Source: a virus
DNA: 53,682 nt
Reading direction: 5' to 3' (one strand)
IMG/VR virus record: IMGVR_UViG_3300006033_000032
Span: 1-53,682 of that record
This document shows positions 1-53,682 of this stretch, in pieces (positions within the stretch are counted from its first letter, which is position 1; the number at the start of each line of letters is the position of its first letter). Made by a program: the position numbers and the translations under genes. Below the pieces are notes generated by a model. The model was given only the letters and a program-made list of their open reading frames with translations. It was not told where the DNA came from and searched no databases.

Positions 1-1055
1 CCACGCAGCACGCGCAGCAGCTTCATGTTGGCCGAGGCGCCGCCGCCGGCAGTCACGGTGCCGGTGCCAGTCTGGCCGACGCGGATGATGGTCGCGGTGT
101 TGCTGTTCTTGTTCAGCGCGACGATCTTGAAGTCGCCGTTCGCGTTGGCGATCGAGTCCTGGTCGATGCGCAGGAAGTCGCCGACCTGGGCAGCCGCGAT
201 GAGCGCGTTCCAGGCGTTGACGACGTTGGACGCCTGACCGCTCATCGACAGGATGACCTGATCCGCGCTGGTCGGCGCAGGCACCATGAAGAAGGGCGCG
301 GCCGGGTAGTCGGCGTTGGCGATCGAGAACGGGTTGCCACCGGGGCTGACGAGGCCGACATCAGCGACGTCGGTGTCCGAGCCGTTGATCACGGCAGTGC
401 CGCTGACGTTGGCGAAGCCAGTGATGTTGAAGCTCTTGCTCACGACCTTCACGCCGGTCGCGACGCTGGCGAGCTTCTCCACCTTCACCGCGTTCGAGCC
501 GGTGCCGGCACCGACCAGACGGTAGATGCGGTAGGAGCCGGCCATCGAGGCGGGAGCGTTGATCACCACGTCGGTGTCGTTCGCAGTCGCCTGGAGCGAG
601 AGGAAGTCGACGGTGTCGTCGGTGAAGGTCACGGTGTCGGGCTTGCCGGCGCCGTAGTCGTCGTCCGAGGTCGAGTTCGGCTGGTTGTTGTTGCGCGAGC
701 TGAGCAGGCTGTAGCTCAGCGCGAAGGTCTGGGCCAGCTCGATCAGATCGCCCTCGGGCGAGAGCTGCGCGTCGGGCGACGCGATCTCGAAGAGGCCGAG
801 CTGCTTGCCGCCGAAGCTCTTCGCGTCGAGCAGCACCTTGAAGGTGCTCGGGTCGATCACGGCGCCGGGCTTCAGGTTCGGGACAGCCGCCTGGAAGGCG
901 TCACCCGAGGTGTAGTCGCCGGCCTTCGCGCGGTACTCGATCTGGCGAGCCGGGCCGACCACCACGACGGGCAGCTGGGGCAGATCGCGGTTGGCCAGCG
1001 TGGTGCGCCGCTTCTGCGTGACGATGACATCGGGCGGGCTGTAGGGAGAAGGCAT
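1..1055 (-). CDS. Tail-sheath-like virion protein, N-terminal part (runs off the left edge)
   Basis: An uninterrupted minus-strand frame begins with ATG at 1055 (MPSPYSPPDVIVTQ) and continues past base 1 without a stop, giving at least 351 residues. The first 40 residues resemble the start of contractile tail sheath proteins: a proline-rich opening, a beta strand (DVIVTQ), then a hydrophobic strand ending in Gly-Pro (LPVVVVGPARQ). The rest is rich in Ser/Thr/Asn/Gly and beta-branched residues, as in sheath or other beta-rich structural proteins. An upstream TAGGACCGGACC may hold a weak ribosome binding site. It is the last visible gene of the leftward late block. The sheath call rests only on this N-terminal pattern and on context; a tube or other tail protein is possible. 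Confidence 0.5.
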   Translation of the reverse strand, partial: MPSPYSPPDVIVTQKRRTTLANRDLPQLPVVVVGPARQIEYRAKAGDYTSGDAFQAAVPNLKPGAVIDPSTFKVLLDAKSFGGKQLGLFEIASPDAQLSPEGDLIELAQTFALSYSLLSSRNNNQPNSTSDDDYGAGKPDTVTFTDDTVDFLSLQATANDTDVVINAPASMAGSYRIYRLVGAGTGSNAVKVEKLASVATGVKVVSKSFNITGFANVSGTAVINGSDTDVADVGLVSPGGNPFSIANADYPAAPFFMVPAPTSADQVILSMSGQASNVVNAWNALIAAAQVGDFLRIDQDSIANANGDFKIVALNKNSNTATIIRVGQTGTGTVTAGGGASANMKLLRVLR

Positions 1056-1164
1056 GGTCCGGTCCTATCGGTGATCGTGTGGGCTCAGATCCTGGTACGC
1101 AGGATACGCTTGGGCGCGTTGCCAGCAACAGGATGAGGGAAAGGTGACGACATTACTTGTGTTT

Positions 1165-1803
1165 TCAGCCACCCTGAGGGGTGGCATCGAGAGACGCGAG
1201 CTTGAGCGAGTTGGCCTTGTATCGCTGCACGATCTGCACGTGGTTCATGTGGTTCGCCAGCTCAGTGATCTGGTATGATTCCTGAGTCTGAACACGAACA
1301 GAGACCGTCGTCGACCACGGCTCGCCCTTGATGTTGGCGAGCTGCTGTGGCGCGCTGACGCTGAGTGGCGCGATGTCGTAGATGTCGAACTCGCGCATCA
1401 TGTCGCCACGATACATCTTCAGGATCTGGTAGGCGATCGACGCGAGCACCTCGCTCTGCGTCTTGTTGCCAGCCTCGCACTGGATGTAGACGTTGGTCGT
1501 GCACAGGTCGCTGTACTGGCGTTCGTCAGTCGCGCCGCCAACATGGTTCAGCAGGTGCAGGCCCTGTGGTTGGAAATCGCTGCGGTAGACGCAGATCAGC
1601 AGACGGTTGCCGCTGCGATCGAAGCCGGTGCGGCCTTCGGGATCACAGATCCACAGCTTCGAGTTCTTCGGGTCGCTCTGCACGAACCGGAACGGATTCT
1701 TCCCGTCGATCAGTCGCTCTTCGGCGAACGCCGCCTGGAGCGCCGCCAGGATGACGTCGACCGCCTTGAGCGCGTGCAGCCGGATGTCGAGTGCGTCAGA
1801 CAT
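1165..1803 (-). CDS. Virion-associated protein, possible tail terminator/neck protein
   Basis: This is a 212-residue soluble-looking protein with an N-terminal helix (about residues 5-30), a mixed alpha/beta middle with several Cys residues, and no membrane segment. I do not recognise the family. Its ATG overlaps the stop region of the upstream gene (1803), so the two are probably translationally coupled. It lies just before the sheath-like gene in transcription order, a place where contractile phages often keep a tail terminator or neck protein; that is inference from position only. The 109 bases between this gene and the sheath-like gene contain nothing I can name. Confidence 0.55.
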   Translation of the reverse strand: MSDALDIRLHALKAVDVILAALQAAFAEERLIDGKNPFRFVQSDPKNSKLWICDPEGRTGFDRSGNRLLICVYRSDFQPQGLHLLNHVGGATDERQYSDLCTTNVYIQCEAGNKTQSEVLASIAYQILKMYRGDMMREFDIYDIAPLSVSAPQQLANIKGEPWSTTVSVRVQTQESYQITELANHMNHVQIVQRYKANSLKLASLDATPQGG

Positions 1804-2186
1804 CAGACGAGTGCGCTCAGCGGCGCATCAGGGCGGGGCTGCGGCGTGCCAGCGGTGGAGAGTAGGTTCGAGGTGTGCGGATCAGACGCAGCCAGATGGC
1901 TGGTCGCCGACGCAGCGAGCGCGCCGATGAGTGCATCACGCGGGATGCCAGCGGCCACGAGGTTGTTCAGGCCGGGAACGGTGTTGATGACGCGACCGAA
2001 CAGCACGCCCATCAATGCACCAAGAGCAGCGTCCTGCGCTGCCGCTGCGGTCTTGGTCGGGAAGTGCAGCATGGCGTCGACGGACGCCGTCGCCTTCTTG
2101 AAGCCCTTGAACTGTATTGCACCGGGGATTGCACCCGGTTTGTCGGGAGCAGCACGCTGCGGCATGGAGAACGGAGTGCGCGGCAT
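1803..2186 (-). CDS. Small Ala/Gly-rich structural-cluster protein
   Basis: It encodes 127 residues: a basic, proline-rich N-terminus, then an alanine/glycine-rich stretch (about residues 45-95, AAAAQDAALGALMGVLFG) that could form a membrane-active helix pair, then a disordered Pro/Ser tail. No family is recognised. It is one of several proteins in this block with small-residue, glycine-zipper-like segments. It sits one base from the gene upstream of it and overlaps the next start. Confidence 0.55.
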   Translation of the reverse strand: MPRTPFSMPQRAAPDKPGAIPGAIQFKGFKKATASVDAMLHFPTKTAAAAQDAALGALMGVLFGRVINTVPGLNNLVAAGIPRDALIGALAASATSHLAASDPHTSNLLSTAGTPQPRPDAPLSALV

Positions 2187-2187
2187 G

Positions 2188-3009
2188 TCAGACCTTCACC
2201 AGATCCCAGCTCTTCCCGCCGATCGACGCAGAGGTCTCCGGCACGGGGATGCTGTAGGCGACGTGATTATCATCGAGCTTCGTCGCAGTGCAAAGCTGCG
2301 AAACAGGGTATCCACGGTGCGTGTACTGGACGACACGGTTCACGTGGTATCGAGTTCCGACCACACGGTCGACGATCAGATCGTCGACACCGACCCACGG
2401 GTTGTTCGACAGCTCGATCAGCTCTTCGCTCGGTTCGACACGGCCGATCATCTGCATCGCAGCCACGGTGCGCGGAGCAGGAACGATGCCAGTCATGAGC
2501 AGCGGCTTGCAGTAGCCGTCGTTGTATCCGGTGCCGAAGCAGATGGGGCAGTCGGCATCGGCAGGAAGCTGACGTTCGGGGTGCCAGCAGCGCGAGCACT
2601 TCGAGCCCCACTGCTTGCGAACGAGCGCAGCCAGCGCGACGCCATTCTTCACGACCATCGAAACGTTCTTCTTCCTGATCATCTCCAGCGCGATGTTGTC
2701 AGGGTCGTGCACGAGATAGACGGGCTCGGAGTCCGTGTAGCCGTCACCGACAGTCGACGCGACGCGAACGCGGTAGTACCACGTGCGCATGCTCGTTGGG
2801 CCTTCGACGTCGAAGTCGTAGTAGTGGAAGCTGCCGGTCTCGATCTCGCTGACGAGATCCCACGGACCATCCTGGCCCTGGCTGCGGAACACCTCGAATG
2901 CGATCTTGTCGAGCGGATACGCCGTGGGCGTCAGAGCCCACCGAACCAGCAGACTGTCGGCGCGCGTGCAGCGAACGTGGACGAACTTGAAGGTCGGGAG
3001 GTCAGGCAT
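2188..3009 (-). CDS. Virion protein with fibronectin-III-like start and DnaJ-type zinc motif
   Basis: The 273-residue protein opens with a beta sandwich reminiscent of fibronectin type III (about residues 1-100; TFKFVHVRCTRADSLLVRW, later TWYYRVRV). A cysteine cluster follows around residues 138-160, CSRC then 13 residues then CPICFGTGY. CxxCxGTG is the zinc-finger signature of DnaJ-type proteins and of some phage head-tail proteins. The C-terminus looks like an all-beta domain. It overlaps the upstream glycine-zipper gene by 8 bases. It is probably a structural or neck component; the exact role is unknown. Confidence 0.6.
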   Translation of the reverse strand: MPDLPTFKFVHVRCTRADSLLVRWALTPTAYPLDKIAFEVFRSQGQDGPWDLVSEIETGSFHYYDFDVEGPTSMRTWYYRVRVASTVGDGYTDSEPVYLVHDPDNIALEMIRKKNVSMVVKNGVALAALVRKQWGSKCSRCWHPERQLPADADCPICFGTGYNDGYCKPLLMTGIVPAPRTVAAMQMIGRVEPSEELIELSNNPWVGVDDLIVDRVVGTRYHVNRVVQYTHRGYPVSQLCTATKLDDNHVAYSIPVPETSASIGGKSWDLVKV

Positions 3010-4201
3010 TGCTCACCGCCGGCTGCATGCGCTTCGTCGCCAGCCAGCGGTGGTATCCAGCACGCGTGCGGATGCCCTTGTCGTCGATGGCAGCGTTGCT
3101 GAGGGCAGCGAGCTTCTTCAGGAATGAGAAAGCGTCAGCGACTTTCGGCTGCGGCGTCCCGTTGATGTGGCTGCCGACTGCGTTGCCAAGCACGCGCCCG
3201 CCGAGCCCACCAGCAACAGCGCCGCCGGCCGTGCCAGCTGCGCCGCCGAGGACAGCACCGACGTCGCCGCCGACGGCGTCTCCGCCGAGAGCACCCAGCG
3301 TTGCACCGCCAACAGCGCCAAGCGCAGCGCCCAGTCCGGTGCCCAGAGCACGACCCTTCATGTGGTAGTCGGGGTGCCGTGCTTCCGGCGTGTTCATGTT
3401 CTCAGTCGTGCGCTCGATGAACGGCGTCTTCAGGCCCTCGCTCAGCGCGAGACCAGGGACCAGCGACTTGCTGTAGCCGAGCGCCATGCCTCCGAGGCTT
3501 GCATGCTTGGCGAGGTACGCGTCGAGTTCCTCGGGCGACATCTCGTAGATGGACTTCTCACGTGGGCGATTGGCGTTCTGCACTTCAGAGCCGATGACGG
3601 CACCAGCCGGGATGCCGAGCGCCGTGCCCATCACCATGCCGCGCGTGCGATCGGGACCCTCGTTGTACATCGCGCTGCCTGCACCGCCGCCGAGGATGCC
3701 ACCGATCGCGCCGCCAGTCAGCGCACCAGACAGACCAGCAACCTTCGCGTGTTCCGTCGCCCAGAAGGCGAGCTTCGGGTTGCGACGGATGGCACGGTCT
3801 TCCACGGCCTCACGCTTCTCACGGATCGGCTCAGCCAGCTCGTCAGCCTTGTTCTTCAGCGCACGGTGCCCCGCGATCAGACCGTAGGCCGTCGGCAGCG
3901 TCATGCCGCCGACGAGCGCACCAGTGCCGGCACCACCAACACCGTGCCAGATGGTGCGGCCGAGCGATTCACCGTCCTCGCTGCCGAGCGTCGCACCAAG
4001 CGTGGCGCCCAGCGTGCCGCCGGCCAGCTGGCCGATGGTGTTCCAGTTGCTGCCCTGGTCGAGAAGGTGCTTGCGCTGCTTCTTGTCGAGATCGCTGACG
4101 CTGGCACCGGGCGACAGCAGATGTGCTGCCCCGAGCCCGACACCGTAGCCGGGACCGCCAGGGCCAATGGCCTCCTGAACGATGGGCGGGAGGTCAGGCA
4201 T
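3002..4201 (-). CDS. Glycine-zipper protein with WATEHAKVAG motif
   Basis: This 399-residue protein consists largely of glycine-zipper repeats (GGTLGATLGATLG, GGAIGGILGGGAG, and a long run near residues 285-345), separated by charged linkers. Such segments form closely packed helices that can enter membranes, and in phages they occur in internal or ejected proteins. Around bases 3740-3775 it carries the peptide FWATEHAKVAG, which recurs in at least five other products of this window. No enzyme motif is visible. A DNA-ejection or inner-membrane-crossing role is possible but is inference. Confidence 0.6.
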   Translation of the reverse strand: MPDLPPIVQEAIGPGGPGYGVGLGAAHLLSPGASVSDLDKKQRKHLLDQGSNWNTIGQLAGGTLGATLGATLGSEDGESLGRTIWHGVGGAGTGALVGGMTLPTAYGLIAGHRALKNKADELAEPIREKREAVEDRAIRRNPKLAFWATEHAKVAGLSGALTGGAIGGILGGGAGSAMYNEGPDRTRGMVMGTALGIPAGAVIGSEVQNANRPREKSIYEMSPEELDAYLAKHASLGGMALGYSKSLVPGLALSEGLKTPFIERTTENMNTPEARHPDYHMKGRALGTGLGAALGAVGGATLGALGGDAVGGDVGAVLGGAAGTAGGAVAGGLGGRVLGNAVGSHINGTPQPKVADAFSFLKKLAALSNAAIDDKGIRTRAGYHRWLATKRMQPAVSNA

Positions 4202-4207
4202 GGCTCT

Positions 4208-6106
4208 TCAGGCCGATGCAGTCTGCGGACGCGGAGCGCCGGCCAGCGCCATGCGCGCACGGTGCGCGTTGACGTCGTTCTTCGCGCCCTCGCGCCCGAC
4301 GAGGTCCGCAGCGCCCAGGCCGCCGGCAGCGGCGCCGAGGCCCGCGCCGAGGGTGTGCGCCGAGACGTCACCGACCAGCGGGATCGGGGTGCTGCTCGGA
4401 GCGATGCCGGACTCGGTCAGCGCGTCGGCGCCCATGCCGCCCAGCTCGCTGCCGGCCAGTGCGCCCATGCCGCCGAGCCCGACGGCCATCAGGCCACGGC
4501 CCAGGCCGCCGCTGCCCGCAGCCACGGCCTTCTCGCGGTCAGTCAGCTCGGGGTGGCCAGCGATGAAGCCCTGCCGGCCGATGTGCGAGCCAGCCACGCC
4601 AGCAGCCAGTGGCGCTGCGATGGGCGTGCCGAGCGCAGCGCCGCCGGCCAGCGCGCCAGCGCCGCCGCCGATGATGTCAGAGCCCATGCCGGCGAGCTTG
4701 AACAGCTCGGTGGCCCAGGCTTCGTCATCGGTGCCGATCAGGTCCTCGAACTCAGCGGTCTTGGGCGTGGTCGAGGTGACCGGGTTGCTGTAGCCAGCGT
4801 AGCCGCCGAGCGCCGCACCGGCGAGCGCGCCGGGCAGAGCGAACGAGTGGATGTTCTGATGCTGCGGGCCGATGAAGCCGTCCGGGTTCTTCGTGGCGAA
4901 GTCCTTCTTGAACTTCGAGCCCGTGTAGCCGCCAGCGAGCGCACCGAGGCCCGCGCCGACCAGTGCACGGCCCCAGTGCGGGTTGTCGTGGTGTGCCTCG
5001 AACTGCGGATCAGCACGCGACGGATCGTCGCTGATGATGTCGCCGACCTGCTGCTCGACGTGCTCCTGGCCCGCATTGCGCGCACCGAGGTAGCCGCCCA
5101 GTGCAGCGCCGCCGACGCCGCCGGCCAGCGCGCCGCCGAGGCCGCGCGCCAGCGGGCCACCGACGTTGTCGATGGCGTGCGAGGCCGCGAGGCCAGCATT
5201 CTGCACCGGGGTCTGGCCCAGCGGAGCCATGGTCGACGTGTCGCGGCCCTTGGCCGTCATCACGCCAGCGAGGCCACCGAGCGCAGCGCCGCCAAGGCCG
5301 CCGAGCAGCGCACCGCCGATGCCCTTGCCGCGACCAGCGACAGCAGCGCCCACATGGCCGCGCATCGCATCGGCTTCGTCCTTCGAGATGAGGCCCTTGT
5401 TCAGCGCATCCTGGATCTTCTGCTCGACACCCTGCGCGTAGGCACCGCCGCCGACTGCCGCATCGGTGACCGAGTAGTCGTCGCCGAGCATGGCCTGCGT
5501 GCCGTGCGAGCTGAGGTTGCCACCGACGTAGCCACCAGCGAGGCCGCCGCCGAGAGCACCGATGCCCGAACCAGCGAGGCGACCGATGGTGCTGCCGACC
5601 GGGTTGGGCGAGAGCTTGGCACCCAGCTGGCCACCGTAGTAGCCGCCAGCGAGGCCGCCGCCGGCCATACCCGCGACGGCACCGCCGCTGCCGTCCATGA
5701 CGTTGCGCAGCGAGAAGGCGATCTTGACGTCTTCATCGTTGTCTTCGTCGTCACGGCAGCCGAAGACATCGAGCGGGAGCAGAGTGGTGGTCATGGAAGA
5801 TGCCTTTGCTTGATCTTGTGGGAATAGCGTACTCGCGAGACGGCCGAGTCCAAGGCCCTGGAGAGCCTGAGCGAACCCTTCGCGCCACGGGGTCGATGCG
5901 CCGGACCAGCTCTGCCAGTCCTGTGGCTGCGCAGTGTTGATGCCTTCGGTGCCTTTCGAGAGGCAGTAGGTGTAGCCGTTCTCGTACTCCGCAGCACGCT
6001 GTGGATCGAGCTTGCCGTACGGGTTGGCAGTGAGCGTAGGCGACGGCGAATCACCACGCGGATGATCCTCGCCGCCCGACGCGCGCTCAGTTGCCTGGAC
6101 CGGCAT
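4208..6106 (-). CDS. Large glycine-zipper protein with RMF-like N-terminus
   Basis: The frame is 632 residues. Residues 1-100 include a short segment (AAEYENGYTYCLSKG ... WSGASTPWREGF) that recalls the ribosome modulation factor pattern GY..G...W..GWREG. From about residue 130 to the end it is almost wholly glycine-zipper repeats (GGAVAGMAGGGLAGGYYGG and many others). It contains EAWATELFKLAG near bases 4690-4725, a member of the recurrent WATExxKxAG motif. An internal ATG at 5793 (MTTTLLPLDVF) has AAAGG upstream and could be a second start, separating the N-terminal segment from the zipper body. It overlaps the upstream stop by one base. Confidence 0.55.
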   Translation of the reverse strand: MPVQATERASGGEDHPRGDSPSPTLTANPYGKLDPQRAAEYENGYTYCLSKGTEGINTAQPQDWQSWSGASTPWREGFAQALQGLGLGRLASTLFPQDQAKASSMTTTLLPLDVFGCRDDEDNDEDVKIAFSLRNVMDGSGGAVAGMAGGGLAGGYYGGQLGAKLSPNPVGSTIGRLAGSGIGALGGGLAGGYVGGNLSSHGTQAMLGDDYSVTDAAVGGGAYAQGVEQKIQDALNKGLISKDEADAMRGHVGAAVAGRGKGIGGALLGGLGGAALGGLAGVMTAKGRDTSTMAPLGQTPVQNAGLAASHAIDNVGGPLARGLGGALAGGVGGAALGGYLGARNAGQEHVEQQVGDIISDDPSRADPQFEAHHDNPHWGRALVGAGLGALAGGYTGSKFKKDFATKNPDGFIGPQHQNIHSFALPGALAGAALGGYAGYSNPVTSTTPKTAEFEDLIGTDDEAWATELFKLAGMGSDIIGGGAGALAGGAALGTPIAAPLAAGVAGSHIGRQGFIAGHPELTDREKAVAAGSGGLGRGLMAVGLGGMGALAGSELGGMGADALTESGIAPSSTPIPLVGDVSAHTLGAGLGAAAGGLGAADLVGREGAKNDVNAHRARMALAGAPRPQTASA

Positions 6107-6594
6107 TACCAGTGCTCTCCACCGTACGTGAAGAGGATGCCGTACTCGCTCGCCATGCCCTGGCCATTGAGCGCAGCCATGACGTTCATCGACACCTTCT
6201 GGTTCACCTTCTTCTGCTCGTAGTCCTGGTAGAAGGTGTTGACCCAGCCGCTGTATTCGCCGGCCTTCGCGTGGTCATCAGCGCTGGTGCCGCCGTCCTG
6301 CGAAGGCATGTGCTCACGGCTGTGCCAGATGCCAGCGCTCGTGAGCGCCATGCACGCCGCGCACTGAAGAAGCAGGTACTTGTTCGGGTGCGTGGCGAGG
6401 TTGATCGGCGGCAGCGGCGGAGGCGTCATGTTCCAGTCCATCACCGCTTGGATGATGCACTGCTTCAGCTCTTCGTCGTTGCTCTCGTAGCGCCCGAGCA
6501 GCAGACGATTCAGCTCCTTCTTGTCGCGGATCATGTGCCGCAACGAGCGAGCTGCGCGTGCGAGGCGCTCATCGTCTGACAGTTCGAGCGGCAT
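6106..6594 (-). CDS. Hypothetical virion-cluster protein
   Basis: It is 162 residues with helical N-terminal and middle parts, a CAAC pair near residue 80 (LLLQCAACMALTSAG), and an aromatic C-terminus ending GGEHW. I recognise no family. It sits three bases from the previous gene and overlaps the next start by one base, so it is co-transcribed with the head genes. A neck or head-completion role would fit the position but is not shown. Confidence 0.55.
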   Translation of the reverse strand: MPLELSDDERLARAARSLRHMIRDKKELNRLLLGRYESNDEELKQCIIQAVMDWNMTPPPLPPINLATHPNKYLLLQCAACMALTSAGIWHSREHMPSQDGGTSADDHAKAGEYSGWVNTFYQDYEQKKVNQKVSMNVMAALNGQGMASEYGILFTYGGEHW

Positions 6595-6597
6595 GAC

Positions 6598-7092
6598 TTA
6601 CTTCTTGTTCTTCTTGAACTTGGCCAGCGGATCGACGGCCGGGACTTCGGCTTTCGGCTCCGGCTGAGCAGTGGCAGCGGGCGCTTCGGGAGCGGCGGGT
6701 TCAGCCGGCTTCTCGGCCTCCGGCGCGACCGGCTTTTCGGCAGCCGGAGCTTCGGGCGCCGGGGCCTCAGGAGCCTGAGCCTCAGGAGCCTTCGGGGCCT
6801 CGGGCTCGACGGGCGGCTTCTCGTCCTTCGGCTCGACGGGCGGCTTCTCGTCCTTCGGCTTGCTCTGCGGCGGCACGCCGCGCATGTTGACGATCGTCAG
6901 CTCGATGACGCTGCCGGCGGCAGCGTTCTTCGCCGAGTCCCAGAGCCGGTTCGCGGCGCGCTCGGTCAGCTCGTCGAAGTTCACTTCGAGCGTCTTGCCG
7001 GCGTCGATCGTCACGATCTCGGCGAGGTTGACAGCCGTTTTGGTGAGGTTCTTGAGGGAGGCGACGAGGGGGATGTCGCGGCGGAGGGGCAT
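6598..7092 (-). CDS. Protein with short folded N-terminus and Pro/Ala/Glu repeat tail
   Basis: The first 70 residues look folded and beta-rich (SLKNLTKTAVNLAEIVTIDAG). The remaining 95 are low-complexity KPPVEP, PEAPA and AEKPA repeats ending in a lysine cluster (KFKKNKK). The repeat portion includes two identical tandem copies of a nine-residue unit. Such tails are usually extended and flexible. The gene lies just downstream of the major capsid gene, separated from it by a strong hairpin. The function is unknown; a head-associated fibre or linker is possible. Confidence 0.55.
   Translation of the reverse strand: MPLRRDIPLVASLKNLTKTAVNLAEIVTIDAGKTLEVNFDELTERAANRLWDSAKNAAAGSVIELTIVNMRGVPPQSKPKDEKPPVEPKDEKPPVEPEAPKAPEAQAPEAPAPEAPAAEKPVAPEAEKPAEPAAPEAPAATAQPEPKAEVPAVDPLAKFKKNKK
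6803..6856 (-). repeat. Tandem 27-base coding repeat, two copies
   Basis: Bases 6803-6829 and 6830-6856 are identical 27-mers and encode the unit KDEKPPVEP twice within the proline/glutamate-rich tail of the surrounding gene. Exact identity at DNA level suggests recent slippage duplication. Confidence 0.9.
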
Positions 7093-7162
7093 GTCGTTTT
7101 TCCTTTCGGTGACAGGAGCTGAGTTTAGACGAGGCCAGCGAACGCGCCAGCGGGAACGAGGG

Positions 7163-7202
7163 CCTAGAAACGAGCAACCCCTGGCTTGCGCCAGGGGTTG
7201 CT
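7163..7202 (-). terminator. Terminator-type hairpin downstream of the major capsid gene
   Basis: A perfect 13-base-pair stem (7173-7185 with 7190-7202, loop TTGC) lies 25 bases past the capsid stop. On the minus strand it is followed by a weak pyrimidine run (CGTTTCT). It may terminate or attenuate transcription so that capsid mRNA exceeds that of the genes beyond it, or protect the capsid mRNA 3' end. Confidence 0.6.
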
Positions 7203-7226
7203 ACTCCATTCAGATCGACAGACGAC

Positions 7227-8150
7227 TCAGGCAGCCAGCGAGACGCGGGCGATGCCGTTGTTGTTGCCGAGGCCCATGCCGATGTACTCCCAGGCCATGA
7301 ACTCGATGGTGTTGAACACCTTGCGCACGCCGAACTTGGTGCTGTCGAGCACCAGGAAGCGGCCGAGGGCCTTCTCGTCGGCGAACCCGTAGATGGTCGG
7401 GTTGCCGTTGGCGTCCTTCAGCATGTCGGCCTTGATGGTCACGATCAGCTTGCGGCCCGCCCAGTTGTAGTACTTGTAGCCCTCGACGGTGACTTCCTTC
7501 AGCAGGTCGCTGCCGAGATCCTGGTAGTCGAAGTCCAGGATGTCGTTGAAGGTGGTCACGCTCATCAGGATGGTCGAGCAGCGCAGGCGCTTGCTCTCGA
7601 TCTTGTTGATGAGGCGCTTCACCGCGTTCTTGGTCAGCTTCTGGCCGGTGCCGGCGACGGCCTCGGTGTTGCCCGCAGCGGTGGCGGCGGCCTCCGCGTA
7701 CTTCAGGAAGAACGAGTCCTCGGTCTCTTCGATCTCGCGGACGACGTTTTCCTCGATCACCTTGGTGACCGGCTGAGTCGAGGCCAGCAGCTCGATCTCC
7801 TTCTTGGCGTACATGTCGCTGGAGATCTCGAAGATCGGGATCTCGTAGCGCGGGGTGCTGATGTACTGGCTGTCCGGCTCGGCCTTGAAGTTGATGGCCT
7901 TGGCCGGGCCGACGTGCACTTCCTTCTCGTCGATGAAGACGAGCTGGTCGTGGTCGACGCTGTTCTTCAGGTCGTACCGGGTGACGGTACGCGGGGTGAG
8001 AATCTGACGAGCGAACGAACGCTCGCGCAGCTTCTCGGCGATGAAGAGGCCCGCAGCTTCGGCCAGCTTCGCGTTGTTGGGACCGTTCAGCTCGCGCACG
8101 AAAGTCGTGGCGTCATTCTTGAACAGGTCGAGGTACTGTGCTCCGCTCAT
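7227..8150 (-). CDS. Major capsid protein (HK97-fold type)
   Basis: The 307-residue protein has the layout of HK97-type capsid proteins. A helical N-terminal arm is followed by an E-loop-like region (YISTPRYEIPIFEISSD), a long central helix (VIEENVVREIEETEDSFFLKY), and a P/A-domain section ending with GRKLIVTIKADML ... FLVLDSTKFGVRKVFN ... WEYIGMGLGNNNGIARVSL, typical of the A-domain and last strand. A strong ribosome site (AGGAAAAGGAAC) precedes ATG. A small decoration-protein candidate lies immediately upstream and a terminator-type hairpin immediately downstream, as expected for a highly expressed gene. No long N-terminal scaffold domain is present, so assembly probably relies on separate core proteins. 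Confidence 0.75.
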   Translation of the reverse strand: MSGAQYLDLFKNDATTFVRELNGPNNAKLAEAAGLFIAEKLRERSFARQILTPRTVTRYDLKNSVDHDQLVFIDEKEVHVGPAKAINFKAEPDSQYISTPRYEIPIFEISSDMYAKKEIELLASTQPVTKVIEENVVREIEETEDSFFLKYAEAAATAAGNTEAVAGTGQKLTKNAVKRLINKIESKRLRCSTILMSVTTFNDILDFDYQDLGSDLLKEVTVEGYKYYNWAGRKLIVTIKADMLKDANGNPTIYGFADEKALGRFLVLDSTKFGVRKVFNTIEFMAWEYIGMGLGNNNGIARVSLAA

Positions 8151-8170
8151 GGTGTAGTTCCTTTTCCTGT

Positions 8171-8659
8171 TCAGTTGCCGAGGGTACGGGCGACGAGGCG
8201 AGCGGCCGAGACCGACTCGACGATCGCGATCTTGGCACCCTCAGGGTCGGTGCCGTCGACCCACTTGACCAGACGGCCACCGGCGTCGACCGCCAGTGCA
8301 TCGCCGACGGCGAGGCCGGTGGCGACGAAGCCGACCGGGGTCACGCTGAAGACGAAGATGCCGTAGGCCAGAGCGACCTGATTCGCCGCGACCGCCGAAG
8401 GCAGCGAGACGAGGTTGGTCGGATCGGTCGGCAGGAACGGCGCGGCGCCAGCGAAGTCGCCGGCAGCGAGGCCCTGCTTCACGGTCTGGAGACCCTCGAC
8501 GACCAGATAGGCGCCGGGAGCGCCGGCAGCGGGGAGGACCGCTTCGCCGGACGAGTTGAGGGCGACCCAGCGGCCTTCGAGCACCTTGATGCCCGAGGCG
8601 ACCGGCTTCGACCGGATGTTCACGTCAGTGAACGGGGTGAGAAGGTTGAGTTCCTTCAT
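8171..8659 (-). CDS. Capsid decoration/stabilisation protein candidate
   Basis: It encodes 162 residues, mostly short beta strands with glycine/alanine turns (SGIKVLEGRWVALNSSGEA, later VGDALAVDAGGRLVKW). This is the pattern of small head-decoration proteins encoded next to the capsid gene. A clear ribosome site AAGGATC precedes the ATG and only 20 bases separate it from the capsid gene. The call rests on fold-like pattern and position; no catalytic motif is present. Confidence 0.5.
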   Translation of the reverse strand: MKELNLLTPFTDVNIRSKPVASGIKVLEGRWVALNSSGEAVLPAAGAPGAYLVVEGLQTVKQGLAAGDFAGAAPFLPTDPTNLVSLPSAVAANQVALAYGIFVFSVTPVGFVATGLAVGDALAVDAGGRLVKWVDGTDPEGAKIAIVESVSAARLVARTLGN

Positions 8660-8684
8660 GGTGTTGATCCTTGATGGCGAAAGC

Positions 8685-9065
8685 TCAAGCGAGCTGTCGC
8701 AGGGTGGTGGTCAGGGGGTCCAGCTTCTCTCCACCGTTGCTGACGGCACTCGTCTTTGCAGACCCCTGGAGTTCACCAGGAGAGAGGTCGAACAGGTCGT
8801 CGACTGACGCGAGCCGGACAGATCCGGTCTTGATCAACTGTCGGGCGGTGTCGAGAACGTCGGAGACGTCCACAGCACCGTCCTGCGCGAGCTTCACCGC
8901 CTGGACCAACGCTGCCGCATACTTAGCACTCTCAAGGTGCGCCGTATGCAGTTCGCCAATCAAGCGACTCTGCTTCTCGATGAGATGGGCAGCCGCTGCG
9001 ATCTTGCGCGCGTCGACCGTATCGCTCGGAGCGTCGATCGTCAAGTTGTTCTGCGCATGTGGCAT
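8685..9065 (-). CDS. Hypothetical helical protein upstream of the capsid genes
   Basis: It encodes 126 residues, mainly helical (residues 18-75, rich in Ala/Lys/Glu/Leu), with a polar C-terminus. No family is recognised. It could be a small scaffold or core protein given its place between the core-protein genes and the capsid gene, but nothing in the sequence proves it. Confidence 0.5.
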   Translation of the reverse strand: MPHAQNNLTIDAPSDTVDARKIAAAAHLIEKQSRLIGELHTAHLESAKYAAALVQAVKLAQDGAVDVSDVLDTARQLIKTGSVRLASVDDLFDLSPGELQGSAKTSAVSNGGEKLDPLTTTLRQLA

Positions 9066-9080
9066 GGCTGTGAGAGGATC

Positions 9081-9359
9081 CTACGCGACCAGCAGGTTGA
9101 GCGCAACGCGGACGATGTGGCGGGCCTCCGCCACCTTCTGCGCACGTGCGGCGGTCTTCTTCGCGACGAGCTGCTTCAGCTCGCTCTGCTTCGCTGCGGC
9201 TTCGACCTGGAGATCGCCGACACGGGCAGCGAGCGACGCGCTCTTGTCGCTGGGCTTCGCACTCGCAGCCTTCACGGCCTTCGTGCGAGCTGCGGTTTTG
9301 GCGAGCAGCCTGTCGACGTTGTCGAGCAGCTTCTCATGTTCAGCGCGTGCATCGAACAT
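9081..9359 (-). CDS. Small basic coiled-coil protein
   Basis: The 92 residues are almost entirely helical with heptad-like spacing (EHEKLLDNVDRLLAKTAAR; VEAAAKQSELKQLVAKKTAA) and a strongly basic composition. It sits in the same tight operon as the capsid genes. A scaffold or DNA-associated internal protein is possible. No specific family is recognised. Confidence 0.5.
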   Translation of the reverse strand: MFDARAEHEKLLDNVDRLLAKTAARTKAVKAASAKPSDKSASLAARVGDLQVEAAAKQSELKQLVAKKTAARAQKVAEARHIVRVALNLLVA

Positions 9360-9370
9360 AGGTCAGTTCC

Positions 9371-10393
9371 TTACTGGACGGAGGCAGGCGCCGACGCCTG
9401 CTGGGGGAGGCCGCCCTGCGGCGTGAGGCCAGCGCGCTGACGAGCGGCGGCGATGTAGCGCTCGCGCTCCTGGCGCTGCTTGCGCTTGTGGAGGAAGTAC
9501 ATGGCGCCCAGGCCGAGCGCAGCGCCACCGCCGACGATCAGGCCCTTGTTCTTCTGCGCGAAGCCCAGGAACTTGTTGTCGGAGACGCCGTTCACCTTGT
9601 CGCGAGCGTGCGAGAAGATCTGGTCCATCGTCAGCTGCTTCGGGCCAGTCGGGTTGTTCTGCGCGGCCGAGGCGATCTCGCCGGCATGATGGTAGAACTC
9701 GCGCGCCTGCTCCTTCGGAACGTAGCGATCGACGATGCCTTCGCCGTGGCTCTTGTGCGCGCTCGGGTCCAGGGCCGGCGAGACCGCAGCGCCGAGCGCC
9801 GCGTGCATCGTGTCCGGGTGGTAGCCCAGTGGGCCGGCGTCGCCGTTGTTCTTGTGCGCTTCGGCGAGGATCGCCTGCACGCGCTCGTGCGCGTTGGCGC
9901 CCATGGCCTTGGCGTTCTGCATCGCATCGGCGGTCGAGGGGGCAGTAGGCTGTGCCGGGCCAGAGCCAGCCGCAGCGTCCTTCTCCATGTCGAGCGCGGG
10001 CAGGTGCGAGAACGCGGCGATCTTGATGGCATCGTCGACCTCGACATCGAGGTCGAACTCGTCGATCAGCTCCATCACCGCCTTCTCGGTGGCGACGCGG
10101 AGAGCGGTGGCGATCTTCGTGGCCGTGGCCTCGACAGTCGCGCGGTGCTCGATCCACGATGAAGCGATCTTGAAAGCGTCGGTGAGGCGTTCGGCCTCGG
10201 TTGCATACTCGATCCCGTCGAGGATCGACTGGTCACGAACCTGCTTGGCGAGCGCCGCGAGCTGCGGATCGACGCCGTTGGCTTCGGCCATCTTCACCAT
10301 GTCCGGCTGCTGCGACACGTCGAAGCCAGCCTGCTTCAGCGTCTCGGCGTAGAACTCGGAGAGGGAGAGGTCCATGTCGATCTGGGTGTCCAC
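9371..10393 (-). CDS. Virion-cluster protein with C-terminal membrane helix
   Basis: The 340-residue protein is helical and acidic in its first half. It has a disordered Ala/Pro/Thr linker near residue 145 and a single hydrophobic helix near the C-terminus (GLIVGGGAALGLGAMYFLHK) followed by a very basic segment (KRKQRQERERY) and a Gln/Pro tail. Its N-terminus contains EFYAETLKQAG, a variant of the recurrent WATExxKxAG motif. The membrane helix suggests an ejected or membrane-contacting protein, but the role is unknown. Confidence 0.55.
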   Translation of the reverse strand: MDTQIDMDLSLSEFYAETLKQAGFDVSQQPDMVKMAEANGVDPQLAALAKQVRDQSILDGIEYATEAERLTDAFKIASSWIEHRATVEATATKIATALRVATEKAVMELIDEFDLDVEVDDAIKIAAFSHLPALDMEKDAAAGSGPAQPTAPSTADAMQNAKAMGANAHERVQAILAEAHKNNGDAGPLGYHPDTMHAALGAAVSPALDPSAHKSHGEGIVDRYVPKEQAREFYHHAGEIASAAQNNPTGPKQLTMDQIFSHARDKVNGVSDNKFLGFAQKNKGLIVGGGAALGLGAMYFLHKRKQRQERERYIAAARQRAGLTPQGGLPQQASAPASVQ

Positions 10394-10433
10394 GGTGTGC
10401 TCCTGCGGTTCGTTTTCGTTTTCGGAGAAGGCT

Positions 10434-10466
10434 CGGGGCGCGACAGAACGAATCTGTCGCGCCCCG
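10434..10466 (-). terminator. Strong intergenic hairpin
   Basis: A perfect 13-base-pair inverted repeat (10434-10446 with 10454-10466, 7-base loop) lies between two minus-strand genes. Neither flank has a good U-run, so it may be a phage-polymerase terminator, an mRNA-processing site or a 3'-end stabiliser. Confidence 0.45.
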
Positions 10467-10485
10467 TTCCAATCACTTCTTCAGC

Positions 10486-11328
10486 TCAGGCGCCGGGGCC
10501 CTTGCCCTGGTCCACGGCCTGACCGTGGTTCAGGCCGGGGTTGTTCGGCAGGGTCCAGACGTCGACGAAGCGCAGCACCTTCTCGTCGATGCCGGAGGTG
10601 CCCTTGCGGGTGCCCTCGATGGCCTCGATGTCGCGGGTGGTGCTGGTGTTCGCGTTCTGGTCCGCGACCTGGGTGACAGCCGAGACGTCGGTCTTGGCAG
10701 CGGTGCCGAGCAGGCCACCGATCAGGGCGGGCGAGGACACGGCAGCCTGGAGCTGCTCGGCGCGCTTCACGATGACCGAGACGTCGCAGCCGGTGGTGGG
10801 CGCCACGGCGGCGGCCTCCTGGAGCGACATCTCACCGGAGGCGAGCTTGTAGGCGCACGACTCGCGCACCATGCCCTGGTAGAAGAGGGCGCCGCGCAGG
10901 CGCTCTTCCTCGGCGCGCTTCTCCAGGTACGCGACCTTGTTGGCCTCAGCGGTCTTGGCCGCGCCCTGCACCATGGCCTCGGCGACCTTGGGATCGGCGA
11001 CGGTGATGCCGCGCTCTTCGAGCCACTTCTGGGCGGCAGTCTTCTCGGCGCTCTTGCCAGTGTCCTGGGCGGGAGCGTCGGTGCTCTTCTTGGGCAGCTC
11101 GTGGCCGCCAGCAGGCTCGGTGGTCGCCTGGGCGCTGGAGCCGGCGGTGGCGGTGGCGTCCTCGGCCTTCTTCACCGGGGCAGCGGCCGGGGCGGCAGCG
11201 ACCTTGGCGGGGGTGGTCTTGGACGGCGCGGCAGCGGCGGCCTTGGCGGGCGCGGCGGCAGCGGCGGGAGCAGCGGCGGTCTTGAGACCGTTCGCGGCGA
11301 GGAAGTCGGAGAGGGTGCGAGTACCCAT
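10486..11328 (-). CDS. Hypothetical protein with Ala/Pro/Lys-rich N-terminal tail
   Basis: Residues 15-100 are low-complexity Ala/Pro/Lys/Thr and probably disordered. Residues 100-200 are helical (AEANKVAYLEKRAEEERLRG) and the remainder is polar. It ends with a Gly/Asn/Gln-rich tail. No family is recognised. It is bounded by a strong hairpin downstream and by the protease gene upstream in transcription order, so it may be a capsid core or internal protein; this is inference. Confidence 0.5.
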   Translation of the reverse strand: MGTRTLSDFLAANGLKTAAAPAAAAAPAKAAAAAPSKTTPAKVAAAPAAAPVKKAEDATATAGSSAQATTEPAGGHELPKKSTDAPAQDTGKSAEKTAAQKWLEERGITVADPKVAEAMVQGAAKTAEANKVAYLEKRAEEERLRGALFYQGMVRESCAYKLASGEMSLQEAAAVAPTTGCDVSVIVKRAEQLQAAVSSPALIGGLLGTAAKTDVSAVTQVADQNANTSTTRDIEAIEGTRKGTSGIDEKVLRFVDVWTLPNNPGLNHGQAVDQGKGPGA

Positions 11329-11417
11329 GGCTGTAGATCCTTGGTGGACTGGTTGGTGGTCAGGGAGACGCCCGATGCGTTTCGCCTTCTGTCCCTCTGG
11401 AGACCGAGAAGCAACCG

Positions 11418-12815
11418 TTAGTCGGTCGCGATCCCGGCAAAAGCCAGATAGTACATCGCAGCTTGCACGCGGTTCGGATCAGGGCTTCCTTCGGGGGCGA
11501 TCAGGGTCCGCAGGGCGGGGTTAAGATGCGCCGACTTCTGGAAGCCGTCGAGAGAGAAAGAGCTGATCAGGCGGCGGTAGTAGGAGTAGAGGTCGACGAC
11601 CTCTTCGGGTGCTCCTTGGCTCGCCATCTTCTGTGGTTCCCAGCCCGAGAGCGGGGATGAAGTGACGAAGCCTGACCGCGCGCTGATCTTTGTCAGGTGG
11701 GCATGGTACAGGGCGTTGGAGAAGTTGTCCAGCGACACGCGAACCGGCGCAACCAGTTCAGCATCCTTCTGGAGAGCGTCTTCATCGCCGTGTTCGGTGG
11801 CATGAATGGTCAGCTGCGACAGTTCGGCAGGCGACAGAACGACGCCAGATGCAGCCAGCGTCGAGATGACTTCGTTGATGTCGCCGCCGCACTGCTCGAT
11901 CATCTGCTTCAGCTCGTCGGAGCTGAACGGTTCAGGCTCGGTATCAGCCTGCATCGCCGGCCGGTTCTCGGGCCGCAGATCGTTGACCGTCGTGCCACCG
12001 ACTTCCTTGTCGATCTCGGACCACTTGATGCGCCATGCTGCCGTCTTGGTCCGGTCGAGGATGTCGTAGGCCGTGTTCTTCGAGAGCGACATGCTGACGA
12101 ATCCGCGCGACGCGACCTTGCCCTGCGACAGAGCGATCGGGTCAGCCGGGATCGTCACCTTGCTGATGTCGAAGAAGCGCGGCTTGAAGTTGTCCGCAGC
12201 GATCAGCCGGCCGTCCGGCATGATCTCGTTCATCAGATCACGAAGGTGCGAGCACCGCTGCGACGTGAACTCGTTCTCGTGGCCACAGTAGATGCACCGC
12301 TCGTGGTGGATGCGGCAGCCCATCGACACGGGGATGATGCCGCCATCGTCGATGATGCTGGCCGAACGCGGATCACGATCGCGGTGGATGCGAATGATCA
12401 GCTCGACGCGCCGCATCGGGATGTTCCACGCTGCGAGCGGAACGTCACCGAACCAGGGGTCGTAGTCGCTGTTGGCGTGGTGGTGGAAGAACTTCGCGGT
12501 CTCGAAGGTCTTGTAGCGCGGCACGCTCAGCCCGCGCAGCTGGTCGACGTTCTTCTCGACTTCGTCTGGCTCCTGCATGCCCAGCAGCTCGTCGGCGCGG
12601 AAGATGTCGCCGTTGAGGTTGCTGCCATACGTCGGTCCATCGCTCATCGCGATGGTGTGCATGTAGCAGTAGCGCGGATCAGGACGAACGGTGTTGATGA
12701 AGTCCTGGATCTCAGGCGGGACGTAGGCTTCGGGCTCGAAGCTGGCGAACTTCGAACGCTGGTCGATCGAGGACGCGACCTTGAAGTTGGCGTGGATGCG
12801 CTTCTCGATGCTCAT
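11418..12815 (-). CDS. Prohead maturation protease candidate (S78-like) with zinc-binding insert
   Basis: The 465-residue product shows the two landmarks of prohead serine proteases of the HK97/S78 type. A histidine lies before an acidic/aromatic segment and a glycine (FFHHHANSDYDPWFGDV, His111-113). A serine follows after the strands RRVELIIRI, in IPVSMGCRI (Ser164), comparable to the VSIGF serine of the family. Right after it comes a Cys/His cluster (HHERCIYCGHENEFTSQRCSH: Cys174, Cys177, Cys188, His190), likely a zinc-binding insert not usual for the family. The C-terminal half is helical and acidic and may form part of the core. It overlaps the upstream start by 4 bases. The fold assignment comes from motif comparison only. 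Confidence 0.55.
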   Translation of the reverse strand: MSIEKRIHANFKVASSIDQRSKFASFEPEAYVPPEIQDFINTVRPDPRYCYMHTIAMSDGPTYGSNLNGDIFRADELLGMQEPDEVEKNVDQLRGLSVPRYKTFETAKFFHHHANSDYDPWFGDVPLAAWNIPMRRVELIIRIHRDRDPRSASIIDDGGIIPVSMGCRIHHERCIYCGHENEFTSQRCSHLRDLMNEIMPDGRLIAADNFKPRFFDISKVTIPADPIALSQGKVASRGFVSMSLSKNTAYDILDRTKTAAWRIKWSEIDKEVGGTTVNDLRPENRPAMQADTEPEPFSSDELKQMIEQCGGDINEVISTLAASGVVLSPAELSQLTIHATEHGDEDALQKDAELVAPVRVSLDNFSNALYHAHLTKISARSGFVTSSPLSGWEPQKMASQGAPEEVVDLYSYYRRLISSFSLDGFQKSAHLNPALRTLIAPEGSPDPNRVQAAMYYLAFAGIATD

Positions 12816-13462
12816 ACGTTCTCGCGCGCATGGTAGGCCAGCATCGTGGTCTTACCTTCGTGTCCGTCCGTGTTGAGAACCTCGTGGTCCTCGGGGAGGT
12901 TCGGGCGCCGTCCAGCGATGTAGTCGACGAACGGGTCGCCGAGGACATGTGGCGTGGAGTGGTAGATGGACATCGGGATCGGCTGAACCTTCTGCTTGTC
13001 GAGAGGCCCAGACACGAGAGCAGCGTCCCACTTTTCGCGGTTGCCGTTCGGGTCTGTTCCGAAGCGGGTCGCCAGCGGGTGCCGAGCGAACGCATCGTCA
13101 GCTTGTGGGATGCGGCTCATGATTCCGCTCAGGCCGTCATCGAATCGACGACCATCACCGATCCGCGAGAGACCGTTGCCGATCGCAGCGCCGCCCAGCA
13201 TTCCGGCAAAGCCACCTCCCAGTGCAGCACCAGCAGAGTCACCGAGCACTCCGCCAGCGAGAGCACCAAGCGGCGTTCCGATCAGAAGACCAGTAGCCGT
13301 TCCAAGGGAGTGCCGTCGCTCTTCGCGTTCGCCGAGATCATTGACACCGTGAACGAGGCCAGCCCGTGCATTATCGTCAGCGGCGTCGAGCCGAGCGCGC
13401 ATAGCGAGCTGGTCCGTGACGGCGCTGGCGATCTTCGCATGCTCGGTAGCCCAGAACTCCAT
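12812..13462 (-). CDS. Glycine-zipper protein beginning with WATEHAKIAS
   Basis: The 216-residue protein starts MEFWATEHAKIAS, an almost exact copy of a peptide inside the glycine-zipper protein at 3002-4201. A charged helix follows, then a glycine-zipper block (about residues 55-100, GTPLGALAGGVLGDSAGAALGG) and a polar C-terminus. It overlaps the protease gene by 4 bases (ATGA). The shared peptide suggests a common sorting, binding or cleavage signal. No enzyme motif is visible. Confidence 0.55.
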   Translation of the reverse strand: MEFWATEHAKIASAVTDQLAMRARLDAADDNARAGLVHGVNDLGEREERRHSLGTATGLLIGTPLGALAGGVLGDSAGAALGGGFAGMLGGAAIGNGLSRIGDGRRFDDGLSGIMSRIPQADDAFARHPLATRFGTDPNGNREKWDAALVSGPLDKQKVQPIPMSIYHSTPHVLGDPFVDYIAGRRPNLPEDHEVLNTDGHEGKTTMLAYHARENV

Positions 13463-13465
13463 GAC

Positions 13466-13837
13466 TCACGCCTCGTAGTGAATGACGTCGGGCTGGTTGA
13501 GCAGCGGCTTGGTCTTGAGCGCAGTGATCTCGGTCGTGATGCGGTTCTTCATCTCGACGCTCCAGCCCTTCACCTTGTTCACGGCCTCGCTGTCGACATT
13601 CGAGTCGAGCGAGAACTCGATCGGCATGCCGCTGCGGATATAGGCCAGAGCTGGCCCGCCGCTGAGGGTGAACGAGCTGACGGTGAGGTCAGCCTTGGTG
13701 TAGGGGATGGTGCCGAGCGTGTCGATGCGCGGCTCTCCGTAGGCGGTCATCAGCGCAACCTCAATCGAGGACGCTTCGGTCACGATCGAGGACTTGTAGA
13801 TGCCGTTGGTCAGCGTGGTTACGACGGTGATGATCAT
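13466..13837 (-). CDS. Hypothetical beta-rich protein
   Basis: It encodes 123 residues with alternating strands (MIITVVTTLTNGIYKSSIV; LTVSSFTLSGGPALAYI) and no membrane helix. The family is not recognised. It lies between two head-cluster genes with 3- and 9-base gaps. Confidence 0.5.
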   Translation of the reverse strand: MIITVVTTLTNGIYKSSIVTEASSIEVALMTAYGEPRIDTLGTIPYTKADLTVSSFTLSGGPALAYIRSGMPIEFSLDSNVDSEAVNKVKGWSVEMKNRITTEITALKTKPLLNQPDVIHYEA

Positions 13838-13846
13838 GGCTGTGCC

Positions 13847-16018
13847 TTATCCGCGACCGGGGGTGAACAGGTTCTTCATGGCTGACTCATACGCGCTGTA
13901 TGCCTTGGCGCGCTCGCCGACCTTGATCGAGATGCGCAGCGGCAGCACGATCTCATGGCCGCCAGCCGTCGGGCCAGACGAAGCCATGGCCGGCGCTTCG
14001 GGCGCAGGAGCTGGTGCAGCCTCAGGCTGCGTCGCCTCGTGGCCGCCAGCGTTCAGGACGGACGCCAGTTCCTGATCCGCGATGTTGTCCTCGGGCGTGC
14101 CCTCGCCTTCGATCTTGTTGGCCGCGTCGTGGGCCTCGTCTTCGGGCGTGCCGTCCACGCTCTCGGCCGTGTTCGGACCAGCGGCCTCGCCCTCGTTGAT
14201 GGCCGACATGTCGTGCTCGCCGCTCTCGTTGCCGGGAACAGCCGTGTCCTCGGCAGGCGGCTCGTCGCCGCCCTCGGCCTTGGGCTCGCTCTCGCCAGCG
14301 GCCTCAGCACCTTCGCCTTCGCCGACGGGCGGCTCACCTTCGGCAGCAGCATCACCACCGGCAGCAGCTTCGCCCTCGCCTTCAGCAGCCGGAGCTTCGC
14401 CCTCAGCAGCCGGGGCTTCGCCATCGGCGGCCGGTGCAGCACCGTCATCATCCGCCGGCATCTCGGTCGGCACACTCATCTCACCGCCGCCCGAGCCGTC
14501 GTTGTTGGCCTGGAACTGCGGGGGCGCCGCGTCCTCGCCGCTGCTCTCGCCCTCGGCCTTGTCCTCGCCCTTGTCGGCATCGCTGCCTTCAGCTGGCTCG
14601 CCCTGCTCGCCCTTGTCCTCTGACTCGGGCTTCTCGCCATCGCCCTTGTCCTCTGACTCGGGCTTCTCGCCCTCGCCCTCAGCTACAGGGGCTTCCGATT
14701 CATCGCCGCTTCCGCTGTCGTCTCCAGCAGCCACCGGAGCTTCAGCGTCACCAGCACCCTCCGCACCGGCATCGGCAGCGGGAGCACCAGCGCCAGCGTC
14801 AGGTTCAGCAGCATACACAGAGTCTTCTCCAGCAGCTTCACCACTGGCAGCAGGATCAGCACTGGCAGCAGGATCAGCAGCAGGATCGCCAGCACTGGGA
14901 TCGTCAACAGGGCCTGCACCAGCATCGGGCTCTTCGCCACCGCTGGTCGGATCTTCCTGTCCAGCCGATCCGTCCATGGCTCCTTCCTCGCCGGGCATGC
15001 CTTCGGGTCCTGCGTCACCTTCGCCTCCTTCGGGGATGACGTCGCCCGTGTTCGGGTCGACGCCGGTGTTCTGCTGGTACGCGTCGCCCGCGCCCTGCAT
15101 CTCTTTCATGGCCTCCTGAAGCTGCTGCTCCTGCTGCGCGAGCACCTGCTCGCGCTGCGCCAGCTCCTGCTCCTTCTGGAGCAGCTCGACGACGATCGAG
15201 TCGAGCGGCATGAAGCTGCCGCTCTGCTGCTGATCATTCATCTGCGTGGCCTGATTCGACTGCTGCATCACTGAGCCGGAGCCAGTGAAGGCGTCGGTCA
15301 GCCCGGCCTTCTTGATTGCGGTGGCCCAGTCGAGCACGCAGGACTTGCCGGCGAACTTGTACTGTGCCTTCAGCCCGCTGGTCTTCTCGTCGCCGCTGGG
15401 CTTGCCATTGGCAATCAGCATCTTGCTGATGTCCTTGCCAGCGCCGAGCACCGACTCGCCCATCTGTGCGGCAAACGGGCTGCCATCGCCCTTGTTCTTA
15501 GCCATGTCGACGAGCTTCGAGATCGTGCCGAGATCGAGCATCGGCATGCTCATCATCTGGCGCATCAGATCACCCATCAGCACCGTGTTGCCAGCGATGC
15601 TCGGCGCGACGCTGAACACGGCCTTGTAGATGGCCTCAGCGCGCATCGGATCGTGCTGGAAATACTCGGGGTGCAGTGCCTTCAGATGCTGGAGACCGAC
15701 GCTGTAGGCGTTCTGGCTCATCAGCGACTTGACGCCGAGCATGATCGGAGCGGCAGCAGCAGAGACGAGCCCGAGACCGAGCCCGGCGCGCTGGAAGGCC
15801 GTCATGTCTGATGCGGTCTTCGACTGCGCGTCCAGCTCTTCGAGAACGCCAGCAGAGATGGCCTCGAAGTCGTCCTGATCCTCGATCAGGGCCGCGAACT
15901 TCTTGTACACCTCGGCGTGGAGGTGAGCGGTGCCAGCAGCGCGTGCGCTGATCAGGTCGGCTTCGATAGAAGCAAACTTCTGGGCGGTCTCGACGTTGGT
16001 GCCGAACATATGGTTCAC
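13847..16018 (-). CDS. Very acidic low-complexity protein, scaffold or internal-head candidate
   Basis: The 723-residue protein has three parts. A helical, partly hydrophobic N-terminal part (about 1-240) includes LDWATAIKKAG. A Gln/Glu-rich coiled coil follows (around 265-305, QKEQELAQREQVLAQQEQ). A long Glu/Ala/Gly/Pro/Asp tail with internal repeats (GEAPAAEGEG, KPESEDKGDGE) runs to about residue 680, and a short folded basic C-terminus ends the protein. Acidic coiled-coil proteins next to prohead proteases are often scaffold or core proteins removed on maturation. The assignment is by composition and position. It abuts the next gene without a gap. Confidence 0.55.
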   Translation of the reverse strand: MNHMFGTNVETAQKFASIEADLISARAAGTAHLHAEVYKKFAALIEDQDDFEAISAGVLEELDAQSKTASDMTAFQRAGLGLGLVSAAAAPIMLGVKSLMSQNAYSVGLQHLKALHPEYFQHDPMRAEAIYKAVFSVAPSIAGNTVLMGDLMRQMMSMPMLDLGTISKLVDMAKNKGDGSPFAAQMGESVLGAGKDISKMLIANGKPSGDEKTSGLKAQYKFAGKSCVLDWATAIKKAGLTDAFTGSGSVMQQSNQATQMNDQQQSGSFMPLDSIVVELLQKEQELAQREQVLAQQEQQLQEAMKEMQGAGDAYQQNTGVDPNTGDVIPEGGEGDAGPEGMPGEEGAMDGSAGQEDPTSGGEEPDAGAGPVDDPSAGDPAADPAASADPAASGEAAGEDSVYAAEPDAGAGAPAADAGAEGAGDAEAPVAAGDDSGSGDESEAPVAEGEGEKPESEDKGDGEKPESEDKGEQGEPAEGSDADKGEDKAEGESSGEDAAPPQFQANNDGSGGGEMSVPTEMPADDDGAAPAADGEAPAAEGEAPAAEGEGEAAAGGDAAAEGEPPVGEGEGAEAAGESEPKAEGGDEPPAEDTAVPGNESGEHDMSAINEGEAAGPNTAESVDGTPEDEAHDAANKIEGEGTPEDNIADQELASVLNAGGHEATQPEAAPAPAPEAPAMASSGPTAGGHEIVLPLRISIKVGERAKAYSAYESAMKNLFTPGRG
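14608..14671 (-). repeat. Direct repeat in the acidic-tail coding region
   Basis: A near-identical segment of about 31 bases at 14608-14638 recurs at 14641-14671 (33-base period) and encodes two copies of a GEKPESEDKG unit. It lies within a wider field of imperfect GCAGCAGGATCAG-type repeats (14830-14920). Confidence 0.8.
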
Positions 16019-16795
16019 CTAGCGAAGCGGGGTGGAGTCGTCGACGGCGTGCATCGTGCGCGGATCGCGAGCAGTGGTCGGGGTGAGGAAGGTGTTGAGG
16101 CCAGCGGCCAGTTCGTTCCCAGCGCCGACGCCGAAATCATGCGCCTTCGCCTTCAGAACGCCACCGAAGCTGGCAGCCTTGGCGAGGCCCGACATGCCGG
16201 GCGACTTCGGCGGGGCAGCCTTGGCCGTGAACGCGTTGCTCGCACCAGGAGCCGGGAGATCCGGTTTCCGCTTGGGCCGTGCCGTCGGCTTGGGTGCCGC
16301 AGGCATCGTCGGGGCCTGCACGCTGCTCAGCTTGTTGCCACCTGAGCCGTTCTCAGAGCCGCCAGGGCCAGCGGTGCTCGGCGGCGGCTTCGGCTTCTTC
16401 ATCATGCTGGCGACCTGCGCGCCGGTCCCGACGACGTTCGCCACCTGACTCGCAGTGCCGATCGCGTTCATAGCGCGTGCACCAAGGCTGAGAGCTGCCA
16501 GCGGATTCGCGACCTTGGACAGTGCAGCCATGCGCGTCATCTGCTGGTGCGGCGGCCGGGGACCGTTGCCCTGGTCGTCCTCGCCGTCACGACGCTGCTG
16601 AGGCTGCGGAGCCGGGCGCGGAGGCGGCATGGGCGGCGGCGGGGGAGCCTGCATCGAGCCGAGCAGCGCAGGCGCGACAGCGAGCACAGCCGGAGCGATG
16701 GCAGCAGTGCCTTGCACTGCTGGGTGGGTGATGAACTTGCCGAAGCGGTCCCCGAAGCCGGAGGCCGTGGCTCGGTTGTAGGGGCCAGCTGGCAT
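16019..16795 (-). CDS. Proline-rich hypothetical virion-cluster protein
   Basis: The 258-residue protein has a hydrophobic Ala/Val/Leu segment at about 28-48 (GTAAIAPAVLAVAPALLG), then polyproline (APPPPPMPPPRPAPQPQ), a small-residue helical segment around 95-130 and a basic proline-rich tail. Long disordered stretches suggest a linker or core-associated protein. No family is recognised. It overlaps the upstream stop by one base and abuts the acidic-protein gene. Confidence 0.5.
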   Translation of the reverse strand: MPAGPYNRATASGFGDRFGKFITHPAVQGTAAIAPAVLAVAPALLGSMQAPPPPPMPPPRPAPQPQQRRDGEDDQGNGPRPPHQQMTRMAALSKVANPLAALSLGARAMNAIGTASQVANVVGTGAQVASMMKKPKPPPSTAGPGGSENGSGGNKLSSVQAPTMPAAPKPTARPKRKPDLPAPGASNAFTAKAAPPKSPGMSGLAKAASFGGVLKAKAHDFGVGAGNELAAGLNTFLTPTTARDPRTMHAVDDSTPLR

Positions 16796-18030
16796 TACTT
16801 CCTCGCCTCACGAACGCCAGCAAGCTGGTTCATCGCGTCAGCGATCTCCTTCAGCTTCAGCCCCATGTACTCCTTGGCGGCATGCAGGCGGGTCATGCGG
16901 CGCTGATCGCCGACCAGACCGCGCACTGCGATGACCAGTGAGTTGTTGCCGTTGACGACGCGCACGGGAAGCGTCTTGTTCGCGGCATTGCTGAGCCGGC
17001 TGGCATGGTTCTTCGGATCCTTCAGCGAGTCGCGGCTGCTGAGGATGTCCTCGGGCGAGCCCGGCTTGTCGTGCAGGTGCGCCGAGGTGAAGTCCTTGCC
17101 GTCTCCGACGTAGGCTTCGCTGTACTCGGCGGCGCTGGCCGTCTTGGTGTCGCACAGCGAGATGGTGTCAGCGTTGCACGGGGTGTAGCCGCTCTGCTCC
17201 TTCGCCCACTCCAGCAGCGCATCGGTGTCGAGCGCTTCGAGCGCAGCGGGATCATGGTAGTCGCGGAAGCCCATCTTCGAGACGGTGACACCGCGCGCCT
17301 TGAGGCCGCTGATGACGAGGCCGAACAGCTGGTCAGCCTTCGCCTGCGCTTCCTCAGGCTTGGTGCTCTCTTCGGTGCAGGTTGCCACCATAGCGTCATA
17401 GAGGTCAGGCAGCGTCAGACCGGCTTCGATCAGCTCGATGGTCGACTGAACAGCCTGCTTCTCGTACTCGGTAGCCGTGGCAGCGACCTTCGCCATCTCG
17501 TGGTTGTTCTGGCGATCGAGGATCTCCAGTTCGAGACGCGCCTTGTCGAGTTCGAACAGCGTGGTGCGATCCTCGACATCTGCGTTCGACGCGGCCAGCT
17601 TGTCGGCCTGCTCTTCGCTGATGGCATGGTCGTAGAGGCTGAACGCCTTGGGCTCGCGGTACGGCGCTGCGAAGGGGTCGCCGCCGGCAGCGTCGATCTC
17701 GCTGGCGACCTTGTCGAAGGTGTCGCCGCCACGGTTCATGCCGTAGCCAGGGCCAGCACCGACAGCGACGGCTCCTGCATGCTTGCGGATCTTCGCGACA
17801 GCGACTTTGGCGTCGGCGACGTCGAACTTGAAGCGCTTGTCAGCAGCGGTCTTGTGGAGCGCGAGCTGCACTTCGCGGTTGGCGATCTCAGCGACTCGGC
17901 CGATCTCTTCAGCGCCGAGGTCTTCACGGACAGCCACCTTCTCCAGTGCCTCCTGCATAGAGCGGCCGGCGAGACCAGCAGCCTTCACTTCGTCGGCGAG
18001 CTGGGAGACGCGCATCTTGATCGAACTCAT
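16795..18030 (-). CDS. Hypothetical helical protein upstream of the core-protein genes
   Basis: I place the start at 18030 (MSSIKMRVSQLAD, 411 residues). It has AGGA nine bases upstream, and a TATAAAT promoter-like box at 18068-18074 would start transcription near the earlier in-frame ATG at 18066, leaving that ATG without a leader. The product is mostly helical, with a Gly/Met-rich break near residue 95, a long Glu/Lys helix (ELDKARLELEILDRQNNHEMA), a Cys pair region (TPCNADTISLCDTK) and a basic helical C-terminus. No family is recognised. A portal would be expected near terminase, but I cannot identify portal features here. Confidence 0.5.
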   Translation of the reverse strand: MSSIKMRVSQLADEVKAAGLAGRSMQEALEKVAVREDLGAEEIGRVAEIANREVQLALHKTAADKRFKFDVADAKVAVAKIRKHAGAVAVGAGPGYGMNRGGDTFDKVASEIDAAGGDPFAAPYREPKAFSLYDHAISEEQADKLAASNADVEDRTTLFELDKARLELEILDRQNNHEMAKVAATATEYEKQAVQSTIELIEAGLTLPDLYDAMVATCTEESTKPEEAQAKADQLFGLVISGLKARGVTVSKMGFRDYHDPAALEALDTDALLEWAKEQSGYTPCNADTISLCDTKTASAAEYSEAYVGDGKDFTSAHLHDKPGSPEDILSSRDSLKDPKNHASRLSNAANKTLPVRVVNGNNSLVIAVRGLVGDQRRMTRLHAAKEYMGLKLKEIADAMNQLAGVREARK

Positions 18031-18067
18031 GGTGGGTGTCCTAGTGCCAGGATCGTGGTCTGGCATG

Positions 18068-18074
18068 ATTTATA
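18068..18074 (-). promoter_or_regulatory. TATAAAT box, candidate late promoter
   Basis: The minus strand reads CTATAAATC 38 bases before the chosen start at 18030, with no recognisable -35 element. The box resembles sigma-70 -10 elements and T4-type late promoters. It lies in one of the few spacers of this block (18067-18130), just after the terminase stop. Confidence 0.35.
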
Positions 18075-18130
18075 GTCAGAAGCCGGGGCGCGTCATCTGG
18101 TTTCGCACGGCCAGAGCGCAAGGAAAGTCG

Positions 18131-19819
18131 TCATCGGTAGAAGCTGTGCGGGGTGTCCCAGCCATCTGACGTCATAGCATCTGTGATTTCAGTCTCGATG
18201 CTAGATGCCGAGATGTCGGCCTGCCCAGTGTGGCCGCCGAAGTCGCCACGGATCAGAAGCTCACCTCCGAGCATCGCGTAGGTGAGCGCATGACATCCGT
18301 CATCGGGGTTGATGTGCACGTACGATGCTGAGTTCGTCTTCTCGTTGAACTCCATCGACACAGCGAGCATGTGATCGAAGAGAACGTCGCACTCTTCCTG
18401 ACGCGGGAACGTGATCTGCTTCCGGCGAACGGTCTCGAAGGTGTCAGTCAGCACGTTGGTGCGCGCGAGATGCCACTTGCGCGTGCGCGGTTCCCACTTT
18501 GCACGCTGCGCCTTGCGAGCGGTCCCCTGACCCATGCCGGTGTGCCACATCTGGGCGACGCGATGTTCGCCCAACTTGTTGATGAGATGGAGGTTCTGGA
18601 CGTGGCCAGCGCCCCAGTCGCATGCCAGCAGTTGAACACGGCACTTCTCGGCGATGCGCGCGATCTCGTTCTCTTGGAACACCGAATCGGACTCGCTGCC
18701 CTTGAAGATCTTCCAGTAGTAGACCTCGAACTTAGAAGGGAACGGATTCCAACCGCCGATGATGATGAACGTGTAGCTGTTCTCGCCGATGAAGGCCCAG
18801 TCGACGCCCATGACGAGCGGAGGTAGGCGCGGATCGTTCGGGTTCGGGAGTTCGTTCTTCCGGTCTGAGACGCAGCATGCGCACAGCTGCGCGAGCGTCA
18901 CCGGCTGTGAACCGCTGTCGTACGGGAGACCGAGAACCTCGTTGTAGAACTGCGCGGTGCTGTAGTCGCGCAGCTTCACAAGCAGCTCGCGCCACTTGTT
19001 CGGGTTGCTCATGATCGGTCGAACGATGAGCTGCGGAATCCGGTAGGACTCCATCGTCACCATTGACTCGCGGCCCTTTTCGTGGTCCATCTGCCGTGCA
19101 GCAACCCACTGGCCCTTGTCAGTATTCAGCGGTTTCCCGCAGTGTTCGCAGATGACGCCGGTGTTGCCGATGTTCTTCTCAGTCCAGCTAAGGTTCCACT
19201 TCTTGCAGCCCGTGTGCTCGCAACGAACGGCCCACTCGGCGCCCGTGCTGCGAGCACGGTACGCCTCCATGTGGTTGCCGAGGCTCTTCGGAGTGCCGCA
19301 GTACCAGTAGCTTGGGTTGAGAACGCGGAACGCCAACTCCTTGATGATCGGAATGACGTCAGGCTGGATGTCCTGAATCTCGTCGAAGTAGATGTTGCCG
19401 GCCGAACGACCACGCAGGCGGTCTGCCGTGCGCTGTGCGTAGCCGCACGAGATCAGCGCACCGTTTGTCATCTGCTTGCGGAAGACTTGGTCGATCATCC
19501 CCTGACCGGAGAAGAAGCCCTGCTTGACGATCGGGCTCTCGACGAGGAAGTCCTTGAGGCGCTGCGTCGAGAACACCTCGGCCTGATCTTGCAGCGGCGA
19601 GACGTAGATCTGGCTGCTGTTCGGATTCTTGATGCCGTAGACGACTTGCTTTGCAGCGAGCGTCGTCGACTTCGCAATCTGACGGCCGGTGAACAGGCCA
19701 ACCTCGGGGCACGAGGTGTTGAACACGCGGCGCAGATAGGGGTATGAGTCGAGATCCAGCGGCTCTCCGCGCAGGCAGAGAACCTCCTGCGCAAAGCGGA
19801 ATGGATCGACGACGCTCAC
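18131..19819 (-). CDS. terL: Terminase large subunit
   Basis: This 562-residue protein is the DNA-packaging motor and headful/cos nuclease. The ATPase half shows a Walker-A-like loop GRQIAKST (Gly45-Thr52), a Q/P-rich strand (QIYVSPLQDQ), and Walker B plus catalytic Glu in NIYFDEIQD (Asp146, Glu147). A zinc-ribbon-like insert CEHTGCKKW ... CEHCGKPL follows near residues 199-226, as in lambda gpA-type terminases. The RNase-H-like nuclease shows PLVMGVDWAF, a second acidic strand LLACDWGAG, and a C-terminal DDGCHALTYAM. Its start overlaps the preceding gene by 4 bases (ATGA). Confidence 0.92.
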   Translation of the reverse strand: MSVVDPFRFAQEVLCLRGEPLDLDSYPYLRRVFNTSCPEVGLFTGRQIAKSTTLAAKQVVYGIKNPNSSQIYVSPLQDQAEVFSTQRLKDFLVESPIVKQGFFSGQGMIDQVFRKQMTNGALISCGYAQRTADRLRGRSAGNIYFDEIQDIQPDVIPIIKELAFRVLNPSYWYCGTPKSLGNHMEAYRARSTGAEWAVRCEHTGCKKWNLSWTEKNIGNTGVICEHCGKPLNTDKGQWVAARQMDHEKGRESMVTMESYRIPQLIVRPIMSNPNKWRELLVKLRDYSTAQFYNEVLGLPYDSGSQPVTLAQLCACCVSDRKNELPNPNDPRLPPLVMGVDWAFIGENSYTFIIIGGWNPFPSKFEVYYWKIFKGSESDSVFQENEIARIAEKCRVQLLACDWGAGHVQNLHLINKLGEHRVAQMWHTGMGQGTARKAQRAKWEPRTRKWHLARTNVLTDTFETVRRKQITFPRQEECDVLFDHMLAVSMEFNEKTNSASYVHINPDDGCHALTYAMLGGELLIRGDFGGHTGQADISASSIETEITDAMTSDGWDTPHSFYR

Positions 19820-20703
19820 GACGGTTTCTCGTCGTTCTTCAGGTCACCCATCAGCGGCATGTCAGGTTCGTCGCCGTACTTCAGGATGATCTTGCCGATC
19901 AGTGCAGCAGCGGTCTCGCTGCCCTTCTCGCCACTGGCTGCCTTCACTTCCTTGATCTTCAGGCGGCGGTCCATTGCCTTGAAGATGGTCTCACGCTCCA
20001 GCTTGATGCGTGCCAGTTCATCGCGCGACGGATTGGGGATCTCGATCTTCATCTGCTGCGACGCGTAGTAGCTGTCGCTCATAAGACGGTCGAGAACCTG
20101 ATCGCTGTCGAGCTGCACGCGAGCGCCGAGCTTCCAACGCGCATAGTCTTTCGGCGCGTTCATCAGGCGGAACTTGAACTGCGTCTCGTCCTGTCCGATG
20201 CACTGCGTGTACTCGATCCACGAGTCGCCTTCTGCGAAGTCCCGATCCATGAACAGATCAGCGAACTGCGCGATGTCGTCTTCCGTGATCGTCAGCTGAT
20301 ACATCGTGCGGATGTCATCGACGATCGTGGAGAACGGGATCGCGCAGAGGATCATCGTCTCGATGCAGACGCGCAGCGTGTCGTGCTTGCGCAGCTTGAC
20401 GAGGAACTCTGGAACGACGACGGTCAGTCCGGTCGGCGTCACAGAGAGCAGGTTGCTCAGCTCCAGTTCTGCTGCGGCCATCAGCTCGGGACCGTAGTCG
20501 AGCTTGCTCGGATCCTTCGTCGTCATCAGCGCCTCGACTTCGGGGCTGAGGTACGCGATCAGTTCGTCTCGGACGAACGCGATGGGATCACGAGGAAAAC
20601 GAACACGGAAACGACCGCACAGCGTGTCCCGCACCGACTCAGGAGTGAGCGAAGCGTGGGCCGCGAGTGCGATGGCTCGGAGGATCTTCCGGTGCGGGAC
20701 CAC
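19816..20703 (-). CDS. Hypothetical protein coupled to terminase (small-subunit candidate)
   Basis: The 295-residue helical protein has an N-terminal basic segment (MVPHRKILRAIALAAH) and a central helix-turn-helix-compatible region (TITEDDIAQFADLFMDRDF). Its stop overlaps the terminase start by 4 bases, implying translational coupling. The genome position suits a terminase small subunit, but no diagnostic motif is visible, so this is only a candidate. Confidence 0.5.
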   Translation of the reverse strand: MVPHRKILRAIALAAHASLTPESVRDTLCGRFRVRFPRDPIAFVRDELIAYLSPEVEALMTTKDPSKLDYGPELMAAAELELSNLLSVTPTGLTVVVPEFLVKLRKHDTLRVCIETMILCAIPFSTIVDDIRTMYQLTITEDDIAQFADLFMDRDFAEGDSWIEYTQCIGQDETQFKFRLMNAPKDYARWKLGARVQLDSDQVLDRLMSDSYYASQQMKIEIPNPSRDELARIKLERETIFKAMDRRLKIKEVKAASGEKGSETAAALIGKIILKYGDEPDMPLMGDLKNDEKPS

Positions 20704-20713
20704 TCGCGCCCTC

Positions 20714-22528
20714 CTACGCCGTGACCTCCGCCGAGGCGCTCTGGAGACGCTCAGCCACGCGGGCCAGCGCCTTCATCGCGACAGTCGTTGCGGTCTCGTC
20801 GCCGGGGAAGCCCATGCGGATGGCCAGCAGGAGACGCGCGAGCTTGCTCACGGTCTCGTTGAACTGGTCGGCGAGGCCGACGAACTCGGCGAGGTTGTCT
20901 TCGGTCAGGAAGCTGGCGCCGAGGATGGCGTCGACGCTCTCGGGGTCGCCAAGCGTCGCAGCGAGTTTGAGGCCCTTCTCCAGATCGAGGCGGATCTCGA
21001 CGAGCGCTTCGGCTGCGAACTTGGGGGCGTCCTGGTGCGCCGCCACCTTGGTGGCCAGCTGTTCGAGCTGCGCAGGCAGCGTCGACGCGAAGCGGACGCT
21101 GCCGTCACGGCGCGCAGCGGCCATCAGCTCGGTGGCGTTGTCGAGGTGGCTGTCGAGCAGCGTGGCGATCTTGGCCTCGCTGACCTGGGTGCTGAGGGGC
21201 TCGCCACGCAGGTTGAGCGTCCACTGGTCGCCGTGGCAGATCAGCTGGTCCGGCAGCTTGCTGGCGAGCACGCTGGCGACCTTCTCGGCTGACAGCGCCG
21301 GCAGCTCCTGGTACTCGCCCAGCGCGAGCACCTGGGTGTTGGACGGGAACACCCACGCATTCGACTCGCTGTCGTGCATCGCGACCTTGGCACGGTTGTC
21401 GATGTAGACGGTGAACGGCGTGCCGAGATCGCTCTGCATGCGCAGCTCGACGCTGCGGGTCGCATCGTTCACGACCATCGACGCCAGCTTGGCCGGCGCA
21501 GTGAAGATGCCGTCGGTGTGGAAGACGAAGTGCTGGCCGACGCGCAGGCTGTTGGTGGCCGTCTTCTCCAGCACGGCTCCCGCGACCTTGGCCTCTGCTG
21601 CCTCATCCTTGCGGAAGCCGGTGACGGCCTCCGGCGCACGGGCGAAGGAGCTGTCGTCGAAGATGAACCAGCGCGCCACCTTCTCGGTCGGCTTGGCGAG
21701 GTTGATGGCGTCGAAGGCCACGGCGGTCTTGGCGCTCTCGTCGGCCACGAAGATGTCAGCGGCCAGGATCTCAGCCGACTTCATCTGCTCCAGATCCTCG
21801 GGCAGCGCGAGCAGCACGGCGTGCGAGCGCTCGATGCCGGCCGATGCCATCTTGGCCTGCACGCTGTTCTTCGGCTCCGGTGCCGCGAACCAGCTGTCGA
21901 GCACGGCGCCCGTCTCGTTCTGCGCGAAGCCAGCCACGATGCCGGCGTTCTTGCTGAGGATGGACGCTGCCTTCTCCTTCTGCTTCTCGCTGGCACCCAG
22001 GTAGGAGGCCAGGACCGTGCGGCCACGGAACGGGAGACGCAGGCTGGAGCCGTCCTCGCTGTAGCCGGTGTTCAGGTTGATGTGCTTCGGCACCGGGTCG
22101 CCCATGCTGCCAGCGTCGAGAGCCGAGGTGAAGCTGTCCTCGTTGAGCGGCACGACGGTGTCGTCGGTCATGTCGCCAGCGCCCTGCTGATCAGCCGCGT
22201 CATCGGCGGGGTTGTCCTGCCGGTTGATGAGGATGTCGAGCGGGGCCAGCTCCCAGTTCTTGATGATGACCGGGATGCTCAGGCGCGGTGCGCCGACGAT
22301 GGAGACGAAGCCCATCGCGCAGCCGGCGGCATCATCCCGCTGGGTGAAGTTGACGATGGCACGGTCGAGCGGGATGTAGGGGTGCTCGCGCAGCAGCACC
22401 TGCGTGATCTCGTCGTCCCAGTAGGCAGGCGGCGACGTCAGGCGCGTGCCAGCCAGCTTGACGACCTCCTGTTCGGGGAGGTAGTCGGCCGGGTTGATCG
22501 TCTGCGGCTGCATGAAGAGGGGCGGCAT
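20714..22528 (-). CDS. Large hypothetical virion-cluster protein
   Basis: It has 604 residues. The N-terminal half is mixed alpha/beta with an acidic Asp/Gln-rich loop (residues 105-125). The C-terminal third is almost entirely helical (QLEQLATKVAAHQDAPKFAAEALVE-type heptads). The ATG follows TAGGATTCTCGCC. The 70 bases upstream hold only a short inverted repeat (GATAGCTATC). No family is recognised; it is probably structural or a packaging partner. Confidence 0.5.
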   Translation of the reverse strand: MPPLFMQPQTINPADYLPEQEVVKLAGTRLTSPPAYWDDEITQVLLREHPYIPLDRAIVNFTQRDDAAGCAMGFVSIVGAPRLSIPVIIKNWELAPLDILINRQDNPADDAADQQGAGDMTDDTVVPLNEDSFTSALDAGSMGDPVPKHINLNTGYSEDGSSLRLPFRGRTVLASYLGASEKQKEKAASILSKNAGIVAGFAQNETGAVLDSWFAAPEPKNSVQAKMASAGIERSHAVLLALPEDLEQMKSAEILAADIFVADESAKTAVAFDAINLAKPTEKVARWFIFDDSSFARAPEAVTGFRKDEAAEAKVAGAVLEKTATNSLRVGQHFVFHTDGIFTAPAKLASMVVNDATRSVELRMQSDLGTPFTVYIDNRAKVAMHDSESNAWVFPSNTQVLALGEYQELPALSAEKVASVLASKLPDQLICHGDQWTLNLRGEPLSTQVSEAKIATLLDSHLDNATELMAAARRDGSVRFASTLPAQLEQLATKVAAHQDAPKFAAEALVEIRLDLEKGLKLAATLGDPESVDAILGASFLTEDNLAEFVGLADQFNETVSKLARLLLAIRMGFPGDETATTVAMKALARVAERLQSASAEVTA

Positions 22529-22598
22529 GGCGAGAATCCTACGGTTGGCCTGATGTGGTACAAGCTAACGCACTGTGGCGACTTGGCGATAGCTATCG

Positions 22599-24161
22599 TC
22601 ACGGGAGCGGCGGCGTCGAGATGCCCGGATTGGGCGGCGTCGCTGCCGGGACAGCCGGCAGGACGTAGTTGTGCGTGTGCATCAGCAGCGAGATGGCACC
22701 GGCCGTCACGTCACCGGGAACCGCGATGGTTCCGCCGACCCAACTGCCGGAGCTGCCGCCATTTATGGCGAGCGAGCCAGCCGCGATGCTGAAGTTGCCG
22801 TCAGCGATCATCGAGATCGACGGCGCATGGAACGAGAGTGCCGCAGCAGCGACGAACTGCGTCGCGATCGGCAGGTTCACGATCGGTGCCTGGAGCGAGA
22901 TAGCAGTAGTGGCGAGGACCGTCAGCGTGCCGACGTTGCCGTCCGCGATGACGTTGACGAGCGGTGCACCAGACACACCGAGACGCAGCTTCAGAATCTT
23001 CGTCAGCGCATCGAACTGGAGATCGAGCGTGTTGTCAGTCGGGATGCCGTACTTCGAGACGCCCGGCGTCGGGACTGGAGCAGCCTTGCCGCTGCGGATG
23101 TGGAAGCTGCCGTCAGCGCGCACCTGGAAGTCATAGACGACGCCGCTGGCGCTGTTCAGCTCAATGCTGTCCGCTACCGTGCCGGTCGGCGGTGCGATTG
23201 GCTGTACAACGGTCTCACGGATCACCGAATGGATCTTCGCCTGCTGCTCAATCATCGTCGTCAGTGGTGACGGTTCGATCTCACCGGCGTAGCGTCCGCT
23301 GTTCAGGTTGTCAGAGCTGATGTGGCCGACTTGGCGAACCACGTAGGGGCGCAGGTTCGCTGGGTCCGTGTTGGTGTCGACGATCTCGGTGTGCAGCAGC
23401 GAGTTGTCGAGTGTGAAGCCGGGGATCTTGCCGAATCCGAAGAACGTCTTCTTGTAGCCAAGGTATCCGGGTCCGCGCTCTTCGACGTCGATGAACCGCG
23501 AGAACTTCTTCCGCCCGTCAGCGCGAAACAGATCACAGCTGAGTTCGCTTGCTCCGAGGAAGAGTCCTTCCTTGCTGAAACGAACCCGCATCTTGTCGCG
23601 ACCGATCGCGATGTCGCCCTCCGACAGATCATAGAGGCGAGAGATGAAGGCTGGCGCGTACAGCGTGTTCGAGATCTCTTCGATGCCTGGGTTCTGCGTC
23701 GACTCGCCGAGTGCCGGCAGGCTGCCGAACGGGAAGCTGGGTCCGGTCAGGAAGCCCGTGATGATCCACCCGTGTGGATCCTCGCTGACGAGGACGAGTG
23801 AACCAGCCTCAGGTACGACGATGATGCCCGTCGCCGTCGTGTTGCGGTTGAAGATGTTGCCGCAGTACGGCTGTGCGAGACGCACATGGCTGACGACCAT
23901 AGCCTTCGCGCCCTTGGCACGCGAGATGGTCGGGTTGTCGTATGCCGCAGGACCGCCATTCAGTGGTTCGACATCGAAAAGGAACGCCATGCGTCCACTT
24001 TTGTCGGCTTCGCGCCACACATGCGAGATGCGACCGATCCAGTTGTAGCTGCGCGCAGCGCTTCCACGCTGTTGCCGACTACGTGTGGAGAACGTCGATC
24101 GCAGTGCAGCGAACGGAGTTTGACTCGTTACCCGATCGGAGACGTCGTCGTGGTGTCCCAT
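22599..24161 (-). CDS. Baseplate spike (gp5/gpV-type) candidate
   Basis: The 520-residue protein has an N-terminal OB-fold-like part (residues 40-160; GRISHVWREADKSGRMAFLF, TGIIVVPEAGSLVLVSE). A central beta domain follows, and then a C-terminal run of short hydrophobic strands (VNVIADGNVGTLTVLATTAI; ISMIADGNFSIAAGSLAING) typical of an intertwined beta-helix. Near the end MHTHNYVLP has the HxH pattern that coordinates an ion at the tip of P2 gpV-like spikes, followed by a Pro-rich tail. It probably pierces the outer membrane at the tip of a contractile tail. GAGAG precedes the ATG. Confidence 0.6.
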   Translation of the reverse strand: MGHHDDVSDRVTSQTPFAALRSTFSTRSRQQRGSAARSYNWIGRISHVWREADKSGRMAFLFDVEPLNGGPAAYDNPTISRAKGAKAMVVSHVRLAQPYCGNIFNRNTTATGIIVVPEAGSLVLVSEDPHGWIITGFLTGPSFPFGSLPALGESTQNPGIEEISNTLYAPAFISRLYDLSEGDIAIGRDKMRVRFSKEGLFLGASELSCDLFRADGRKKFSRFIDVEERGPGYLGYKKTFFGFGKIPGFTLDNSLLHTEIVDTNTDPANLRPYVVRQVGHISSDNLNSGRYAGEIEPSPLTTMIEQQAKIHSVIRETVVQPIAPPTGTVADSIELNSASGVVYDFQVRADGSFHIRSGKAAPVPTPGVSKYGIPTDNTLDLQFDALTKILKLRLGVSGAPLVNVIADGNVGTLTVLATTAISLQAPIVNLPIATQFVAAAALSFHAPSISMIADGNFSIAAGSLAINGGSSGSWVGGTIAVPGDVTAGAISLLMHTHNYVLPAVPAATPPNPGISTPPLP

Positions 24162-24173
24162 GCTCTCGTTTTC

Positions 24174-24380
24174 TCAGGTGCGCGTGAAGATCAAGATGAC
24201 TGAGTTCGCGCTCATCACCTGACGCTGCACGCGGTAGTCGCTGTACTTCTGCCGGTACTCTGCTTCCTGCGTCGCGCTGGATACGCTCACACGGAAGGTG
24301 TGGGCACGAGACGCCGAAGCGCCCTTTCCCGACCGGGAAGAGCTGCTGGCCGACTCACCAGGGCACAAGATGCACGCCAT
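24174..24380 (-). CDS. Small protein upstream of the spike gene
   Basis: It encodes 68 residues from ATG at 24380: MACILCPGESASSSSRSGKG, then a basic/polar region and a C-terminal strand-rich end (NSVILIFTRT). CxxC near the start could bind metal. The gene is 12 bases from the spike start, so it heads this transcription unit. I prefer this start over ATG at 24431 because the upstream part lacks typical coding character; the choice is uncertain. A small baseplate or chaperone role is possible; the family is not recognised. Confidence 0.4.
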   Translation of the reverse strand: MACILCPGESASSSSRSGKGASASRAHTFRVSVSSATQEAEYRQKYSDYRVQRQVMSANSVILIFTRT

Positions 24381-24498
24381 GGGCACTAGCCTACGCCCAG
24401 CCAACCCCAATCCAATCGGGGATAGCCACAAGGTAAGTAGGCAGCTTGACAGCGTTTATGGGTCACGCTCCAGCTAAAATAAAGGGGCCTGCTGGGAG

Positions 24499-24523
24499 AT
24501 AAGAATGATGAACGAAAAACAAT
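24499..24523 (+). promoter_or_regulatory. Phage promoter-like motif, copy 1
   Basis: ATAAG-AATGATGAACG-AAAAACAAT matches the shared consensus ATAAGnnTnnTACACGGAAAAACAT also found at 24952, 27546 and 33385. It lies 14 bases upstream of the small membrane-protein gene starting at 24538. Confidence 0.5.
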
Positions 24524-24537
24524 CCCTGGAGCCTGCC

Positions 24538-24930
24538 ATGAACGTCTTCACCTTCATCAAGTTCGGCATCGCCACGGCTGCCGTGTTCTTCACGGCAGTC
24601 GTCGTCGGCGCCGGCTATGCCGTCGACAGCCTTGCGTCGCACATCCCGGTCGTGCAGACGGCGTTCCGCATCGTGGTAGCGCTCGTCCTCTTCCACATCG
24701 CCTGCTGCTCACTGATCTACCTCGGCCGGATCAACCTACGCCTGTGGGCATGGGAGAAGATGACCGTGAAGTTCAGTCAGCTGTTCTGGGGCAAGACGAT
24801 TGCCCGTCAGTTGAAGGATCAGGCTGACCGGAAGGCGATCGTTGACGCCGGGTACGGCGCCAGCACCCCGCTCCTGATCGGCAATATGTGCCTGTGGATC
24901 GACCGCCTGACTGGAAGCCAGAAACGCTAA
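24538..24930 (+). CDS. Small membrane protein
   Basis: I choose ATG at 24538 (MNVFTFIKFG, 130 residues): GGAG lies nine bases upstream, and the promoter-like motif overlaps the earlier in-frame ATGs at 24505/24508. Two hydrophobic helices (about residues 5-30 and 40-65) are followed by a basic amphipathic C-terminal half (MTVKFSQLFWGKTIARQLKDQ). It is the first gene of the rightward accessory region. Position and topology would suit a host-membrane modifier, holin-like or superinfection-exclusion protein, but no family is recognised. Confidence 0.6.
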   Translation: MNVFTFIKFGIATAAVFFTAVVVGAGYAVDSLASHIPVVQTAFRIVVALVLFHIACCSLIYLGRINLRLWAWEKMTVKFSQLFWGKTIARQLKDQADRKAIVDAGYGASTPLLIGNMCLWIDRLTGSQKR

Positions 24931-24951
24931 AAAGTACCCCTGTTTTCAGGC

Positions 24952-24976
24952 ATAAGTCTAATACACGAGAAAACAT
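24952..24976 (+). promoter_or_regulatory. Phage promoter-like motif, copy 2
   Basis: ATAAGTCTAATACACGAGAAAACAT fits the consensus shared with 24499, 27546 and 33385. It is preceded by CTAAAAAG.A and TTTTCAGG, which are also found upstream of copy 3. The next gene starts at 25040. Confidence 0.6.
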
Positions 24977-25039
24977 CATTCCAGCAACGTCGCTGGGTGG
25001 TGCATCTCACCAGCAACATCCATCACCCTGGAGGTTCCC

Positions 25040-25288
25040 ATGTCCCTCGAAACCGCCGCCGACGCCGGCTCCGCCCTCAGCACCACCGCGACCGATGACA
25101 AGGCCGCCACGATCTTCACCAAGAAGAACGTGGCCATCGCCCTGGTCGCCGTCGTGGTGACCGCCGGCCTCGTCTACTGCATCATGAAGGTGATGCAGAG
25201 CTACAAGGCCAAGCGGCTGGCCCAGAAGGCGGCCGAGCCGACCGCCGCGAAGCCCGCCGAGAAGCCCGCCGAGCAGAAGGCGGCCTAA
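25040..25288 (+). CDS. Small single-pass membrane protein, paralogue A
   Basis: The 82-residue protein has a polar N-terminus MSLETAADAGSA, one membrane helix (about residues 31-52), a basic anchor (SYKAKRLAQK) and an Ala/Lys/Pro/Glu tail (EKPAEQKAA). The opening MSLE-AADAGS is shared with the product at 27612-27845, which is also driven by a copy of the promoter-like motif. GGAGG precedes the ATG and a strong terminator follows. The function is unknown. Confidence 0.65.
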   Translation: MSLETAADAGSALSTTATDDKAATIFTKKNVAIALVAVVVTAGLVYCIMKVMQSYKAKRLAQKAAEPTAAKPAEKPAEQKAA

Positions 25289-25296
25289 CAACTTTC

Positions 25297-25364
25297 GAGA
25301 AGGCGACCTTGAGCCACTGACGCCTCTGGCGTCAGTGGCCAGGGTCACGCGCCTTCTCTTTTGT
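25297..25364 (+). terminator. Rho-independent terminator
   Basis: An inner perfect 12-base-pair stem (25313-25324 with 25328-25339) sits inside an outer GAGAAGGCG/CGCCTTCTC stem (25297-25305 with 25350-25358), followed by TTTTGT. It ends the unit carrying the small membrane protein. Confidence 0.85.
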
Positions 25365-25510
25365 CTGGAGCGTCAGATCTAAGTCACAGCAGACGTTGAT
25401 GAAGCACGCGAGTGCCAAACACAACGCAGGCGTTCCCGCGCGAAGCGTGGACTCCCGGCGGCTGAAGCCGCGCTTACTCACACCACATACGTTCCCGAAA
25501 GGAACATACC

Positions 25511-31200: not shown

Positions 31201-31719
31201 ATGGCAACGGCCATCACCCCGACCAACAAGAAGCCAAGGCACCACGATCCGCTCCGCGACGTGGCCGAGAAGCGCTTCGCTGAACACAAAGCCGATGCCG
31301 CGCGCAAGGCTGTCGCTGACCGCCGTGCCAAGGCGAAGTCCAACTTCAACCACGTCCTGGAGAGCGCGAAGATCGCGCTCGATGAAAATAACGAGTTCAT
31401 CCTCCCTGCCGACTACTGTTTGGTGGATGTGCTCGCAGCCGGCGTCATCGGCAAACCCGTTCGTCTGGACGAAGACCGCCTCACGGTCATGGTCAACGGC
31501 AAGCGCAGCTACACCTGTGGCCGGGTGATGTTCAGCGCCACTGGCGCGATCATCGGCGTCGAGATGAAGCACATCGTGAAGACCGGGCCGAAGGGCCGCG
31601 CGTATCAGCTGATCGCGTACGGCACCGGCGTCCAGGAAAGCCAGTGGGACAAGCTCGTCATCGACTGGCATCTGCTCAACAAGAACAACACGGCGGGGTT
31701 CCCTCGCCGCATCCTCTAA
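31201..31719 (+). CDS. Hypothetical basic protein
   Basis: Start ATG at 31201 (MATAITPTNKKPRHHDPL) with AGGAG upstream; earlier in-frame ATGs lie inside RNA G and the terminator and are rejected. The 172 residues have a basic helical N-terminal third (EKRFAEHKADAARKAVADRRAKAK) and a mixed C-terminal part (RSYTCGRVMFSATGAIIGVEMKHI). A nucleic-acid-binding role is possible from charge. No family is recognised. Confidence 0.6.
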   Translation: MATAITPTNKKPRHHDPLRDVAEKRFAEHKADAARKAVADRRAKAKSNFNHVLESAKIALDENNEFILPADYCLVDVLAAGVIGKPVRLDEDRLTVMVNGKRSYTCGRVMFSATGAIIGVEMKHIVKTGPKGRAYQLIAYGTGVQESQWDKLVIDWHLLNKNNTAGFPRRIL

Positions 31720-31727
31720 GGAACCCG

Positions 31728-31850
31728 ATGGACAAGTTTGGACCTCTCGTCGGTGGCGTCGTCGTCTTCGTGCTGGTCATCGCCAGCTTTGTCGTGCTTC
31801 AGCGGAAGCTCGACAAGATCGACGCCGACATCGACGGCAAGCTGCTCTAG
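31728..31850 (+). CDS. 40-residue membrane peptide
   Basis: ATG at 31728, preceded by TAAGGAACCCG, opens a 40-residue product: MDKFGPLVGG, one hydrophobic helix (VVVFVLVIASFVVL), then QRKLDKIDADIDGKLL. It lies eight bases after the previous stop, so it is co-translated. It resembles small phage membrane proteins of unknown function. Confidence 0.55.
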   Translation: MDKFGPLVGGVVVFVLVIASFVVLQRKLDKIDADIDGKLL

Positions 31851-31913
31851 GGTCGACTCTCGCGGCATCCAGCCGCAGACGAGGTGGACGAATCCACCAT
31901 ATAGGAGTCCGTC

Positions 31914-32090
31914 ATGGACGCCTCAACGACCCGAGTCAGCCCCACAAACAACGATGAGAATCCCTTCGCGATTGCCGGTGAGATCATCACGGTCGCAACT
32001 GGCATTCTCGGGATCCTCGCAATGGGCGTGGCCTCGCTTGGGCAGACCGCCGCACAGCAGGAGCAGAAGCTGAAGGACGCAACTCCTTAG
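31914..32090 (+). CDS. 58-residue membrane protein
   Basis: ATG at 31914 follows ATAGGAGTCCGTC. The product begins MDASTTRVSPTNNDENPF, has one membrane helix (IAGEIITVATGILGILAMGVASLG-like, about residues 19-42) and ends in a polar AAQQEQKLKDATP tail. It lies between the 40-residue peptide and a terminator. No family is recognised. Confidence 0.55.
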   Translation: MDASTTRVSPTNNDENPFAIAGEIITVATGILGILAMGVASLGQTAAQQEQKLKDATP

Positions 32091-32127
32091 GCCGATGCAA
32101 TCCGTCTTCTGTCGTGCGGTTCCGATC

Positions 32128-32165
32128 GTCGTCTGTTGCTTGACGGAGCAGCAGACGACCTTTTC
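32128..32165 (+). terminator. Terminator hairpin
   Basis: A 13-base-pair stem with one T-G pair (32128-32140 with 32147-32159, loop TGACGG) is followed by CTTTTC. Confidence 0.7.
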
Positions 32166-32179
32166 ACAAGGAGACATAC

Positions 32180-32206
32180 GTGGGCAACGTGCGCGTCATC
32201 CTGTAA
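32180..32206 (+). other. Possible 8-codon leader ORF
   Basis: ACAAGGAGACATAC precedes GTG GGC AAC GTG CGC GTC ATC CTG TAA. The ribosome site is excellent but the frame is only eight codons. It may be a leader peptide for the gene at 32305, or the site may be a relic. Confidence 0.25.
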
Positions 32207-32304
32207 CTGGTAGAAGGCTGGAGTTGAATGTAAACGCTGTGCACAGCTAGTTGTCGAATGAACCCGGACGGTTCCAGCCGTTCACTACCGCAGAGAGGAT
32301 CAAC

Positions 32305-32703
32305 GTGTCGACGACACTTGATCATCCCCAGACATCCCGCAACCTCACTCAAAAGCGGTCCCGCCACCCGCCGGCGATCCTCGGGTCCTTCCCGGACAAG
32401 AGGCACGTCGAATACTACAAGGCCCAACGGCGCGCGGAAGAATCCGCGCGACTGTGCGCTCAGCCGAAACCGTCCAAGGCCGAGCCGACGTCTGTTCCCA
32501 ACGATCGCGACGACTTCGTCAGCGCCGTGATCGAACTGTTGTCGAAGCTGAAGCCGTCCAGGCCGACGCAACGGCACCAACTGCAAGGGAGCCACAACTG
32601 GTACGAACAGTTACAACAGCTGCGTGATAAGCAGCGCCGCGACCATCTGGGTCGCACGATAGAGGATGTACAAACCATTCTCCGCTTGCGCTGCGCCCCC
32701 TGA
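32305..32703 (+). CDS. Hypothetical basic protein
   Basis: I choose GTG at 32305 because AGAGGATCAAC precedes it; the in-frame TTG at 32251 has no ribosome site. The 132 residues are Arg/Gln/Lys-rich (NLTQKRSRHPP; YYKAQRRAEESAR) with a C-terminal helix (YEQLQQLRDKQRRDHLGR). The composition suggests nucleic-acid binding. No family is recognised. Confidence 0.5.
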   Translation: MSTTLDHPQTSRNLTQKRSRHPPAILGSFPDKRHVEYYKAQRRAEESARLCAQPKPSKAEPTSVPNDRDDFVSAVIELLSKLKPSRPTQRHQLQGSHNWYEQLQQLRDKQRRDHLGRTIEDVQTILRLRCAP

Positions 32704-32767
32704 AACGGGGGCGCCGTAACTTCTCTCAAGCGTGATCAACCTGCACCACAAACGAACAGGAGCACTG

Positions 32768-33307
32768 ATGAACGACATCATTCTCGCATCTGAAGTCTCT
32801 GCGCCTGTCAAGGAGGTGCAGGTTGAGCGGCTGCGAAACGAGTTCGAGGATCGCGACCAGTGGGCATCTGGCCCGTGGGACAACGAACCAGACAAACTCG
32901 ACTTCGTGTGCAACGGCTTCCCGTGCATGATCATCAGGAACCCGCTCGGAGTCCTCTGTGGCTACGTCGGCATTCCTCCTGGTCACCCCTGGTACGAGAA
33001 GCACTACAACGATCTGACCGTCAGCGCGCATGGGGGACTCACGTTCAGCGACTGGTCGACGATGAAACCCGCAGAGCTTGACGCTTCCGAAGCTGTCAGG
33101 CAGTGGTGGATCGGGTTCGACTGTGGTCACGCGTTCGACATCGTCCCTGCGATGACCAAGTTCGATGTTCTCTTCGGGAGCCTGTTCGGCGGCGAGCGTG
33201 TATACCGTGACATCGCCTTCGTGAAAGCCGGGTGCGCGAGCATCGCGGCTGAAGCTATGGCTGCGTTCACGGACGCGAAGCCCGTCGAGATCCTGAAGAT
33301 CGAATGA
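32768..33307 (+). CDS. Conserved phage-type protein with HPWY..HGGLTF..WWIGFDCGH motif
   Basis: Start ATG at 32768 with CAGGAGC upstream (179 residues). The core GYVGIPPGHPWYEKHYNDL ... SAHGGLTFSD ... QWWIGFDCGHAFDIVP is a pattern I know from many phage and bacterial proteins of unknown function; conserved His, Asp and Cys residues suggest metal binding. It is followed directly by a strong terminator. Confidence 0.65.
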   Translation: MNDIILASEVSAPVKEVQVERLRNEFEDRDQWASGPWDNEPDKLDFVCNGFPCMIIRNPLGVLCGYVGIPPGHPWYEKHYNDLTVSAHGGLTFSDWSTMKPAELDASEAVRQWWIGFDCGHAFDIVPAMTKFDVLFGSLFGGERVYRDIAFVKAGCASIAAEAMAAFTDAKPVEILKIE

Positions 33308-33347
33308 AAAGCTCGGGCGCCGTGCGCGGCGCCCGGCAGCTTTTCGT
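33307..33347 (+). terminator. Rho-independent terminator
   Basis: CGGGCGCCG/CGGCGCCCG stem (33314-33322 with 33327-33335, loop TGCG) inside flanking AAAAGCT...AGCTTTT arms, ending TTTTCG. It begins within the stop region of the preceding gene. Confidence 0.85.
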
Positions 33348-33384
33348 TACCTGGAGCGGCTAAATGGTGGATCCAGATTATGAG

Positions 33385-33410
33385 ATAAGAGTAGTACAAG
33401 GAAAAACCAT
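33385..33410 (+). promoter_or_regulatory. Phage promoter-like motif, copy 4
   Basis: ATAAGAGTAGTACAAGGAAAAACCAT matches the consensus shared with 24499, 24952 and 27546. It follows a terminator directly and heads the last rightward gene run (33409-35114). Confidence 0.6.
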
Positions 33411-33459
33411 GAACCAAACGATTCATAACCGCGTCTGCGCGATGGACGAGGCTGTATGA
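33409..33459 (+). CDS. 16-residue leader peptide candidate
   Basis: ATG at 33409 has AAGGAAAAACC upstream and encodes MNQTIHNRVCAMDEAV. Its TGA overlaps the ATG of the next gene (ATGA at 33456). The next gene lacks its own clear ribosome site, so this short frame may feed ribosomes to it. AAGGA is also part of the promoter-like motif, so the reading is uncertain. Confidence 0.35.
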   Translation: MNQTIHNRVCAMDEAV

Positions 33460-33806
33460 GAGTTCGTGCCCTCTCCCGCGACATCGTCCTCGGAACCAAG
33501 CCATACGACCGTCAGCTGATGGACTATGGCGCGCAGCCGGAACTCGTCGCTGTCCGATTCACCATTGGTCGTCGTGGTCGCCCACCACAAGGCTATGAAG
33601 CTCGCGTGTTCGCCATGGACGAGGTCGGCCGTGCAAGCCTCGCTGCCTTCCTGCTCAGCGGGGAGTGGCGTAAAGTTCCGCACGTTGTCGTGCAGACCAC
33701 GATGCAGATCCACGAAGGCCGCGTCGAACTGGTGAACGAGAAGACCATGATCATCGTCGAACGTGCCGACGTTTCCGTGTTCAGTGCTTCACCACCACCA
33801 ATCTAG
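33456..33806 (+). CDS. Hypothetical protein
   Basis: The 116-residue beta-rich protein (LVAVRFTIGRRGRPPQGYEARVF; KVPHVVVQTTMQIHEGRVELV) contains no membrane segment. Its start overlaps the stop of the 16-codon frame. No family is recognised. Confidence 0.5.
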   Translation: MRVRALSRDIVLGTKPYDRQLMDYGAQPELVAVRFTIGRRGRPPQGYEARVFAMDEVGRASLAAFLLSGEWRKVPHVVVQTTMQIHEGRVELVNEKTMIIVERADVSVFSASPPPI

Positions 33807-33814
33807 GAGGCCAC

Positions 33815-34240
33815 ATGATACAGAAAGCATCGGCCTACGAAGTGCTGATACGAACTGGCCGCTCAGCGGCCCGTCTCATCGTGTCAGTTCTCACCATCAA
33901 CTTCGTCGTTCACGTCATCCTGCGTACACGTGGCTCCAAGGCGCCGCACATGCAGATGCGTGACCTTCCGCTATCCCGCTTCGGCTTCACGTACCGTGGA
34001 GACAATGGAAGCTGGGAGAAGCGCTACAGCGATATGCGTCGGCTGACGACCGAGCGTACTGACGTCATTCACGTCTTGAACGACTGGATGGAATACACGA
34101 CTGGGCACAATGTCCCTGTCCAACTCCAGATCTTCACGAAGAACCTGAAGGTAAATACGAACGTCCCCGTGATCACCAGTTATGCGACGAAACGTCTTGT
34201 CCCAACATCCATACCACAACGCGTTGAGAGGAACCCATGA
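33815..34240 (+). CDS. Hypothetical protein with N-terminal hydrophobic helix
   Basis: The 141-residue product is preceded by CTAGGAGG. Residues 19-38 (ARLIVSVLTINFVVHVIL) could anchor it to the membrane; the remainder is basic and mixed. Its stop overlaps the next start (ATGA). No family is recognised. Confidence 0.55.
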   Translation: MIQKASAYEVLIRTGRSAARLIVSVLTINFVVHVILRTRGSKAPHMQMRDLPLSRFGFTYRGDNGSWEKRYSDMRRLTTERTDVIHVLNDWMEYTTGHNVPVQLQIFTKNLKVNTNVPVITSYATKRLVPTSIPQRVERNP

Positions 34241-34578
34241 GACAGCTCGCGATCCTGGCGATCGTCATCTCTTGCGGCATCGCCGCAGGAGTCATCGCCT
34301 TCTGTTCGAACAACAAACCGCAGCAACCCGCTGTCGGCGCGCTGACCGTCACGGTCGTGCTGCCGCCGGAACAAGAGGCTGAACGCATCGAGATCCAAAA
34401 GATCCTCGATACCAGCTTCCCCGGCAGTGAAGTGACGGGTTGGTGGCCTCAAGAGAAAGTGACAACGATCAGCGGCATCAACAAAACCGGCGGCCAGTTC
34501 CACGCAACGTACGACCGCATGGCCGGCACGTTGTCGCTGGAATATGATCGTGATGCAGCTGGGAGGGTTCTCCCATGA
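34237..34578 (+). CDS. Small membrane-anchored or exported protein
   Basis: The 113-residue product starts MRQLAILAIVISCGIAAGVI, an N-terminal signal-anchor, followed by a polar domain with WWPQEK near the middle. Cys23 lies after the hydrophobic run, but IAFC is a poor lipobox. It overlaps both neighbours by 4 bases, showing translational coupling. Confidence 0.55.
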   Translation: MRQLAILAIVISCGIAAGVIAFCSNNKPQQPAVGALTVTVVLPPEQEAERIEIQKILDTSFPGSEVTGWWPQEKVTTISGINKTGGQFHATYDRMAGTLSLEYDRDAAGRVLP

Positions 34579-35114
34579 ACCGAACCCAGATCGAGAACGA
34601 ACTGTCGTCAAACATGACGTACCCAGATTACAAGGTCATACTCTACAAAGATGGAGACGAGAATGACTTCAAACTACCAGCGGCAGGCTGGTACGTCACT
34701 GGTGGCCGGATAAATAAAAGTGTAGACGGCGTCACGTATAGCACCCAGCAGGAAGCTGAACAGGCACTGAGTGTGCTGGACGCGTCGACTAACGACCGAG
34801 CTGACGCGGCAGTTCGTAAAACTGCAAGGGTGCTCTCAGCACTAGCGGGCAAAGTCATCAGGGTCCGACAGCTAGACTATGATGGCTCCGAACACAATCT
34901 CGCGAAATACACCGAGGTTCGTGTGCCGCGAAAGATCACGTGCAGTGCAGTAGAGGACGGCGATGAATACGGGTTCCTGTTCATCTCGATAGAGGTCGAA
35001 CCACTATTCCTGTCTCCGGTCGTAAAGCGCTTCGTAACGCGCCCGTTCTACTCCAGTGTTTTGTTCATGAGCGCTCATCCGTTTGAGCTGACTACGTTCT
35101 ACAAGCTGCCTTGA
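34575..35114 (+). CDS. Hypothetical protein, last gene of the rightward region
   Basis: The 179-residue product looks soluble and mixed (YKVILYKDGDENDFKLPAAGW; HNLAKYTEVRVPRKITC). G+C is visibly lower than in the late block, suggesting recent acquisition. It ends at a perfect palindrome terminator. No family is recognised. Confidence 0.55.
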   Translation: MNRTQIENELSSNMTYPDYKVILYKDGDENDFKLPAAGWYVTGGRINKSVDGVTYSTQQEAEQALSVLDASTNDRADAAVRKTARVLSALAGKVIRVRQLDYDGSEHNLAKYTEVRVPRKITCSAVEDGDEYGFLFISIEVEPLFLSPVVKRFVTRPFYSSVLFMSAHPFELTTFYKLP

Positions 35115-35116
35115 GC

Positions 35117-35157
35117 AAAATCCGGCGGCCCACGTGGGCCGCCGGTTGCTTTTCTTT
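35117..35157 (+). terminator. Bidirectional terminator (perfect 24-base palindrome)
   Basis: Bases 35122-35145 form a perfect palindrome with a CACGTG centre. On the plus strand it is followed by TTGCTTTTCTTT, on the minus strand by ATTTTG. It separates the converging accessory genes (plus) and tRNA/late genes (minus). Confidence 0.85.
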
Positions 35158-35167
35158 ACCTGTAGCG

Positions 35168-35243
35168 TGGCTCCGAGACCAGGACTCGAACCTGGGACCT
35201 TGATGTTAACAGCATCTTGCTCTACCAACTGAGCTATCTCGGA
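35168..35243 (-). tRNA. tRNA-Asn (anticodon GUU)
   Basis: Acceptor TCCGAGA/TCTCGGA, D arm GCTC-AGTTGGTA-GAGC, anticodon loop CTGTTAA, T arm CCAGG-TTCGAGT-CCTGG, G73 and encoded CCA. The outermost anticodon-stem pair (27-43) is A-A. This intact gene contrasts with the interrupted Asn-like RNA at 30789-30918. Confidence 0.93.
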
Positions 35244-35248
35244 ATGCA

Positions 35249-35335
35249 TGGTGCGGGTGGAAGGAATCGAACCTACTTGGTACGAAGTACGACAGATTTA
35301 CAGTCTGCCCCGCCTCCATATCGGTCTACACCCGC
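35249..35335 (-). tRNA. tRNA-Tyr (anticodon GUA)
   Basis: Class II tRNA: acceptor GCGGGTG/CACCCGC, anticodon stem CAGA/TCTG with loop CTGTAAA, long variable arm (GTAC-TTC-GTAC), T arm with TTCGATT, A73 and encoded CCA. Five bases separate it from the tRNA-Asn. Confidence 0.93.
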
Positions 35336-35350
35336 GTTAGATGTAAAGAA

Positions 35351-35380
35351 AAGAGAAACCCCGGTCCTGCGACCGGGGTT
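35351..35380 (-). terminator. Terminator after the polymerase operon
   Basis: A perfect 10-base-pair stem (35357-35366 with 35371-35380) is followed on the minus strand by TCTCTTTTCTTT. It lies about 120 bases past the 35500-35928 gene and just before the tRNA pair. Confidence 0.8.
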
Positions 35381-35499
35381 CTCAAGGATGCGTTGAGGTC
35401 ACCGCCTCGATACGCTATCGCTGAACCCCGGTGTTGGCCGTGGTATTGCGATTGCGATAGCGGCGGATCGTCGCGGACATGAGCGTGACTGTAGCGTGA

Positions 35500-35928
35500 T
35501 CAGCCAGCCGTCAAGGAGGCAAGTTCACAGGCCCAGAACTCAGCAACCTTCGGTGCAGCTGGCGCTGCTTCGTGGTGGCCGAACAGATGCGGAGCTTCGA
35601 TCGCAGCCAGCAGTCCAAGGCCACCGACTTCGCTCAGATCCTTCTCGCGCTCGCTGACCGCGTCCTCGCCGCTGACCCACTTGTGAATCGTTGGCTCAGC
35701 GAGGATGCCGAGGCCAGCGATGTCAGCAGCAGCACGAACGCGCGGATTCAGATCCCACGCGACCTTGGTGAGGTCTGGCAGGTCGATCGACGGGAACATG
35801 GCTTTCTTCTCCGGGAGGTTCTTGTAATCAGTCTCTGCGGACCACTCGTCGACATCGACGCCCTGCTTCTTCAGCTTCTTCTTGTTGGCGTACATGAAGC
35901 GCTGCTGGGCCTTGGACTTGAACGGCAC
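35500..35928 (-). CDS. Small basic conserved phage protein (MPFKSKAQQRFMYA family)
   Basis: The 142-residue product begins MPFKSKAQQRFMYANKKKLK and continues EWSAETDYKNLPEKK, a short module I know from many phage proteins of unknown function, often near head genes. The C-terminal half is helical and ends VAEFWACELASLTAG, a variant of the recurrent WATExxKxAG peptide. It lies one base after the polymerase stop, so it belongs to the same unit. Confidence 0.6.
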   Translation of the reverse strand: MPFKSKAQQRFMYANKKKLKKQGVDVDEWSAETDYKNLPEKKAMFPSIDLPDLTKVAWDLNPRVRAAADIAGLGILAEPTIHKWVSGEDAVSEREKDLSEVGGLGLLAAIEAPHLFGHHEAAPAAPKVAEFWACELASLTAG

Positions 35929-35929
35929 G

Positions 35930-38900
35930 TTAGGCTCCAGTCTCGGCTTCTGCCGTCTTGTGGAATGCGCTGTCGAACAGCGGCGCCGGACGGAACGTGG
36001 CTCCGTATGCCAGACCAGCGATCGGCGACGCGCTGCCAGTCAGATCGCTGCTGCCAGCACTCGAAGACACATCACGGATGCTGTCGTCGAGACGCTGGAA
36101 GTTCAGGCGCGCGAGCAGATCCTTCGATTCGAGCGGCTTGTGGCTCAGGCCAAGCAGCACCGGCTTCGCTTCGATCTTGCTGTTCTTCGCGTGCAGCGCG
36201 TTGAACTCGTTCTCGTGCATGACGTCACCGACCGAAATGCTCGGCTCTCCGCCATCGTCGGTGATCTCGACCGTGCGCATCAGACCAGCGGCGAGCACCT
36301 CGATCACCGGCTTGCGCACGGTAGCACCAGCGGCCTCGTAGCTCTTGCGGATGTCATTGACGACGTAGCGCTGAGCAGCGAGGCCGCCCTGGAGAGCTGC
36401 GATCTCCTGCGGACGGTAGTTGCCGTCGGTGATCGGCTGGCCCTTGGTCACGCGGTCACCGACGTTCACCTTCATGTTGCGGTTGGCCGGCACGTAGTGC
36501 TCGACAGTCGGGCCACTCGTCGGGCGCACGGTGACATAATAGCCGCCCTGCGGCGCGATGCGCTTGTCGCTGACCGTGCCAGCGACCTGTGCGAGCACGC
36601 CCTGGTCCTTCAGCTGCTCAGGCGTGCTGAGCAGATCCTTCAGACGTGCGAAGCCGTCAGTCAGACTGTCGCCAGATCCGATCGTACCACCGCTGTGGAA
36701 CGCCTTCATGATCAGCTGCGTCGAACGCTCGCTGACCGACTGGCCGTAGTTGTAGCCGATGTTCGAGCCGATCGGGTGCAGCTTGCCCTGCGCGTCACGG
36801 CCAGCGCACATCTGGCACGGAACATGAAGCGACTTGCAAGTCATGGGGCTGCGAACCATCACGTCCTTCAGGCCCTTGTCGCGAAGAACCGACAGGACGT
36901 GCGGCGTGATCGGATCGTTGCGCTTGAAGCCAGCGACGTCGTTGAGCAGATGCCGATCGAGCAGATCCACATCAGCTTCGTTCAGCGGCTCGTCGATGCC
37001 GACCTTCGTTCCGCAGTCCTTCTCCATCACGCGGATGTCACCGACGTTGCCAGCGACTTCCTTGGCAAGGAAGCCGGGCAGCGCAGTGGAACGGGAACGG
37101 GCCACGAGGCCCTTTCGCGCACCAGGGGTGACCATGACGTAGTCGCTGGGCGACATGCCACCAGCGTAGCTCGACGTGATGACATTCGGCACGAGCTTGT
37201 CATTCACATCGGTCACAGCGAGCGGGGTCGCCAGCACCTGCTTCATCTGGTCGATCTTCTTGTTCGACTCGCTGACGACGAAGCTGTGGTAGCCCTCGTT
37301 GGTCTCTTCGAGGTGCTTCTTCATGATGTCCGTCAGCTGGTCGCTCACGGCCTTCTGCTTCGACGAGAAGATCTTGCGGCGCTCTTCGATCGTCGAACCC
37401 TTGCGCACCTCATTGTCGAGCTGAGTCAGCAGTCGGTTGATCTTGGAGCGGTCCACGACCAGCTCCTTGATCGACGAGGTAATGCCGCCGGCTGCCGCTG
37501 CGAACTCGAAGCCGGCCTGTGAGATGCGGCGGCTGATGAGGTTGTAGTCAGCCGGCGAGTCAGTGGCGATGCGCTCCAGCAGCTTGTCGAGCTTCTTGCC
37601 GGTGATCGGCGCGCTGATGCCAGCGAGGAACCGCTTCGGGACAATCTCTTCGAACATCAGCCAACCGACAGCGATCGGATTCGGGTTGCCCTCGATCTTC
37701 ACGAGGCTCCCCATCTGGAGGCTGTCTTTGTTGTTGCGGTAGGCGTCGATCGCATCGGCCGCCGTCTTGTAGCTCTTGCCACTCGGCGACCCCGGAGATG
37801 TCAGCGCGAAGATGCCGCTGATGATGTCCTTGCTCACGCCGTAGGCGAGGCCCTTGTTCCGGTCATAGATCAGATTCTTCGACGGCAGCAGCTTGAAGGA
37901 CTCGTTCTTCGCTGCGTCAGTGATCGGCGTGAAGATCGACATCGTGTCGCCGTCGTAGTCGGCGTTGAACGGCCCGCACACCAGCGGGCTGATCTTCACT
38001 TCCTTGCCCTCGCTGATGCGCGGCATGGCCGCAGCGATGCCCCAGCGGTGCAGGGTGGGCGCGCGGTTGTAGAGGACTGGGCGCTCCTTCATCTCGGCGT
38101 CGAGTGCCTGCCGGGCGGCCAGCGTGCGCTTCTCGACCTGTTCCGCAGCTTCGGCCGGCTGCCAACCGCCCTGCGACATGCGGCGAACGATGCTGGGCTT
38201 GTAGATCTTCCAGGCCATGTCCTCCGGGATCGAGATCTCATCGACGCCGAGGTTGCTGTCGGGTTCGATGGTCGACCGGCCGCTGTAGTCGTTGCGGTGT
38301 GCGACGACGAGGCGCTGGAAGAGGCCCTCCTTGTTGCGCTTGCCCTTGATGATGTCGATGAACCCGCTGGCGTCCTCGCGGTCGTCGCGATGGGTGAGCG
38401 GGTTGTTCACGCCGATGAGTGCGCCGAACGCCTCGTAGGCGTGCTTGCGCGCTTCGGTCTGCATGCTCTTCGGCAGGCCAGCGGACTTCGCGTCGGCAAG
38501 CGACTTCGTGGTGAGCAGCAAATCGCGGTACAGCAGGTTGCTGTCTGCCACGCGCAGTGCTCCACCAGACATCTCGATGATCGGACGGAACTTCGGCGGG
38601 ATCACCGGCACCGTCTTGGTCATGTAGGCTTCGAACGGATCGAGATCCGACGTCTTCAGGCCGCGCAGGTAGCGAACGGCGCGGTTGTACTTGTTGGCGT
38701 CAGAGCCAACAGCAGTGCGCAGCTTCTGGCGAAGATCGCGGATCTTGCTGTCGACGTTGAAGTCGAGCACGTGCTTGAAGGCAGCCTCGCCGGTGACGCG
38801 CCCCTCACCGGGTTCGTCGACGATCTTGCCGGTCTTCGGGTCATACCAGCGTGAGTGCATGATCAGACCGTAGAACTCGGCCTGCTTCAGCCCGGTGATG

Positions 38901-41900
38901 TCGCGCAGGGTCTTCTCGTAGAGCGGATGCGGGACGCGCTCATCCAGCTCGATGTGCGCCCACTTCTCACCCTTCAGGCCACCCGTGGTCTCGACGTCGT
39001 AGAGGCCACCGGCCTCTTCAGCGAGATCCTTGGAGCGGATGATCGACGCGTTCTCGACCTTGCCGTTGGACAGCGCACGGACGCGCTTCTCGGTCATCGG
39101 CATGTAGTGGAGGGTGTTGCCCTTCTTCTGCGTGTCGACGCCGGCAGCGTTGAGGAACGTGCGGAACTTCTCGAAGGCGAACGGCACCTTCGGAGGCGGC
39201 GGCTGCTCGCCAGCCTGATAGGCGTGCCAGAACTCGTCGTTCTTCGTGCCACGAATACCAGCAGACTCACTGAGGATCGCGTGGGCGTCATGGCCGAGAA
39301 GCGCGTAGGTGGTCAGGTGGTCGAAGCTCTGGCCGCCCTTGCCAGCGCCACGCGTCGGCGTCTCGTCCATGGTGTAGCTGTCACGCTCGCGTGCAGAGAA
39401 CTTCTTCCGCACCGGATGGTCCAGCTTGAACATGTAGTTGTAGCCGACGGCGACGGGGCGCTCGATCCACTTGCCAGTCTGCGGGTCGAACAGCTTCTCA
39501 GAATGGCTGAGGCCCTTCTTGTCCAGCGCGTCGGAGATCTCCTTGGCGTGGTCGCGACCATCGAAGTTCGCGAACGAGTAGGAGCCCTTGCCGTCGCGGA
39601 CGAGCTTGCCAGCCGCTGACTCGATGGTCTGGCTGGGGTTCATGCGGTTGACGATGCCGTGCGGATTGAGGATGACCTCGATGTGCTTCTTGTCAGCCGT
39701 CTGCGGCATCTCGTGATCGGGAATCACTGCCGAGATCGTGCCCTTGGCCGCGCTGCTCATCGACAGCTTGTCGCCGACACGTGCCGGCTCTTCGGTCTGG
39801 AGATGCACTTCGATGTGGTCGTCGCGCACCAGGACGCGCTTCACGACACCAGGGAAGTCCTCAGTCCACACCACCATGCGGTCCTTGTAGGGCCGCAGCA
39901 GTGCCTTGTGGATGTTGCCGAGGTTCTTCGCCGTGCGATCCTGCGAGTCGACCTCGGTCTTCTGCACCGCAGCGACGAGGACGTCGCCGGGCACGACGCT
40001 CGAACCGTTCTTGATGATTCCCTTGTCGTCGAGCTTGGCGAAGCTGTCCTTCGTGAACTTGGTTGGGAACTGCGCGTAGGCGAGCTTCTTGTCGACCTTG
40101 ATGTCGGGCTCAAGGTCGATCGACTCGCGGTGCACGTGCAGCGACGTGAACTTCTTCGCAGCGCTCTCGCTGATAGCGATGGCGTCCTCGAAGTTCAGCG
40201 CGTTCTTCCACGGCATGTAGGCGCTGCGCACGTTGACGCCGAGTGCCAGCTTGCCCTCGCGGCTGTAGTTGCTGTCAGCGAGCAGCTGCCCCTTCTTCAC
40301 GACGTCGCCAACCTTGACGACTGGCACATGGTCGATCGCGACCTTGGCCTGCATCGGGTAGTTGTCGAACAGCTCGTGCTTCACACCGGCGACGACGATC
40401 TCTTTCTTGGTGACCTTCTCGACCTTGCCAGCGACCTTCGAGCGGATGACGAAGTAGTCGCCGATGACCTCACCCATGGCCGTGCCGAAGCCATCGGTCA
40501 TATTCACCAGCGGCAGCTCGCGATTGATCAGGGGCAGCGCCTGCGTGATGTGCTTGCCGCTCATCATGCCACGGTTGGCGTGCGTGTGATCGAAGAACAG
40601 CGACGAGTTGCTGGCGTGGTCGAACATCGCACGCCCGGACGGGATGACGTACTCGACCTCGGAGGCTGGGACGACCGTGATCTCACCGTCGACGTTGGCA
40701 CGCACCTTGGCAGCTTTCGGCTTCCCGTCCTCGCCCTTGCCGACGTTCCAGTACTCGGGATAGCCGACGATGTGGCTGTTGGCCTCGGTGGTGTCGAGCC
40801 ACGTGAGCTTGCCGATCTTGCCGTTCTCGACCTTGTAGAACAGCGACTTCATCTTGTCGCCGTCCTTGATCGCGTTCACAGCGAGGTGCGTGGTTACGCC
40901 GATCTCGCTGCCTTCAGGCGTGTGCACGCTGTCGATGAAGCCGGCGCTGCCAGGGCGGAAGAGGCGGGCCTCGTTGGTGATGGCCGTGTCGTCCTTGATG
41001 CCGCCCTCGCCCTTCAGCGTGACCTTGCTGTTCTCAGAGAGGATGGCGAGCGGGTTGGCTGCTTCGGCGGTGTTGGCGAGGCCGCCTTCGATGCCGGCAC
41101 GACCACCATAGAAGCCGACGGTCGCGCCATTGAGCCAGCCAGTTCCGAACGCCTGGGCGAGCGTAGCCGTCGGCTTCAGCAGACGGTTCTGCACCCGGCG
41201 CTGGAGCATGCGCGTCATCTTGGTGATGCGCGCAGGGATCATGTCGTCGACATGGTGCAGCGTCTTGAACTCGACGTTGTCACGGTCGTCAGGCTCTTCA
41301 GCACCGCGCTGCACACCGAGGATGCGCTTCGAAGCGAGCAGCAGGACATCGAGGCCAGCGTGCGAGAGTTCGTGGCCGAGCGTGCGCTTGGTGACGTACG
41401 GATCGAGTTCCTTGCTCGACAGCCACGTCTTGATCGCCGCTACCTGACCAGCGGCGTCGACGTTGTCGAACTCGGTATCCTTCTCGACGATGCCGGCGCG
41501 AATCAGTTCCTTGTTCTGCTTGTGCGACACGACTGACTTGAAGAACTTCTCGACGTCAGCTTCACGGGCCTTCGTCTGGTTTACAGCCAGCAGTTCGCGC
41601 GCTTTCTTGTCACCACCCCATGTGTCGACGATCTGGTCGTCTGTCGCACCGAGCGCACGAACGATCGCATACCAGCTGACCGTCGAGTCCCAGACGCCGA
41701 TCTTGAAGATGCCGGTCTCAGGGTCCATGAACACCTTGAGCTGGCCGCCCTTCATCAGGATGAAGGTCTCGAACTCGCCGTTGGTCTTCTGCCGGGTGTA
41801 CGCGCCGGGCTTCAGGCGCAGCTGCATCGGCGTGAAGTAGTCGTTGCCACCAACCATCATCGTGCCGAGCGCACCCATCAGCGGCAGCGAACCGAGGTTG

Positions 41901-42238
41901 AAGCTCTTCAGCGTCTGCACGACCTTGCCGTCACGTGACAGGGTCAGGTCAGCCACGATCCGGCCGCCGAGGGTCTGCCGCCCCTGTCGGGCGTCCTGCC
42001 ACGCGTTCAGGCCATCGGGGTCGAACTTGCTGTCGTCGATGCGGACGTTGGCCGCCTCGACCTTGACGTTCGAGCCCTCAATCGGGAAGAGGCCCTGCAC
42101 GGCTTTTACCGTGCCGGCCTTCATCGCCGGGTTGACGAGCGAGTCGCGCCTGGGGATCGTCGGCAGGGCCTGGGTCGCGACCTTGAGCGCGTATTCCAGG
42201 TGAATCAGGCGGTAGGGATCGAGCCGTTTCGGTTGCAC
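35930..42238 (-). CDS. Single-chain RNA polymerase: fused beta and beta-prime subunits
   Basis: The 2102 residues read without interruption. Beta part (about 1-1030): HTPEGSEIG (439-447), NFEDAIAISE (from 682), VGDKLSMSSAAKGTISAVIPDHEMPQ (Lys824 and Lys832 match E. coli Lys1065/Lys1073), LNPHGIVNRMN and the GGQSFDHLTTYALLG C-terminal clamp. Beta-prime part (about 1041-2102): HIELDERVPHP, KERPVLYNRAPTLHRWGI, catalytic NADYDGDTM (Asp1427, Asp1429, Asp1431), zinc site Cys1742/1801/1808/1811 and trigger loop SERSTQLIMKAFHSGG (His1848). The N-terminal beta-prime zinc ribbon is absent. No alpha or omega gene is visible here. Co-directional with a sigma factor in the late cluster. Confidence 0.95.
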   Translation of the reverse strand: MQPKRLDPYRLIHLEYALKVATQALPTIPRRDSLVNPAMKAGTVKAVQGLFPIEGSNVKVEAANVRIDDSKFDPDGLNAWQDARQGRQTLGGRIVADLTLSRDGKVVQTLKSFNLGSLPLMGALGTMMVGGNDYFTPMQLRLKPGAYTRQKTNGEFETFILMKGGQLKVFMDPETGIFKIGVWDSTVSWYAIVRALGATDDQIVDTWGGDKKARELLAVNQTKAREADVEKFFKSVVSHKQNKELIRAGIVEKDTEFDNVDAAGQVAAIKTWLSSKELDPYVTKRTLGHELSHAGLDVLLLASKRILGVQRGAEEPDDRDNVEFKTLHHVDDMIPARITKMTRMLQRRVQNRLLKPTATLAQAFGTGWLNGATVGFYGGRAGIEGGLANTAEAANPLAILSENSKVTLKGEGGIKDDTAITNEARLFRPGSAGFIDSVHTPEGSEIGVTTHLAVNAIKDGDKMKSLFYKVENGKIGKLTWLDTTEANSHIVGYPEYWNVGKGEDGKPKAAKVRANVDGEITVVPASEVEYVIPSGRAMFDHASNSSLFFDHTHANRGMMSGKHITQALPLINRELPLVNMTDGFGTAMGEVIGDYFVIRSKVAGKVEKVTKKEIVVAGVKHELFDNYPMQAKVAIDHVPVVKVGDVVKKGQLLADSNYSREGKLALGVNVRSAYMPWKNALNFEDAIAISESAAKKFTSLHVHRESIDLEPDIKVDKKLAYAQFPTKFTKDSFAKLDDKGIIKNGSSVVPGDVLVAAVQKTEVDSQDRTAKNLGNIHKALLRPYKDRMVVWTEDFPGVVKRVLVRDDHIEVHLQTEEPARVGDKLSMSSAAKGTISAVIPDHEMPQTADKKHIEVILNPHGIVNRMNPSQTIESAAGKLVRDGKGSYSFANFDGRDHAKEISDALDKKGLSHSEKLFDPQTGKWIERPVAVGYNYMFKLDHPVRKKFSARERDSYTMDETPTRGAGKGGQSFDHLTTYALLGHDAHAILSESAGIRGTKNDEFWHAYQAGEQPPPPKVPFAFEKFRTFLNAAGVDTQKKGNTLHYMPMTEKRVRALSNGKVENASIIRSKDLAEEAGGLYDVETTGGLKGEKWAHIELDERVPHPLYEKTLRDITGLKQAEFYGLIMHSRWYDPKTGKIVDEPGEGRVTGEAAFKHVLDFNVDSKIRDLRQKLRTAVGSDANKYNRAVRYLRGLKTSDLDPFEAYMTKTVPVIPPKFRPIIEMSGGALRVADSNLLYRDLLLTTKSLADAKSAGLPKSMQTEARKHAYEAFGALIGVNNPLTHRDDREDASGFIDIIKGKRNKEGLFQRLVVAHRNDYSGRSTIEPDSNLGVDEISIPEDMAWKIYKPSIVRRMSQGGWQPAEAAEQVEKRTLAARQALDAEMKERPVLYNRAPTLHRWGIAAAMPRISEGKEVKISPLVCGPFNADYDGDTMSIFTPITDAAKNESFKLLPSKNLIYDRNKGLAYGVSKDIISGIFALTSPGSPSGKSYKTAADAIDAYRNNKDSLQMGSLVKIEGNPNPIAVGWLMFEEIVPKRFLAGISAPITGKKLDKLLERIATDSPADYNLISRRISQAGFEFAAAAGGITSSIKELVVDRSKINRLLTQLDNEVRKGSTIEERRKIFSSKQKAVSDQLTDIMKKHLEETNEGYHSFVVSESNKKIDQMKQVLATPLAVTDVNDKLVPNVITSSYAGGMSPSDYVMVTPGARKGLVARSRSTALPGFLAKEVAGNVGDIRVMEKDCGTKVGIDEPLNEADVDLLDRHLLNDVAGFKRNDPITPHVLSVLRDKGLKDVMVRSPMTCKSLHVPCQMCAGRDAQGKLHPIGSNIGYNYGQSVSERSTQLIMKAFHSGGTIGSGDSLTDGFARLKDLLSTPEQLKDQGVLAQVAGTVSDKRIAPQGGYYVTVRPTSGPTVEHYVPANRNMKVNVGDRVTKGQPITDGNYRPQEIAALQGGLAAQRYVVNDIRKSYEAAGATVRKPVIEVLAAGLMRTVEITDDGGEPSISVGDVMHENEFNALHAKNSKIEAKPVLLGLSHKPLESKDLLARLNFQRLDDSIRDVSSSAGSSDLTGSASPIAGLAYGATFRPAPLFDSAFHKTAEAETGA

Positions 42239-42247
42239 CGCAGAATC

Positions 42248-44650
42248 CTACGGGCTCTTAGAAACCGTGCTACTGAAGGCTTTCGCCTGATTCTGGCGGG
42301 CGTCGTACTGGTAGAACTGCTGGGACGAAGCATTGACTGGCGTGTTTGCTTCCGTCAGGTTTTCCTTCATCGACTGCTTCTTGGCCTTCTCATCGTCGGT
42401 GCACAGGTCGTTGAAGTTCATGTTCATGATGTCGTTGATCATGCCGATCAGCTTGATGATCTTGGCAATGCGCTGATTGTCCTCGATCTTGGCGGCCACA
42501 CGGGGTGCGCCATCGAACGACTTCATGTTGGTGCTCTTAGACTCCTGGGTGGAGGCGTCTGGCTCAATGCGCTCCAGCACCTCCACCGAAAGGGTGTTGA
42601 GCACCGGGCTGTCACAGTTGGCGACGAGGCACTTGATACCCTTGATGATGAGGCCGATCGCCGAGCTGTCGCCGAGTAGGTCAGACAGACGCAGGTTCAT
42701 CACCGCGTCCTTCAGGTTGGCGAAGGTGTTGAGGATCTGCTTCAGGTTCTGATAAAGCGCGACTGCATTGGAGATCGCCGAGAAGACAGCCATCAGCTGT
42801 TCGAGCCCAAAGAACATGTGCTGCTTCATGCACACGAGGAACTTCTGGCGGTCGCTGATGGCGAGACGCAGCTCCTTGATCGCGATGGCGATCTCCTGTT
42901 GGGCACCAGGAAGCCCTGCGATGCGGTTCTGCGATGCACGCATCAGGTCATTGACCTGTGCGATGATCCGCTGACCGCCGCGCTTTGGATCAGTCGTGCC
43001 TGCGCACTGGCCGGCATCGAACCGCTCGACGACGGCCATGATGACGCGCATCACGGCTCCCTGGCCAGCGAGGATGCGGTCGATGAAGTTGAACGTCCCA
43101 GGCAGCAGCTGCATCACGCGGCACAGGATCGTGAGCCACATGTACGCGGCTGCTTGGCTCGACATGTACGACCAGACGTCGAAACGGTCGTCGGCCTTCT
43201 GGTAGTATTTCTGCACCTCAGCGTCGACACGCTTGCGCATCTCGGCTTCCGGCAGCTCGCCGTACTTGTCCGTGATGTAGTTCGCCATGAAGTCTTTGTA
43301 CTTCGTGACGTCCGTGGTCTTGACGCTGTTCGTTCCGATCTGATTGCCTGCGTCGTCGAACACAGGCTCGTTGTACGTGAACTCAGGCAGGCTCGTGGCG
43401 CCAGAGCCAGTCAGTTCGAGATCGCGACGAACGCCGCTCACAGCGTTCTTCACCATTAGGATCAGCGGCCCGAGCAGCTTCCCGATGTGGACGTTCGTCA
43501 TCGCCTTGATGTTGTCGACGGCCGAGACGATGTTGCTGTAGAGCATCACGATCTGGTCGTCTTGGTTCTTCACCTGCTGCGCCAGACGCATGATCGCGTC
43601 GATCTTCATCTTGTACGTAGCAGCCGGCAGCATGTGCGTCATGCCGACGTCACCTGCTTTGTACGAGAGTGACTGAATGCCGGTGAAGTTCGACAGATGG
43701 CCGAGCGCCGTCTTGCCGATGTCCATGTCGCCGTCGTAGATGATCTTCTGGGCCTCACAGATCTTGTCAGACGCGTACCCGAGCATTGAGCGATCGAGTA
43801 CGTCATTCTTCGTGATCTTCTCATAGGCGATGCGCAGCGCTTCTTCGGCTTCACAGAGATCGAGCACCGTCGCAGCGTTCGGAAGCGTGACGTCGATTTT
43901 GATCGGCGCCTTGCTCGCAGACTCAGCTATGTCGATCGAGAGCTTCTTCAGGCGGCGTAGGGCATACAGTTCCGAGTCGATTGCAGGGATGCCGTACTCG
44001 AATGCGTAGATGAAGATGCCGAGCAGGTTGCCCTCGGCGTCTGGGCCGAGGAACAGCTTCTGGAGCGACTGGAGGACGTTGTTCTTGAAGTCGTTGAAGA
44101 ACGAGCCTGACTGCCCAGCGTCCAGCTGGCTGGCCATCGCGTTCATCGTCTGGCTCAGCATCTGCCCCTGCGTCTTCAGGAAGAGCATGAACGGATTCAT
44201 CAGCGAATCCTTCATCTCCGAGAAGAAGCTGTCGAGCTGGTCCAGCAGATCTGGTCCTTCACCGGGCAGAATGATGTCGCCGAGCAGGCTGAAGGCGTCC
44301 TTGAACGGCTTCATCATTGCGTCGCGCATCTTCTTCAGCATGTCGTTGTCTGCTGAGTTCTCCGGCAGCGCGAAGTACGCGGTGGCGCCGAGCGCCAAGT
44401 CGACGAAGCACGGAACAGTCCCGAGCCCCGGCGGCAGGAAGCCGTAGCCGATGTTCAGAAGATCACGACCGCTCTGGATGCTGCTGAGGGTCCCGACGAT
44501 CTCGGTCGTCACGCCGACTGCGTCGGACATCGCATTCGACAGCTTCTCGGCTGGGCTGTCGCCTACTGCACCGTATTCGTCGGTGCTCAGCTCGTCGTTG
44601 ACCGTCTCCTTGATCTGAGACGTCGTGTCCTTCAGGAGCGGGCTGGCCAT
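42248..44650 (-). CDS. Large helical virion-cluster protein between sigma and polymerase genes
   Basis: It has 800 residues, predominantly helical, with a small-residue hydrophobic segment near 70-100 (LGTVPCFVDLALGATAYFAL) and long amphipathic helices elsewhere (YMSSQAAAYMWLTILCRVMQLL). No enzyme motif is seen. Nine bases separate it from the polymerase gene and one base from the sigma gene. It may be a tail or ejection protein, or a partner of the polymerase; the family is not recognised. Confidence 0.55.
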   Translation of the reverse strand: MASPLLKDTTSQIKETVNDELSTDEYGAVGDSPAEKLSNAMSDAVGVTTEIVGTLSSIQSGRDLLNIGYGFLPPGLGTVPCFVDLALGATAYFALPENSADNDMLKKMRDAMMKPFKDAFSLLGDIILPGEGPDLLDQLDSFFSEMKDSLMNPFMLFLKTQGQMLSQTMNAMASQLDAGQSGSFFNDFKNNVLQSLQKLFLGPDAEGNLLGIFIYAFEYGIPAIDSELYALRRLKKLSIDIAESASKAPIKIDVTLPNAATVLDLCEAEEALRIAYEKITKNDVLDRSMLGYASDKICEAQKIIYDGDMDIGKTALGHLSNFTGIQSLSYKAGDVGMTHMLPAATYKMKIDAIMRLAQQVKNQDDQIVMLYSNIVSAVDNIKAMTNVHIGKLLGPLILMVKNAVSGVRRDLELTGSGATSLPEFTYNEPVFDDAGNQIGTNSVKTTDVTKYKDFMANYITDKYGELPEAEMRKRVDAEVQKYYQKADDRFDVWSYMSSQAAAYMWLTILCRVMQLLPGTFNFIDRILAGQGAVMRVIMAVVERFDAGQCAGTTDPKRGGQRIIAQVNDLMRASQNRIAGLPGAQQEIAIAIKELRLAISDRQKFLVCMKQHMFFGLEQLMAVFSAISNAVALYQNLKQILNTFANLKDAVMNLRLSDLLGDSSAIGLIIKGIKCLVANCDSPVLNTLSVEVLERIEPDASTQESKSTNMKSFDGAPRVAAKIEDNQRIAKIIKLIGMINDIMNMNFNDLCTDDEKAKKQSMKENLTEANTPVNASSQQFYQYDARQNQAKAFSSTVSKSP

Positions 44651-44651
44651 A

Positions 44652-45401
44652 TCAGACCCTGCTCATGTGCATGTTGAGCTTGTCGGCGATCGACGTGCGC
44701 AGCTGAGACACGCGTCCTGCGCTCATCTTCAGCTTCGAGGCAATCTCGTTGTTCGACAGCTTCTGCTTTCCGTGCGCGCCGAGGCTGTAGTCGAACACCT
44801 GCTGCTCGTCGGGCGTGAGGCTGTAGTAGGCCAGCATCGCGCGCTCGTAGTTCTCGTCGTGCTCGAACTGCGACAGCTCGTCGAAGCCACCAGGGCCTGA
44901 CTGAAGCAGGTCGCGCCGCATCATCTTCTCCAGCTTGGTCACGTGCTTCAGCGGAACGCCGAGGTGGTCCGCGATCTCAGCAGACGATGGGTCGCGGCCC
45001 ATCTTCTGCGTCAGGTCGCTGACAGCGGCTCGGTACGGAGCGATCTGCTGAATCTTGGCCTCGGGGATGCGCGCGACGTTCTGGTGCATCCCGTTGTAGC
45101 GGTAGAGCTTGTTCTTCACCGCCGTCAGCACGTAGGTGCTGAGGTTGGTGCTGCGGCTCGGGTCGTATTCCTGGAGTGCTTCGACAGCGTAGATCTTGCC
45201 CTGCGTCTCCAGAATCGGACGAGCGACGGGGCTGCCGCTCGTGTACATGTTCACTGCCGTCATGATCGGACCCATGAGGCTCTGCATGAGTGCTTCGAGC
45301 GCCTGCTCCTTCTTGTAGCCGACGGCGTTCTTCCACTCCTTGAACATGCGCTGGTCACGGGCAGCAGGCGACTCGGCACCTGGGGTACTGAAAGAATCCA
45401 C
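44652..45401 (-). CDS. Sigma-70-family transcription initiation factor
   Basis: The 249-residue product has sigma region 2 (ILETQGKIYAVEALQEYDPSRSTNLSTY-like, about 65-105; the DPSR...ST.Y.....I/VK pattern of FliA-type factors), region 3 (VARIPEAKIQQIAP ... LTQKMGRDPSSAEIADHLGV, about 110-155) and region 4 helix-turn-helix (LTPDEQQVF ... LSNNEIASKLKMSAGRVSQLR, about 195-240). Region 1 is absent, as in group 3 sigmas. It lies in one unit with the fused polymerase and tail genes, so it probably directs that polymerase, or the host core, to late promoters. Confidence 0.85.
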   Translation of the reverse strand: MDSFSTPGAESPAARDQRMFKEWKNAVGYKKEQALEALMQSLMGPIMTAVNMYTSGSPVARPILETQGKIYAVEALQEYDPSRSTNLSTYVLTAVKNKLYRYNGMHQNVARIPEAKIQQIAPYRAAVSDLTQKMGRDPSSAEIADHLGVPLKHVTKLEKMMRRDLLQSGPGGFDELSQFEHDENYERAMLAYYSLTPDEQQVFDYSLGAHGKQKLSNNEIASKLKMSAGRVSQLRTSIADKLNMHMSRV

Positions 45402-45403
45402 GA

Positions 45404-47626
45404 TCAGCCCTCCGTGATGCCGGCGTTGATTGCTGCCTTGATCATCCGTGCCGCATTCTGGCGGATAGGCGAGAGGAAGCTAGTGCCCTTGCTGAGAACA
45501 TAGGAGAAATCAGCAGAAGCCAGCTCGTACGGCCCGTACGCATTGGCACCAGAGGCCGACTTCATCAGCACCATGCGCTGCGGCGCAGCGAAGAGCTTGT
45601 GTGCACCAGTTCCCGAGCTGTCGAGGTCGTCGGGCTCGGCACGGCCGAACGCGAAGTCGGGATCTCCTGCGTCACCGGCCTTCGTCTTCTGCACGCCGGG
45701 CAGTGCATGGAACTCAGCGTACTGGCTGAGCGAGACGCCTGGGCGGTACTGGTATTCGAGTGCAGCGCGGCCGGGGTCCGGCGAGCTGTGGATGTTGGCC
45801 GCGATGGTGCTGCCCACTGGCTGCGAAGCCATGCTGAAGTCTTTGGTGTACGACGGAACGTTCATCACCAGTCGAGCCAGCTCGTCCAGGTTGATCTGTT
45901 TCGTCGCGTACTCGCTCTTGTTCGACGCGCTCTCGGTGATGTTCTGCAATGACTTCATGATGAGGTCAGTCGGCAGCATAGCCGAGTGCCCACCAGCAGC
46001 TGCACCACCGGACGACGAGTTCACATTCGACACCTTGGACACGTTGGTGCCGAAGACGACGTTGTACGCGTTCTTCTCGATGCGGTCGGGATAGAACTTG
46101 TCGCAGATCCACGACGCGAGCGGCACGTTGCGAAGCCGTTCGTCCACTGCATAGGCTTCGCGGACATGGCTGATCTGCAACGAGGTCGAAGGCGCACCAG
46201 TCGCGCTGATGATGTGCGTGACCGCGCTGATGATCCCCCAGAACGGCCCAGTCTTGTCTTCGATCAGGCACGGGAAGCCGACGGCCACATACGGAAGGAA
46301 CGTGCACGTCACGTTGGCTGACCGGGCGCCTGCACGAACGGCCTCGAAGTGCGTGCGCGCAGCGGCCTGGACGTACTCGATGTAGTCGCGCTCTTTGATC
46401 GTGGCGCCCGTGCGTGTCTGATCCGGCGGCAGCTTCAGCGGATCGGTGCTGACCGCCGGGCCGAAGTTCTCCATCGGCAGCGACACGAAATGCGGGATGA
46501 CACCGCGATGGTATTCCTCGGTCGTCAGGAGGTCATGGGTAGCACAGATGCCAGCGCGCATGCCGGGCGCACTGTGATCGTTCCTGAACGAGATGCTCGA
46601 CTGCTTGATGATCGAGTTCGTCACGATCGCACGTTCGACGCTGTTCACGACGACGAAGGCCGGGACTTGGACGTTTCCAGCGACGGCGCCGGTCTCGATC
46701 TGCGCAATGACGCGCGTCGGCTCAGCCAGGAAGTTGCGCGTCGCGCTGATGTCCACGATCTGATCAGTGAAGATCACGTTGCAGGCAGGAGGAATGGCGC
46801 CGTACAGGTGGGGGATGAACAGCATCTCAGGGATGCGATAACCCGAACCGACGACGGCGTTGTTGTCAGCTGCCTTCGCTCCCGTCAGGTTGACCATGGG
46901 CGGCGCGAGCAGCGGAACGTGGTGGTAGAGGGCGACGTTCTCAAGCTCCCCGATGATGCGAGAGAGCGTCTTGCCCTGCGACTGCTCACGGCCGATACCA
47001 GTCATCATCATGTTCAGCAGCTCAACGTTCAGCCGCTGCGTGATCTGAACGTCAGCGAACGCGAAGGTCTTGTTCGCGACTGCTCGTGCAGAGTGGTAGA
47101 AGGTGTCGACGGGCGACTGCTTCACCATCGCGTCGATGAGCGACATCAGCATGATCGACATCGGCGACTTGGTGTTCTTCTCGGTCGCGAGGAATGCCGC
47201 AAGGCTCGTTTGGAGTTTCGACGTGCTCGGGGCGTCGGTGCCGGTGACCAGCGACTGCGAGTTGGCCACGATCTGCTTCAGTGTCCCGTCGACGCCGAGC
47301 CCAGTCACCGACATCAACTGCACGGTGTCCCACATGGCGTGGAGACCACGGAACAGCAGCGAGCGACGCCGGGCTCCCTGTGCCGACTTCATCTTGTTGT
47401 AGCCGATGTACTCACCCTCGCACATGAACCGCCATGCGTTCGATACCGGATCGGCGAAGAAGACGGCACAGTGCGACCGCTCTGGCAGCGCGTCCCATTC
47501 GGGCACCGCCGGCACATCGACGGAGAACGACAGATGCGACCCGTCTGACGCGCTGATGGCGACGTTCATCGGCGAGAACTTCACGCCGTTGATGTAGACG
47601 ATGACGGATACAGCGAACGTGGACAT
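45404..47626 (-). CDS. Baseplate hub candidate
   Basis: The 740-residue protein opens with a beta-sandwich-like domain (TFAVSVIVYINGVKFSPMNVAISASDG). It contains a hub-like strand set, SANVTCTFLPYVAVGFPCLIEDKTGPFWGIISAVTHII (about 435-475), similar in layout to the gp27/gpD type of tail hub proteins. The C-terminus is polar and partly disordered. It lies among tail genes between a baseplate candidate and the sigma gene. The call rests on layout and context. Confidence 0.45.
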   Translation of the reverse strand: MSTFAVSVIVYINGVKFSPMNVAISASDGSHLSFSVDVPAVPEWDALPERSHCAVFFADPVSNAWRFMCEGEYIGYNKMKSAQGARRRSLLFRGLHAMWDTVQLMSVTGLGVDGTLKQIVANSQSLVTGTDAPSTSKLQTSLAAFLATEKNTKSPMSIMLMSLIDAMVKQSPVDTFYHSARAVANKTFAFADVQITQRLNVELLNMMMTGIGREQSQGKTLSRIIGELENVALYHHVPLLAPPMVNLTGAKAADNNAVVGSGYRIPEMLFIPHLYGAIPPACNVIFTDQIVDISATRNFLAEPTRVIAQIETGAVAGNVQVPAFVVVNSVERAIVTNSIIKQSSISFRNDHSAPGMRAGICATHDLLTTEEYHRGVIPHFVSLPMENFGPAVSTDPLKLPPDQTRTGATIKERDYIEYVQAAARTHFEAVRAGARSANVTCTFLPYVAVGFPCLIEDKTGPFWGIISAVTHIISATGAPSTSLQISHVREAYAVDERLRNVPLASWICDKFYPDRIEKNAYNVVFGTNVSKVSNVNSSSGGAAAGGHSAMLPTDLIMKSLQNITESASNKSEYATKQINLDELARLVMNVPSYTKDFSMASQPVGSTIAANIHSSPDPGRAALEYQYRPGVSLSQYAEFHALPGVQKTKAGDAGDPDFAFGRAEPDDLDSSGTGAHKLFAAPQRMVLMKSASGANAYGPYELASADFSYVLSKGTSFLSPIRQNAARMIKAAINAGITEG

Positions 47627-47640
47627 GATGCTCTCGTTTT

Positions 47641-53682: not shown

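Follow-up and report, generated by a model that had tools for sequence, protein, structure and literature searches.

The window (the whole 53,682-nucleotide stretch of viral DNA that was analysed) carries both large subunits of an RNA polymerase (RNAP) in one gene. The gene is an intact β-β′ fusion and, by its sequence and predicted fold, specifies in a single chain the whole core of a double-psi-barrel RNA polymerase. In most bacteria, β and β′ are separate proteins. The sequences and a partial predicted model are best read as those of an α/ω-free, σ-directed phage RNAP. We put the probability at about two in three that the fused chain folds alone into an active, α-free core, which, directed by σ, would serve middle/late phage transcription independently of the host RNAP.

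The fused gene

The fused gene and its two halves are as follows.

35930..42238, minus strand: gene of the fused β-β′ RNA polymerase (2102 codons, starting with GTG)
39125..42238, minus strand: β-homologous half, residues 1-1038 (PF04565, PF00562; model alignment to β chains)
35930..39124, minus strand: β′-homologous half, residues 1039-2102 and stop (PF00623, PF04998; model alignment to β′)

The gene runs from 42238 to 35930, with AGGA located 7 nt upstream of the GTG start. A plus-strand reading of 35930-42238 was rejected, as stops are present. The same frame is kept in relatives at 66%, 53%, and 38% identity; hence, the frame is that of a conserved gene and did not arise by chance. Pfam placed Rpb2 domains 3 and 6 within residues 391-956 of the chain (Rpb2_6, E = 1.7e-52) and Rpb1 domains 1, 2, and 5 within residues 1205-1994 (Rpb1_2, 3e-26; the Rpb1_1 match was below the curated cut-off). 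Bacterial β′ chains in the PDB matched residues 1151-2056 with E ~1e-93.

The first-pass annotation had described a single continuous 2102-codon frame, with the catalytic landmarks of both large subunits, encoding a single-chain β/β′ polymerase in a phage. The frame of 2102 aa was indeed found to have no internal stop, the landmarks were confirmed by residue-level comparison in E. coli numbering, and the nature of the protein was borne out by Pfam matches to both halves, an AlphaFold2 model, and phylogeny. It may be noted that the minus strand, the lineage-wide occurrence of the fusion, the re-splitting of β′ after the active site, and the nearby σ gene were not mentioned there.

Catalytic residues, zinc sites, and drug pocket

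Three segments of the active site were located on the chain.

37946..37966, minus strand: NADYDGD catalytic Mg-binding motif, residues 1425-1431 (coordinates re-read directly)
39740..39775, minus strand: GDKLSMSSAAKG, the β active-site lysines (E. coli K1065 and K1073)
36686..36745, minus strand: trigger loop region, residues 1832-1851, with the invariant His (E. coli H936)

The Asp triad of the β′ half (1427/1429/1431) corresponds to E. coli D460/D462/D464, marking the β′ double-psi β-barrel (DPBB), and R425 and H936 of E. coli β′ are also present. For the β half, the counterparts of D814, K1065, K1073, R1106, and H1237 were all found; K824 and K832 of the window correspond to K1065 and K1073, are kept in 55/56 and 56/56 phages, respectively, and mark the β DPBB. 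In the bridge helix and trigger loop, G1722 and H1848 are invariant among the 56 phages, while R933 is replaced by Lys in the window. The β′ N-terminal zinc ribbon is absent in 55 of the 56 phages, the window included; the second zinc site of the β′ half is kept in the window. Eight of nine positions of the rifampicin pocket differ in the window (Q513N, D516E, H526E, R529K, S531T, L533K, N568E, I572T), and the RNAP is, on the evidence of its residues, probably rifampicin-resistant.

The junction and the predicted fold

The two halves are joined at the following site.

39065..39163, minus strand: junction, residues 1026-1058, RTFLNAAGVDTQK followed directly by KGNTLHYMPMTEKRVRALSN

The junction was 33 residues long in all 56 non-redundant phage sequences, and one frame spanned it in each of the 84 related loci fetched. 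An AlphaFold2 model was made for the central 897 residues (600-1496 of 2102, with 1-599 and 1497-2102 outside the model), two rows from annotated isolate records having been left out of the input; it had a pLDDT of 85 and a pTM of 0.71. When the model was compared with β and β′ chains, its residues 1-445 aligned with β up to the C-terminus (Z 28.7, rmsd 3.3, 415 aligned) and its residues 440-870 with β′ from residue ~5-16 onward (Z up to 23.9, rmsd 3.7, 426 aligned). The two matches meet near chain residue 1039, and the blocks around model residue 440 (the junction) have pLDDT values of 86-95. The Foldseek and VIA matches span one half each, and the mutual packing of the halves is as predicted by the model (pTM 0.71).

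Cutting of the chain after translation into β and β′ would give an ordinary two-subunit core. We regard this as very improbable, nothing in its favour having been found: the junction lies in confidently modelled structure, has no linker, and is of one length throughout, and where the lineage does break the gene, the break lies close to residue 1500, in no case at the junction.

Distribution and phylogeny of the fusion

The fusion is common to a whole widespread phage lineage and is not specific to the window. The chain continues past the active site in 19 of the phage sequences, including the window, and β′ is split into two genes in 51 related loci.

37724..37741, minus strand: position equivalent to the β′ split of relatives, residues ~1500-1505, continuous in the window

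In a well-supported subclade, with Salmonella phage Arash and Vibrio phages D69/D181 among its members, β′ has been split anew directly behind the catalytic barrel.

In a tree with ten bacteria (none of them Helicobacter or Wolbachia), the phages formed a monophyletic clade outside all of the sampled bacteria (SH-aLRT/UFBoot 100/100). Since this phage-only clade falls outside them, the fusion is not of recent host origin. The phages might alternatively have acquired, in recent times, an rpoBC that was already fused in a host of the Helicobacter or Wolbachia type; in favour of this, the NCBIfam models of those fusions match both halves of the chain. These matches reached less than a tenth of the cut-offs (472 of 5372 bits for PRK09603; 364 of 4632 bits for PRK14844), and the N-terminal zinc ribbon of β′ is missing from nearly all the phages. 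On the tree and the NCBIfam scores, a host-derived or Helicobacter-type fusion was rejected, and we give it hardly any credence. The fused RpoBC proteins of Helicobacter and Wolbachia join β and β′ in the same order as the window chain. They are cellular enzymes that work with α and ω, and are ~2840-2890 aa long versus 2102 aa here.

The separate-subunit RNAPs of the phages Yersinia GN1 and Cobetia Carin-5, which carry β′ and then β as separate genes, were also tried as the parent and rejected, as they fall far off on a long branch. IMG/VR scans for further enzymes like these found almost nothing. A scan of genome contigs for host clues yielded nothing beyond one rpoB-rpoC pair from Patescibacteria and one short protein from Latescibacteria.

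The σ factor and the gene neighbourhood

The RNAP gene is flanked by the following genes.

45404..47626, minus strand: 740-aa protein, no assigned function, same gene run as RNAP
47641..50004, minus strand: 787-aa protein, no assigned function, same gene run as RNAP
44652..45401, minus strand: 249-aa σ70-family factor covering regions 3 and 4 and a portion of region 2
42248..44650, minus strand: 800-aa protein, no assigned function, between σ and RNAP, conserved in loci L002 and L004
35500..35928, minus strand: 142-aa protein directly downstream of RNAP, of a family found in 17 loci

The σ gene is the second gene upstream of RNAP, the intervening gaps being 1 and 9 bp, and the order σ, 800-aa protein, RNAP also occurs in L002 and L004. 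Regions 3 and 4 of the window σ scored over the cut-off (PF04539, PF04545); region 2 was matched in part (PF04542, positions 34-64 of 71), below the cut-off. Its profile matched RpoS/SigA structures at 1e-23 to 1e-22. Among the 24 long relatives, σ70 region 3 was detected at E<=0.01 in 23, with 13 over the curated cut-off. The flap-tip and clamp-helix segments are retained in the phage RNAP; β′ R275, a residue that contacts σ in E. coli, is not conserved.

For the 800-aa protein, no relatives were found in the PDB. The 142-aa family forms, in one locus (L003), part of a protein with LigD 3′-phosphoesterase and ligase domains. Another gene (g604, window 20714-22528) belongs to a family seen in 52 loci, the window among them; it matched nothing in Pfam or PHROG and nothing in the PDB at E<=0.001, and had one clear BFVD match, to an uncharacterised phage protein. 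The window also carries TerL and capsid genes. TerL matches PF03237, and the capsid matches the HK97-type PF05065 weakly (E=0.0016, below the cut-off).

Search for α and ω

Cellular multisubunit RNAPs require an α-type scaffold for assembly. The window is a 53.7-kb fragment, and the α status was judged from its relatives. PF01000 of α was found in 0/24 long relatives (151-226 kb, three of them whole isolate records) and in 0/8 in a separate search; PF01193 of α and PF01192 of ω were each found in 0/16 records. As a control, the searches were positive in 13-14 of 14 cellular genomes; α-like proteins too divergent for Pfam would escape such searches. Each of the 24 long relatives had one RNAP gene set. 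The first-pass annotation had proposed that the enzyme either assembles without α or has its α gene elsewhere; the latter option is weakened by the lack of an α signature in the long relatives.

Phages without an α gene make host α the obvious alternative, and the layout of the core is still bacterial. The fused core could thus recruit the host α dimer (and ω), giving a phage/host hybrid polymerase. We consider this distinctly unlikely. RNAPs of the same superfamily, both phiKZ-type and single-chain phage enzymes, do without α (PMC7598289, PMC10770324), the hosts of the lineage are as far apart as Vibrio and Salmonella, and the junction, which might be what lets the enzyme dispense with α, is strictly fixed.

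Comparison with known polymerases

The window RNAP probably belongs, by its sequence, with the polymerases of the multi-subunit RNAP-encoding Caudovirales (mReC; Weinheimer & Aylward 2020, PMC7481178). In both cases, phage-encoded, readily alignable bacterial-type β and β′ with an NADxDGD motif form a clade apart from bacteria, in large tailed phages from IMG/VR with a PF03237 TerL. The major capsid protein reported for mReC is PF07068, whereas the best match of the window capsid was PF05065; PF07068 was detected in only 8 contigs (PMC7481178) and is thus not strictly defining. That paper describes β and β′ subunits and mentions a fusion for crAssphage only, whereas the window enzyme is fused. 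No β-β′ fusion in this phage group was found described in the open-access literature that was searched.

Salmonella phage Arash (gp206+gp216) and Vibrio phages D69/D148/D181 belong to the same clade as the window and have the same 33-residue junction; σ is present, and α/ω were not found. They differ in having two chains, β-β′N (~1525 aa) and β′C (~607 aa), with the break beyond the catalytic barrel, where the window has one. The β part of D181 is broken up as well, by a homing-endonuclease gene. The single-chain phage RNAPs phi14:2 gp66 (crAss-like), P23-45 gp64/gp96, and YonO likewise have two barrels, but belong to the other major two-barrel clade, with little β/β′ similarity beyond the catalytic motif (PMC10770324).

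The phiKZ/AR9-type RNAPs of jumbo phages are homologous two-barrel enzymes without α and ω, and their β′ is split after the barrel, as in the present lineage (PMC7598289). They consist, however, of 4-5 polypeptides with β and β′ separate and each split, number two per phage, have no recognisable σ, and are far more divergent (PMC7598289). The window enzyme, with one fused chain, one RNAP gene set per genome, and σ present, is not of this type. A polymerase carried in the phage particle and delivered by injection for early transcription, in the manner of the phiKZ vRNAP, would agree with the location near structural genes (terminase downstream of RNAP in the window; for D69 and Arash, a portal-like gene immediately upstream). 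Position alone does not show packaging, and the lineage has a single RNAP, nearly always with σ, where phiKZ-type phages have two and no recognisable initiation factor (PMC7598289). We find packaging rather unlikely.

Discussion

In the α-free, σ-directed reading that we prefer, the fusion would replace the assembly role of α by tethering the halves where the C-terminus of β meets the N-terminus of β′, and the tethered chain would need no partner to fold into an active core. The σ70-type factor encoded alongside may bind the clamp and flap-tip regions and bring the core to phage promoters. The RNAP would be made after infection and would transcribe middle or late phage genes.

A broader proposal, which we offer tentatively and rate a little below even, is that large tailed phages of one widely distributed lineage have an α/ω-free single-chain core of bacterial type with a dedicated σ, derived from one seamless fusion on a branch outside the bacterial diversity known so far. 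Such an enzyme would be the simplest σ-dependent cellular-type RNAP; part of the lineage would later have re-split it, at the site where cyanobacteria and phiKZ phages also divide theirs.

The clade offers a clean evolutionary series, from separate subunits in bacteria, through one fusion in phages, to re-splitting after the barrel. Isolated members exist (Arash, D69), making the question testable at the bench; a one-chain core should be simple to express and would show whether tethering is enough to stand in for α. If the reading is true, a σ-dependent bacterial-type core of one polypeptide, without α/ω, would represent a minimal form of the cellular multisubunit RNAP.

Single-chain RNA polymerase gene

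The first-pass annotation had claimed a single 2102-codon RNA polymerase (RNAP) frame at 35930–42238. This frame was verified; it is read from the minus strand, in the same gene run as a sigma gene.

42238 to 35930, minus strand: fused beta–beta′ RNAP gene, 2102 codons, GTG start, AGGA 7 nt upstream
44652–45401, minus strand: sigma gene, two genes upstream of the RNAP gene, in a gene run with 1–14 bp spacing

Pfam searches assigned Rpb2 domains 3 and 6 to the first half of the frame and Rpb1 domains 1, 2 and 5 to the second (domain 1 below the cut-off), and in a PDB search residues 1151–2056 were matched by bacterial beta′ chains (E about 1e-93). The presence of terminase and capsid-type genes confirms that the source is a tailed phage. 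Since end repeats are absent from the 53,682-base record, the window is probably a fragment of the phage genome.

The window also carries three tRNA genes (Met 30063–30140, Asn 35168–35243, Tyr 35249–35335), of which Asn and Tyr closely follow the RNAP gene downstream on the same strand. An RNA-binding protein of the TROVE/Ro60 type, its C-terminal part resembling von Willebrand A, is encoded at 28392–29849, and a MYG1-type exonuclease family protein at 25511–26503 (PF03690, E=4.5e-65); to our knowledge, the latter is unexpected in a phage. The gene at 20714–22528 represents an uncharacterised family that recurs in 52 of the searched loci, mostly downstream of RNAP; its AlphaFold2 model (pLDDT 77) gave no clear solved structural relative.

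Junction and active site

The beta C-terminal motif PFAFEKFRTFLNAAGVDTQK passes directly into the beta′ start KGNTLHYMPMTEKRVRALSNG. Each of the 56 phages has precisely 33 junction residues between two fixed columns, against 36–118 in twelve concatenated reference pairs. One open frame spanned it in 84/84 fetched related loci, some of which are near-duplicate contigs and three isolates. Structure prediction, proposed earlier as a check, was carried out on residues 600–1496 with AlphaFold2 and a 40-row alignment (mean pLDDT 85.1, pTM 0.71), and bore out the order beta, then beta′. Model residues 1–445 align with beta chains up to their C-termini, and residues 440–870 with beta′ chains from residue ~5–16, so that the halves would meet near residue 1039, essentially without a linker. 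Artificial and natural beta–beta′ tethers are functional in bacteria.

The catalytic landmarks of both large subunits were present as claimed. When 56 phage and ten bacterial sequences were aligned, the window RNAP was found to retain the catalytic motif NADYDGD (residues 1425–1431), K824 and K832 (E. coli K1065 and K1073), R1392, D685, R865, H941 and the trigger-loop H1848. All four cysteines of the second zinc site are kept in the window; the beta′ N-terminal zinc ribbon is missing in 55 of the 56 aligned phages, the window included. Because rifampicin-pocket residues differ at 8/9 positions in the window, the enzyme is predicted from its sequence to be rifampicin-resistant.

In related phages, intein-like inserts (Intein_splicing and/or LAGLIDADG matches) interrupt the RNAP at several conserved positions, among them spots immediately adjoining the catalytic NADFDGD motif and at the active-site lysine loop.

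L026:14033–15454, intein-like insert
L034:14033–15574, intein-like insert
L059:14042–15412, intein-like insert
L081:11465–12736, intein-like insert
L072:11114–12154, intein-like insert
L076:12278–13366, intein-like insert
L062:13439–14371, intein-like insert

Relatives and origin of the fusion

Loci L002 (66% identity), L004 (53%) and L003 (38%) are close relatives. A profile scan yielded 80 loci. Eighteen loci, together with the window, are continuous across residues 1400–1600. In 51 loci beta′ is divided between two genes at about position 1500, beyond the catalytic barrel but short of the bridge helix, and its C-terminal gene lies roughly 0.6–6 kb downstream. The isolates Salmonella phage Arash (gp206+gp216) and Vibrio phages D69 and D181 have this split form. 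The beta′ of phiKZ-type phages and of cyanobacteria is likewise split after the barrel (PMC7598289).

Two "continuous" loci are broken elsewhere. In L004 the active-site lysine codon that is invariant elsewhere (E. coli beta K1065) is replaced by an in-frame TAG (12401–12403), and an in-frame ATG follows 6 bases later; in L040 the frame shifts where eight A stand in a row. Either break may be a sequence error; the amber codon may also be a nonsense mutation or be read through. In D181 (L006, 3594–4492) a homing-endonuclease gene and short frames break up the beta part, which is uninterrupted in D69. Directly after the fused RNAP, L003 encodes a 523-aa protein with LigD 3′-phosphoesterase and ATP-dependent ligase domains (16336–17907), matched by a 142-aa gene downstream of the window RNAP.

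Trees were built from 68 sequences (1934 columns) by FastTree and by IQ-TREE under a simple model (LG+F+G4), with ten bacteria and without archaeal, Helicobacter or Wolbachia sequences. The phages formed a clade separate from the ten bacteria in both (FastTree, SH 0.992; IQ-TREE, 100/100). The suggested phylogeny of both halves recovered this clade as well (beta alone, SH 0.735; beta′ alone, 0.974). The 38 split or split-type sequences formed one clade (SH 1.0; 100/100), L040, unsplit near 1500, was basal in both trees, and the placement of single-chain sequences differed between them. In the simplest history, the fusion would have arisen once, at the root of the phage clade, and the re-split once, later. 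The fused families of Helicobacter and Wolbachia matched the window RNAP far below the profile cut-off.

Phage-encoded bacterial-type beta and beta′ are already known as mReC, multi-subunit RNAP-encoding Caudovirales (Weinheimer and Aylward 2020, PMC7481178), a text that names fusion for crAssphage only. PMC10770324 mentions derivatives of the cellular-type clade with fused barrels. The open-access literature yielded no description of the beta–beta′ fusion seen in these phages, of its junction of constant length, or of the subclade in which the chain is split again.

In a Latescibacteria chromosome (OY282377.1, L088:8993–12097), one ORF of 1035 aa combines beta-like and beta′-like catalytic regions; this compact RNAP in a single chain may belong to a prophage. 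Ordinary bacterial rpoB–rpoC in records filed as phages (OR844998.1, CAKLQF020000005.1, AFYI01000006.1) is probably host contamination.

Small subunits, sigma and a possible role

The search for alpha and omega genes beyond the window, also proposed earlier, detected none in the relatives: alpha PF01000 in 0/8 and 0/24 records, alpha PF01193 in 0/16 and omega PF01192 in 0/16, and of 14 cellular genomes the controls matched 13 or 14. The 24 records are 151–226 kb each and include three isolate genomes. Sigma-70 region 3 is present in 23 of the 24 (13 over the curated cut-off), and the sigma profile is similar to RpoS and SigA structures. In the window, L002 and L004 alike, RNAP is preceded by genes for a 787-aa protein, a 740-aa protein, sigma and an 800-aa protein, in that order. 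The core keeps the flap-tip and clamp-helix segments; E. coli beta′ R275 is not retained.

The polymerase core is thus one chain, with its chemistry residues intact, its junction fixed, a sigma co-encoded, and alpha and omega undetected in relatives. The beta–beta′ tether would take over the scaffold role of alpha, although the fused core may instead work with host alpha. The proximity of the RNAP gene to structural genes makes packaging in the virion for an early role possible, whereas a phiKZ-like vRNAP/nvRNAP pair is disfavoured by the single RNAP copy (the beta′ DPBB family shows one gene set per genome) and by the sigma. For the one-chain enzyme, we infer production inside the infected cell, where sigma would bring the core to phage promoters and the polymerase would transcribe middle or late genes.
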